NCBI GenBank assembly: GCA_031296215.1
Contig: JARLGE010000346.1
Coordinates: forward strand, 1 to 45,797
Reading direction: 5' to 3'
Length of the DNA: 45,797 nt
Origin: Occallatibacter sp.
GTDB taxonomy: Bacteria; Acidobacteriota; Terriglobia; Terriglobales; Acidobacteriaceae
Below are positions 1 to 45,797 of the stretch, piece by piece (position 1 is the first letter of the stretch; the number at the start of each line of letters is the position of its first letter). The notes under the pieces are model-generated. The model saw only the letters and a list, made by a program, of their open reading frames with translations. It had not been told where the DNA came from and did not search any database. A program made the position numbers and the translations under genes.

Positions 1-645
1 ATGGGAGTGATGGCCACCTTCAACACCACCACCAACAAAGATGCTCTGCCTCTCTCGCCGGGGCAGAAGTTTCAGCTCTTCTTGAAGAGCTCGACCGATC
101 CCTGGCCGTTCCTGCTGGCCGGCGTAGTCTCCGGGATCGGCCAGGCAAACGACAGCTACCCGCAGTGGGGGCAGGGCGTTCAGGGCTACGCCAAGCGCTA
201 TGGCGCCGCCTACTCCGACGCATTCATCGGTAATTTCTTTGGCAATGCGGTGTTGCCGTCTCTGCTGCATGAGGACCCGCGCTACTTTCAAATGGGCAAG
301 GGTAACCCCGCCAAGCGCGTGCTCTGGGCTGCGTCGAGTACATTCTGGTGCAGGCGCGACAACGGCAAATGGGGGCCGAACTACGCCAACGTCGGTGGAA
401 ACCTGATTGGCTCCGCGATTGCACGCGCCTACTACCCTGCTTCGGAACGCACGGTCGGCGAAACCATCAGCGACGGAATCACGGTGTCGGTGGAAGGAAT
501 CGTAGGGGCCGAGGTCATCGAGTTCTGGCCGGACATCGCGCGCCACATGAAGCGCAAGCACGACGAGAAACTGGCCCGCCAGGCCGCCCAGAGCGGCGCG
601 CAAGGCGCACCTCAGACCGCTGCGCGACCCGCCGACAAAAAGTAG
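1..645 (+). CDS. Conserved acidobacterial hypothetical protein, probably 5'-truncated by the window
   Basis: This frame is open from the first base to a TAG at 643-645 (214 residues). I recognise the type from acidobacterial genomes, where proteins of unknown function share a core around YGAAYSDAFIGNF, LLHEDPRYF and a late NVGGNLIGSAIARAYYP segment. All three are visible here, at about residues 67-79, 88-96 and 131-145. A hydrophobic stretch at about residues 37-48 and alternating small and aromatic residues suggest membrane association, but no function can be given. The C-terminal 40 residues are low-complexity Ala/Gln/Lys. The ATG lies exactly at base 1 and no ribosome binding site is visible, so the real start may be upstream; family members often carry extra N-terminal sequence. 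Confidence 0.7.
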   Translation: MGVMATFNTTTNKDALPLSPGQKFQLFLKSSTDPWPFLLAGVVSGIGQANDSYPQWGQGVQGYAKRYGAAYSDAFIGNFFGNAVLPSLLHEDPRYFQMGKGNPAKRVLWAASSTFWCRRDNGKWGPNYANVGGNLIGSAIARAYYPASERTVGETISDGITVSVEGIVGAEVIEFWPDIARHMKRKHDEKLARQAAQSGAQGAPQTAARPADKK

Positions 646-994
646 ATACTCGAGGGATGGCAGAACGGCAGGGACGCTCTTAATCCGGCCGTGAAAATCT
701 GCGTCCACTCGGGCAAGTAATGGCCTTCCGTCGCAGACAAATCCCCCAGTTTTCATGAGTGTTGGCTGGAGCGGACCAAGAGTGGCCGGGCTGGAAAACG
801 AGAGTCGGCGCCGGACTATCCCATCGGCGACTGGGCTTCAAGGCCGGCCCAGCTCGCGCACTGGCGAAAGCCGTCCCCGGCCTTCCCGACTTGAAGCCGG
901 CATTTTTTGTCATTTGGAAAGTTTGACCGGGCAGAAACCGCACCTGATTAAGTGAAGATGGCCTCCGGCCGACGGGTTCGAAAGCGGCCCAAAT

Positions 995-1010
995 CGTGAC
1001 GCGCGTCACA
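995..1010. promoter_or_regulatory. CRP/FNR-type operator candidate
   Basis: The sequence CGTGACGCGCGTCACA contains a perfect 14-bp palindrome (996-1009). It matches the CRP consensus TGTGA-N6-TCACA at all but the first base. A -10-like CATAAT at 1035-1040 would put the centre of the palindrome about 43-45 bp upstream of a start site near 1046, close to the spacing of class II activation. What is seen is the palindrome and its spacing. That a CRP/FNR-family regulator binds here is inference. Confidence 0.4.
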
Positions 1011-1157
1011 GCAGCCCGCTGCGCCGAAGCCTAACATAATTCGGGTTTTGGGCAAGGATTTGCCCGTGCAGGAATGAGACATTTGCGAGGGTCGATTGTG
1101 GCGCCGAAACGTCTGATGGCAACTGCCGGGCGGGGGCGGAAAGCGATCGGGCTGAGC

Positions 1158-1199
1158 AGTTGAAGGCGGGGAGTTGAAGGCGCGGAGTTGAAGCCGCGC
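1158..1199 (+). repeat. Three tandem copies of a 14-bp unit
   Basis: The unit AGTTGAAGGCGGGG occurs at 1158-1171 and is repeated with one or a few changes at 1172-1185 and 1186-1199. It ends just before the GGAAGG ribosome binding site (1203-1208) of the CoA-transferase gene. It lies in the probable 5' untranslated region. The ATG at 1188 falls inside the third copy, which is one reason to prefer the later GTG start. Confidence 0.7.
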
Positions 1200-1217
1200 T
1201 TTGGAAGGCAACGGAAC

Positions 1218-2543
1218 GTGAATTGGCGCGAAGATTACGCGAGGAAACGCATGGATGCCCGGCAGTCGCTGGAATCGGTGTGCTCCGGGGACCGGGTATG
1301 GATTCAGTCCGGGTGCGGCACGCCCACAGTACTGGTGGAGGCGCTGGTCGAGCGCGCGCCCGATGTGCTCGATGTCGAGATCGTCCACATGAAGACGCTG
1401 GGCAACGCGGACTATACGCGGCCGGAGTATGCAGGGCATTTTCGCCATCGCGGTTTGTTCCTGGGAGAGAATGTGCGCGAAGCCATCGCCCAAGGCCGCG
1501 CCGATTACACGCCCATCTTCCTCAGCGAAATCGAGCGCCTCTTCGAGGACGGCGCCATGCCCCTGGATGTGGTGCTGATGCAGGTCTCGCCCCCGGATGA
1601 GCACGGTTTTGTGAGCCTGGGGACAACCGTGGATTGCACGCTGACCGCGGCTCGCTTTGCCCGGCTGGTCATTGCCGAAGTCAACGACCAGGTGCCGCGC
1701 ACGCATGGAGAAACCACGATCCACGTCAGCCACATCTCCTCCCTTGTTGAAACCTCACGGCCGCTGCTTGAGTTCGTGGTCGAGCCCTACACCGAGTTGC
1801 AGCGGCGCGTGGGAGAAAACGTGGCCTCGCTCATTCCCGACGGCGCCACGCTGCAAACCGGAATCGGCGGAATTCCCGACGCCGTGCTGGGCAGCCTTGG
1901 GGACAAGCGCGATCTGGGAATACATACCGAGATGTGCTCCGACGGCGTGATCGACCTGATGGAGTCGGGCGTGCTCAACGGGGAACGCAAGTCGCTGCAC
2001 CGCGGCAAGGCGGTACTCTCGTTCGTGCTGGGGTCGAAGCGGCTGTTCGAATTCATTCGCGAGAATCCCAGCTTCGAATTCCGCTCCCTCAGCTACACCA
2101 ACGATCCCTTTGTGGTGGCGCAGAACGATAGGATGGTGGCCATCAACTCCGCGATTCAAGTGGACCTGACGGGCCAGGTGTGTGCGGACTCCATTGGCAC
2201 AACCCCCTACAGCGGCTTTGGCGGGCAGTTGGACTTTATCCGCGGAGCCGCGCGCTCCAAGGGCGGAGTGCCCATAATCGCGCTGCCGTCCACGGCCGTG
2301 CGAGGCACGGTTTCCCGTATTGTGCCGGTGCTGGAACCGGGCGCCGGCGTCGTCACTTCGCGCGCCGATGTGCATTATGTTGTCACCGAACACGGTATCG
2401 CCTATCTCCACGGGAAGTCCCTACGCGAGCGGGCCGAGGCGCTGATCGCCGTCGCCCATCCGCGCTTCCAGCAGGAACTGGAAGACTTCGCCGTGCGCGC
2501 GCACTACCTGGAGCGCCGGACGGCGGCAGCAGTTTTTGTTTAA
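1218..2543 (+). CDS. Acyl-CoA:acid CoA-transferase / acetyl-CoA hydrolase family (4-hydroxybutyrate CoA-transferase-like)
   Basis: The protein is a class I CoA-transferase of the acetyl-CoA hydrolase/transferase family, which moves CoA between an acyl-CoA and a carboxylate such as acetate. I start it at GTG 1218 (441 residues, [11 protein letters not shown]) because GGAAGG lies at 1203-1208 and family members start this close to the domain; an in-frame ATG at 1188 would add ten unlikely residues inside a repeat. Visible motifs are the CoA-binding [10 protein letters not shown] segment (about residues 215-224) and HTEMCSDG, whose glutamate is residue 238. This is the position of the catalytic Glu that forms the glutamyl-CoA thioester in clostridial 4-hydroxybutyrate CoA-transferase. 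It is the first gene of the operon and could release or activate the acyl group made by the oxidoreductase next door. The substrate is not readable from sequence. Confidence 0.9.
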
Positions 2544-2556
2544 GGAGGTTGGACAG

Positions 2557-2892
2557 ATGAACGGAATGGAAAAGATAGAAGAGATAGTCAAGCCGGATAA
2601 GCGGGATACGGGCAAGCGGGATCGGGGCGTCTTGCAGGTCTGCGTGGACGAGTGCAAGGGCTGCGGCCTGTGTGTGGAAGCTTGTCCGCCCAAAGTGATC
2701 GGCCTGAGCGAGCGGATGAATCACTATGGTTATCGCACGGCTACGTATGCGGGCGCGTGCTGCACCGGCTGCGGCATCTGCTTCATGGTGTGCCCGGAGC
2801 CGGGGGCGATTACCGTGCTGCGGGCCGTCGACCGGCTGGCGGCTGCCGCGCGCGGCTTCCATGCGGGCGTTGCGGAGGCGAGCCATGCATAA
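2557..2892 (+). CDS. 2-oxoacid:ferredoxin oxidoreductase, delta (ferredoxin-like) subunit
   Basis: This small iron-sulfur subunit (111 residues from ATG 2557) passes electrons between the thiamine-diphosphate subunits and external ferredoxin. It has two [4Fe-4S] motifs of the Cx2Cx2Cx3CP type: [13 protein letters not shown] and [17 protein letters not shown] 2557 is chosen because AAGGAGG at 2541-2547 is an ideal ribosome binding site that overlaps the stop of the CoA-transferase gene; the open frame extends to 2536 but that start lies inside this site. The 3' end overlaps the next gene by 8 bp, implying translational coupling. The order delta-alpha-beta-gamma is usual for KOR/VOR-type enzymes. 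The short charged N-terminus before the first cluster is unremarkable. Confidence 0.93.
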
Positions 2893-3979
2893 GCAGCTGA
2901 TGAAAGGGAACGAAGCCATTGTGCATAGCGCCATCCTCGCCGGCTGCCGCGGCTTCTATGGCTATCCCATCACCCCGGCCAGCGAGATTACCGAGGCGGC
3001 GGCGCTCTACATGCCGCGGACCGGCGGCGTGTTTCTGCAGGCGGAGAGCGAAGTGGCGGCCATCAATATGCTCTACGGCGCGTCGTCCGCGGGCATTCGC
3101 TGCATGACGGCGTCCAGCGGTCCCGGCATCAGCCTGATGCAGGAAGGCATCAGCTACATGGCGGGCGCGGAACTGCCCTGCGTCATCGCCGACATCACGC
3201 GCGGCGGGCCGGGCCTGGGCAATCTCGGCTCGGAGCAGAGCGATTATCACCAGGTGGTGAAGGGGGGCGGCAACGGCAGTTACCACACCATTGTTCTTGC
3301 TCCCCACTCCGCGCAGGAGATGGCCGACCTGACAGCGCTGGCCTTTGAACTGGCTGACCGATATCGCAACCCCGTGGTAGTGATGGCGGATGGATTTGTC
3401 GGCCAGATGATGGAGCCGGTGGAGTTTCCCAACGCGGCAGTTGCCCCGCGCCTGCCCGATTGGGCTGTGGCCGGCACCGCGCAGTCGCGCGGAAATCTGA
3501 TCACCTCGCTGCACATGGACATCAACGACCTGGAAGCGCATCTTCGCAAACTCGAGGCCAAGTACCGCGAAGCCGAGCGCAAAGAGGCGCGCGCCGAGGA
3601 GTGGTTCACCGAGGGCGCGGAGATTGTGCTGGTGGGCTACGGCATCGTCGGGCGGATTCTCAAGGCCGTCACCGCCGAAGCCCGCGCGGCCGGCATCAAT
3701 GTGGGCCTGCTGCGGCCCATCACGCTTTATCCCTTCCCAACCGAGCACTTCCAGCGGCTGGCACGGCGCGCGCGCGTCTTTGCGGTGGTGGAGATGAGCA
3801 ACGGCCAGCTGATCGAGGATGTGCGCCTGGCGCTGAACGGGGCGCGACCCGTCGAGTTCCTGAACCGCATGGGCGGCAACGTTCCCTCCCACGACGAAGT
3901 GCTCGCCCTGGTGCGCACGCTGGCGCTCGATAACCTTTCGGTTATAAAGACGGAAGAGGAGCAGATGGCCCATGTCTAG
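2885..3979 (+). CDS. 2-oxoacid:ferredoxin oxidoreductase, alpha subunit (KorA/VorB type)
   Basis: The alpha subunit (364 residues) carries the pyrimidine-binding and transketolase C-terminal-like domains of an enzyme that oxidatively decarboxylates 2-oxoacids to acyl-CoA, reducing ferredoxin. The start is diagnostic for the family: [17 protein letters not shown] followed by [30 protein letters not shown] (about residues 77-96) is the conserved core. The C-terminal third, with [10 protein letters not shown] and a late RMGG, is the domain II/III region. ATG 2885 lies inside the end of the delta gene (8-bp overlap), and the 3' end overlaps the beta-gamma gene by 8 bp, so the three are translated together. 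Because a branched-chain aminotransferase follows, 3-methyl-2-oxobutanoate and its homologues are likely substrates, but 2-oxoglutarate or an aromatic oxoacid cannot be excluded. Confidence 0.93.
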
Positions 3980-5447
3980 CGAATTGATTTCCGAATACGA
4001 GATTTCCCACTCCCGGCCGCATGCCTTCTACGAGAGCTATGACCGCAAGGAAGACCTGAAGCACCAGACCCACTACTGCCCCGGCTGCGGCCACGGCAAC
4101 GTGCACAAGATGCTGGCGCAAGCCATCGATGAGCTTGGCATTCAGGACCGCACGGTGCTCATCAGTCCCGTGGGCTGTTCGGTCTTCGCCTACTACTACT
4201 TCGATGTGGGCAATGTGCAGGCTGCGCATGGCCGCGCACCGGCCGTAGCTACCGCCGTCAAGCGCAGCCATCCGCAGAGCATCGTAGTCAGCTACCAGGG
4301 CGACGGCGATCTGGCCGCCATCGGCTCGGCGGAGATTCTGCACGCGGCCAATCGCGGCGAGAACATCACCGTCATATTCGTCAACAACGCCGTCTACTCC
4401 ATGACTGGCGGCCAGTTCGCGCCCACCACCCTCATCGGGCAAAAGACTTCGACCACCCCCGGCGGCCGCACCGCCGCCAGTGAAGGCTACCCTCTGCACA
4501 TCAGCGAACTCCTGGCCACGCTCGAAGCGCCGGTCTACATCGAGCGAGTGGCTCTCGGCGACAATAAGCAGATTGCGCAAGCCGCGCGCGCCATCCGCCG
4601 CGCCGTCGAAAACCAGGTCCGCGGCCTGGGCTTCTCGCTCATTGAAGTGCTCTCCCCCTGCCCCACCATCTGGAAGATGTCCCCGGTCGAAGCGCAGCAT
4701 TGGGTCCACGACGTGATGGAGAAGACATTCCCGCTCGGTGTCTTCCGAGATCGCACCAAAGAAGCGCAGCCCCGTCCACTGCCCGAGCCCGCTCCGGCCC
4801 TCGAAGACATTCCGCGTATCCTCGGCATCCCCGATGATGAAGACGCGGAGGCCGATCTGCCCGTAGGCCGTCTCAGCGCGCAGGACGTCGATCTGCATGT
4901 GCGCGTCGCCGGCTTCGGCGGGCAGGGCGTTCTGCTGCTGGGCGAAATCCTCGCCGAGGCCGGCCTCGACGCCGGTCTTGAAGTCTCCTGGCTGCCGTCC
5001 TACGGCCCCGAAATGCGCTCCGGCACATCGAACTGCCACGTGCGCATTTCAAGCCGGTCCATCGATTCGCCGCTGGTCACGCTGCCCGACGTGCTGGTTG
5101 CCATGAACGAGCCGTCGCTGCGCAAGTTCGACGCCAGTGTGCGTCCCGGCGGATGGGTCATCTACAACGGCGATGTGTTCCCGCCCGACTGCGAGCGCAA
5201 AGACGTGCGCGTACTCGCGCTTCCGTTCACCCATCTCGCCGATGAGCTGGGCGACGCGCGCGCCTCCAACATGATCATGCTCGGCGCGCTGCTTGAGATC
5301 ACGGGCGTGCTGCCGCAGACGAGCATCGATGCCGCCCTTCGCAAGCTGGTTAGACATCAGAAGTGGATTGACCTGGACGAGCGCGCTCTGGCGCGTGGAA
5401 GGGAACTGGCCTTGAACTCGTTGAGGGAAGCTCTAGCGGGGGTGTGA
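3972..5447 (+). CDS. 2-oxoacid:ferredoxin oxidoreductase, fused beta and gamma subunits
   Basis: One 491-residue polypeptide joins two usually separate subunits. Residues about 35-290 are the thiamine-diphosphate-binding beta subunit: [13 protein letters not shown] near the N-terminus, GDGD at 110-113 and [11 protein letters not shown] about 30 residues later, together the Mg-TDP motif. A proline- and acid-rich linker (about 265-305) leads into the gamma subunit, which opens at VAGFGGQGV (GFGGQG at about 314-319) and includes [13 protein letters not shown], the core of the POR/KOR gamma family. No stop or frameshift separates the halves, so this is a true fusion. The gene overlaps the alpha gene by 8 bp and the aminotransferase starts 1 bp after its stop. 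The specificity caveat given for the alpha subunit applies here too. Confidence 0.93.
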
Positions 5448-5448
5448 A

Positions 5449-6435
5449 ATGAAAGCCGATGGCGATCCGAATCTGACTGTGTATTTTGGCGGGCAGTACA
5501 TGCCGCTGGGCGAGGCGCGCGTGGGCATCCTCACTCACGCCCTGCACTACGGAACCGGCGTCTTTGAAGGGATTCGCGCGCATTGGGACGAGGCGCAGCA
5601 GGAACTTTTCGTCATGCGTCCGCTGGAGCACTACGAGCGCTGGAAGCAGAACTGCGGCATTCTGCGCATCGCCGTACCTCCCTCGGCGCAGCAGCTCTGC
5701 GATATCACCGTCGAACTCATGCGCCGCAACGGCTTCCGCACCAACGTCTACGTTCGCCCCCTCGCCTACAAGAGCGCCGAGCGCGTCGGCGTCAGCCCCG
5801 ACGACCAGGATTCTTTCGCTGTCATCGCGCTGCCCTTCGGCGATTATCTGCATGCGGAGAAAGGCCTGCACGCGGGAGTGAGCTCCTGGCGGCGCATCGA
5901 AGACAACGCGATTCCCGCGCGCGCCAAGATCTGCGGCGCCTACGTCAACAGCGCCTTGGCCAGCGACGATGCCCGTCGCTGCGGATTCGACGAAGCCATT
6001 TTTCTGAACGAAAGCGGTCACGTGGCCGAGGGCGCAACCTGCAATATCTTCATGGTGCGCAAAGGCAAGTTGGTTACCCCGCCGGTGACGGAAAATGTGC
6101 TCGAAGGCATTACGCGCGACGCGGTGATGGAACTGGCGCAGCGCGAACTTGGTCTATTGGTGGTGGAGCGGCCCATCGACCGCAGTGAACTCTATATATG
6201 CGACGAACTCTTCTTCACCGGCACCGCGGTCGGCCTTGCGCCCATTGTGCGGGTCGATCACCGGCCGGTCGGAGACGGAGCCCTTGGCGCGGTTACGCGC
6301 GGAGTGCGCCAGCTGTACTTCGATGCGACGCGCGGACATTTGCCAACGTACTGGAACTGGCTGATGCCGGTTTACCAATCGTGGATGAAACACGAGCAGG
6401 ACCTGTCTTCGCCGGCAAGCATCAGCGCCGGCTGA
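5449..6435 (+). CDS. ilvE: Branched-chain amino acid aminotransferase (class IV PLP)
   Basis: This PLP enzyme (328 residues, slightly longer than the usual 300-310) interconverts Leu, Ile or Val with their 2-oxoacids, using 2-oxoglutarate/glutamate as amino partner. The fold-type IV pattern is clear: an N-terminal FEGIRAH, the PLP lysine at residue 160 in ARAKICGAYVNSA, then DEAIFLNESGHVAEGATCNIF and later FFTGTA. ATG 5449 starts one base after the beta-gamma stop, inside the same operon. With the oxidoreductase before it and glutamate dehydrogenase after it, its likely job is to feed branched-chain oxoacids to the oxidoreductase, or draw them off in the reverse direction. The last 25 residues are an unconserved tail. 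D-amino-acid aminotransferase activity is a less likely reading. Confidence 0.92.
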   Translation: MKADGDPNLTVYFGGQYMPLGEARVGILTHALHYGTGVFEGIRAHWDEAQQELFVMRPLEHYERWKQNCGILRIAVPPSAQQLCDITVELMRRNGFRTNVYVRPLAYKSAERVGVSPDDQDSFAVIALPFGDYLHAEKGLHAGVSSWRRIEDNAIPARAKICGAYVNSALASDDARRCGFDEAIFLNESGHVAEGATCNIFMVRKGKLVTPPVTENVLEGITRDAVMELAQRELGLLVVERPIDRSELYICDELFFTGTAVGLAPIVRVDHRPVGDGALGAVTRGVRQLYFDATRGHLPTYWNWLMPVYQSWMKHEQDLSSPASISAG

Positions 6436-6491
6436 GCGGATGATCCTGCGCATCGCGCCTGGTGGGCAGCCTCGGCCAAGGAGGAAAGACG

Positions 6492-7751
6492 ATGCTCACA
6501 ACAAAACTGGTAGACAACGCCTATGAACTTGCGCTGGAGAACTTCGATGCGGCGGCGGATGTTCTGGGCCTCGACAACGATACACGGGAGATGATCAAGT
6601 ATCCCGAGCGCGTGCTGACGGTCACTGTGCCGGTGCGCATGGACGATGGGCATATTCACCGTTTTGAGGCCTATCGCGTGCAACACAGCCAGGTGCGCGG
6701 CCCGGCCAAGGGCGGCATCCGCTATCACCCGCAGGTGACTCTGGACGAAGTGAAGGCGCTGGCCACCTGGATGACGTGGAAGTGCGCCGTGGTGAACATT
6801 CCCTTCGGCGGCGGCAAGGGCGGCATCACCTGCGATCCGAAACACATGTCCAAGGGTGAGCTGGAGCGCATGACGCGCCGTTACACCAGCGCCATTCTGC
6901 CCATCATCGGCCCCGAGCAGGACATTCCCGCGCCCGACGTCTACACCAATTCGCAAACAATGGCCTGGATCATGGACACCTACAGCATGACCAAGGGCTA
7001 TCCGATTCCCGGCGTGGTCACCGGCAAGCCCATCTGTCTGGGCGGCTCGCTGGGCCGCAATGAAGCCACCGGCCGCGGTGTCTTCTACACCACCCAGTGC
7101 GCCTGCGAGCATCTCGGCATGGAGCTGAAAGGCTCCACGGTCGTGGTGCAGGGCTTTGGCAACGCCGGCTCCATTGCCGCGCAGTTGCTCTATGAGGCCG
7201 GCGCCAAGGTCATCGCCGTCAGCGATTCCGCCGGCTGTGTCTACAACCGGAACGGCCTCAACATTCCGGAGCTGATGCACATGAAAGCTCTCTGCGGGCA
7301 TGTGGAGGGATTCCCGGAGAGCGAGCCCATCAGCCCGGCAGAACTGCTGGCGCTGGAGTGCGACATCCTGGTCCCCTCGGCGCTGGAAAACATGGTCAAC
7401 GCGGAGAATGCAGGCACGCTACGCGCGAAGATTGTGGCCGAAGCAGCCAACGGGCCACTCACACCGGCAGCGGACAGGATTCTGGAGAGCAAGGGAACCT
7501 ATGTCATTCCGGATATTCTGTGCAACGCGGGCGGCGTCACCGTCTCCTACTTCGAGTGGGTGCAGGACGAGCAGCACCTGTTCTGGGAGGCGCAGGATGT
7601 TTACGACCGCCTGGAACGGGTGATGAAGACGGCTTTCCGCGATGTGCTCAAGATCCATCTGGATCGGACCATCCCCATGCGCACCGCCGCCAACGTGCTC
7701 GGCATCGGCCGCGTGGCTGAAGCGGTACAGATCCGGGGCATCTACCCGTAG
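6492..7751 (+). CDS. gdhA: Glutamate dehydrogenase (Glu/Leu/Phe/Val dehydrogenase family)
   Basis: This enzyme interconverts glutamate with 2-oxoglutarate and ammonium, using NAD(P). At 419 residues it has the normal length of the hexameric bacterial/archaeal type. Key residues visible are the substrate-binding lysine at about 73 in GPAKGGIRYHP, the catalytic lysine at about 109 in PFGGGKGGI, and the dinucleotide-binding GFGNAGS at about 221. I start it at ATG 6492, eight bases after AAGGAGG (6478-6484); the frame is open from 6462 but those residues precede the site. As last gene of the operon it can recycle the glutamate made by the aminotransferase, regenerating 2-oxoglutarate and releasing ammonium. 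Cofactor preference cannot be told by eye. Confidence 0.95.
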   Translation: MLTTKLVDNAYELALENFDAAADVLGLDNDTREMIKYPERVLTVTVPVRMDDGHIHRFEAYRVQHSQVRGPAKGGIRYHPQVTLDEVKALATWMTWKCAVVNIPFGGGKGGITCDPKHMSKGELERMTRRYTSAILPIIGPEQDIPAPDVYTNSQTMAWIMDTYSMTKGYPIPGVVTGKPICLGGSLGRNEATGRGVFYTTQCACEHLGMELKGSTVVVQGFGNAGSIAAQLLYEAGAKVIAVSDSAGCVYNRNGLNIPELMHMKALCGHVEGFPESEPISPAELLALECDILVPSALENMVNAENAGTLRAKIVAEAANGPLTPAADRILESKGTYVIPDILCNAGGVTVSYFEWVQDEQHLFWEAQDVYDRLERVMKTAFRDVLKIHLDRTIPMRTAANVLGIGRVAEAVQIRGIYP

Positions 7752-7776
7752 CGCTTGCTGAAAGCAGCGCCGGAAC

Positions 7777-7821
7777 CTGGAGTCCGCCGCGACCGCGAAA
7801 GCGTTTCGCGGCGGACTCCAG
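7777..7821. terminator. Strong hairpin at the end of the catabolic operon
   Basis: Two perfect 16-base arms (7777-7792, CTGGAGTCCGCCGCGA; 7806-7821) flank a 13-base loop that could itself form CGC-GAAA-GCG with a GNRA-type tetraloop. It starts 25 bp after the gdhA stop. There is no T-run, so it is not a textbook intrinsic terminator. It may halt transcription with a factor or protect the 3' end of the operon transcript. Confidence 0.5.
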
Positions 7822-8045
7822 CCCATCCCGCACGCACCCCATCCGCGTCGTATCGAAAGCTTCCAGTCGCCCGGCGGTTGCCGCTATGAAATCCGCGATC
7901 GCTTTCCACTGGATGGGGGTTAGAGCATTTTTCTTCCCGGAAGTTCGCGCCAATCTCCAGCCTATTCCCGCCCCAATCTGCTATCTTCTTAGGTTGCGCC
8001 CAGACACTCAAATATCGCCGCCGCGCCCCAAGGACCGTCGCTATC

Positions 8046-9443
8046 ATGCCTGAATCGCCTCGTCATCCACCCGCTTCCGATATTGAAATTCCTGAATCAA
8101 CAGGATTCTTCCATCCATCGAAGCGCCCTTACCGCTTCACCATCCTGATGTTCATCAGCTTGCTGGTACTGGGGAGCTATTTCGCCTACGACAGCATCGG
8201 GGCGCTGGCGCCCACGCTGATCGATGCGTTGCATCTGGACCGCAGCGCGATCGGCAACCTCTACACGGCATACTCGGTGGCCGCCATCCTCATCGTGTTC
8301 TTCGGGGGCATGCTTTACGACAAGCTGGGGCCGCGGCGGGCCAGTATGCTCTTCTGCACGCTGGTCCTGGTGGGGGCGACGATTGTAGCCCTGGCGCAGG
8401 CCAAGTGGGAACTGTTCGCCGGGCGACTGATCTTCGGCGCAGGTTCCGAATCGCTGATCGTGGTGCAGAGCGCCATCATCAGCCGCTGGTTCAAGGGCAA
8501 GGAGATGGCCCTGGCCTTCGGCATCGCCCTCACCATCAGCCGGGTCGGGACCCTCTTCAGCTTCAACACTGAGCAACTCATCTCCGACTACTTCGGCAGC
8601 TACCGCATCGCTCTCTGGGCCGCGGCGGGCTTCTGCCTGTTCTCCGTGCTGTGCAACCTGGCCTTCATTGCCATGGACCGCCATGGGGAGAAGGTGCTTG
8701 CGCTTCCCAAGCCGGACGCGAGCGACAAGATCGTCTTCTCGGACATCGGAAAGTTCAACTCCTCCTTCTGGTTCGTAACCCTGCTCTGCGTAACCTTCTA
8801 CAGCGCCATCTTCCCCTTCACGGCCCTGGCCACAGACATGTTCCACGATAAGTGGGGCATTCCCCTGGTGAGCTCGAGCGCGGGTGGGTTTCTGTCCCAG
8901 ATCTTCGACAACTTCATACACATGTTCTCGACGGCGCCGGGGATCACCAGCATCGTGATCTTCGCATCCATGGTCTTCGCACCCTTCGCCGGCGACCTGG
9001 TGGACCGCATCGGCAAGCGGGCCACGCTGATGGTGGTTGGCTCCCTTGTGCTGATTCCCGCCCACCTGGTCATGGGCATAACCCACTGGAATCCCATCCC
9101 CAGCATGGTGGTGCTGGGCGCTGCCTTTGTCCTGGTGCCCGCAGCGATGTGGCCATCGGTTCCCCTCGTGGTGGAGGAGAAACGCGTGGGCACGGCCTTC
9201 GGTCTTATGACGGCCATCCAGAATTTGGGCCTCGGGCTGTTTCCCTTCCTGAATGGCAAGCTCCGCGACGTCACCGGAACTTATACCGCGACCCAGATCA
9301 TGTTCGCGGGCCTCGGCGTGGTGGGGCTCATCTTTGCCTTGCTCTTGCTGCGGTCGGATCGGCGACATGGCAACAAACTGGAGCAAGGAAAGAACCGGGA
9401 GATGGACCTATCCCGCATCGAAGAGGGCTTGGAACAACGCTAG
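8046..9443 (+). CDS. Major facilitator superfamily transporter
   Basis: This inner-membrane permease (465 residues) has about 12 hydrophobic segments and a cytoplasmic N-terminus of about 30 residues. The loop 2-3 signature of the superfamily is visible as GGMLYDKLGPRRAS, and its half-repeat copy as FAGDLVDRIGKRATL in the second half. The overall arrangement, including GSYFAYDSIGALAPTLIDAL in the first segment, resembles the MFSD1-like subfamily, so small peptides or organic anions are plausible cargo. That is a guess and no substrate can be assigned. The ATG at 8046 is the first in the frame and precedes the conserved region by about 30 residues; its ribosome binding site is weak. About 290 bp and a hairpin separate it from the operon before it, so it is probably transcribed independently. 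Confidence 0.88.
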   Translation: MPESPRHPPASDIEIPESTGFFHPSKRPYRFTILMFISLLVLGSYFAYDSIGALAPTLIDALHLDRSAIGNLYTAYSVAAILIVFFGGMLYDKLGPRRASMLFCTLVLVGATIVALAQAKWELFAGRLIFGAGSESLIVVQSAIISRWFKGKEMALAFGIALTISRVGTLFSFNTEQLISDYFGSYRIALWAAAGFCLFSVLCNLAFIAMDRHGEKVLALPKPDASDKIVFSDIGKFNSSFWFVTLLCVTFYSAIFPFTALATDMFHDKWGIPLVSSSAGGFLSQIFDNFIHMFSTAPGITSIVIFASMVFAPFAGDLVDRIGKRATLMVVGSLVLIPAHLVMGITHWNPIPSMVVLGAAFVLVPAAMWPSVPLVVEEKRVGTAFGLMTAIQNLGLGLFPFLNGKLRDVTGTYTATQIMFAGLGVVGLIFALLLLRSDRRHGNKLEQGKNREMDLSRIEEGLEQR

Positions 9444-9470
9444 AGCTGAACCAGAGTCACCGCAGCCTTC

Positions 9471-9761
9471 TTGAAAGTCTTGAAGGCGGCTTCTTCTTCC
9501 ACCCCAGCGACCAAGACCCGTCGCTGGGGACCCAGGAGAGGAAGAAGCCCCTCGGCGGGCTTGCCGTTGGGATGTCTCGGCTCTGGTTCCGCTGTAGGCT
9601 TCCTGGTGGTGCTCATCGGCATTGTTGTTTCGTTGGCACCGCCACGAGACTCCGCCGACAAGCTTGGCTTCGAACTCAAGCTGGTTGCGGGCACGGCGGC
9701 CTCGGTGCTGCCCGGCCTTGTCTTGTACTGGCGCGGCGCGAGGGCAAAACAAGCCCAATGA
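9471..9761 (+). CDS. Possible small membrane protein (doubtful)
   Basis: The frame gives at most 96 residues from a TTG. The first 38 look like random GC-rich translation. The rest has two hydrophobic segments (about 42-56 and 70-86), separated by a short polar loop and followed by a basic tail, like a two-helix membrane protein. A later start is likely if it is real, but no good ribosome binding site is seen. It lies between convergent genes in a 459-bp gap. It could equally be the remnant of a longer gene. I include it because both hydrophobic segments fall in one frame. Confidence 0.3.
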   Translation: MKVLKAASSSTPATKTRRWGPRRGRSPSAGLPLGCLGSGSAVGFLVVLIGIVVSLAPPRDSADKLGFELKLVAGTAASVLPGLVLYWRGARAKQAQ

Positions 9762-9829
9762 CGATCCGGGCGTGCCCGCTGTTCTCTGCCCGGCCAGCCA
9801 AAACACGAATTGAATCCACCCAAAAGAAC

Positions 9830-9854
9830 TGCGAGGCGCAATGACGGCCTCGCA
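9830..9854. terminator. Hairpin between convergent genes
   Basis: Perfect 8-base arms TGCGAGGC (9830-9837) and GCCTCGCA (9847-9854) surround a 9-base loop. They lie between the MFS gene (plus strand) and the giant surface protein gene (minus strand), where a terminator acting in either direction would be expected. There is no T-run, so the role is uncertain. Confidence 0.35.
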
Positions 9855-9902
9855 ATGTCGAGGAAAGGAATTGCACCAAATGTCGCCGGGCGGCATGGCC
9901 GT

Positions 9903-12900
9903 CTAGGGCGCTGCGGTATATGTGGAGTCGGTGTACCTCACCTTGCCGTTGTAGTTGGTGTAGAGCCGGGCGTAGATGGTCTCTCCGTTGGTGGGAAGTT
10001 TGGTGGCCGTGGCGGACAGGGCTGTCGTGAAATGAGAGTTGTAGACGTCGTACGCGCCTTGGGTTGTGCCCAACCACAGCGAGTAGCCGCTGGCTCCGAC
10101 GGCGGCTGACCAGGTGAAGGTGACCCTGGCGCCCGACAGCACGCTGCCTGGCGTGGGCGAGATGAGAGCCGCCGGCGGCAGGTTGGCCGCGGTGAATTGG
10201 TAGTCGATCGACACCGCGACGCCGTTGTAAATGGTGTAGAGCCGGGCGTAGATGGTTCTGCCGTCGGTGGGCAGGCCGTAGGCCGTCAACGTGGTGGCAT
10301 TCGTCTCTCCCGAGTCATACAGGTCGTGCGTGCCCGCGCTTCCGGAGCCCAGCCACAACGAATAGCCGAGCACGTACCCGCTGGGGTACCCGGCCGGGCC
10401 TGTGGCGGCGGCCCAGGTGAAGGTCTGGTTAGGGCCGGTCAGCGTACTGTTTGGCGCGGGGCCGGTGAGCGTGGCCGGTTGCGACGCGGTGAATGTGTAG
10501 TCGTTCGACTGCGGCACGCCGTTGTAGTTGGTATAGAGGCGCACATAGATGGTTTCGCCGTTGGTGGGCAGGCCGGCAACCTTGAGGGAGGTAATCGTCT
10601 GCTGTCCCGAATGGTAGAGGTTGTGCGAACCCGCGCCGGTCGAGCCGATCCACAGCGAATAGCCGGTGGCGCTGGTCACGGTATTCCAGGAGAAGGTCAC
10701 GATGGGCCCTGGCAGCGTGGTGCCTGGCGCGGGCGCGGCGAGCACGGCCGGCACCGGCGACGCGGTAATGGTGGAGCCTGCTGTGGCCATCAGGTTCACG
10801 GTCGCGTTCAGGGCTATGGTGGCATGCAACTGGGTATTGAGGCCGGGTGTGGTGAAGCTGATGCCGGGGAAGCTGGCCGAGCCGGAGGAGAGACTCTGCG
10901 TGAGGGTTCCGCTCAGCGTGGCGCCGGTGTCAGAGAGGGTGACGGCGTTGCCATTTGCACCGCTGGCCGCCGCGCCTCTCTCGTAGAGGGTAACGGTCGG
11001 AGCCGGGGTGATCGCCTGGCCAAGAATCACGCTGGAAGGCAGAGGGGAAAAGCCCAGCGCGTAGTTGGTCTGCACGGCGCCGGAATCGACCGAGCCCGAG
11101 CAATGAGGATCGAAACCAAAGCCGCGCTGGTCGGTTGTTCCGACAGCGTTCACGGTGAGGCCGCCGCAGATGGAAGGATCGCCGGGCAAGGGCGTCTGGG
11201 TCTGCGTGGGTCCGCCGTAGCTGCCCAGAGGAGCAAGAGCAACGCCGGTGGTGACCTGGTTGCCGCCGTTGTTGGCCAAAGCTCCGGAAGGGTAACCGTC
11301 GGAGAGCGCTGGAGCGGTGTTGCCGGTGACGATGGTGTTCGACATGGGGTTTGAGCCGGAGGTGGTGGCGTCGTAGAGGCCGCCGCCCGTGTTGTCCGCG
11401 GTGTTCAGCGAGAGCGTGCTGCCGGTCAAGGTCAGCGGGCCAAAGTTGTAGATGCCGCCACCAATCCCCTGGCCCTGCGCCGAGACCGTGTTGCCGGAGA
11501 CGGTGCTGTTGATCACCGTCAGCGTGCCCCCGTAGCCGGTGATGCCGCCGCCCCAGGCCTGGTCCCCGCCGACTGCCGATGCCGTGTTGCCGGAGATGGT
11601 GCTATCGGTTACGGTCAGTGACCCGCCAAAGCCGAAGATGCCACCCCCGAGGCCAAGTGCCCCACCCCCACCGGTGTCCGCGGCGGTATTGCCGGAGATG
11701 GTGCTGCCGGCCACAGTCATGGTTCCGCCATAGTTGAAAAGACCGCCGCCGAAGGCATAGTAGCCGCTGGGAGCTGAATCCGCATTTCCAGAGACAGTGC
11801 AGCCGTTGATGGCGACATTTCCAGAGCTGCTGTAGACGCCGCCGGCAATTCCGAACCCGGCCGCGATGTATAAGCTGCGGTCAAGGCCATTGACGATGTT
11901 GAGATTGTTGAAGGATGCGGCGCCCTTGTTGACATAGAAATCAGATGACAGGTGATTGCCGCTGATGGTCACCAGGTTGGTCAGCGTGGCGCCCGTGCTT
12001 GTGGTCGGGCCGGTGATGGTTACGTTCACGTTGCCGATTGTTAGTACGCTGCCTGCGAGCACGATGGTGTTCTGCGCGACCGTGTTGGAAGAGTTGAAGA
12101 CGGTCGAGCTGAAGGTGATGCTGGCGGCGCCCGCACTGTTGGCAAAGTCCAGCGCATCGCGCAGGCTGCACGCGGTATCGACGGTGTTTGTACCGGGCGT
12201 GGGCTGCGGCGTGCAATTGCTCGAGGAGTCGGCGCCGAAATCGTCCGTCGCCGTGTTCACAACCAGGTTGGCGGAGAACTGCGCTGTCACGGTTTCGGCC
12301 GCATTCATGGTGATGCTGGTGCTGGCTGAAATGGAACTGGCCACTGCGTCAGGGCTCGACGACCAGCTCACGAAGGCATAGCCGGTGTTGGGCGTGGCGG
12401 TGATCGGCACCACGGTGCCTAGATTGTAGAGGCTGCCCGTGGCCGGAGTTACGGCGCCGCCAGCCGCTGGGCTGGCTGCTGTGGTGAGCTGTACCTGCGG
12501 AATGGTCACATTCAGCGTAAAGCTCTGGGTGGCGTTGGGCGGGATGCCGTTGTTGGCGGTGATGGTGATGGGGAACGTGCCCCCTGCGCCCGGCGTGCCC
12601 GACAGGGTTGCGGTTCCGTTGCCGTTATCGACCAAGCTGACGCCTGCGGGTAGAGCGCCTGTTTCGCTGATGGCTGCCGTGGGAAAGCCTGATGTCGTGA
12701 CGGTGAAGCTCCCGGCCACGAACTCAGTGAATGTGCTGTTGTTGCCGCTGGTAATGGCGGGCGCCTCGTCAACCGCGAACGTCAGAGACACGGTCTGGTT
12801 GTCGAAGGCGGCGGAGACCGATCCGCTGCCGGCGCTGGTGGGCGTGAGGGTTGGCGTGTCGGCTCCAGCGCCCGAAAAAGTCCCGGTGGTGAGCGCAGGG

Positions 12901-15647
12901 CTTTCGGTGACGCCGGTAACGATATAGGCGATGCTGTCGCCGCTGACGGCCGGGAACGCTCCGGCGATGGGGTTGCCGTTCGAATCCGTATTCAGGCCGA
13001 CGGTCAGGTTGATGCTGTTTCCCAGCGTGACGGTGTTGGTGTTGGCACCGATGGTCAGTTTCGTCCAGGGATTGGTGCTGGCGCCGCCGTCGGCCATGTT
13101 GCAGGAGGCATTGGACGGTCCAGCATTGCATCCCCACCAGTTCTTGGTGGCCGTGGCTGTTGTTGGCGACAGTACGGCCAATCCGGACGTGCCGCTGGTG
13201 GAGGTATTGCCGTAGATTCGGCTGAGGCTGATGGTAAGCTCGTTGCCGCCGTCGTCGTTGACGAGAATGCCGCCGCCGCCTGTGCTAGCGGTGTTCGACA
13301 GGATGTTGGTGCTGGTGATGGTGGGCGCCGACTCGGGAGAGATCTCCGAGATGAAGACGCCGCCGCCCTGGCCGCTGGTTACGGAGTTGCCCTGGACCAC
13401 CGATCCGGTGAGCAGAATGCCGGAGCTGTCTTTGATGCCGCCGCCTTGCGCCAGAGCTGAGTTGGAGCTGATGGTCACGTTGGTAAAAGTGGATTGCGCC
13501 GTGCCCGACGCGGCAGGCCGCCCATCGACCTCGATTCCGCCGCCGCCGCCAAACCCAGGGGAGGCGCCCGAGTTGACCGACGGATTCGCGGTGTTGCCGC
13601 TGATCACGGTGTTGGTGACCACGATCTGGGCAGGAGGATAGGCCACTTCGATGCCGCCGCCCTGGTCGGGCGTGGTGTTGCCGGAGATGGTCCCGCCGCT
13701 GATGGTGACCTTGCCGGTGCCGCCGTTGGTGGAGTTGGTAACCCAGAGGCCACCGCCCTGGCCGTTGAGCACGGTGCAGTTTTCGATGTTGACGTTGGTC
13801 AGGGTCAGGTTGCCGGCGCCGAAGGCATCCCAGTTGATGCCGCCGCTCACGGAGTTATTAGTGTCGGGGTTCTTGCCGTTCTCGATGGTCAGGTTCGAGA
13901 TCGCGGTATCGAAGACGTAGGAGTTCCCGCTGGGATTGAACGACCCGAAGGTGCCTGGATTGATGGTGAACACCGTGTCGCGGCTGTTGGCATTGATGAA
14001 GGTGGAGGCGGCTCCAGCGCCGACGATGCTTACCGGGCCCAGAATCTCGAGATGGGTCAGGGCGTCGCCGGTGCCGTCCAGAGTGCCCGCCTGCCAGGTA
14101 AGCTGATAGGTCCCGGCCGACAGCATGATGGTGTCGGATTTGCCTGCGCCGATGTTGTCCGCGGCGTCGTTGTTGGCAAAGGTGATGGCATCGCGCAAGG
14201 TGCAGGTTTCGCCGGAGCCGTTGGAGCAGCGGGTGCCGTCGTCGGCGTCGGTGGTGGTTCCGCTGTTGTCGGCGGTGGTGTTCACAAAGTAAGTGTTGTT
14301 GGCGCTGGGCACCGAGAATTCCGGCCTGGGGCTGTTCTCGGAGAGGAAGGCGATGCCCGGCCGGGCGTCGGTATTGACGCGCACGGAGACCGCGGCCGCC
14401 AGCCTGCCGGATGAGGCGAGGGCGCGGGCCTCGACGCGGGTGCGGGCGGGAAGGCCTGCCTGCGCGGTGCTGACAATGTGGCGGATGGTGACGCGCTGCT
14501 GCTGGGCAGAATTGAGCACCACCAGGTCATCGCCGCCGCTGCCGACGATGCGCGAGCGCAGCAGGAGCGGCACATCGGAGCCCGCGAAATGCGGCGCGGC
14601 CTGGGGGCTGGTTTCAATCACCGTCCATGGTTCGTTGGAGTTGATGCCGGCAAGTTGCGCCAGTGTGAGCGATCCGGGACGCAGATGGCGCTGGCTGGCG
14701 ATCTCCTGCGGCGTGAAGGGGCGCGGATCGAAGCCCTGGTGGGCCAGTACGAGCACGTCGCCGTCGCTGGTAAGCACGCCCAGTTGGATGGCGCTGTGGC
14801 GGTCGAAGAGGAACTCGCCGCTGGCGACGGCCTCAGCGTTGTAGACGGGCAGCGTCTCAACGCGGCCGTGGCCGTTGACGGCGTTGGCGCCATGCAGCAC
14901 CAGCAGCTGGCCGCCGGCTACGATGGCCGTGTCCGGAATGAAGTCGTCGTCCAGGTTGGCAACCGAGAAAGCGGTTGCCGCGCCGGGCAGGGCATACGTT
15001 GCGCTGATGCGCATTCCCGCCGGCCCATCGCTCACGATGGCCAGGCCCGCGCCCTGCCTGGTCTGGTAACCCACCAGCAATGCCTCGCCCGTGAAGGGTG
15101 CGCCCGGCCGATAGGATTCCAGCGCCGTGACGCTTCCAGGAATCGTTATCGAAACAGGCCTGGCTGCAAAGGTTCCCTTGCCGGTTCCGGCCAAAAGTTG
15201 CACCACGCCGCTCCCTTTGGCGGCATACACCAGGTCGCTGTGTCCGTCTCCGTTGACATCGGCAGCAATCAACATGTCGGGCTGCGCCGACAGGCGGATC
15301 AAGGTCGAGGATTGAAGAAAGGGAGGGGTCAGCTCGTGCCGGCCCGCGGCCAGCCAGCTAGCACGTGTCTGCGGAGCAACGGCGTCGAGATTGCCACGCA
15401 TGAGGCCAATCGCGCCGCCCTTGCCGCTGGCATAGCCGACGGCCAGGTCAGCCACTCCGTCCTCATCGAAGTCCGCCGCCACCATGGACAGCGACCGGAG
15501 CGTCTGCTCCTGCGGCGCCTTGACTCGCGCCTCCTGCTGCGCAAGCCCGGCTCCCCGAGAGAACAGTGCCGCGACCAGCGTGACAAGAATCGCCCAGTGT
15601 GAAACGAAGGAAAGGACGGTGCGGGGAGTGGTGCGGACTGCTGCCAT
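9903..15647 (-). CDS. Giant secreted multidomain protein: FG-GAP repeats, two CSLREA domains, beta-helix, Ig-like domains, C-terminal triple repeat
   Basis: The 1914-residue protein begins with a signal peptide (about 1-36, cleavage near LAQQ). FG-GAP/VCBS-type repeats follow, with calcium-loop-like motifs such as ADFDEDGVADLAV (about 58-70), ADVNGDGHSDLV and ANLDDDFIPDT. Near 470-500 comes a CSLREA-type domain ending CTLRDAITFANN, then Ser/Gly/Asn-rich parallel beta-helix repeats with many SGNTA-like turns. An Ig-like putative domain (about 955-1050) and an InlB B-repeat-like segment (about 1055-1115) precede a second CSLREA domain (CSLRDALDFAN, about 1166) and a second beta-helix. The last 280 residues are three copies of a module with GYSLW(L/I)G and TIY(V/A)RLYT. 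The start at 15647 is chosen because GGAGG lies 7 bases upstream; an ATG 14 codons earlier lacks this. No anchor or sorting signal is visible. A surface adhesin or secreted carbohydrate-binding role is inference. Confidence 0.85.
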   Translation of the reverse strand: MAAVRTTPRTVLSFVSHWAILVTLVAALFSRGAGLAQQEARVKAPQEQTLRSLSMVAADFDEDGVADLAVGYASGKGGAIGLMRGNLDAVAPQTRASWLAAGRHELTPPFLQSSTLIRLSAQPDMLIAADVNGDGHSDLVYAAKGSGVVQLLAGTGKGTFAARPVSITIPGSVTALESYRPGAPFTGEALLVGYQTRQGAGLAIVSDGPAGMRISATYALPGAATAFSVANLDDDFIPDTAIVAGGQLLVLHGANAVNGHGRVETLPVYNAEAVASGEFLFDRHSAIQLGVLTSDGDVLVLAHQGFDPRPFTPQEIASQRHLRPGSLTLAQLAGINSNEPWTVIETSPQAAPHFAGSDVPLLLRSRIVGSGGDDLVVLNSAQQQRVTIRHIVSTAQAGLPARTRVEARALASSGRLAAAVSVRVNTDARPGIAFLSENSPRPEFSVPSANNTYFVNTTADNSGTTTDADDGTRCSNGSGETCTLRDAITFANNDAADNIGAGKSDTIMLSAGTYQLTWQAGTLDGTGDALTHLEILGPVSIVGAGAASTFINANSRDTVFTINPGTFGSFNPSGNSYVFDTAISNLTIENGKNPDTNNSVSGGINWDAFGAGNLTLTNVNIENCTVLNGQGGGLWVTNSTNGGTGKVTISGGTISGNTTPDQGGGIEVAYPPAQIVVTNTVISGNTANPSVNSGASPGFGGGGGIEVDGRPAASGTAQSTFTNVTISSNSALAQGGGIKDSSGILLTGSVVQGNSVTSGQGGGVFISEISPESAPTITSTNILSNTASTGGGGILVNDDGGNELTISLSRIYGNTSTSGTSGLAVLSPTTATATKNWWGCNAGPSNASCNMADGGASTNPWTKLTIGANTNTVTLGNSINLTVGLNTDSNGNPIAGAFPAVSGDSIAYIVTGVTESPALTTGTFSGAGADTPTLTPTSAGSGSVSAAFDNQTVSLTFAVDEAPAITSGNNSTFTEFVAGSFTVTTSGFPTAAISETGALPAGVSLVDNGNGTATLSGTPGAGGTFPITITANNGIPPNATQSFTLNVTIPQVQLTTAASPAAGGAVTPATGSLYNLGTVVPITATPNTGYAFVSWSSSPDAVASSISASTSITMNAAETVTAQFSANLVVNTATDDFGADSSSNCTPQPTPGTNTVDTACSLRDALDFANSAGAASITFSSTVFNSSNTVAQNTIVLAGSVLTIGNVNVTITGPTTSTGATLTNLVTISGNHLSSDFYVNKGAASFNNLNIVNGLDRSLYIAAGFGIAGGVYSSSGNVAINGCTVSGNADSAPSGYYAFGGGLFNYGGTMTVAGSTISGNTAADTGGGGALGLGGGIFGFGGSLTVTDSTISGNTASAVGGDQAWGGGITGYGGTLTVINSTVSGNTVSAQGQGIGGGIYNFGPLTLTGSTLSLNTADNTGGGLYDATTSGSNPMSNTIVTGNTAPALSDGYPSGALANNGGNQVTTGVALAPLGSYGGPTQTQTPLPGDPSICGGLTVNAVGTTDQRGFGFDPHCSGSVDSGAVQTNYALGFSPLPSSVILGQAITPAPTVTLYERGAAASGANGNAVTLSDTGATLSGTLTQSLSSGSASFPGISFTTPGLNTQLHATIALNATVNLMATAGSTITASPVPAVLAAPAPGTTLPGPIVTFSWNTVTSATGYSLWIGSTGAGSHNLYHSGQQTITSLKVAGLPTNGETIYVRLYTNYNGVPQSNDYTFTASQPATLTGPAPNSTLTGPNQTFTWAAATGPAGYPSGYVLGYSLWLGSGSAGTHDLYDSGETNATTLTAYGLPTDGRTIYARLYTIYNGVAVSIDYQFTAANLPPAALISPTPGSVLSGARVTFTWSAAVGASGYSLWLGTTQGAYDVYNSHFTTALSATATKLPTNGETIYARLYTNYNGKVRYTDSTYTAAP
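9906..10750 (-). repeat. Three tandem protein modules of about 90 residues at the giant protein's C-terminus
   Basis: Reading the minus strand, three successive modules (about 10486-10750, 10181-10485 and 9906-10180) share the pattern P-x-P-x(3)-L-x-G-x(4)-F-x-W, then GYSLW(L/I)G, then LPT(N/D)G(E/R)TIY(V/A)RLYT-x-YNG. They have diverged at DNA level but align over their whole length. The middle one has an insertion (GYPSGYVL) before its GYSLW. Such terminal repeats usually form a chain of beta-sandwich domains. What they bind is unknown. Confidence 0.8.
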
Positions 15648-16062
15648 GACTAGGCCTCCATTGCGCTTTTTTGATGAGATCGGATTCATTGACCGCGGAA
15701 GCGAGCGGGAGCCTTGATGGGGGCTTACCCTGCACGCTTTCTCTAGTGGTTCGCCTTATTACTGTCGCTGTCTTTATTGCCGGGAAAGATTCTGGCCCTC
15801 CACGTTCGGCACATGAATGAAGAGGGGAGTTTAGCCTGAGCGTTCGACCAGGAAAAGAGAGCCAGCGCAATTTTCGCCTGCTGTTCTGACAAAGTCAACA
15901 TTACGTTTACCTAAAGTTGGAGGTAACTAAAAATCGTATGCAAAGTACACAGCGCCGGTTGTACTATTCTCAATTAGCATCGTTTCACAGGAAAGAATAC
16001 CCGCGACAGAGCTCGCAACGTAGCGGATATCATGGCTTGCTGCGTGACCCCGGAGGTAGTTT
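15648..16062. other. Divergent promoter region between the giant protein and Tat-protein genes
   Basis: These 415 bases separate two divergent genes and are more AT-rich than their surroundings. On the minus strand a -35-like TTGACT (15898-15893) lies 17 bases before a -10-like GAAAAT (15875-15870), which would give the giant gene a leader of about 215 bases. I found no good plus-strand promoter, only the GGAGG ribosome binding site near 16050. No gene is seen here. Confidence 0.3.
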
Positions 16063-16542
16063 ATGTCCCTGACGCGCCGCCGCTTCATTGGAACGGCTTC
16101 CCTGTCTGCGCTGGCAAGCGCAGCTTTCCCCACGGTCCTCGCACAAACCATAGCGCCCCGGAAGGACGACCCCTTCAAACAGCAGAATCTCGATGTCCTG
16201 GCAAATGCTTCGGAGGAGACCTTCAAGCCATACATCGGGGAGAGCTTCGCGATGGTCCAGGGTGGCCGACGGCTGGCCTCTTTGACTCTGCTTGCCGTGA
16301 CCCCGGCCGCCCCCCCGCCGTCTGCCTCGAAGTCGAGCGCAGCCGGCTCGCCTCCCAGGCGTTCCGGGCAGACGGTCAGAAGCTTCTCGCTGAGCTTTCA
16401 GGGGTCGGGTGCATCGGAGCCGCAGGGTACTTATACCCTGAACAAGAACAGCCTGGGCAGTTTCTCGCTGTTTCTGGTTCCGGGCGGCCCGGGGAAGTCC
16501 CCGCAAACCTACACAGCGGTCTTCAGCCTTCTGGTCCCGTAG
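16063..16542 (+). CDS. Tat-exported protein with a DUF6916-like C-terminal domain
   Basis: The 159-residue protein begins with a twin-arginine signal (LTRRRFIGTASLSALAS, cleavage near residue 27), so it is probably exported folded. After a linker, residues about 30-159 form a beta-rich domain interrupted by a proline/serine-rich insert (about 80-100). The end contains FSLSFQG, PQGTYTL, SLFLVPGGPG and YTAVFSLL. The convergent 102-residue protein next door has the same pattern, so the two are paralogous domains. I believe this is the family called DUF6916, but could not check. GGAGG lies just before the ATG. Its 3' end is 6 bp from the convergent paralogue. Function unknown; neighbours suggest a role with the tail-collar proteins. 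Confidence 0.75.
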   Translation: MSLTRRRFIGTASLSALASAAFPTVLAQTIAPRKDDPFKQQNLDVLANASEETFKPYIGESFAMVQGGRRLASLTLLAVTPAAPPPSASKSSAAGSPPRRSGQTVRSFSLSFQGSGASEPQGTYTLNKNSLGSFSLFLVPGGPGKSPQTYTAVFSLLVP

Positions 16543-16548
16543 AGGAGT

Positions 16549-16857
16549 TCAAGTAGTCTGCGGAGAGAGCGCGATGAGCCGCGAGAATGCGGCCTCGTAG
16601 ATCATGCGTCCGTCGCGCGGGCCCTTCGGCCCCATGAACAAGGTCACCTGCCCCATGGCCGGATGCAGGAGAGTGTAGGTTCCCTGCTCCAGCCATGGAG
16701 ACTCAGGTCCCGCGAACATGATGCTGAATTGCGCCAGAGTTTCGTTCGATCTGTCCGTGACCTCCACCAGCTCCAACTCATGAGCCGCGGGGGTTTCTAT
16801 GCGGAAGATGGTGTTGAGTTGCGGGGCAAAATCCTTGCTTCGCAGAATCTCTGGCAT
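16549..16857 (-). CDS. Small DUF6916-like protein
   Basis: These 102 residues are almost entirely one domain with no signal peptide. They contain FSIMFAG, EQGTYTLLHPAMG, TLFMGPKGP and YEAAFSRL, matching the C-terminal half of the Tat-exported protein on the opposite strand. The start at 16857 is supported by GGGAGG six bases upstream. It is the last gene of a minus-strand cluster after three tail-collar proteins and a GNAT enzyme, 39 bp after the latter. Function is unknown. Because it lacks an export signal, it may act in the cytoplasm or travel with the collar proteins. Confidence 0.75.
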   Translation of the reverse strand: MPEILRSKDFAPQLNTIFRIETPAAHELELVEVTDRSNETLAQFSIMFAGPESPWLEQGTYTLLHPAMGQVTLFMGPKGPRDGRMIYEAAFSRLIALSPQTT

Positions 16858-16896
16858 TGCTTCCTCCCGGTCGGTGTGCTGTGTGCGCCCGGGCGT

Positions 16897-17394
16897 TCAG
16901 GTAGAAGGGCCGCGTTCAGGCGTCCATGCCATCTCAATATACATCTGGTCGGCGCCGGTCTCGGTGAAGCCCAGGCGCCGATAGAGGCCCTGGACGGGAT
17001 TGCCGCGCAGCACCTGCAGGCGGAGCGCGCTGCGGGAGCCACGGCAGTCGTCCATCAACTGCCGAATGAGCCGCGAGCCGATGCCGCGCTTGCGATGCGC
17101 GGCAAGCAGGGCGATATCCACCAGGCGCATTCCTTCGCGGGTGGATGCGGCCAGGCGGTGGCCGATGGCCTCGCCGCCGCAGAGGACAATGTGGTGAATC
17201 GCCTCCGGGTAGGCTGCCTCATACCCTCGCCGCTGGGCTTCAAACTGCATGCGCAGAAACGCGTCGCGCTGGATGGCCGGCCATCCCCACGCACTTACTT
17301 CCGGGCCGCGCACATCGCAGTAGAGGTCGAAGAGAAAGGGCAGATCGCCGGGTTGAGCGACGCGCAAGTCCAGCAGGTCTGTTGCCTCCGGCAT
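16897..17394 (-). CDS. GNAT-family N-acetyltransferase
   Basis: This 165-residue enzyme is expected to transfer an acetyl group from acetyl-CoA to an amine. The fold is clear: strand 1 at LDLRVAQPGDLPFLFDLY, motif A strand and helix at LVDIALLAAHRKRGIGSRLIRQLMDDC, where RKRGIGS is the acetyl-CoA pyrophosphate loop, and motif B at LRLQVLRGNPVQGLYRRLGFTETG. Substrate cannot be predicted. It starts 6 bp after the stop of a tail-collar gene and precedes the DUF6916-like gene, so it is cotranscribed with them. The placement suggests modification of one of the cluster's products, which is inference. Confidence 0.88.
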   Translation of the reverse strand: MPEATDLLDLRVAQPGDLPFLFDLYCDVRGPEVSAWGWPAIQRDAFLRMQFEAQRRGYEAAYPEAIHHIVLCGGEAIGHRLAASTREGMRLVDIALLAAHRKRGIGSRLIRQLMDDCRGSRSALRLQVLRGNPVQGLYRRLGFTETGADQMYIEMAWTPERGPST

Positions 17395-17400
17395 TCCGGC

Positions 17401-17928
17401 TTAGCTCCGAGACGGGTAGATTCCCTGCATGGCAATGCAGAAGTTCAGGGCGACAAAGGGTGGCATATTATCGTGCGGCTGGTTGCCGCCGGCTGCAGCC
17501 ACCGCGGATGCGCTCATGTTCACGGCTCCTGTTGGCGGCGGCGCGGCATAGGCGGGCTGCTTGCCTCGCCCTCCACCCCCAAATATGGCGCCTGCCGGGC
17601 TTGGCGTTCCCTCGGTTGCGGCGCAATTGACAACATGGCTATGGCTCGGAATCTCAGTCTGCAACAGAGTCACGGTCGCCGAGCCGCCCGTCTCACCGAT
17701 GAAGTATTGAGAAAGGCCCGGGCCTTGGCCCTGATTGATCGGGAAGCAGCCCTGGAGATTGGGCAGGGCAAAGGTCGATTTTCCGTCGCCGCCATAAAAG
17801 GTTCCAACCAGGGAAAACAGAGCCGTGTTTTGCGAGATGGCCAGAAGCTGGCCGTTGCACTGCGCCCAGCCAACGGGGGCAAAGTTGAACGGGAATACCC
17901 GAATCTCTGCAACAAACTGATCGGCCAT
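17401..17928 (-). CDS. Phage tail-collar (Mdp/microcystin-dependent-type) protein, copy 3
   Basis: The protein has 175 residues and belongs to the tail-collar family, known from phage short tail fibres and from bacterial microcystin-dependent proteins. Near the N-terminus it shows EIRVFPFNFAPVGWAQCNGQ, then ALFSLVGTFYGGDG and FALPNLQG; IPSHSHV lies mid-protein, and the end is PPFVALNFCIAMQGIYPS. These are shared with the two genes upstream. A long Gly/Pro/Ala-rich insert (about 110-150) sets it apart. AAGGAAC precedes the ATG. It lies 15 bp after copy 2 and 6 bp before the GNAT gene. Family members have no signal peptide and their bacterial role is not established. Confidence 0.9.
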   Translation of the reverse strand: MADQFVAEIRVFPFNFAPVGWAQCNGQLLAISQNTALFSLVGTFYGGDGKSTFALPNLQGCFPINQGQGPGLSQYFIGETGGSATVTLLQTEIPSHSHVVNCAATEGTPSPAGAIFGGGGRGKQPAYAAPPPTGAVNMSASAVAAAGGNQPHDNMPPFVALNFCIAMQGIYPSRS

Positions 17929-17943
17929 GGCTCAAGTTCCTTT

Positions 17944-18441
17944 CTAGTTCCGCGAGGGGAAGATGCCTTGGACTGCCATAACGAAATTCATCACCAGGTA
18001 GGGCGGCTGGTTGGGATGCGGCTGCCCCCCGCCGGTCTGTGTGACGGCTTTCACGCTCATGGTTGCGTTGCCGCTTGCAGCAAAAGGATTCTGTGCCGAG
18101 TCCGCCCACGCGTTTCCCGCCGCGGGTTCCAGGTTCGCCACCGTGGAAACGCCAACAGCCTGGTGCGTGTGGGAGGGTATCTGGGTGGAGTTCAGCGTGA
18201 CATTGCCTTCCCCGCCGGTCTGCCCCTGGACATACCCGTTTCCCACATGGATGGGGGTAGCCCCTTGCAAATTAGGCAGGGCAAAGTTTGTCGTCCCATT
18301 GCCGCCATAAAAAGTGCCGATCAGCGAGAACAAGGCCTGGTTCTGGTTGATCGGCAGCACTTGTCCGTTGCACATCACCCAACCCTTAGGCGCAAAGCCG
18401 AAGCTCACAAGCCTGATCTCGGATAAATACGGGGTTCCCAT
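17944..18441 (-). CDS. Phage tail-collar (Mdp-type) protein, copy 2
   Basis: I start this 165-residue protein at ATG 18441 (MGTPYLSEIRLVSFGF), preceded by GGAAGGGAG. The frame stays open upstream but would encode an Arg/Ser-rich non-domain sequence overlapping copy 1. It has the same order of elements: FAPKGWVMCNGQVLPINQNQ, ALFSLIGTFYGGNG, FALPNLQGATPIHVG, then IPSHTHQ and QPPYLVMNFVMAVQGIFPS. It is the middle gene of three tandem paralogues, about 40 bp after copy 1 and 15 bp before copy 3. The divergence between copies suggests an old triplication with distinct roles, for example a heteromeric assembly (inference). Confidence 0.9.
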   Translation of the reverse strand: MGTPYLSEIRLVSFGFAPKGWVMCNGQVLPINQNQALFSLIGTFYGGNGTTNFALPNLQGATPIHVGNGYVQGQTGGEGNVTLNSTQIPSHTHQAVGVSTVANLEPAAGNAWADSAQNPFAASGNATMSVKAVTQTGGGQPHPNQPPYLVMNFVMAVQGIFPSRN

Positions 18442-18481
18442 ACACACTCCCTTCCTGGTCGTCTGCTGCTTCCTGGCCCTG

Positions 18482-18994
18482 CTAGTTTTGCGACGGAAAG
18501 ATTCCGAACAGCGAAATGACGAAGTTGATGGACAAATAGGGGGGTATGTTGTTATGCGGTTGCGATCCGCCGGAATTCTGCAACAGGACATTCGACATTT
18601 GGGTGGTTGGCGCAGCGGCGGAAAACTGATCGAGCGGCGAGTCGGCCCAGACACCTCCGGACGGGCTGGCCTGGGTTCCCACTCCCGATTGCGCGTTCAG
18701 AAGGTGCGCATGGGCAGGCATCTGACTGACCTGGAGGGTGACATTCTCGACCCCGGCAAGCTGCCCAATGACGAAAGTGCCCTGACTGCTGCTCCCCTGG
18801 TGAACAGGGATGCGGCTCTGCAGGTTGGGAAGAGCGAAGGTGTTCTGGCCGTCTCCGCCATAGGTGGTGCCAATCAGGTTGAAGAGCGTGTCGTTCTCGG
18901 AGATTGCCAACAACTGCCCGTCGCAGAGCGCCCAGCCTACCGGGGCAAAACTAAAGCCGACCATGCGTATTTCACCGACATACGGTTGGGACAT
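18482..18994 (-). CDS. Phage tail-collar (Mdp-type) protein, copy 1
   Basis: This 170-residue protein is first of the minus-strand cluster. It begins SQPYVGEIRMVGFSFAPVGWALCDGQ and continues with TLFNLIGTTYGGDG, FALPNLQSRIPVHQG, MPAHAHLL and a terminal PPYLSINFVISLFGIFPS. GGAGGAG precedes the ATG. A consensus-like promoter lies about 290 bp upstream (19288-19316). As in the other two copies, the histidine-containing PxHxH segment is kept; in related proteins similar histidines have been proposed to bind metal, which I cannot test here. Confidence 0.9.
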   Translation of the reverse strand: MSQPYVGEIRMVGFSFAPVGWALCDGQLLAISENDTLFNLIGTTYGGDGQNTFALPNLQSRIPVHQGSSSQGTFVIGQLAGVENVTLQVSQMPAHAHLLNAQSGVGTQASPSGGVWADSPLDQFSAAAPTTQMSNVLLQNSGGSQPHNNIPPYLSINFVISLFGIFPSQN

Positions 18995-19537
18995 CGATCT
19001 CCTCCTCCGCGCACATCAAAGGTGTTTTGATAACCGCCCGGTCTCAACGTGCAAGCCTACTATACCCTGCACTACTCCAGGCCGCGATGCAGCTACCCAT
19101 CGCCCTTCCATTCACCAAGAGCCCTTAGTGCCAACCGCAGATTTACTTCGCGCCGGCAGATTCAGAGCTGTCCCTCTCCCGCGCACGTCCGCGAATCAGA
19201 ATCAATCGAACGCCAACTTCGGCAACTGCCACCGGAGAGGAAGAAGTAGGGAAAGGGAGAATCAACAGACTTTTTGACCGCAGCCCGATGCTATCCGGGA
19301 GTCCCATGCCTGTCAAGGGGAACTTTTTCGGCGCCGGTCCGGAGTGAAGCGATGAGCAGCAACCAATGCCGCGGGTGAATGAGGACTCTCATCATTCTCA
19401 GATTGTCTGCGAGCGTCCACCGACTTCAAGCCTTCTCTCGTGTTGCATCACGGCTTGAACCATACACATCCAGCCCCGTCGAATGGATTGCATCGCGCCT
19501 GGCCGCGGTTTGGTATCCCGGATTGTGTTGTTGAGGA
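18995..19537. other. Intergenic region with the tail-collar operon promoter
   Basis: No gene is visible in these 543 bases. The minus strand holds a promoter-like TTGACA-N17-TAGCAT (19316-19288). Near the end of the receptor gene, an inverted repeat with 8-base arms (19425-19432, TTCAAGCC; 19452-19459, GGCTTGAA) and a 19-base loop may help end its transcript, though no T-run follows. Confidence 0.45.
19288..19316 (-). promoter_or_regulatory. Sigma-70-like promoter for the tail-collar operon
   Basis: On the minus strand a perfect -35 TTGACA (19316-19311) is followed after exactly 17 bases by TAGCAT (19293-19288), four of six matches to the -10 consensus. It faces the tail-collar genes and would start transcription near 19281, leaving a leader of roughly 287 bases. 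A leader that long could hold regulation, but I identified no known riboswitch in it. Confidence 0.4.
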
Positions 19538-22480
19538 TTACTTCTCACGGTTGGAGGTCCAGCGAATCCCGCCCGCGTAGGTGGGATGATAGTACTCGCG
19601 CTGCACGACATATTGCGGGCTGCCGTTGTAGAAGCCGAAGACTTCGTTGTTCAGGTTCAAGCCGTAGGCATAAACCTGGAAGCCCCACGGCAGCTTGTAG
19701 CTGGCCTGGGTGTCGAACTGGTAGTGGGCGTAGAGGTAGTTGTCGCCAGCCGGGCCGGCTGTCCCGCCGGCTTGAGGATTGGGTATCGTCTGTTGTGAGC
19801 CGTCGGGGTTGAGGATCGGATTGCCGCTTGAATCGGTGGCGTAGGCAAGATTCTCGTACTGATAGGCGTAGATCATCTTGTCGTCGAAGGTCATCCCCAC
19901 ACGCATCGAAAAGCGCTTGGTGTCGAAGGTGGGGCTGATGTTCCAACTATTGGGAGCCTGCCTAAGCATCGCTGGACTGTCAGTCCGTAGAGGATCGACA
20001 TTGGTGGCTTGCGAGGCGGTATAGCTGTAGTTCGCCGCAATGCCAGAGCCCCTCAGTACACCCGGCAGGTAGGTAAGCCGTTGCTGATAACTGAATTCAA
20101 CACCCTGCACATGCGCACTACCGGCATTAATCGGCTGGGTCACCAGCGTCTTCGCGGTGGATGGATTCGGGCTGGGATTGTACGGAGTACTGGCAAGTAA
20201 GCTCTGCAATGTGACGATCGGATTTGAAAGATCCTTGTAGAAGTAGCCGGCCTGAAGCAAGCCGGTATTGCTGAAGGAGCGCTCGTAGAGGATATCGTAG
20301 TTGTTGGCGTGCTCGTCCTTCAGGTTTGGGTTCCCGACACTGACGGTATTCGGATTCTGGTTGGTGACCGGCTTTCCGACGGCCTTTGTGATGTCCTGGG
20401 GGTCTGGACGAGAGAGACCCCGGCCATAAACGAGACGCAGGTCCGAGTCCTTGTCCACGGCAAAGCGAAGCGAGCCGCTGGGCAAAACGTCGGAATAGTC
20501 GCCACCGGCCTTGAAAGTCAAGGCTCCAGTGGTCTTGTCAAAGCTGGTCGTATCCACATGAGTTCTTTCAATGCGCAATCCGGTAACCAAACGAACCCGG
20601 CTGGCAAGTTCGATGGTGTTCATGAAGTAGAAGGCTGGAATCCGCTCGATCAGGTCAAAGTTGCCCTTATTCGGGCCTTGGTCGGTGTTGAACAGCAGCT
20701 GAGACTGGTTGGCATTCACCCATCCCCGCATCTTGCCCCAATCGGTTACCGTACCGTAGGCTTCGCCATTGTATTTGTAGGTCTTGTCGTAGTAGTTCGC
20801 GTCGGTAAAGGTGCTGTCCCATTCCGGATGCGCCGAAATCGGAATCGGGATCGGATCTCCATCGCTTAGATTGAGTGTGTTCCCATTGATGACCGGCTCG
20901 GGATTGTCAGAGCTGTAAGCCGGCGTAGTCCAGTATGTGTCATACGTGTCGTCGAACTTGTGGGCATCCCGGATCTTGGCGCCGACCTCGAAGGTACCGA
21001 AGTGAGTGCCCACACGGTATGTTCTGGCGTAGGATCCTGACGCCTGCAAATTGAGTTGCACACTTTGGCCAAAGGTAGGAATGTCGTACTCGGTGAGGCC
21101 GTAGTTGTTGCGATCGTAGGCGTTATCTGCGCCGGATCCAAAGCAACCTCCCCAGCCCGGCCGATTGACGCTGACTCCCGGCACGTTCACGCAGGTGTCG
21201 CTCTGGTCGCCCGTCCACAGGTAATTTGCGCCACCGCTTCCACTCAGCGATCTGGAGCGCGAAACAGACGCGCCCCAAAGAATGGTTGAGGCGTTGAAAA
21301 CATGCTTGCCTTGAAGGGCCAGACTGCCCACGGCCATATTCGGACGACGCCAGTCCTGGCCGTACCCAGGAGCCGCGCCATCGTTCATCGTGAATACCCA
21401 CTTATGACCCCAGTTACGAAAAGTGGAAAAAAGTTCGCGGAGAGAGATGTTGGAGCCTTCATTCAGCTTGTAATCGACGCTACCGGTTGCGCCCCAGCGG
21501 GTGCGGTCATAAACGTAGTCGCGAATATCCATGCCGTCGTAATGCGGAGTTACGCTGCTTGCCGTGGGAACAGGTTCGATGTCGTTGATGCCGCGGCCGT
21601 TGTAGTCGTAGGTGCCGCCGATGAGGACGCCCAGCTTCTTGTCGCTGAGGAAGCGCTTGCCGATCGTGCCGCCCATCGTGTCCACTTCACGGCCGCCGAT
21701 GATGGGCGTGTAGCCGCCTACGCCGTAGAGTGTCATGGATGGTGTGTCGCCTGCTGTCTTGGTCACCAGGTTCACCGAGCCGCCGATGCCGTCGGCGTCG
21801 ATGTTGGCTTGCAGCGTCTTGTTGATTTCAACCGAGTCCACCAGGGCAGAGGCGATGGTGTCGAGCTTGATCTGGCGAACACCGGATTCCGGCGATGGAA
21901 CCGTGACACCGTCGATCATGGTGTTGCTCAAGCGCGGTTCGGTGCCGCGGATCTGCACGTACTTGCCCTCGCCCTCGTCGCGTTCGATGGTGACCGAAGC
22001 CATGCGGCCGAGTGCATCGGCAATGTTGGCGTTGGGCAAGGAGACTATCACTTCGGCCGGCAGCACCTGCAGGATATTCTCCGCCGCAAGGGTGCGATTG
22101 ATGGCCTCCGCCTCGCCGAAGGGGCGATCCGCAGTGACGATGACCTGGTCACTCACGTTTCCAACCTTCAGAACGGCGTCAATGCGTGCAGTTTGCCCCG
22201 CTACGACCGTTACTGCGCCGTTGTAGGGAGCAAAGCCGACGTAGGAGATAGTTACGGCGTATGTACCCGGGTCCACTGCGGTGACGGTGAACTCGCCTTG
22301 TCCATCTGTGGTGATGGGCCGGATCTGGGGTTGCAGAGTGATCTTGGCGCCCTGAAGGACCGCTCCTGCCGAGTCCTTGACCACACCGCCGATGACGCCT
22401 TTGCCGGATTGGCCAAATACCGAGACGAAAGCCAACAGACTGAAAAGAAGGATGGAAAGAGAAAAGGATCGTTTACTCAT
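19538..22480 (-). CDS. TonB-dependent receptor with N-terminal carboxypeptidase-regulatory-like domain
   Basis: This outer-membrane active transporter has 980 residues. I start it at ATG 22480 (MSKRSFSLSILLFSLLAFVSVFGQ), a signal peptide preceded by GAGGAG; the frame extends further up without such support. A carboxypeptidase-regulatory-like beta-sandwich (about 25-105, GVIGGVVKDSAGAVLQGAK to YVGFAPYNG) precedes the plug. The plug contains LPNANIADALGRM, YVQIRGTEPRLSNTMIDG and ADGIGGSVNLVTK (about 150-245). These are hallmarks of the large receptor group found in Xanthomonas/Caulobacter-type genomes, often for carbohydrates. The remaining 700 residues form the barrel, with the late GLSRPDPQDI region and a DEHANNYDILYER strand. 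The protein ends in SNREK, not the aromatic residue usual for barrels, so a few residues may extend beyond the last strand. Substrate unknown. It follows a decayed gene and seems monocistronic. Confidence 0.92.
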   Translation of the reverse strand: MSKRSFSLSILLFSLLAFVSVFGQSGKGVIGGVVKDSAGAVLQGAKITLQPQIRPITTDGQGEFTVTAVDPGTYAVTISYVGFAPYNGAVTVVAGQTARIDAVLKVGNVSDQVIVTADRPFGEAEAINRTLAAENILQVLPAEVIVSLPNANIADALGRMASVTIERDEGEGKYVQIRGTEPRLSNTMIDGVTVPSPESGVRQIKLDTIASALVDSVEINKTLQANIDADGIGGSVNLVTKTAGDTPSMTLYGVGGYTPIIGGREVDTMGGTIGKRFLSDKKLGVLIGGTYDYNGRGINDIEPVPTASSVTPHYDGMDIRDYVYDRTRWGATGSVDYKLNEGSNISLRELFSTFRNWGHKWVFTMNDGAAPGYGQDWRRPNMAVGSLALQGKHVFNASTILWGASVSRSRSLSGSGGANYLWTGDQSDTCVNVPGVSVNRPGWGGCFGSGADNAYDRNNYGLTEYDIPTFGQSVQLNLQASGSYARTYRVGTHFGTFEVGAKIRDAHKFDDTYDTYWTTPAYSSDNPEPVINGNTLNLSDGDPIPIPISAHPEWDSTFTDANYYDKTYKYNGEAYGTVTDWGKMRGWVNANQSQLLFNTDQGPNKGNFDLIERIPAFYFMNTIELASRVRLVTGLRIERTHVDTTSFDKTTGALTFKAGGDYSDVLPSGSLRFAVDKDSDLRLVYGRGLSRPDPQDITKAVGKPVTNQNPNTVSVGNPNLKDEHANNYDILYERSFSNTGLLQAGYFYKDLSNPIVTLQSLLASTPYNPSPNPSTAKTLVTQPINAGSAHVQGVEFSYQQRLTYLPGVLRGSGIAANYSYTASQATNVDPLRTDSPAMLRQAPNSWNISPTFDTKRFSMRVGMTFDDKMIYAYQYENLAYATDSSGNPILNPDGSQQTIPNPQAGGTAGPAGDNYLYAHYQFDTQASYKLPWGFQVYAYGLNLNNEVFGFYNGSPQYVVQREYYHPTYAGGIRWTSNREK

Positions 22481-23338
22481 GGCACTCCTCATCCCGGCAT
22501 TGCACCGGAAGCTGAAAAAGAAACACGATCGTTTGCTCAACCCGCGCGGAGCCTTGGCGGCCGTCTGCAAGTTGCGGCAACAATCTAGTGAATTCTCCCC
22601 AAGATTGGCAGGAACAGATTACGTGCATGTGAATGCGGAATGAAAGTGCGGTTGCGTCTATGTAGTTGCTTTTGAACACGGGCTTTCGCTGCAGGGGAGG
22701 GGCTTTCCCGTCGAGAGAGTTTTCATTGGAGGGATCGGCAGGAATGCGGTTCTGCTTTCGCGCGCAGACCGTCCCTGCCGGCTGATATGGGGGATCGGAT
22801 ACGGCGCGCGCATAGGCGATAAGCGCCCGGACATCTGCCGCGCTGAGGGTATTTCCGTAGCGCGGCATCAACGCCGAAACAGCGCCCGGCCTCCACGCAA
22901 AACGATCGACGTCAGGTCGGCACCGCTCATCTTGTTCAGCGTGCCGCCGTCGGTGAACGGATGCGGCTTGACCTCAAGGTTGTCGTAGTTGGAAACGGGC
23001 TCCGGCGACGACTCCGGATCGTGGCAGCGGCTGCAATACTTGTCCGCAAGGATGAACCCTACGCGTTGCTGGTAGTCAAGCGCCGTTTCCACGATGTCCA
23101 CAGATAAGGGCTTGGCCTTGCCAGGAGTTACGGCGCTGAACTGGTAGCGCCCCGCGATCATCCCCGGAGTCACGGATGTGGCTGCCTGTCCGCTGAAGTT
23201 GGTGAGCACTGCGGCGGGATCGAAGCGGACACCGGCGGTGCCGTGAAACTCTACCAGCGCGCCGGGAACGGCTGTCCCTTGATCGTCGTTGACCTGTGCC
23301 ACAAGCGGGTCCCTGAGCGCGGTGCCGGTGACGCCCAC
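22473..23338 (-). pseudogene. Broken cytochrome c / Ig-like domain gene (frameshift, 5'-truncated)
   Basis: From GTG 23338 the frame encodes an Ig-like/bacterial-surface domain (GTALRDPLVAQVNDDQG, VPGALVEFHG) and then a c-type haem site CSRCH in DKYCSRCHDPES. The frame stops shortly after LTSIVLRGG at 22868. The expected continuation RPGAVSALMPRYGNTLSAADVRALIAYARAVSDPPY, the end of a mono-haem domain with its methionine ligand, lies in another frame from about 22890 onward. Adding one base in the run near 22884-22893 would join them exactly. Upstream of GTG 23338 an in-frame stop lies only 18 bases away (23357-23359) and there is no signal peptide, which a cytochrome c needs, so the 5' end is also missing. 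The tail after about 22740 is unconserved and overlaps the receptor start. It was probably a periplasmic electron carrier. Confidence 0.75.
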
Positions 23339-23409
23339 CTGATGGTCCCGGCAGGATCAAAAGGGCTGGGGTTTTATGACCTTGTTTCGCGTCACATCAA
23401 GGGAGGGTC

Positions 23410-24193
23410 TTGAAGCTGTCTCTTTCCGCAATCCTGATGGCCGGCCCGGCCCTGCCGCTGGCCCGCGCGCAGGGCAACTACGAGATTCAGGTTTACGGCG
23501 CGGAAACCGTGGCGCCGCGCACCACCATGGTCGAGTTGCACTCCAACTTCACCGTCGACGGGCAACGCAAGACCATCGGCGGCATGGCGCCCACCTACCA
23601 CGCCGAATACGAGACCATTGAAATCACGCAGGGGATCAACGACTGGTCCGAGGTCGGCTTTAATATCTTCACCAGCGAGCGGAGCGGCCCGGGCGTGCAG
23701 TGGGTCGGCGACCACATCCGCCCCCGCGTTCGCGTTCCGGAGAAGTGGCGCTGGCCTTTCGGTGTAAGCCTCTCCATGGAGAGGCTATCAGCGCGCGCTC
23801 TTCTCGCGCGACCCCTGGACCTGGGAGATTCGCCCCATTTTCGATAAGACCAAAAGGCGAGGGTACTTCGCCGTCAACCCTGCTCTGGAGCGCACCTGGC
23901 ATGGCCCCGACGTCAATCTGGGCCTGGACTTTTCGCCTGCCGTCAAAATCAGTTACGACTTCACCAAGAAGATCACCGGCGGTTTCGAATACTACGCCGA
24001 TTATGGCAGCATCACGAAGATCGCCAGTCTGCATATTCAACAGCAGCAGTTGTTTTCCGCCATCGATCTCAACGTCAGCCCAGACTGGGAGATCAACTTC
24101 GGCGTCGGCCCCACCGCGGCCACCGACCACTGGATCGTCAAGGGCATCGTCGGATGCCGCTTCGAATGGGGCCGAAAACACCACGACAAGTAA
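23410..24193 (+). pseudogene. Frameshifted exported barrel-like protein of unknown function
   Basis: The first frame (from TTG 23410) gives a signal peptide (LSAILMAGPALPLARAQG), then NYEIQVYGAETVAPRTTMVELHSNF and EITQGINDWSEVGFNIF, up to FGVSLSME near 23780. The continuation is in the next frame: GYQRALFSRDPWTWEIRPIFD, WYFAVNP-like YFAVNPALERTWHG, DFTKKITGGFEYYADYGS and a final GVGPTAATDHWIVKGIVG-x-RFEWG, to TAA 24191-24193. Two bases lost (or one gained) near 23779-23782 explain the break. I recognise the sequence as a conserved acidobacterial hypothetical whose alternating strands look like an outer-membrane barrel. Only about 70 bp separate it from the broken cytochrome gene, so both members of this divergent pair are damaged. 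Confidence 0.7.
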
Positions 24194-24283
24194 GAGGCTC
24201 GAAGAAAGCCGTGGAATCTCCGTTCGTACCAACCTGCTCTTCAACTGGCGCAAGCGCACCATCCCATCCCAGCCGGAAAGGCG

Positions 24284-27200
24284 CTAAGATGCTGCGATCT
24301 CCTTGGAGGTGAGCAGAAAGTAAACCACCGGCGTAACCACCAGGCTGAGAAGCATGGAAATGCTCAATCCTCCAATGACCGCGATAGCCAGGGGCTGAAG
24401 CATCTGCGAGCCCGCTCCGAGAGCAAAGGCCAGCGGCAGCATACCGCAGACGGCCGCAATGGCAGTCATGACGATGGGCCTCAGCCGGCGCTGCGCCGCA
24501 TGGAGCATTGCCTCCCTGGCCGAAGCCCCTTCGGCGCGGAACTTCTGGTCGGCATCGAGGAGCAGAATGCCGTTCTTGGCGACGATGCCTATGACCATGA
24601 TGAGACCCATGAAGGATGCTACGTTGAAGGTTGTCCGAGTGATCAGAAGAGCCAGAATCACACCGGAGATCGACAGAACCGACGAAGTAAGAATGGCGAT
24701 GGGCGCGGGGAAATTGCGGAACTCGGTTAGCAGGACTCCAAACACCAGCGCCAATGCCAAGAGCAAAACCCTAAACAGGTCACGGAAGGACTTCTGCTTC
24801 TCCTCATACGTGCCGCCGTATTCCACGCGCACCGAAGCGGGCAGATGCATTCCGGCGACCGTCTGCTGAACCTTGGTCATCGCGGTACCCAAATCCGACC
24901 CTTCCAGGCGCCCAGTCACCACCACGAGCCGTTGCAGATTCTCGCGCCGAATTTCGTTCTGCGGCGGCAACTCTTCGATGGTTGCCAGGGAAAACAGCGT
25001 GCTGGTGCGGCCGGCGCTGCTATTGAATACGGTGTTTTGAATCGCGTCGAGCGAAGCGCGGTGCTCGTCCCCGAGGCGGACGCGAATCGTATAAGGCCGG
25101 CCGTTGGATATGAGCGGATCGGTGGTTGTCACTCCGTCCAGAATGGACGTTGCGTCCAACGCGACTTCAGTCGGGGTGAAGCCCATGCGCGCGGCAACAA
25201 CCGGATCAACCTGGAAATTGGTTGCCGGGCCGCTCAGCGTATTGTCGATGCCGTTCTCCACATCCACCACGCCCTGGATCTTGCCAATGGCGTCGCCTAC
25301 CCTGGGCCCAAGCTGCTCGAGCAGCGCCGGATCGTCGGCATAAATCTTGATCTGAATCGGCTCTGGCGCATTGGAGAGGTCGCCGATCATATCCTGAAGG
25401 ACCTGGATAAACTCGACGTCCAACTCCGGCTCTGAGGATTTAATCTGGCGGCGCACATCTTTCATCACTTCGTCGATCCCACGGCCTCGCCTGGCCTTCA
25501 GCTTTACCGTGAAGTCGCCCGTGTTGGCCTCGGTTACTGCCGCCAGCCCCATCTGCAAGCCGGTGCGCCGCGAAGTGATCTCCACTTCCGGCGCAGAGCG
25601 AAGGATGCGCTCCACGTGCTCCAGAACCCGATTTGTCTCGCTCAAGGAACTTCCGGCCGGCATGATGTAGTCGAGAATGAAACCGCCTTCATCCATCTCG
25701 GGAAGGAGGTCGGAACCAAGCGCTTTGTAACCGGCCCACGTGCCCACGACCAGCAGCAGGCACGCCACCCCAAGACCCAATGGCCTGCTCAGCGACCAGT
25801 CCAAAAGTCTGCGGTGAATCTGAATTACACGGTTCATCCATTTGCCTGCCTCGTGGCCATGACGTCCATCATGGTTGCGCCGCTCCCTCAGCAGCACCAG
25901 GCTCAACCCCGGCGTCCATGTGAGCGCCAGCACCAGTGACGTTAGAAGGGCCGCGGTCATGGTGATTGCCAGCGCCCTGAAGAAGCTGCCCGTCACGCCG
26001 CTCACCGAGACCAGGGGGAGAAAGACGACCACGGGCGTAATCGTGGAGCCGATCAGAGGCGTCGTAATCTCGCTCAACGCCCTTCGCACTGCACCAACGC
26101 GAGGTTCGCCCGCATCGCGGTGCAGCACTATGTTCTCAACGACAACGATGGCGTCGTCGATGACCAGCCCGATTGCTGCAGCCAGTCCGCCCAGCGTCAT
26201 CAGGTTGAAGCTCTGGCCGATCAGCCAAAGAACCAGCACCGTAACCGCAATGGTCACCGGGATCACCAACCCCGCGATCAATGAGGAGGTCCAGTCGCGC
26301 AGGAACAGGAAGAGAATGACACAGGCCAGAATGAGGCCAATGAAGATCGCGTCGCGCACACTGGAGATGCTGTCGCGCACCAGTTGCGACTGATCGTAGA
26401 ATGGTTCGAGTCTTACGCCCGGCGGCAGCTTGCGCTCTAAGTCTTTCACTTGCGCTGCTACCGCGTCGGCCACAGCGACGGTGTTGCTCGAGGGCTGCCG
26501 CGCAATGTTCAACAACACCGCGGCTTTCCCGTTGGCGGTCACTGTGGTGTAGACGGGCATGGTGGCCCGCTCCACCGTGGCCACATCTGCCAATCGGACG
26601 GGCGCGCCGGCCGGCGTGCTCTTCACCACAAGTTGCCGCAACTGATCAGCGTCATGAACCTGCGCGCCTACCAGGCCCAGAATCAGTTGATGATTCGCTT
26701 CATACAGGCCGGGAGAGTCAACGATGTTCGAAGCCTGAATTGCGTTCACGAGGTCCGGAATAGTCACGCTCGCGTTTTGCAACAGCGTGAGGTTGGGCAC
26801 TACGTGAAACTCCGGTACCTGTCCGCCCTGGACCGTGACCGTGCTCACGCCAGCGACGCGATTCAAAGGCGGTTTCAGATCGTAGGTGGCAATCTCCCAT
26901 AGCCGGGTCTGCGGCACAGTGTCCGACGTGAGGCTATAACCAAGAATTGGAAACGTGGCAAAGGTCAGGCGATTGGTTGTCACCTTCGCGGTCGAGGGAA
27001 GCGTCTGCTCCACCTTTGCCAGCGCGGCGTCCACCAGCTGAAGTTGGTGGAACATATCCACGTTCCAGTCGAAGAAAAGACTGATCTCGGCTGAACCGCG
27101 ACTGGTGGTGGAGCGTACGGTGAGCAGTCCCGGCACGGAGTTGACCGCGTCTTCAATCGGCTTGGTGATGGTGACCTGCATCTGCTCCACAGGCATCACG

Positions 27201-27397
27201 CCGTTGTCCACGCCGATCACGACGCGAGGAAAGTTTGTGTCGGGAAAGACGGAAATCGGCACCCGAAAGGCGAAGTAAGCTCCGGCCACCGTGAGAACGG
27301 CGGCAAAGAAGAAGATGGTGCGGGTTGACTGGCCCAGCCAGAAGGGCTTGTGACTGGCGCCGAGGCCGAAAGCAGGGTTGGGCTGCTCGTCGTGCAT
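24284..27397 (-). CDS. RND efflux pump, inner-membrane transporter subunit (AcrB/CzcA superfamily)
   Basis: This proton-driven trimeric pump subunit has 1037 residues, the normal length. Twelve transmembrane helices are placed as usual: one near the N-terminus, five around residues 345-500, one near 550, and five in the last 180. The proton-relay acidic pair in TM4 is present as GLVIDDAIVVVEN (Asp 414 and 415). Two large periplasmic loops hold the porter and docking domains (for example FPDTNFPRVVIGVDNG, and DLLPEMDEGGFILDYIMPAG in the second half). The EMDEGG segment resembles the metal and hydrophobe-type branches. The ATG overlaps the stop of the adaptor gene by one base (TGATG). It is the last gene of a TolC-adaptor-pump operon. 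Substrate cannot be told; a metal-type CzcA is possible but the usual methionine pathway is not evident. Confidence 0.92.
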   Translation of the reverse strand: MHDEQPNPAFGLGASHKPFWLGQSTRTIFFFAAVLTVAGAYFAFRVPISVFPDTNFPRVVIGVDNGVMPVEQMQVTITKPIEDAVNSVPGLLTVRSTTSRGSAEISLFFDWNVDMFHQLQLVDAALAKVEQTLPSTAKVTTNRLTFATFPILGYSLTSDTVPQTRLWEIATYDLKPPLNRVAGVSTVTVQGGQVPEFHVVPNLTLLQNASVTIPDLVNAIQASNIVDSPGLYEANHQLILGLVGAQVHDADQLRQLVVKSTPAGAPVRLADVATVERATMPVYTTVTANGKAAVLLNIARQPSSNTVAVADAVAAQVKDLERKLPPGVRLEPFYDQSQLVRDSISSVRDAIFIGLILACVILFLFLRDWTSSLIAGLVIPVTIAVTVLVLWLIGQSFNLMTLGGLAAAIGLVIDDAIVVVENIVLHRDAGEPRVGAVRRALSEITTPLIGSTITPVVVFLPLVSVSGVTGSFFRALAITMTAALLTSLVLALTWTPGLSLVLLRERRNHDGRHGHEAGKWMNRVIQIHRRLLDWSLSRPLGLGVACLLLVVGTWAGYKALGSDLLPEMDEGGFILDYIMPAGSSLSETNRVLEHVERILRSAPEVEITSRRTGLQMGLAAVTEANTGDFTVKLKARRGRGIDEVMKDVRRQIKSSEPELDVEFIQVLQDMIGDLSNAPEPIQIKIYADDPALLEQLGPRVGDAIGKIQGVVDVENGIDNTLSGPATNFQVDPVVAARMGFTPTEVALDATSILDGVTTTDPLISNGRPYTIRVRLGDEHRASLDAIQNTVFNSSAGRTSTLFSLATIEELPPQNEIRRENLQRLVVVTGRLEGSDLGTAMTKVQQTVAGMHLPASVRVEYGGTYEEKQKSFRDLFRVLLLALALVFGVLLTEFRNFPAPIAILTSSVLSISGVILALLITRTTFNVASFMGLIMVIGIVAKNGILLLDADQKFRAEGASAREAMLHAAQRRLRPIVMTAIAAVCGMLPLAFALGAGSQMLQPLAIAVIGGLSISMLLSLVVTPVVYFLLTSKEIAAS

Positions 27398-28722
27398 CAG
27401 CCGTTCCCCCCGTCTTTCGCGGCCGCGGGCGCCTTGTCGTCCTCGGCCGGCGCACCCACCTTCACCTTTGTCCCATCATCCAGCCCATACGCTCCGCCCG
27501 TGACGACCAGATCGCCCGGCGCCAGCCCACTGGCCACCTGGATGTCGTCCCCGTCGAGAATGCCGACAACTACCGGCTTGCGGTGCGCGGCTCCGTCGCT
27601 TCCCACCACCATCACAAACTTGCTTCCGTCCTGAGCGGTCAAGATCGCGGAAGCGGGGACCTTCCAGGCTTGCGCCACGGTCCTTCCGGTAATCGACACC
27701 TTCACGGGCGTCCCCACCTTGAGCGACCCGGCCTTGTTGCCAATCTTGAGCCATATCTCAACGGTTGTACTGCCTGGGTCAAGCGCCGGACTGATCAGCT
27801 CAACCTTTGCCGCGACAGGATCGGCAACGCCCGGCACCTGGACCGACGCGTCATCGCCCACCTTCATCCGCTGCGCCACACTCTCGGCAATGTGCGTCTT
27901 GGCCAGCAGACTGGAAGTGTCCATCACGGTGATCAAGGGCGCACCCGCAGCCGCGGTCTCGCCGGCAAACAGGGGACGGTCGGTGACGACACCATCGATC
28001 GGGCTGCGAATCTCGGAGTAGCTCTGTTGCGCCTGAGCGCCCTTGTACTTGCCTTCCGCCGATGTCAACTGTCCCTCGGCAGCCTTGAGCGCCGCGGCAC
28101 GGCTTACACTGCGCACCGACTCCAAATGCTTTGTTGCGCTGTCGAATGCGGCCTGTGCCTGCACCAGCGCGGCATTGGCAGTGTCCAGATCGCGGCCCGG
28201 AATCGCGCCCTCGGCGAAAAGCTGCTTCCGGCTCTTGACGATGCTAAGGTTCAGATCCAAATTGGCCTTCGCCAGCGCCACATCCAGCTCGGCCTTTTGT
28301 GTATCTTCCGGAACCTGCGCCTTGGTCGCGGTAGCATACGCGGCCTCCGCCGCCATGTAGGAACCCTTGTTGTCGAGCGCCGCTGCGGCCAGGTCGCTGT
28401 TCTCCAGCGTGGCCAGCAGTTCGCCTTCCTTCACCCTCGCCCCGCGCTGCACGTAGAACTTGCGTACCGGCGCGCCGATCTTGGGCGCGATCGCGGCCTG
28501 CGCCAAGGGAGCGAGAACCGCGTCGGCGGTGAAGTGCTCGGTGACCGGCCCTTGCTCTGGATGCTCGGCTTGCACAGTCACCTGTGTCTCCGGAGGCGCT
28601 TCCTTCTTGCAGCCCGGCAAAGGAACTATCGTTACCGCCAGTGCCGCCAGCAGAATTCTTCGCGTCTTCAACAAAGCGATTCCTCGTTGTTGCGCATTCA
28701 TGCTTGTTTTCATGCTCGTCAT
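27397..28722 (-). CDS. RND efflux periplasmic adaptor (membrane fusion) lipoprotein
   Basis: The 441-residue adaptor bridges the pump and the outer-membrane channel. It has an N-terminal lipoprotein signal (LAALAVTIVPLPGC, lipobox LPGC), then the biotinyl-lipoyl half motif (APKIGAPVRKFYVQRGARVKEGELLATLE), an alpha-helical hairpin (about 100-210, rich in Ala/Lys/Glu with coiled-coil character), the second lipoyl half (IRSPIDGVVTDRPLFAGETAAAGAPLITV), a beta-barrel domain and a proximal domain (LTAQDGSKFVMVVGSDG). It lies 4 bp after the TolC-like gene and overlaps the pump by one base. A Met four or seven codons later could also be the start. The last 20 residues are a Lys/Ala-rich tail. Confidence 0.92.
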   Translation of the reverse strand: MTSMKTSMNAQQRGIALLKTRRILLAALAVTIVPLPGCKKEAPPETQVTVQAEHPEQGPVTEHFTADAVLAPLAQAAIAPKIGAPVRKFYVQRGARVKEGELLATLENSDLAAAALDNKGSYMAAEAAYATATKAQVPEDTQKAELDVALAKANLDLNLSIVKSRKQLFAEGAIPGRDLDTANAALVQAQAAFDSATKHLESVRSVSRAAALKAAEGQLTSAEGKYKGAQAQQSYSEIRSPIDGVVTDRPLFAGETAAAGAPLITVMDTSSLLAKTHIAESVAQRMKVGDDASVQVPGVADPVAAKVELISPALDPGSTTVEIWLKIGNKAGSLKVGTPVKVSITGRTVAQAWKVPASAILTAQDGSKFVMVVGSDGAAHRKPVVVGILDGDDIQVASGLAPGDLVVTGGAYGLDDGTKVKVGAPAEDDKAPAAAKDGGNG

Positions 28723-28726
28723 TCGC

Positions 28727-30133
28727 TCACATCGTTCCCGTCAGCGATTCCAGATCGGCCCGCGCTGTCTGGTACCGCACTCGCCCGTCCTCTCGCGCAT
28801 TCTCGCCGCTCACACAAGCGCTCTCGGCGTCCACCACTTCCAGCACGGTGGCCTCTCCCTCGGTGTAGCGCAGCCTGGTCAAGCGAAGGCTTTCGGCCGC
28901 CGTCGCGACGCTTGCATCCAGCGAAGCAAGCTGGTCCAGAGCCGTCGCAGCTTCGGAATAAGCCTCATCCAACCGCGCAATCAGCCGCCTTTGCGTCGCG
29001 GTCAAGGCTATCCGCGCCGCATCGCGCCGTATCTCGCTCTGCTTCACCTTGTGTTCGGTGGCAAGCCAATCCCACACCGGAATATCAACAGTTACACTCG
29101 CCGAATAGCCCAGATTGCGCACATGATCGGGGCCGTTCACGGCAAACTGCGGAGCGTCGATCCCATAAGTGACATTCAGCCCCAGGTCGGGCAAATAGGC
29201 TGCCCGCGCGGCCTGTACATCGGCGTTGCTCACGCCCAATGCCGCCAGCGCACTCTTCAACTCAGGATTGTTTTTCGCCGCGGCCTCCTCGACGTCGCTG
29301 CGCGAGGGAAGCTGGGCCGCGTCCTTCGGGCTCTCCAGCGAAAACGGTGTACGCGGATCGGGAAACAGCAGCACCGCGAGTTCCAGGCGTGCCTTTTCCG
29401 CGGTTACCTTGGCGTCGGCCCACTCGCGGTCTCGCTGCTGCTCAACCAGTTGCGCCTTCACAACGTCGGCGTGCGCCGCCTCGCGCGCTTGTTCGCGCTG
29501 GGTGGTAAGCCTTGTGAAGTCGGCCGACTCAGAGTGGGCCCGGTCCGCCACCGCAGCTTTCTGGTCAGCGGCAACCGACAAATAGAACAGACTAGTCACA
29601 GCCGAGACCAGCCCGCGTCGCGCAATCTCCAGCTCGGCGGCCGACCATGCCGCTTCCGCATCCGCTCGCCGAACGGCCGCCCACCCGCCCAGTCCAAATG
29701 TTTCATTGACGACTCCCTGGCTGGCATACTCCCGCACCGCGTTATTCGCGATGAATCTTGGAGAAGGCTGCGCTCCCGCGCCTTGTCCTGCCTGGTTTTC
29801 AAGTCCGTTGGCCTGGGTATAGAGTGCCTGATTGTGATAGTTGACGCTGGGCAACAGGCCAGCCCGCGCAATCGAGCGGTCAAGAGCCGAGGCTCTGCTA
29901 TCCGCCAGGGAAGATGCATACGCCGGCTCATTGGCTTCCGCGCGCCGAATCGCCTCTTCCAGAGTGATGGTGATGGGCCTGGCCGGGACAGACGGGTCCT
30001 GCACGGCCGCCTCAAGCGCCATCTGTCCATTGGCGGACGCGATGGCCTTTGCCAATAGAAACACACCGAAGATTGCGCCCGACAGGAGCCTGCCACGGCG
30101 CCGTCTTCCACCCCGCCAGATGTAACGCAGCAT
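28727..30133 (-). CDS. TolC-family outer-membrane efflux protein
   Basis: This protein (468 residues from ATG 30133; a GTG at 30139 is an alternative) has the paired repeats of outer-membrane efflux channels. The signal sequence spans about residues 10-36 (LLSGAIFGVFLLAKAIASANG). The first half has LEEAIRRAEANEPAYASSLA and LLPSVNYHNQALYTQ; the second has VEEAAAKNNPELKSALAAL, AYLPDLGLNVTYGID and PVWDWLATEHKVKQSE. The long amphipathic helices form the periplasmic tunnel. No clear ribosome binding site is visible. It heads the operon with the adaptor and pump on the minus strand, so the complete tripartite efflux system is encoded here. Confidence 0.9.
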   Translation of the reverse strand: MLRYIWRGGRRRRGRLLSGAIFGVFLLAKAIASANGQMALEAAVQDPSVPARPITITLEEAIRRAEANEPAYASSLADSRASALDRSIARAGLLPSVNYHNQALYTQANGLENQAGQGAGAQPSPRFIANNAVREYASQGVVNETFGLGGWAAVRRADAEAAWSAAELEIARRGLVSAVTSLFYLSVAADQKAAVADRAHSESADFTRLTTQREQAREAAHADVVKAQLVEQQRDREWADAKVTAEKARLELAVLLFPDPRTPFSLESPKDAAQLPSRSDVEEAAAKNNPELKSALAALGVSNADVQAARAAYLPDLGLNVTYGIDAPQFAVNGPDHVRNLGYSASVTVDIPVWDWLATEHKVKQSEIRRDAARIALTATQRRLIARLDEAYSEAATALDQLASLDASVATAAESLRLTRLRYTEGEATVLEVVDAESACVSGENAREDGRVRYQTARADLESLTGTM

Positions 30134-30139
30134 AGTCAC

Positions 30140-30854
30140 AAATTAGAGCATACGATTCGAAGCTTAAGTTCAGATGAGGCTTCAAGAAACCGAGAAAGAC
30201 CTGCAAAGCGCGAACTGGCGACCCTCGATACGCCGGATGTGTTCATCCGCCGCCTGCATGCCTGTCGCCGTCTCGATGCAAACGACTCGGTGCGGCGGGC
30301 TCGCCCGGCATTAGGCTGCTCGTCCGCTCCGCTGCCGGAATCGAAAGGGCAGCTAACTTTACCGGACTCAAGCGAGGAATCCACACAGACCGGAGTATCC
30401 GGCCTTCTTGATGTCCAGGGATCATTCGATACAAGGTATCCCCTTAAGTATCACCAGCGTCAAGGAACACAGCCGCCGCGTTGGGCGATATCTCAAGAAT
30501 CTTGGGTTTTATGGAGCCGGGCGGGGGGCGAATTGCCGTTACACACCGATTCTACACAAGTCAGTGAACAATGTAGACGCACGAACCGTTGAGAACACGG
30601 CATGCGCGGTTCTTGAGTAGGCTACCAGCACACCGAGTTTGTGATGAATCCGTGGTCAATTCGGTTGTATTGATCCATGGTGCGATTCTCCGGTAGCCAG
30701 GTCCGCAAAGGCGATTTTCTACCAAGTACTTCCGAAGAGTCCGACTTTCCCGTGGGGCTCAGAACCGCCCAGAATCGCAGTTGATTGCGCTGGCAGGATT
30801 AGTCTGCCGGCACTCCTCTTGAGGCGATGCCATCAAAGGCGCCCTCTCTTGCCC
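30140..30854. other. Gene-free region between the efflux operon and the AhpD locus
   Basis: In these 715 bases I found no frame with recognisable protein features, no tRNA and no clear repeat. The part next to 30140 presumably holds the efflux-operon promoter, but I could not pick a convincing -35/-10 pair. The part near 30855 lies downstream of the AhpD-like gene. It may contain degenerate coding sequence, but I cannot support a specific call. Confidence 0.4.
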
Positions 30855-31424
30855 TTAGGAGGGATGGGACTCCTCGCTGGTAGGGCGGATAGACGGTGTC
30901 CTGTATCCTTCACGCGCCAGGTGCGCACCCATCTGCGCGTACATGGTCTCGTCCTGTGGCTGCAACGTAGCCAGGCCGTCCACATAGCGGTTGTACATGC
31001 AGAATGCGGCTGCGATCAACACCGCATCGTGAACTTCCGTGTCCGTGGCTCCGACCTCGCGGGCAGCATCCACGGCGGAGCGGCTCACCTGCTTTCCACC
31101 GCGCTGCACTTGACCGGCGATGACCAGCAGGCGCTTCAGCTTCTCGGAAATGGGCGCCTGCTGAAAATCGGCATGAACTTGCCTGACCGTCTCCGTGGTG
31201 CCCAGATGACATGCTGCCGCAGCGCCGTGGCTGGTCTGGCAGAAGTAGCAATCGTTGAGCGAAGAGACGTAGGTTGCAATGAGCTCGCGTTCGCCCTGCG
31301 ACAGGCTGTTGGGCTCGTGCAACAGAACGTGAGCCAACTCGCGCATGGGCTTCGCCGTTTCGGGGCGGAACGCAAACGCGGAACTGATTCCCGGGAGTTG
31401 TTCAGGCAGTGCAATATGCGGCAT
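30855..31424 (-). CDS. AhpD-like (carboxymuconolactone decarboxylase family) protein, copy 2
   Basis: This all-helical 189-residue protein has the redox-active CxxC and histidine of AhpD: Cys59-x2-Cys62 and His66 in LNDCYFCQTSHGAAAA, preceded by SLSQGERELIATYVSS. Members reduce peroxiredoxin partners or act as small peroxidase-related enzymes. Others in the family are decarboxylases lacking these cysteines. It begins LPEQLPGISSAFAFRPETAKPMRELAHVLL and ends with an unconserved 25-residue tail. AAGGAG precedes the ATG. It lies 44 bp after its close paralogue and is third in the permease-AhpD-AhpD operon. The specific oxidant or substrate is unknown. Confidence 0.88.
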   Translation of the reverse strand: MPHIALPEQLPGISSAFAFRPETAKPMRELAHVLLHEPNSLSQGERELIATYVSSLNDCYFCQTSHGAAAACHLGTTETVRQVHADFQQAPISEKLKRLLVIAGQVQRGGKQVSRSAVDAAREVGATDTEVHDAVLIAAAFCMYNRYVDGLATLQPQDETMYAQMGAHLAREGYRTPSIRPTSEESHPS

Positions 31425-31468
31425 CTACGGGCTCCTTGTTTGGTTCGATGTTGAATGGACCGGCTGTG

Positions 31469-32038
31469 CTAAAGGCGGCTATCCTGCGGCAGGTATTCTT
31501 TGCTCATGGTTACATAGCCTTCTTTAGCGGTCTTCCGTCCGCGCTGAAGGTAGAGTTCCTCGTCGCGCGGTTGCCAGGTGTCCAGTCCGTCCACATAGCG
31601 GTTGTACATGCAGAAGGCTGCGGCGATCAACACGGCATCGTGAATCTCAATATCCGTCGCGCCAACATTCCGCGCGGCCTCAACATCTGCCGCGGTTACG
31701 TACTTTCCACCCTTTTGGACCTTGCCGGCGATGACCAGCAGAGCCTTCAGTTTGCCGGAGATATCCGCGCTCCAGAAGTCGGCCTTCACGCATTTGACAA
31801 GCTGCTCGTCTCCATCCAGGTGTGCCGCGGCGATGGCGCCATGAACGGTCTGGCAAAAGTAACAATCGTTCTGCAAGGAAACGTAGGTCGCGATCAACTC
31901 GCGTTCGCCAGGGGTAAGGGAGTTAGGGGCGTGGAGCAATACCTCGGCCAACTCGTTCAGCGGCTTGGCGGTCTCCGGGCGAAAAGCCATTGCCGCGCGA
32001 ATGCCTTGCAGTCCTTCGGGAAGATTTATATGGGGCAT
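31469..32038 (-). CDS. AhpD-like (carboxymuconolactone decarboxylase family) protein, copy 1
   Basis: This protein has 189 residues like copy 2 and is very similar (HINLPEGLQGIRAAMAFRPETAKP; SLTPGERELIATYVSLQND). The catalytic Cys59-x2-Cys62 and His66 (CYFCQTVHG) are kept, as is the late ATDIEIHDAVLIAAAFCMYNRYVDGL. I start it at ATG 32038, where the domain begins. The longer frame up to 32503 merely runs through the permease gene in another reading frame. The ribosome binding site GGGAG is rather far (12 bases). It is 8 bp after the permease stop, so cotranscription is almost certain. The two paralogues may form hetero-oligomers or serve different partners (inference). Confidence 0.9.
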   Translation of the reverse strand: MPHINLPEGLQGIRAAMAFRPETAKPLNELAEVLLHAPNSLTPGERELIATYVSLQNDCYFCQTVHGAIAAAHLDGDEQLVKCVKADFWSADISGKLKALLVIAGKVQKGGKYVTAADVEAARNVGATDIEIHDAVLIAAAFCMYNRYVDGLDTWQPRDEELYLQRGRKTAKEGYVTMSKEYLPQDSRL

Positions 32039-32046
32039 TCGATCAA

Positions 32047-33378
32047 TCAACTCCCTTCGTTGGGAATAGGCGCTTGGATCTGGCGCGCAGTTAAAACGTA
32101 GTGGAGGGGCAAACCGCAGAGAACAATCCCAACCCCCACCAGAGCCGGCAAGGGGTTGTGCATCAAAATCAGTAAACTCACTGCGATAGACAGCGCAATG
32201 AAGACGATCGGCGCAGCGGGGAACCACCATGCACGCACCGGCTGGCTCAGGCGAAACAGGCTGGACGCGGTCAGCGCGAGAAACAGTACGGCCGAAAAAA
32301 TAATGTACGCCAGGACGCGATCGAAGGCTCCGAGAAAGAGCACGCCAAGCGACAAGAAGGTCTGCAGCAGAATGGCATTGGCAGGCGTCCCGAATCGCGA
32401 ATGCATCTTTCCAAACGGCGAAAAAAACGTGCCGGTTTGCGCCATCGCAAAGGTCACGCGCGGTGAGGCCATGGTCAATGCGGCGAGGCCGCCAAAAACG
32501 CAAATCAGAACGCAGAGTGAAAGTATCTTTGCTCCTGCGGTTGCAAACAGGGCTTCGCCAAACTGAGCAACGAATGCTGTGTTCGAAGTGATGCGTTCAA
32601 TCGGCAGGACCGCGAGAAAAGCCGCGCTGATGAGCAGATAAATGACCGTAACCAGGGCCACGCCGCCAAGAAGCGCAAGCGGCAGCGTGCGGCGGGGATG
32701 GCGAACTTCGCCCGCGATCTTGCTTGCTTCCCACCACCCGCCGAAACAGAAGAATGCGCTGATCATTGCGCCGGATAGCGCGGGAATCAGAGGCTCGGAG
32801 CCAGGCCGCCGCTCGACCAACGGGGTCAGATTGTCGAGACGCGCATGGCCTGAAATAACCGCCCAGCCTAGCAGCGCAAACAAGATCGCCAGTTTGAATA
32901 TGTTGATGAATGTCATCAGCGATCCGCTCAACTTCGTTCCCACAAAGTTGACGGCGCCAAAGATGCAAAGGATCGTAGCCGGAACAAACGCCATCGCTCT
33001 TTGATCGAGCGGGAGCACCTGCGCCACATAGGCGGATGCGCCAACTGCTAGTGCGGCAGCCACTCCGGGATACATAACAATGGAACTCATCCAGCCATAG
33101 AGGAAGGCAATGCGGTCGCCGTACCCTGCTCGCAAGTAGACATAGTCGCCACCGGACTCGGGGAATCGAATCGCAAGTTCGGAGTAGCACAGCGCGCCGC
33201 ACATAGCCATCAGCGTCATTCCCATCCATACCAGGGCCAGCAGCAAAGGAGAGCCGAGCGATTTGGCCATGGTGGCCGGGGTGAGGAAGATGCCGAGCGC
33301 AATGGACTCGCCAACAACGATTGCGATCGCGGTGGGAAGGCCGAATTGCCGGCGATCGAGGTGCACAGGGGAAGACAT
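32047..33378 (-). CDS. APC-superfamily amino acid permease
   Basis: This 443-residue inner-membrane transporter has about 12 hydrophobic helices. TM1 carries the consensus unwound segment in GESIALGIFLTPATMAKSLGSP, and TM2-3 follow with SELAIRFPESGGDYVYLRAGYGDRIAFLYGW, a hallmark of the family. PAIxSAFFCFGGWWEASKIAGEVRHPRRTLP in the middle is the TM6-7 signature. Substrates are usually amino acids or polyamines with Na+ or H+. ATG 33378 is chosen because the domain starts within 10 residues; a GTG six bases upstream is possible. It is first in an operon with two AhpD-like genes and divergent from a TonB-dependent receptor 215 bp away. This suggests outer- and inner-membrane transport of related compounds (inference). 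Confidence 0.9.
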   Translation of the reverse strand: MSSPVHLDRRQFGLPTAIAIVVGESIALGIFLTPATMAKSLGSPLLLALVWMGMTLMAMCGALCYSELAIRFPESGGDYVYLRAGYGDRIAFLYGWMSSIVMYPGVAAALAVGASAYVAQVLPLDQRAMAFVPATILCIFGAVNFVGTKLSGSLMTFINIFKLAILFALLGWAVISGHARLDNLTPLVERRPGSEPLIPALSGAMISAFFCFGGWWEASKIAGEVRHPRRTLPLALLGGVALVTVIYLLISAAFLAVLPIERITSNTAFVAQFGEALFATAGAKILSLCVLICVFGGLAALTMASPRVTFAMAQTGTFFSPFGKMHSRFGTPANAILLQTFLSLGVLFLGAFDRVLAYIIFSAVLFLALTASSLFRLSQPVRAWWFPAAPIVFIALSIAVSLLILMHNPLPALVGVGIVLCGLPLHYVLTARQIQAPIPNEGS

Positions 33379-33593
33379 AACGGACACTCTATCACCAGCA
33401 GAGCACGGCAGAAACAAGAATTGCGGCCCTCTTAAGGTGGAGAAAACTCTCCATCGAAGGATGGACGACGCAAACGAGACGCGCCTGTAGAATTCGTCTC
33501 GGCCAGGCTTCCCCCTGTCCGTTCGCTGTCAGCGACTCCACCCGTCATTCAAACTGCGACCGTTGGCAACGGTCTTTTCCGGAGGCTCCATCC
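33379..33593. promoter_or_regulatory. Divergent control region of permease and receptor, with two palindromes and a leader hairpin
   Basis: Within 215 bases I see TGGAGA-AAAC-TCTCCA (33438-33453), the widely spaced arms CGAGACG (33475-33481) and CGTCTCG (33495-33501), and, 11 bases before the receptor's ribosome binding site region, the hairpin GACCGTT-GGC-AACGGTC (33558-33574) followed by TTTT. The last looks like a weak intrinsic terminator placed in the leader, compatible with attenuation. The others may be operator sites. No promoter hexamers were clear. Confidence 0.4.
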
Positions 33594-36500
33594 ATGCGCA
33601 AGCTCGCATTCGCACTGTGTCTGCTCACGCTCTGCATCGCCACGGGGATGCAAGCACAGACGCCGACTTCAACCGTGTCCGGCATCGTGAAAGATTCGCA
33701 AGGCGCCCTGGTTCAAGGCGCCCGCGTGCAGATCACAAACACGGCGCAGGGCACCACGCGCGAAAGCGTGACCAATGCAAACGGTTTCTATTCGATCCCG
33801 GATCTGATTCCCGGAGAGTATCGCGGCCTGGTGAACGCGAAGGGCTTTGCAACCGCGCAGTATGCAGGCGTAGTGCTGGAAGCCGGGCGCACCTTCACGC
33901 TGGACGCAGCCCTGACGCCGGCGACCCAAGTGACGACGGTGAATGTCACCGCGGCAGCACAAACAGTTGACCTGGAGCAGTCGATGATTCAGGGACAGAT
34001 CACGGAGAATACCATCGAGAGCATTCCGCTCAATGGCCGCAATTTCCTGGAACTGGCCTATCTCATTCCCGGCAACCGCCCCGCGCCGACCTTCGACCCC
34101 ACCAAGACCAACACGCTTGAGATCAGTTCGGCCGGCGGCTTTGGCCGGGGCGGCAACATCACCATCGATGGCGGCGACAACAACGACGAAGTCGTGGGCG
34201 GCACGCTTTCCAATCTTCCTGAAGACTCCATCGGCGAGTTTCAGATTGCGACGGCTCGATTTACCGCGGAGGTGGGACGCTCCGGCAACAGTATCATCAA
34301 CATCATTTCGCGGTCTGGAACGAATTCGTTTCACGGCTCGGCATTCATGTTCGAGCGGAACCGCAACCTGCAAGCCCTTCCGGCAACATTTGACGCCGGG
34401 CAACCGAAGCCGCCGTTCGATCGCGAGCAGTACGGGGGCTCGCTTGGCGGCCCGCTCGCAAAGGACAAGCTGTGGTGGTTTTCTTCCGCTGAGTACCGCG
34501 ACCAGAACGCCGACATCCAAACCGGCACGCGCAACTTCGCAACCGGCGCGATTGAGCACACGGCTGCCGCAACACCGCTGCGCGATCTGCTCCTTTCCAA
34601 TCGCCTTGACTACCACTTGAACGGAGCCAACAGCCTGAGCGGGCGTTTTAGCTTCAATCGCTCCACCGATACGGCGCAGGCGAGCGCATCGTCATCGACG
34701 CCTCTCAGCACCGCCGCCGAACGGCAAAACTCGCTGAACCGCTTCAACTCAGTGGAGGCTGCATGGACGAGCGTTCTCAGCCGGAGCCGCACCAATGAGC
34801 TGTCGTTCCACTACGATAACTTCTATAACAACATTCCGCCCTATCCGCAGGACGCCTCGCTGACCGATCCGTCCCTGGCCCTGGGAAGCGAACTGATCTT
34901 CCCGGACCTTGCCGACGGCGCGAACTTCAACCTGCCTCAGACTACGTTCCTGAACCGCTCTCAGTTACGCGACGGTCTGACGATGGCGCTGGGCAAGCAT
35001 GCGCTGAAGGTGGGTGGCGAGTTCCAGCACTACACCGCGCACGGAATCATCAACCCATTCGGAAATGGGACCATCTTCTTAACTTCGGACTTTGGCTTTG
35101 CCGACTTGAACGGCGATGGGGTTGTCAACGATCTCGACATCCCGGTTGCCGTCGCCATTCATAGCACTGCCCCCGTTGTGCCTGTTCCTATCCCGCAGGT
35201 GGGCGACTCCTACCTGGCGTTCTTTGCCCAGGACGATTGGCGGGTGCGTCCGAATCTAACCTTCACCCTGGGCTTGCGGTGGGAATACGACTCGGATCTG
35301 ACCGGCACCAGCAGCGACCACGATCCATGCCCGAATCTGACCAGTACCCCATCTCAGCCTTGTGTCTGGATGGCCAATGTGATCGACCTCAAAAAGCATC
35401 CGGACACCAAGGACTTAGGTCCGCGTGTGGGCTTTACCTGGGATCCATATCGCCACGGAAAGACAGTCTTCCGCGGAGGCTATGGCATCTACTATGACCG
35501 CATCATTCTGGAGACAGGGGCGGAAGAGCGCGTACAGAACGATCGTGCGCTGGCGGTCACGCAGTATGCCGGTTCCGGCTGCTTCTCGCCGGATGCGCCG
35601 CCCTACATTCCACCACTGGGCCAGTGCTTCTTTCCGAACGCGAGTTTCTTGCCAGGCACGCCGACTTTAGCCGCCCCCTTCAGCGGACAGCACCAGACCG
35701 GCGGCGTGGGGATTATCGCCATGGGGCCCGACTCGCACCATCCGCTTTATCAGCAGTTCTCTTTGGGATTCCAGCAAGAGGCCGGCAGCGACTGGCTGGC
35801 CAGCGCCGATGTTCTTCATGTATTCGGCGAGCGGCAGTTGATCGGGAGTTTGCTGCGCGCCACTGACTCAACTTCGCCGGACATTAGCTGCCCCGGCAAC
35901 AATGTGCCTTGCACCATTACCGATCCTGTCACAGGCATTTCAGACAACATCACGCTCATCCAGTCCGGCGCCAAGAGTTGGTACGATGGGCTTCTCGTCA
36001 GTCTGGCTCATCGGGAATCGAAGATCGGGAAAATCGGGTACCAATACAACGTGAGCTACACACTTTCAAAGACGCTCGACTACTCGGACGACGATCAGCT
36101 CACCAACAACAACGCAGACGAGCAGGTGAATCTGGCCGAGGGCGTCTCCGGCCTGCGCAAGGAAAAGGGCTACGCGCTCACCGATGAGCTTCACCGTCTG
36201 ACATTCTACGGAGACGCGCAGCTTCCGTACGGATTCTCCCTGGCCCCCATCTATACCTATGGCTCGGGAGTGCCCGCTAACACCTTCCTTCCCAGCACCG
36301 CGATCAACGGCGCCAGCGGCGCCCGCCTTCCGCTGCTGCCACGCAACGCGCTCGGACGCGAAGTAAGGAACAGCAAGCAATTGAATGCGCTGATCGACAA
36401 GTGGAATGCACTGCCCGCATGTCCGGGGGCCTATCCTTGCCAGGCCGGCGGCCAGATTGCAAACGTGCCCGCGAACATCGACTTTTCCAGTCCGTTCAGC

Positions 36501-36791
36501 TCGTTCGACCTGCGCCTCAAGAAGAAGTTCTCGTTTGGCGAACGTCTCTCTCTGAGCTTGATCGGAGAGGGATTCAACCTGGCTAACCAGGTGAACATTC
36601 GCGGATCGAATACGGCCAACTTCTCTGGCCGCAACATTTCAATCGGACCCTGCGAACAAACCACCCCCGGTTCTTGCCAGAGCAATCCGGCGGTTCAGGC
36701 CAATTTCTTTTCGCCCGCGAGCGTGGCGGGCGGATTCTTTGGCTCTGGCGGCCCGCGCGCCTTTCAATTCGCCGCGCGCCTGGAGTTCTAG
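33594..36791 (+). CDS. Oar-like TonB-dependent receptor with carboxypeptidase-regulatory-like domain
   Basis: This 1065-residue protein has a signal peptide (MRKLAFALCLLTLCIATGMQAQ), then a carboxypeptidase-regulatory domain (about 27-105: TVSGIVKDSQGALVQGARV to LVNAKGFATAQYAG). A plug with IPLNGRNFLELAYLIPGN, NITIDGGDNNDEVVGG and VGRSGNSIINIISRSGTNSFHGSAF (about 140-250) leads into the long barrel, which ends with an aromatic residue (FAARLEF), the outer-membrane signal. Oar-type receptors of this kind are highly amplified in Acidobacteriota, with mostly unknown substrates. GGAGG precedes the ATG by 8 bases. It is divergent from the permease operon and is followed 12 bp later by an AhpD-like gene. 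A cysteine-rich extracellular segment (about 650-780) is noticeable. Confidence 0.93.
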   Translation: MRKLAFALCLLTLCIATGMQAQTPTSTVSGIVKDSQGALVQGARVQITNTAQGTTRESVTNANGFYSIPDLIPGEYRGLVNAKGFATAQYAGVVLEAGRTFTLDAALTPATQVTTVNVTAAAQTVDLEQSMIQGQITENTIESIPLNGRNFLELAYLIPGNRPAPTFDPTKTNTLEISSAGGFGRGGNITIDGGDNNDEVVGGTLSNLPEDSIGEFQIATARFTAEVGRSGNSIINIISRSGTNSFHGSAFMFERNRNLQALPATFDAGQPKPPFDREQYGGSLGGPLAKDKLWWFSSAEYRDQNADIQTGTRNFATGAIEHTAAATPLRDLLLSNRLDYHLNGANSLSGRFSFNRSTDTAQASASSSTPLSTAAERQNSLNRFNSVEAAWTSVLSRSRTNELSFHYDNFYNNIPPYPQDASLTDPSLALGSELIFPDLADGANFNLPQTTFLNRSQLRDGLTMALGKHALKVGGEFQHYTAHGIINPFGNGTIFLTSDFGFADLNGDGVVNDLDIPVAVAIHSTAPVVPVPIPQVGDSYLAFFAQDDWRVRPNLTFTLGLRWEYDSDLTGTSSDHDPCPNLTSTPSQPCVWMANVIDLKKHPDTKDLGPRVGFTWDPYRHGKTVFRGGYGIYYDRIILETGAEERVQNDRALAVTQYAGSGCFSPDAPPYIPPLGQCFFPNASFLPGTPTLAAPFSGQHQTGGVGIIAMGPDSHHPLYQQFSLGFQQEAGSDWLASADVLHVFGERQLIGSLLRATDSTSPDISCPGNNVPCTITDPVTGISDNITLIQSGAKSWYDGLLVSLAHRESKIGKIGYQYNVSYTLSKTLDYSDDDQLTNNNADEQVNLAEGVSGLRKEKGYALTDELHRLTFYGDAQLPYGFSLAPIYTYGSGVPANTFLPSTAINGASGARLPLLPRNALGREVRNSKQLNALIDKWNALPACPGAYPCQAGGQIANVPANIDFSSPFSSFDLRLKKKFSFGERLSLSLIGEGFNLANQVNIRGSNTANFSGRNISIGPCEQTTPGSCQSNPAVQANFFSPASVAGGFFGSGGPRAFQFAARLEF

Positions 36792-36803
36792 CGGGAGACC
36801 CGC

Positions 36804-37478
36804 ATGCCCTTGCCCGAATACGAAAAGATCGCACGGGCGGCCCGAGACTTCGGGTCGCCTGTGCCTACGAACCTGAGTCTCATTGAGGAGAGCGAAGCCA
36901 CCAGAGAGGTGGCCGCGTTGTATGACCACTTCCGCACTCACTTCGGCCGGCCCGATGTGCCCCTAATCCTGAAGTGTTTTGCGACTCATCCACCTCTATT
37001 GCGGCACATGATGGATCTGGCAGAGGACCTAATCTTCGCCGATGGCTCGCTGGGCAGGAAGCACAAGGAGATGATTGCCACGCTTGTCTCCACGCTGAAC
37101 TCATGCGCTTACTGTGCAGACAGTCACGGCTTCTTCCTTCGCGTGCATGGAGGGAGTTCACAGGTGGTTGCTGCCATTCAAGCCGATGAACTTGGCTCGC
37201 CCGAATTCACCCCGAGCGAACAGGCGCTTCTTGGCTTTGTGCGCAAGGTCAACGTGAGCTCGAACGAGATTACCAGCGAAGATGTGGACCGGATGCTTCA
37301 GTCCGGCTGGAACGGACTGCAGGTTGCCGAGGCTGTCCACGTTACCGCTCTGTTCGCCACATTCAACCGCGTGGTCAACGCGTTTGGGCTCGGGTCGCAG
37401 GGGCTGCTTGCACTTTATGATGGCGACACACAGAGCTCTCTCAACGAGAACACGAGCGCAGAAAGGACTGACCGATGA
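36804..37478 (+). CDS. AhpD-like (peroxidase-related, carboxymuconolactone decarboxylase family) protein, copy 3
   Basis: The 224-residue protein is of a different subgroup from copies 1 and 2 but has the same active site: Cys101-x2-Cys104 and His108 in LNSCAYCADSHGFF, preceded by LGRKHKEMIATLVST. Residues about 25-95 form a helical N-terminal extension (ATREVAALYDHFRTHFGRPDVPLI). The second half has QLLGF-like ALLGFVRKVN and a C-terminal helix FATFNRVVNAFG typical of peroxidase-related enzymes. It lies 12 bp after the receptor gene and overlaps the next (broken) AhpD-like gene in an ATGA arrangement. It is therefore part of the same transcription unit as the receptor. Confidence 0.88.
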   Translation: MPLPEYEKIARAARDFGSPVPTNLSLIEESEATREVAALYDHFRTHFGRPDVPLILKCFATHPPLLRHMMDLAEDLIFADGSLGRKHKEMIATLVSTLNSCAYCADSHGFFLRVHGGSSQVVAAIQADELGSPEFTPSEQALLGFVRKVNVSSNEITSEDVDRMLQSGWNGLQVAEAVHVTALFATFNRVVNAFGLGSQGLLALYDGDTQSSLNENTSAERTDR

Positions 37479-37708
37479 GTACGACATTGCCGAGTGCATC
37501 CCAGGCCGCACCGTCCATGTTTCTTCCGGACGTGGAGAACAATCCGCAGCCCAGTCCCTACTTCGACCTGATTGCGGCGGCCAAATCGTCCGGGTCGGAG
37601 TACTAGCGCATCTGGAATCTGCTTGCATTCCGGCCCAAGGCGGCTGACTTTCTGGCGCGCCTCTCGCAGGAAATCGTGCATGAGGGCGCATGCAGGGGTT
37701 GCGGCTAA
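37475..37708 (+). pseudogene. Truncated AhpD-like gene with an internal stop
   Basis: ATG 37475 overlaps the preceding stop (ATGA). The frame reads MSTTLPSASQ, then MFLPDVENNPQPSPYFDLIAAA and SGSEY, followed by a TAG at 37604-37606. Past the stop the same frame continues RIWNLLAFRPKAADFLARLSQEIVHEGA and ends at TAA 37706-37708. This is the N-terminal helical part that precedes the CxxC in AhpD-like/carboxymuconolactone decarboxylase-family proteins. Its catalytic half is missing: no CxxC follows before the next gene. A tryptophan codon (TGG to TAG) is a plausible origin of the stop. So a fourth paralogue existed here and was lost by truncation and a nonsense change. The call rests on reading across the stop. 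Confidence 0.7.
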
Positions 37709-37869
37709 CCTTTACAGAGATGTGGCATTTGGGGCCATCCCCCACACCGGTACGCCTTCCTCCACTGCCAACCCTCTTCCACGGCGGCGCACTCTTCTCT
37801 GGCACTTGCTTTTCAAAGCCAATTGGATTCTAATTTCGCTCGGTGGAGACACCGCGAAAGCCCGTCGCC

Positions 37870-40179
37870 ATGTGCTCTGCGCAATGGCCCGCACCAGCCG
37901 TTCAAACGGCTTTGGCGCTTATTGGGTTCAGTGCTGTCCTCGGACAGATTGTCCTCATGCGGGAGCTGATGGTTGTTTTCAACGGCAACGAGATGTCGCT
38001 GGGCATCCTCTTGGCGACGTGGCTCTTTTGGACCGCTGCCGGCAGCAGCCTCGGCAGCTTCTTGCGACTGGGCAAGCGCAATCCGCGCAACACGGCCGCC
38101 GCACTCGAATGTCTTCTGGCCGCCTGCCTGCCGCCGACGATAGGTGCGTTGCGCGTCTCCAAATCCTATTTGCAGACTGTACCCGGTGAACTTGTTGGGC
38201 CGCTGCCGATGCTGCTCTCGTCCCTGGTTTGTCTGTGCATGTTTTGCGCGATCTCAGGAGCACTTTTCGTGGTTGCGGCGCGGATGGTCGAATTCGAGTG
38301 CAAGGCGTCGTTGCGCATCGCCGCCAGTTCCGCTTACCTCTTTGAGGCCGTGGGCTCCGCTCTGGGTGGGATTATGGCCAGCACTGTGTTCCTGCGCTTT
38401 CTCGAGGCTTTCCAGATCGCGGCCATCGTAGCCCTGTGCAACCTGTGCATGGCGGCAACTTTGTGGCTGCGCATGAGCCGCAAGAGAATGGTTGCGCTCG
38501 CCGGGTTCGCGGCGCTTATTGCGATTCCACTGCTTCTCTTGGTTGCGTCGTGGCTGAACAACCTGTCACAGGCGAGGTTGTGGCGAGGCTTTCATCTGCT
38601 TGAATCGCGCGATACGATTTACGGCAACCTGGCGGTGACCGAAACCGGAACGCTTCGCAGCATCTATGAAAATGGCGCAATGCTGGCCAATGTCCCGGAC
38701 GAAAACGCCGCCGAAGAGGAGGTTCACTACTCCTTGCTGGAGCATCCGGCGCCGCGCCATGTGCTTCTGATCGGCGGCGGGGTAAACGGGAGTATCGCTC
38801 AGGCGCTGAAGCACCCCAGCATCGAGCGAATCGACTATGTTGAACTGGATCCCGCGCTCATCGATATGGCGCGCCGGTTCTTCCCTGAGCAGTCTGCTTT
38901 GAATTCGGATTCGCGTGTACACATTCACTACGCCGATGGCAGGCGCTATCTGAAGGCGGCCGGCGGCGCGTTCGACGTAATCATTCTCGACGTGCCGGAC
39001 CCGCAGACCGCGCAGTTGAATCGGTTTTACACCGAGGAGTTTTTCAGCTCCGCTCGCGACCACCTTGCGCCGGGTGGCCTGCTTGCACTGGAACTTCGTT
39101 CGTCCGAGGAGACCATGAGTCCGGACCTCAGGGAGTTTCTGCGCTGCATTCGGCACACTCTGAACGGAGTGTTCCCCAATGTCGCGGTGATTCCCGGCGA
39201 AACGATCCATCTCTTTGGCGCTATGCGGCCCGATGTCCTGACCAGCGCCCCCGGCACTTTGATGGCGCGATTGCGCGAGCGGCACATTCACACGGAGTAT
39301 GTCCGGGAATACTTCATCCCTTACCGCATGACGCCCGATCGCATGGAGCAGGTGCGGGAGCAATTGCAGCCGCTCGCGTCCACGCCGGTGAATCGCGATT
39401 TCGAACCGATCGCCTATTACTTCGACGTCGTGCTTTGGGGTACACAGTTCAAGTCAGGCTATGCAAACTGGTTCCGCGCCGCGGCACACATACCATTCCG
39501 CACTGTCCTCTTCGCGGTGCTGGTTGTCCTGTCGCTCGCCGCTGCGCTGCCGATGTTCTGGCCAACGCGCGGAAGCCGTGCCCGCCCCGCTGCGGCGCAT
39601 TGCACTGCGGCGACGGGCTTCACTCTCATGGCATTGCAAATCTGCCTTCTGCTCGCGTTTCAGTCAATCTACGGGTACGTCTACCACCAACTTGCCATCC
39701 TCATCGGCCTGAGCATGGCCGGCATTGCACTGGGAAGCTGGCTGGGCATCCGGCGGATTGAGTCGGGCGGACGCTCGCCCTGCCTCCGGATGGCAGCAAC
39801 CCAGTTTCTGCTCGCCCTTTCCGCTCCTGCGCTTCTGTTTGTGGTCAGCCTGCTGGCGAGAATCTCCGGAATCGCAACCATGTGGATCGCGGCGCAGTTG
39901 GTCTTCCCCGCATTGGCCGCTCTGTCGGGAATCCTGGGTGGCTATCAGTTTCCCGTTGCGGCCGATATCTTTCTTCATGACACCAAGGGCAAAGCAGGAT
40001 GCGGGGCACTCTATGCCATCGACCTGCTGGGTGGATGCGTGGGCGCTCTGGTGCTGAGCAGCTATATGATCCCGGTGTTCGGATTCTGGAAAACCGCCTG
40101 GCTATGCATGGCAATCAATCTTGTGCCGGCCCTGGCCGCCATGCAGGCCAGCCTGCCAATGAGAAGCGTTCGGACGTAA
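37870..40179 (+). CDS. Membrane-embedded spermidine-synthase-like protein
   Basis: This protein (769 residues from ATG 37870; a GTG at 37843 is in frame) has an N-terminal membrane domain with about six helices (ALIGFSAVLGQIVLMRELMV; FNGNEMSLGILLATWLFWTAAGSSLG). A soluble class I methyltransferase-like domain (about 240-500) follows, and then a second membrane half of about seven helices (about 530-765). The soluble part shows the spermidine synthase pattern: LLIGGGVNGSIAQAL (about 299-313), VELDPALIDMA, ADGRRYL and LDVPDPQTAQLNRFYTEEFF, with an Asp-Pro-rich catalytic loop. Such fusions are known in bacteria and archaea, but polyamine synthesis by them is mostly untested. It is convergent with the MEMO-AMMECR1 gene, 156 bp away. 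Neither start has a good ribosome binding site. Confidence 0.82.
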   Translation: MCSAQWPAPAVQTALALIGFSAVLGQIVLMRELMVVFNGNEMSLGILLATWLFWTAAGSSLGSFLRLGKRNPRNTAAALECLLAACLPPTIGALRVSKSYLQTVPGELVGPLPMLLSSLVCLCMFCAISGALFVVAARMVEFECKASLRIAASSAYLFEAVGSALGGIMASTVFLRFLEAFQIAAIVALCNLCMAATLWLRMSRKRMVALAGFAALIAIPLLLLVASWLNNLSQARLWRGFHLLESRDTIYGNLAVTETGTLRSIYENGAMLANVPDENAAEEEVHYSLLEHPAPRHVLLIGGGVNGSIAQALKHPSIERIDYVELDPALIDMARRFFPEQSALNSDSRVHIHYADGRRYLKAAGGAFDVIILDVPDPQTAQLNRFYTEEFFSSARDHLAPGGLLALELRSSEETMSPDLREFLRCIRHTLNGVFPNVAVIPGETIHLFGAMRPDVLTSAPGTLMARLRERHIHTEYVREYFIPYRMTPDRMEQVREQLQPLASTPVNRDFEPIAYYFDVVLWGTQFKSGYANWFRAAAHIPFRTVLFAVLVVLSLAAALPMFWPTRGSRARPAAAHCTAATGFTLMALQICLLLAFQSIYGYVYHQLAILIGLSMAGIALGSWLGIRRIESGGRSPCLRMAATQFLLALSAPALLFVVSLLARISGIATMWIAAQLVFPALAALSGILGGYQFPVAADIFLHDTKGKAGCGALYAIDLLGGCVGALVLSSYMIPVFGFWKTAWLCMAINLVPALAAMQASLPMRSVRT

Positions 40180-40214
40180 ACGCCTAAGGACTTTTCCGTA
40201 AATCGCGCATCCGA

Positions 40215-40318
40215 GTAGCGCCGGTCTCCAGACCGGCTGTACTGGCGGCGTCCACGCCGCCAGAGTCCGTGTGCGGGCCGGAGGCCCACACGACAGCCGA
40301 CCTGGAGGTCAGCGCTAC
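40215..40318. repeat. 104-bp compound palindromic repeat (REP/MITE-like)
   Basis: The element is bounded by two 26-base inverted arms (40215-40240 and 40293-40318) that pair with few mismatches; the outer ends are GTAGCGC and GCGCTAC. Inside are two further hairpins: a perfect one with 10-base arms (40242-40251 and 40254-40263) and a near-perfect one at about 40269-40291. It sits between convergent genes. Elements with such GTAGCGC ends and CCGGTCTCCAGACCGG-like arms recall dispersed palindromic repeats in bacterial genomes. Only one copy is in this window, so dispersal is inference. No ORF and no clear target duplication are seen. Confidence 0.7.
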
Positions 40319-40335
40319 CCATATGCCGATAAGCT

Positions 40336-41850
40336 CTAAGGCCTGTGCTCGCCGAAGACCACCGCTGTGAATGCGAATATATCGGTGCTCTCATCCTTCC
40401 AGCAATCGCGGGGCATGCCGGCCTTGACGCAGGTCTGTTCCAAGAACGTCAGCCTGTCCCACTTTTGCTCCACCGGCACCTGGGGAAGCAGGAGGCCTTC
40501 ATAGTCTCCATTCTTCATCAGCAGCCCGTGCTCGCCGACCTTGATGTCGTGCGTGTCAAGGACGCGGCGGAGGGGCGAGAGAACCGAGACCTCGTATGCG
40601 AGCTGCGGCAGTTCGGCAGCCGCGACCGGCTGGAATCGCGGATCGCGCAACGCCGCCAGCGTGGCTGTGTCGCGCACCGTGAGGTAGAGAGGCTTCACTG
40701 CCGAGGTGTAGCCGATGCACCCGCGCAACGCTCCCGACTTGGTGATGGTGACAAAAGCTCCGCGTTCCTCGTTGAGACGCACATCTGAAACCGCGTCCGG
40801 ACTATACGATTCATTCTGCCCCACCGCGCGCTCCACCGACTTGCGGGCCAGAGCGAGCAGGTCGCTCTTCTCCTGCTGGCTGAGCGAGAACGGCTCTTGC
40901 TCCGCCGCTCCGTGCGGGGCTCTGACAAACAGATCCGCGCTGTATCCAACCACGCGCGAGCGGTCCCCGGAAGTATCGCCCGAATTGGCGTACTTGAGTA
41001 CGACGGCCTGGTTCGCGCCCATGCGCTCGGCCGCAATCATCGCGGCCACAATGGGCGCGCCTCCGCAGGCCTCCCAGGTTCTAGTCTCGAAGTTGCGCGA
41101 CATGCTGAGGTAGTCCCAGGCCTCGAGCGCATTCAGCGTTTTGTGGTCGATCGTCTCGGCGTCGTTGTAGGGATGATAGTGAGACAGATCGGAACTGGCC
41201 AGCACCAGCGTGTCGCCGCCGTGGATCATCTTCGCCAGGGCCACGCCCAGCGCGCGGCTGCTTTCATAGCTCTGGTCTCCCATGACGATGGGAACGATCT
41301 CAAAACTGCCCAGAACCCTCTGCAGCCACGGCAGTTCGACCTCGATTGCATGCTCGGCGCCTGCCGGCGTGGGATCGTGCCCCTTGGTGGAGAGCCGGAT
41401 GCTGGAATTCATCTTCGTCAATTGCCGCGCAAACTCTTTGTCGACCGGAATTGTGCCCAGCGGCGTTGCATAGGCATCGCCTTCATACACAGAGGTGAAA
41501 TCGAAGGCCTCGAAGTGCGAGGGCGCAATCACCACCACGCGAGAGTACCTCTTCCCTTTTAACGCAGCGTAGGTGAATGCAGCCACAGGACCGGAGTACG
41601 GATAGCCTGCGTGTGGCGCAACCGCGGCGATGATTGGTCCTGCGATGGTCTGCGCAGGCACATGCGCCAGCATGTCGTCGATCATTGCCGAAAGCGCCAC
41701 CGGGTCGGCTGGATAGAAGCTTCCCGCGACTCTGCTCTGCCTCACCTTTTGTTGATTGACGGCGCAAGCCTGCTGCAAAGGGGCGATGACCAGTATCGCG
41801 GCAATTTGAACCGTTACCCAAAGCAATCTCGAATCCACTATGAGATGCAT
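40336..41850 (-). CDS. AmmeMemoRadiSam system fusion protein: MEMO (system B) plus AMMECR1 (system A) domains
   Basis: This 504-residue protein begins with a hydrophobic signal (WVTVQIAAILVIAPLQQAC, about 11-29; the lipobox is not canonical), which suggests export or membrane anchoring. The MEMO domain (about 40-325) has metal-ligand-type residues His80 (VAPHAGYPYSG), His112 (APSHFEAFDF) and Cys262 (EACGGAPI). The two histidines are spaced 32 residues apart as in human MEMO1. The AMMECR1 domain (about 330-500) includes the signature LRGCIGYT (about 375-382). ATG 41850 is chosen with AGGAG upstream; the longer frame overlaps the radical SAM gene. The pair of domains, normally separate in bacteria and archaea, is fused. 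It is the last gene of a DUF362-radical SAM operon. Biochemical role is unknown in bacteria. Confidence 0.9.
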   Translation of the reverse strand: MHLIVDSRLLWVTVQIAAILVIAPLQQACAVNQQKVRQSRVAGSFYPADPVALSAMIDDMLAHVPAQTIAGPIIAAVAPHAGYPYSGPVAAFTYAALKGKRYSRVVVIAPSHFEAFDFTSVYEGDAYATPLGTIPVDKEFARQLTKMNSSIRLSTKGHDPTPAGAEHAIEVELPWLQRVLGSFEIVPIVMGDQSYESSRALGVALAKMIHGGDTLVLASSDLSHYHPYNDAETIDHKTLNALEAWDYLSMSRNFETRTWEACGGAPIVAAMIAAERMGANQAVVLKYANSGDTSGDRSRVVGYSADLFVRAPHGAAEQEPFSLSQQEKSDLLALARKSVERAVGQNESYSPDAVSDVRLNEERGAFVTITKSGALRGCIGYTSAVKPLYLTVRDTATLAALRDPRFQPVAAAELPQLAYEVSVLSPLRRVLDTHDIKVGEHGLLMKNGDYEGLLLPQVPVEQKWDRLTFLEQTCVKAGMPRDCWKDESTDIFAFTAVVFGEHRP

Positions 41851-41870
41851 TGCAAATCTCCTCTGTTCCG

Positions 41871-43085
41871 CTATGCATGCCAGACACCCGGGATCGGATG
41901 CCGGCAAAAGGGGCAACAACTGTTGCGAATCAGCATCTTGCTCGCTGTAAACCCGACCCGTTCCACCAAAAGGCGCTTGCACTGGGGGCAGTACGTATTT
42001 TGCGCGGGGTGCCCAGGCACATTCCCGATGTAGACGTAGTGCAGCCCCTCGGCATCCGCAATCGCCTTGGCGCGTTCCAGGGTCTCGACCGGCGTGATGG
42101 GCAGGTTTTTCAGCAGATATTCCGGGTGAAACTGCGTAAAATGCAGGGGCACATCCGCCCCCAGGTTGGCTTTGACCCATTGCGCAAGGCCGCGGATTTC
42201 CGCTTCGCCGTCATTGAGCGTGGGTACCGTCAGGTAAACAATCTCCGTCCACTTGCCCATTTTCTTGAGCCTGACCAGCGAATCGAGCACCGGCTTCAAT
42301 TCACCGTTGACCACCTTCTGGTAATACGATTCCGTGAACGCCTTCAGGTCGATCTTGACCGCGTCCATCTTCCCGTAAGCGGCCTTCAGCGGCTCTTCCT
42401 GGATGTATCCGTTGGATACGACAATGCTGCGGATGCCGGCTGCGTGTCCGGCATCCGCCGTGTCCATCAGGAATTCGCTGAAGACGACCGGCTCGCTATA
42501 GGTGTAGGCAATCGTCGGACAGTCATACTGCTTCGCCAGTTCGACAACCCTTTGCGGCGGAGCGTAATCGGCGGGAATCTGCTCCGGACGCGACTGGGAG
42601 ATGTCCCAGTTCTGACAGAATTTGCAATTCACGTTGCATCCGGCCGTCGCCAGGGAGAAAGCGACGGTTCCGGGCAGGTAGTGGAACAGCGGCTTCTTCT
42701 CGATTGGATCCACGTGCGCCGCGCAAACCCGCGAATGCACCAGTGTGTAGTAGGTTCCGCCACGATTCTCGCGCACGCCGCAGTAGCCGCGTTCGCGGTC
42801 TCCCACCTTGCATTCGCGCGGACACAGCTTGCACTTGATTTTTCGATTCTCAAGCTTTTCGTAGAACCTTGCTTCGGCAACGAATCGCGCGTCATCCGGG
42901 CTCTGTTGCCCGGTCCACGCCGCGGCTGCGGCAGCCGGCTCGGCCACCTCGCCCATCCCCAGGGCTGCTCCCGACGCCAGGGCGCATTTCAGAAACGATC
43001 GGCGATCGAACGAACAGAACGACCGGCTTCGCTCGCCGGGAAAACCGAGACTCATGGCCCCTTGCCCATTCAACTCGCGGTACAT
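41871..43085 (-). CDS. AmmeMemoRadiSam system radical SAM enzyme with a Tat signal
   Basis: The 404-residue enzyme has the radical SAM motif Cx3Cx2C at Cys150, Cys154 and Cys157 (AGCNVNCKFCQNWDIS), which holds a [4Fe-4S] cluster that cleaves S-adenosylmethionine. It also has the family's N-terminal CKLCPRECKVG...GYCGVREN and the C-terminal Cys-rich CPQCKRLL and CCPFCRHPIPGVWH parts. A twin-arginine signal, DRRSFLKCALASGAALG, lies at about 27-43, so a folded iron-sulfur enzyme may be sent across the membrane. Start at 43085 is supported by GGGAGG six bases upstream; a second start at 43055 keeps the signal too. It is 27 bp after the DUF362 gene and 20 bp before the MEMO-AMMECR1 gene. Its substrate is unknown, though the trio is conserved. 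Confidence 0.9.
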   Translation of the reverse strand: MYRELNGQGAMSLGFPGERSRSFCSFDRRSFLKCALASGAALGMGEVAEPAAAAAAWTGQQSPDDARFVAEARFYEKLENRKIKCKLCPRECKVGDRERGYCGVRENRGGTYYTLVHSRVCAAHVDPIEKKPLFHYLPGTVAFSLATAGCNVNCKFCQNWDISQSRPEQIPADYAPPQRVVELAKQYDCPTIAYTYSEPVVFSEFLMDTADAGHAAGIRSIVVSNGYIQEEPLKAAYGKMDAVKIDLKAFTESYYQKVVNGELKPVLDSLVRLKKMGKWTEIVYLTVPTLNDGEAEIRGLAQWVKANLGADVPLHFTQFHPEYLLKNLPITPVETLERAKAIADAEGLHYVYIGNVPGHPAQNTYCPQCKRLLVERVGFTASKMLIRNSCCPFCRHPIPGVWHA

Positions 43086-43112
43086 GTTCAACCTCCCAGT
43101 CACGCGCAGTGT

Positions 43113-44135
43113 CTATATCTCGATCGTCTTGATCCTCGCGGGATCATTTGTGCCCACCAGGTGCTGCGCATCGGCGGCAGTCGCAATGTAGCGTGGCGCT
43201 CTGCCGTCGGCTTCCAGCGTCTTCAATCCATGCTCGGCGCGCTTGCGCTCGATGATTTGCCAGCCGGTCGAGTCCAGCGCAACGGGATCTTCGGAAACGA
43301 TCAGGGCATTGGCTTGCCAACTGTGTTCCGGCTTATAGGCCGGTCCACCTTCGTACATGGCCGTGGTCGCGTCGCAGATCGTCAATCGCATTCTTGTCCT
43401 GATCTCCGGCAGCATGTTCAAGTCCGCAATGTACGGATCGCAGCCGTTGGGGTGGTACTTGTTGGGGTTATGAATGACTCCATACATGTTCTTCAAGGAA
43501 ATGGTTACACCGGCGCCATCATGGTCTTTGAGTACCGGCACATTGATCAGGACGTTCGAACGTTGGGTGAGGATCTTCGAAACGCGGCTTCCAACACTGC
43601 CATAAGTCGCCAGCTCCTGTTCGTAATCGACTTGATCGGTGCCAAAGCATTGCACCCGATTCCCACCCATGGCCACGTGGAATCCGGCGCGTTCCAGTTC
43701 GTCGCTGCTGCGATCCCACACCACGATGTCAGCAGCCCCGATGCCGGCTTCCTGCAACCGCTCGCAAATGGCCTCGACCAACTGCGGGTTGGTGGAAATC
43801 CCGCGCCCCCCCAGGGTGTTTACCTTCAGCCCCACCCTTTCGCCGGGCCGGACCAGCTTCCTCCAGGCCTCGAGGGGACGATCCCGGTCGAACAATGCCT
43901 GCACGGCACGATCCAGCAGCGCCAGCATCCGCCGCGAATCCACACTGGAGCCTGGTGCAGAACCGGCGCCGCGAAGCAGGGCGTCGCGGGCAATCACGAC
44001 CCTGGATTCTGCCCGCAAAGTCCCTTTTTCTTCCGCGGCAATCAGCCCGGTTGCTCCTCTCGTAGGCAGAAGCGCGGCCCCGGCGAGAGTCGTCCTGAGA
44101 AAGTCCCGCCGGCTGGTGCTGTGCAATGTGTTCAT
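43113..44135 (-). CDS. Tat-exported DUF362 protein
   Basis: The 340-residue protein has a Tat signal, STSRRDFLRTTLAGAALLP (about 7-25). It is followed by the DUF362 core: ERVGLKVNTLGGRGISTNP, ADIVVWDRSSDELERAGFH and VLINVPVLKDHDGAGVTISLKNMYGVIHNP, then MLPEIRTRMRLTICDATTAMYEGGP. The core fold is related to proteins with iron-sulfur clusters, but no CxxCxxC ferredoxin segment is visible here. It heads the operon with the radical SAM and MEMO-AMMECR1 genes. Its leader can form GGGG-AAGA-CCCC just before the ATG, overlapping the purine-rich ribosome binding region. The biochemical role of DUF362 is unknown; its place in the operon suggests it works with the radical SAM enzyme. Confidence 0.88.
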   Translation of the reverse strand: MNTLHSTSRRDFLRTTLAGAALLPTRGATGLIAAEEKGTLRAESRVVIARDALLRGAGSAPGSSVDSRRMLALLDRAVQALFDRDRPLEAWRKLVRPGERVGLKVNTLGGRGISTNPQLVEAICERLQEAGIGAADIVVWDRSSDELERAGFHVAMGGNRVQCFGTDQVDYEQELATYGSVGSRVSKILTQRSNVLINVPVLKDHDGAGVTISLKNMYGVIHNPNKYHPNGCDPYIADLNMLPEIRTRMRLTICDATTAMYEGGPAYKPEHSWQANALIVSEDPVALDSTGWQIIERKRAEHGLKTLEADGRAPRYIATAADAQHLVGTNDPARIKTIEI

Positions 44136-44675
44136 AGGGGTCTTCCCCCTGACCCACGATGCGCTGCGAGGATCGGCTTGAAGAGCGGAACGGTTCCCGC
44201 AATTTAGCTCAACCTATTCAGCGCAAGGCCATTATCGTTGAACGGAGGCAACCGCCATTCTAGCCGCAACCCGTCAATTATGATTTACCGTAACTTGCGC
44301 GGTTTTGCAGTGATGACCGGCACTCCCGTTGGTCAACGCCCGGCGCTGCCCGATATCGGCAGTTGGAGGAAAGGTTCTTACACCGCGGAACCCTCTCGCG
44401 CGGCGCAGAGCAGAAAGCCAGACGAGCGGGCTTCTTGATGATTTGCAGCAGATCACCAGGCTCGAGCCTGACCAAACGGCTGGGGCCCTGCTCCGAAACG
44501 CACGGGAGAGTTGCGCTTCAATCGCTTTTCGGTTTCCAAGCCTGAGCGACTTCTCCAGTTTAGGGAGATCACCGCTGGCAGTTTGCTGATCAACCTGCCA
44601 GCGGTGCTGAAAAAAACGGGCATTTTGGCAACGCTGCAACGGCGCACCCCTGGAACCTGATAGCTTGGATCGGAT
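44136..44675. other. Intergenic region upstream of the DUF362 operon
   Basis: No gene is supported in these 540 bases; open frames here are short and arginine-rich. It should hold the DUF362-operon promoter, but I saw only partial -35/-10 matches. A perfect inverted repeat with 12-base arms lies at 44570-44581 and 44595-44606. Next to it, seven A's at 44610-44616 read as a T-run before the hairpin on the minus strand, where the OmpA gene's transcript ends. Confidence 0.45.
44570..44606. terminator. Perfect 12-bp hairpin downstream of the OmpA-family gene
   Basis: Arms CACCGCTGGCAG (44570-44581) and CTGCCAGCGGTG (44595-44606) pair perfectly around a 13-base loop, about 70 bp past the OmpA stop. 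The adjacent run of seven A's (T's on the minus strand) comes before the hairpin in the direction of OmpA transcription, so it is not in the usual intrinsic-terminator order. Termination or 3'-end protection is possible. Confidence 0.4.
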
Positions 44676-45542
44676 CTACTTGGTGGCGATCTCCACCAGC
44701 TCGACGCGGCGGTTCTTGGCTCTTCCTTCGTCGGTCTTGTTGGAGGCGACAGGAGCATAAGGGCCATTGCCGAAGGCAATCAGGCGGGCGACGGCGATGC
44801 CATGCTTGGAAACCAGGTCGCCGATGACCGATTGTGCGCGGGCCTGCGAGAGCTTCACGTTGGAGGCCGCGTCGCCCACCATGTCGGTATGCCCGACGAT
44901 GTAGACCTTGAGCGCGGGATTGTCGGTGAGCAGCTTGGCGATCTCGTCGATGGCCGGCTCGGAATCCGCCTTGATGACGGAGCTGGCGGTGTCGAAGTTG
45001 ATGCCGTAGATGGCTACGCTGCCGCTGTCAGCGATGCTCGATGCCATGGCCGCCGCATCAATGGCCACTTCCTGCTTCATCGCTTCTTTTTCAATAATGG
45101 TCAAGTCGTATTCATAACCGTTATTGGCATGAATCTCCATCCATATCTCTTTGCCCCCCTTGTTGAGGACGATGGTGGTGTAGTAATTCTCATCCATCAA
45201 CACCTTCCCACCGGCGGAACGCGCGGCATTCTGATAGTTGCGATGGATCTGCAGCGCGCTGACCTGTGTCACGCCTTGCTTGAGTCTGTATCGATACCAG
45301 AACTTACGGCCTTCCTCCGACTTTTGTACATTCTTGCCGTTATCTTTAACCCAAAACTTATACGCATCGAAGGCGGTTTCCGTGCATTCGAGAGGCTCAC
45401 GAAGGAAGAATCCCGGCACCCGAGTGGTTCCGGGGTAATCCTTACAGCCGGCATAATCCTTGTCTTCCCCAAAGGCAATTGCGGCTGAAGTCAGTGTGAG
45501 CGCGGCGAGCGCCACGAGCAGAGTGCGAGAGATGAGTTTCAT
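44676..45542 (-). CDS. OmpA-family outer-membrane/peptidoglycan-associated protein
   Basis: The 288-residue protein has a signal peptide (KLISRTLLVALAALTLTSAAIA, cleavage near residue 24). Residues about 25-160 form an N-terminal domain of unknown type (CKDYPGTTRVPGFFLREPLEC, two cysteines). Residues about 175-288 are an OmpA C-terminal domain: GINFDTASSVIKADSEPAIDEIAKLL, YIVGHTDMVGDAASNVKLSQARAQSV and the late FGNGPYAPVASN and AKNRRVELVE. The Asp and Arg of that domain bind diaminopimelate in peptidoglycan in related proteins. I start it at ATG 45542 with AAGGAG just before it; the frame is open 17 codons further but gives a non-signal N-terminus. It lies 56 bp after the gene cut off by the right edge. 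Confidence 0.9.
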   Translation of the reverse strand: MKLISRTLLVALAALTLTSAAIAFGEDKDYAGCKDYPGTTRVPGFFLREPLECTETAFDAYKFWVKDNGKNVQKSEEGRKFWYRYRLKQGVTQVSALQIHRNYQNAARSAGGKVLMDENYYTTIVLNKGGKEIWMEIHANNGYEYDLTIIEKEAMKQEVAIDAAAMASSIADSGSVAIYGINFDTASSVIKADSEPAIDEIAKLLTDNPALKVYIVGHTDMVGDAASNVKLSQARAQSVIGDLVSKHGIAVARLIAFGNGPYAPVASNKTDEGRAKNRRVELVEIATK

Positions 45543-45598
45543 GATGGCTCCTTGGTACAACATTGTTGAACGGTTTGAATTGAGTGCGAACAACTCGA

Positions 45599-45797
45599 TT
45601 ACTTGGAGTTCAGCGCAGCGGCCACTTTCGTGATGTACTCGTCGATCCAGCTCTGGCCCTGCCCCATGGAGTTATACAGAGAATTGACAGTGATGGTAAT
45701 GATCTTGCCGGGTTGGTAGAGGGCCTTGTTGGATAGATAGCCCATCCATGTCCCGTTGTAGTAGACCACTTTGTCCGGGCAGGGGGAGTGGCCGCCG
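45599..45797 (-). CDS. C-terminal end of an unidentified protein (cut by the window edge)
   Basis: On the minus strand one frame is open from the window edge to TAA (45601-45599) and gives 65 residues: GGHSPCPDKVVYYNG near the edge, then TWMGYLSNKALYQPG and KIITITVNSLYNSMGQG, ending WIDEYITKVAAALNSK. Its regular, hydrophilic composition and the neighbouring OmpA gene suggest a real gene whose beginning lies outside the window. The pattern loosely recalls the C-terminal part of serine-hydrolase or beta-lactamase-like exported proteins, but this is too short to call. Confidence 0.6.
   Translation of the reverse strand, partial: GGHSPCPDKVVYYNGTWMGYLSNKALYQPGKIITITVNSLYNSMGQGQSWIDEYITKVAAALNSK

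Follow-up and report, generated by a model that had tools for sequence, protein, structure and literature searches.

AmmeMemoRadiSam proteins (NCBIfam TIGR04335, TIGR04336 and TIGR04337) occur from archaea to humans (MEMO1, AMMECR1) without an agreed molecular function, and the radical SAM enzyme (rSAM) of this three-part system is of a kind normally confined to the cell interior. Four other described systems are relevant here: NapGH of periplasmic nitrate reductase; polyamine aminopropyltransferases of the membrane-fused types (PRK03612, NF037959); the LarA lactate/malate racemase, whose DUF2088 shares Pfam clan CL0471 with DUF362 (PMC11770544); and human MEMO1, a metal-site protein (PMC11081632). 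We analysed a stretch of 45,797 nucleotides, hereafter the window, from Occallatibacter sp. (GCA_031296215.1, contig JARLGE010000346.1, positions 1 to 45,797), which encodes an AmmeMemoRadiSam system whose parts bear export-type signals. The relevant features are as follows.

43113..44135 (-), DUF362 protein (340 aa), predicted LarA-like fold, N-terminal twin-arginine signal, MNTLHSTSRRDFLR
44094..44114 (-), SRRDFLR twin-arginine motif of DUF362
41871..43085 (-), radical SAM enzyme of the AmmeMemoRadiSam family (404 aa from the ATG at 43085)
42987..43007 (-), DRRSFLK twin-arginine motif of the radical SAM enzyme
42615..42638 (-), CxxxCxxC [4Fe-4S]/SAM motif
40336..41850 (-), MEMO-AMMECR1 fusion with Sec-type signal (504 aa, start ATG 41850), MHLIVDSRLLWVTVQIAAILVIAPLQQACA
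41761..41850 (-), N-terminal hydrophobic signal of MEMO-AMMECR1
37843..40179 (+), SPDS, membrane protein with seven helices before and six or seven after a spermidine-synthase-like domain, convergent to the operon
38593..39486 (+), SPDS soluble domain (residues 251-548), predicted outside

Profile searches placed the three core families above their curated cut-offs: TIGR04337 at 383 bits (cut-off 220), TIGR04336 at 263.7 (26) and TIGR04335 at 177.6 (99). The rSAM also matched PF04055 (61 versus 29.5 bits) and DUF362 matched PF04015 (94.0 versus 24). A preliminary description, which had noted the twin-arginine signals, the hydrophobic signal of the MEMO-AMMECR1 fusion and an intact Cx3Cx2C at residues 150-157, is confirmed on each point. 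Its residue numbering fits the ATG at 43085, which by eye has GGGAGG just upstream; a longer ORF begins at a GTG at 43103 (410 aa, Cys 156/160/163). The AF2 model of DUF362 (pLDDT 90.2) found its best fold match in the LarA family (Z 16.3, rmsd 3.0, 204 aligned; Z 13.9-16.3 overall), although DUF362 is smaller, shares 11-17% identity over the aligned part and has an export-type signal. Window MEMO aligns with human MEMO1 (E 1e-19), and among 114 rows the residues aligned with metal ligands H49 and C244 are conserved in 113 of 113 and 112 of 112 rows with a letter there. At ligand H81, the conserved His of the window aligns one residue earlier. Unlike MEMO1, the window protein has an export-type signal and is fused to AMMECR1.

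To ask whether the signals exceed chance, we collected relatives and their neighbouring genes. The first 80 loci are the best 80 of 266 relatives, fetched by similarity to the window rSAM; they lean to Acidobacteriota, and other phyla are only those reachable from these loci. The window's own copy, 13 rows with identical cores (230 to 217), rSAM matches under 250 bits and one Tat-class row cut by a contig edge (142 to 141) were dropped before counting. The score cut between classes (425) was chosen after seeing two groups, but the profile leaves out the first 70 residues and does not see the signal; a further profile (A4) used in the genome searches does include it. A fixed rule found the twin-arginine signal in 130 of 141 rSAMs of this class, 1 of 75 others and 5% of residue shuffles, and the one exception has the signal with MEMO and SPDS beside it. 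A bare xRRx-hydrophobic motif discriminated less well (136 of 141 versus 13 of 74). Of the 62 uncut rSAMs nearest the window (640 bits or more) 58 passed; of the other four, three lack a signal and one has RR with a short stretch. In 770 pairs chosen by core identity, differences in the signal segment fell on codon positions 1/2/3 as 4607/3437/8653, as in translated DNA, although segments were picked by having the RR. The segments are kept across three phyla, whereas canonical paralogues lack them. Thus, although alternative start codons exist in the window, misread starts or chance RR motifs in an ordinary cytoplasmic operon are very unlikely. Two results are weaker. Pfam TAT_signal scored 20.4 for the window rSAM, below its cut-off of 22.7, so we speak of a Tat-type signal and do not call export shown. 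DUF362 signals have short hydrophobic segments: 59 of 80 passed a slightly looser rule, 13 more have an RR motif by eye, 7 have no signal and 1 is a broken frame. TatC is encoded in the window's genome (E 4e-69).

MEMO carries a signal in 108 of 111 proteins from Tat-class loci, compared with 0 of 13 from canonical loci and 0 of 7 other single MEMOs. Of six fused MEMO away from an rSAM, five have a signal and one does not. Not all parts always carry their own signal, as seven loci keep an RR at the rSAM N-terminus but have DUF362 without any signal and no MEMO beside them. Nine genomes from which both loci were taken also hold a canonical paralogue without signal. Relative to the canonical system, the locus differs in the export-type signals on rSAM and MEMO-AMMECR1, the fusion of MEMO with AMMECR1, and the addition of DUF362, SPDS and often a NapHG-like protein. 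Tat substrates are folded and cofactor-loaded inside (PMC3712460), which would allow the rSAM to act in the cytoplasm, for example charging a partner once, and leave as a spent or structural complex. We consider this improbable, as MEMO-AMMECR1 with a Sec-type signal would not be folded inside, and the haem motif and electron carrier described below point to redox work outside.

One clade of Tat-class rSAMs has a CxxCH c-haem motif between the signal and the rSAM core. The motif occurs in 12 of 142 Tat-class cores, all 12 with the Tat signal, and arose by one change on the tree, although it could bind zinc instead of haem. None of the 12 loci has DUF362 beside it. The motif lies on the same side of the signal as the rSAM core, and in the rSAM signals the positive charges, judged by eye, precede the hydrophobic stretch, the arrangement for N-in/C-out. 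Both observations disfavour the alternative raised in the preliminary description, in which the signals are uncleaved anchors and the active sites face the cytoplasm; this would also leave a conserved RR unexplained. That alternative remains a remote possibility, as in many DUF362 signals an Arg follows the short hydrophobic stretch.

The window's genome encodes, on another contig, a protein matching NapH (residues 9-167) and NapG (327-539) in one chain, with an internal RR segment invariant in 11 of 11 aligned fusions. This segment would put four Fe-S clusters outside. The arrangement resembles NapGH in that a membrane NapH module is followed by a twin-arginine segment and NapG-like clusters, but scores are well below the curated cut-offs (89.1 versus 234 for NapH and 89.2 versus 269 for NapG). 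A fusion-like ORF is present in 16 Tat-class loci, 12 of them upstream on the same strand, and matches occur in 62 of 77 Tat-rSAM genomes versus 22 of 220 others, with 11 of the 62 matching only from about residue 227 on. Two haem-clade genomes also have a match. The protein was not found in 15 of the 77, using a single-protein query that may miss distant copies. NapGH-type electrons from quinol may be too weak to reduce an rSAM cluster, and we regard this electron path as about as likely as not.

SPDS, the convergent next gene, matches PF01564 at 98 bits and was modelled by AF2 with pLDDT 89.6. The predicted fold of its soluble domain resembles spermidine synthase (3anx, TM-score 0.73 by target length). 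G311-G313, E334 (34 of 35, probably the acidic ribose-binding residue) and D365 are near-invariant, but the residue aligned with the presumed catalytic Asp (position 383) is Asp in only 7 of 35, the window's own copy among them. The six or seven further helices after the domain also distinguish SPDS from the membrane-fused aminopropyltransferases. Seven helices precede the domain, and loops beyond the flanking helices average K+R 2.9 / D+E 0.1 and 3.4 / 0.6 over 64 orthologues, predicting that the domain faces outward. SPDS is found in 52 of the first 80 relatives' loci. In 297 Acidobacteriota genomes it occurs in 73 of 77 with this rSAM and 7 of 220 without (Fisher p 8e-56, not corrected for kinship); because only the best 3 to 6 candidates per genome were scored, absences are soft.

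All 11 conserved Cys columns of the rSAM are 100% in both Tat and canonical classes; the three Cys of CxxxCxxC account for 100% of letters in 143 Tat-class and 68 canonical sequences. Two near-invariant positions differ, E204 (canonical mostly D) and K250 (canonical N). These substitutions, along with the accompanying NapHG-like carriers and haem motif, leave room for an exported protein that is no longer a SAM enzyme but serves in Fe-S or structural electron transfer, a proposal that would solve the problem of SAM supply. However, the CxxxCxxC and D-L-K columns are as conserved as in the canonical class, which a mere electron carrier need not maintain, and a partner with a nucleoside-binding fold accompanies the enzyme. 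We therefore consider this proposal unlikely.

Collectively, these data suggest an extracytoplasmic form of the AmmeMemoRadiSam system in soil acidobacteria and two other bacterial phyla, and we place the probability that it is exported and active outside at roughly 0.7 in the absence of experimental evidence for export. In the working we infer, rSAM and DUF362 fold in the cytoplasm, where the rSAM takes up its Fe-S cluster, and leave by Tat, while MEMO-AMMECR1 leaves by Sec. Outside, electrons would reach the [4Fe-4S] cluster from the quinol pool through the NapH-NapG-like fusion or, in one clade, through a c-type haem built into the rSAM's own N-terminus. The rSAM would then cleave SAM and work with MEMO, AMMECR1 and LarA-fold DUF362 on an envelope substrate, any particular identity for which is doubtful at present. 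That the outward domain of SPDS supplies or processes the SAM-derived nucleoside is less likely than not. SAM is not known to be available in the periplasm. Radical SAM chemistry outside the cytoplasm, with its own trans-membrane electron supply and SAM delivery or recycling, is an even proposition; bacteria would then keep a usable SAM pool at the outer face of the inner membrane. The preliminary description, which offered the operon as a candidate undescribed periplasmic modification system, is supported, although that the system modifies something is conjectural; it missed SPDS, the NapHG-like carrier and the c-haem clade. No report of such a system was found in the literature searches made, with nothing relevant in PMC12423673 or PMC2964644. 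An exported version restricts possible substrates to envelope or extracellular molecules, names further partners that make the function testable by genetics, and challenges the assumption that radical SAM enzymes are cytoplasmic because SAM and low-potential electrons are. It also offers a naturally fused cytochrome-type radical SAM protein.

Eight rSAMs without signal, from the window's own clade, show no DUF362 or SPDS beside them. This co-loss rests on one or two events (Tat changes twice on the tree), leaving a paired test without power, and in one locus only 282 bp upstream and in another only 1.2 kb downstream were seen; the eight serve only as an illustration. A polyferredoxin pattern also hit three canonical loci in short ORFs of 116-130 aa, which we take as chance. 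Lipoprotein anchoring of MEMO is not general, as a lipobox-like motif occurs in 11 of 118 MEMO of Tat-class loci, in some probably outside the signal.

The minus strand holds three genes in order, encoding a DUF362 protein, a radical SAM enzyme (rSAM) and a MEMO-AMMECR1 fusion, with a convergent neighbor on the plus strand:

44135..43113, minus strand, DUF362 protein
43085..41871, minus strand, radical SAM enzyme
41850..40336, minus strand, MEMO-AMMECR1 fusion
37843..40179, plus strand, convergent neighbor with a spermine synthase domain (SPDS)

Family assignment is clear, as TIGR04337, TIGR04336 and TIGR04335 all score above curated cut-offs, and DUF362 and the spermine synthase domain score above Pfam gathering scores. 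The twin-arginine and hydrophobic N-termini noted in the preliminary description are as described there, and the residue numbers it gave for the radical SAM Cx3Cx2C motif (150-157) fit the ATG at 43085, which by eye has a good ribosome-binding site.

To assess whether these features exceed chance, we examined related loci (designated L). Of the first 80, some of which are cut by contig ends, 59 hold a DUF362 match, 71 MEMO, 68 AMMECR1 and 52 SPDS. A profile built without the first 70 residues splits the rSAMs into two groups. After removal of identical cores 217 remained, of which 142 are of the window's class, 69 are canonical and 6 are more distant. A fixed rule, requiring an RR motif followed by an uncharged hydrophobic stretch of at least 11, passes 130 of 141 class members not cut by a contig edge, 1 of 75 others and 5% of 7050 shuffled N-termini. 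The single other, L140, has the signal and has MEMO and SPDS as neighbors. Of the 11 misses, three (L057, L133, L186) have the RR with a shorter stretch. The remaining eight, all members of the window's own clade, have none and show neither DUF362 nor SPDS beside them, although for one (L055) only 282 bp upstream and for another (L062) only 1.2 kb downstream could be examined. Three of their eight MEMO signals are also gone, suggesting a possible return to the cytoplasm. Within the flanks examined (2.5 kb for DUF362 and MEMO, 4 kb for SPDS, often less), 86 of 142 class members have DUF362, 117 MEMO and 74 SPDS beside them, whereas of the 75 others 0 have DUF362, 14 have MEMO and 1 (L140) has SPDS. 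The signal segment of close kin changes mostly at third codon positions (4607/3437/8653 for positions 1/2/3 over 770 pairs).

A Sec-type signal was found on 108 of 111 MEMO proteins in loci of this class, excluding the eight signal-less loci, where the figure is 5 of 8. The signal is absent from 13 of 13 MEMO in canonical loci and from 7 of 7 single MEMO elsewhere, while five of six fused MEMO located away from an rSAM (L161-L165, L167) have it. Residues aligned with the human MEMO1 iron ligands H49 and C244 are conserved in 113 of 113 and 112 of 112, respectively. For ligand H81 the conserved histidine aligns one residue off, and we therefore do not claim the full site.

The fourth partner, SPDS, lies next to the operon. 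In four Calditrichota genomes (L162-L165) it stands beside a MEMO-AMMECR1 fusion at a locus separate from DUF362-rSAM. The structural model (pLDDT 89.6) has seven long helices before a spermidine-synthase-like domain and six after it, the last long enough for two. Simple hydropathy on single sequences gives 5 to 8 helices before the domain, so the count rests on the model. Averaged over 64 orthologues, the loops beyond the two helices flanking the domain are K/R-rich with almost no acids (2.9/0.1 and 3.4/0.6), and the alternate loops that could be told apart have few positive charges. By the positive-inside rule, the domain is predicted to be outside. The nucleoside-binding glycines and Glu334 are kept, but the aligned catalytic Asp is not. 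Among 297 Acidobacteriota genomes, SPDS (283 bits or more) is in 73 of 77 that have this rSAM (473 bits or more) and in 7 of 220 that do not, with thresholds placed at gaps observed in the score lists and a Fisher test that does not correct for kinship.

A polyferredoxin-like ORF lies near the rSAM in 16 loci of the class bearing the twin-arginine (Tat) signal, 12 times upstream on the same strand; one is cut by the contig end. The copy in the window's genome matches NapH at its N-terminus and NapG at its C-terminus, both below equivalog cut-offs. Between the two lies an internal segment, L-x-RR with a hydrophobic stretch, whose RR is invariant in 11 of 11 aligned, and 16 Cys follow, enough for four clusters. 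The window's genome has the fusion on another contig, away from the window operon (C331, at 64% identity), followed by a small lipoprotein-like gene and a second twin-arginine DUF362 (the three together at 1465-4641). In L057, a DUF6599 domain is part of the polyferredoxin ORF itself. Matches to the fusion are in 62 of 77 Tat-rSAM genomes and 22 of 220 others, although 11 of the 62 match only from about residue 227 on and are thus not shown to be full fusions. An additional gene family lies close to the Tat-class rSAM in 13 loci, and its tested member (L226:23-1375) is a DUF4340 protein.

Five Acidobacteriota loci and seven distinct loci from the other two phylum searches have a CxxCH c-haem motif between the signal and the rSAM core. 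These represent 12 distinct cores, all passing the Tat rule and none with DUF362 beside it, and form one clade of 11 rows on the tree with a single change. Haem c is probably attached only outside the cytoplasm, so if these proteins bind haem, the core next to the motif is outside. Binding of zinc remains possible.

The DUF362 model (pLDDT 90.2) matches LarA-family racemases (Z 13.9-16.3) far above the next rows (Z about 5 and less). The DUF362 signal is weaker than that of the rSAM, with 59 of 80 passing a looser rule (stretch of 10) after six cut sequences were left out. Thirteen more show an RR motif by eye, seven have no signal (these are also loci without MEMO nearby) and one is a broken frame. 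The seven loci whose DUF362 has no signal (L126, L131, L133, L135, L136, L141, L144) have an RR-bearing rSAM and SPDS but no MEMO nearby.

Within the rSAM core, all 11 conserved Cys columns and the D-L-K strand are as conserved in 143 Tat-class as in 68 canonical sequences. Other near-invariant positions differ between the classes, notably E204 (canonical mostly D) and K250 (canonical N), in 410-aa numbering. In a tree of 147 rSAM rows (quick method, SH-aLRT), the Tat class apart from L140 is one branch of 85 rows at 95. Tat changes twice, haem once, DUF362 9 times and SPDS 14 times, although absences of DUF362 and SPDS are overstated because loci with short flanks are included.

By score, the system is a member of the AmmeMemoRadiSam families, and it is its location signals and partners that set it apart, with export itself inferred from sequence rather than shown by experiment. 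No description of an exported form was evident in the searches made of open-licence papers. Memo-Ammecr1 systems are mentioned in PMC7159879. NapH-like extracytosolic electron systems are described in PMC8238504, the main text of which contains neither "radical SAM" nor "DUF362".

Elsewhere in the window, a peroxidase-related AhpD-type gene (36804-37478, plus strand) lies between a large outer membrane beta-barrel gene and SPDS. The minus strand also carries an RND efflux operon (24284-30139) comprising an AcrB-type pump, a membrane fusion protein and an outer membrane channel, and a gene (9903-15689) for a 1928-aa protein with FG-GAP and divergent InlB-repeat matches.
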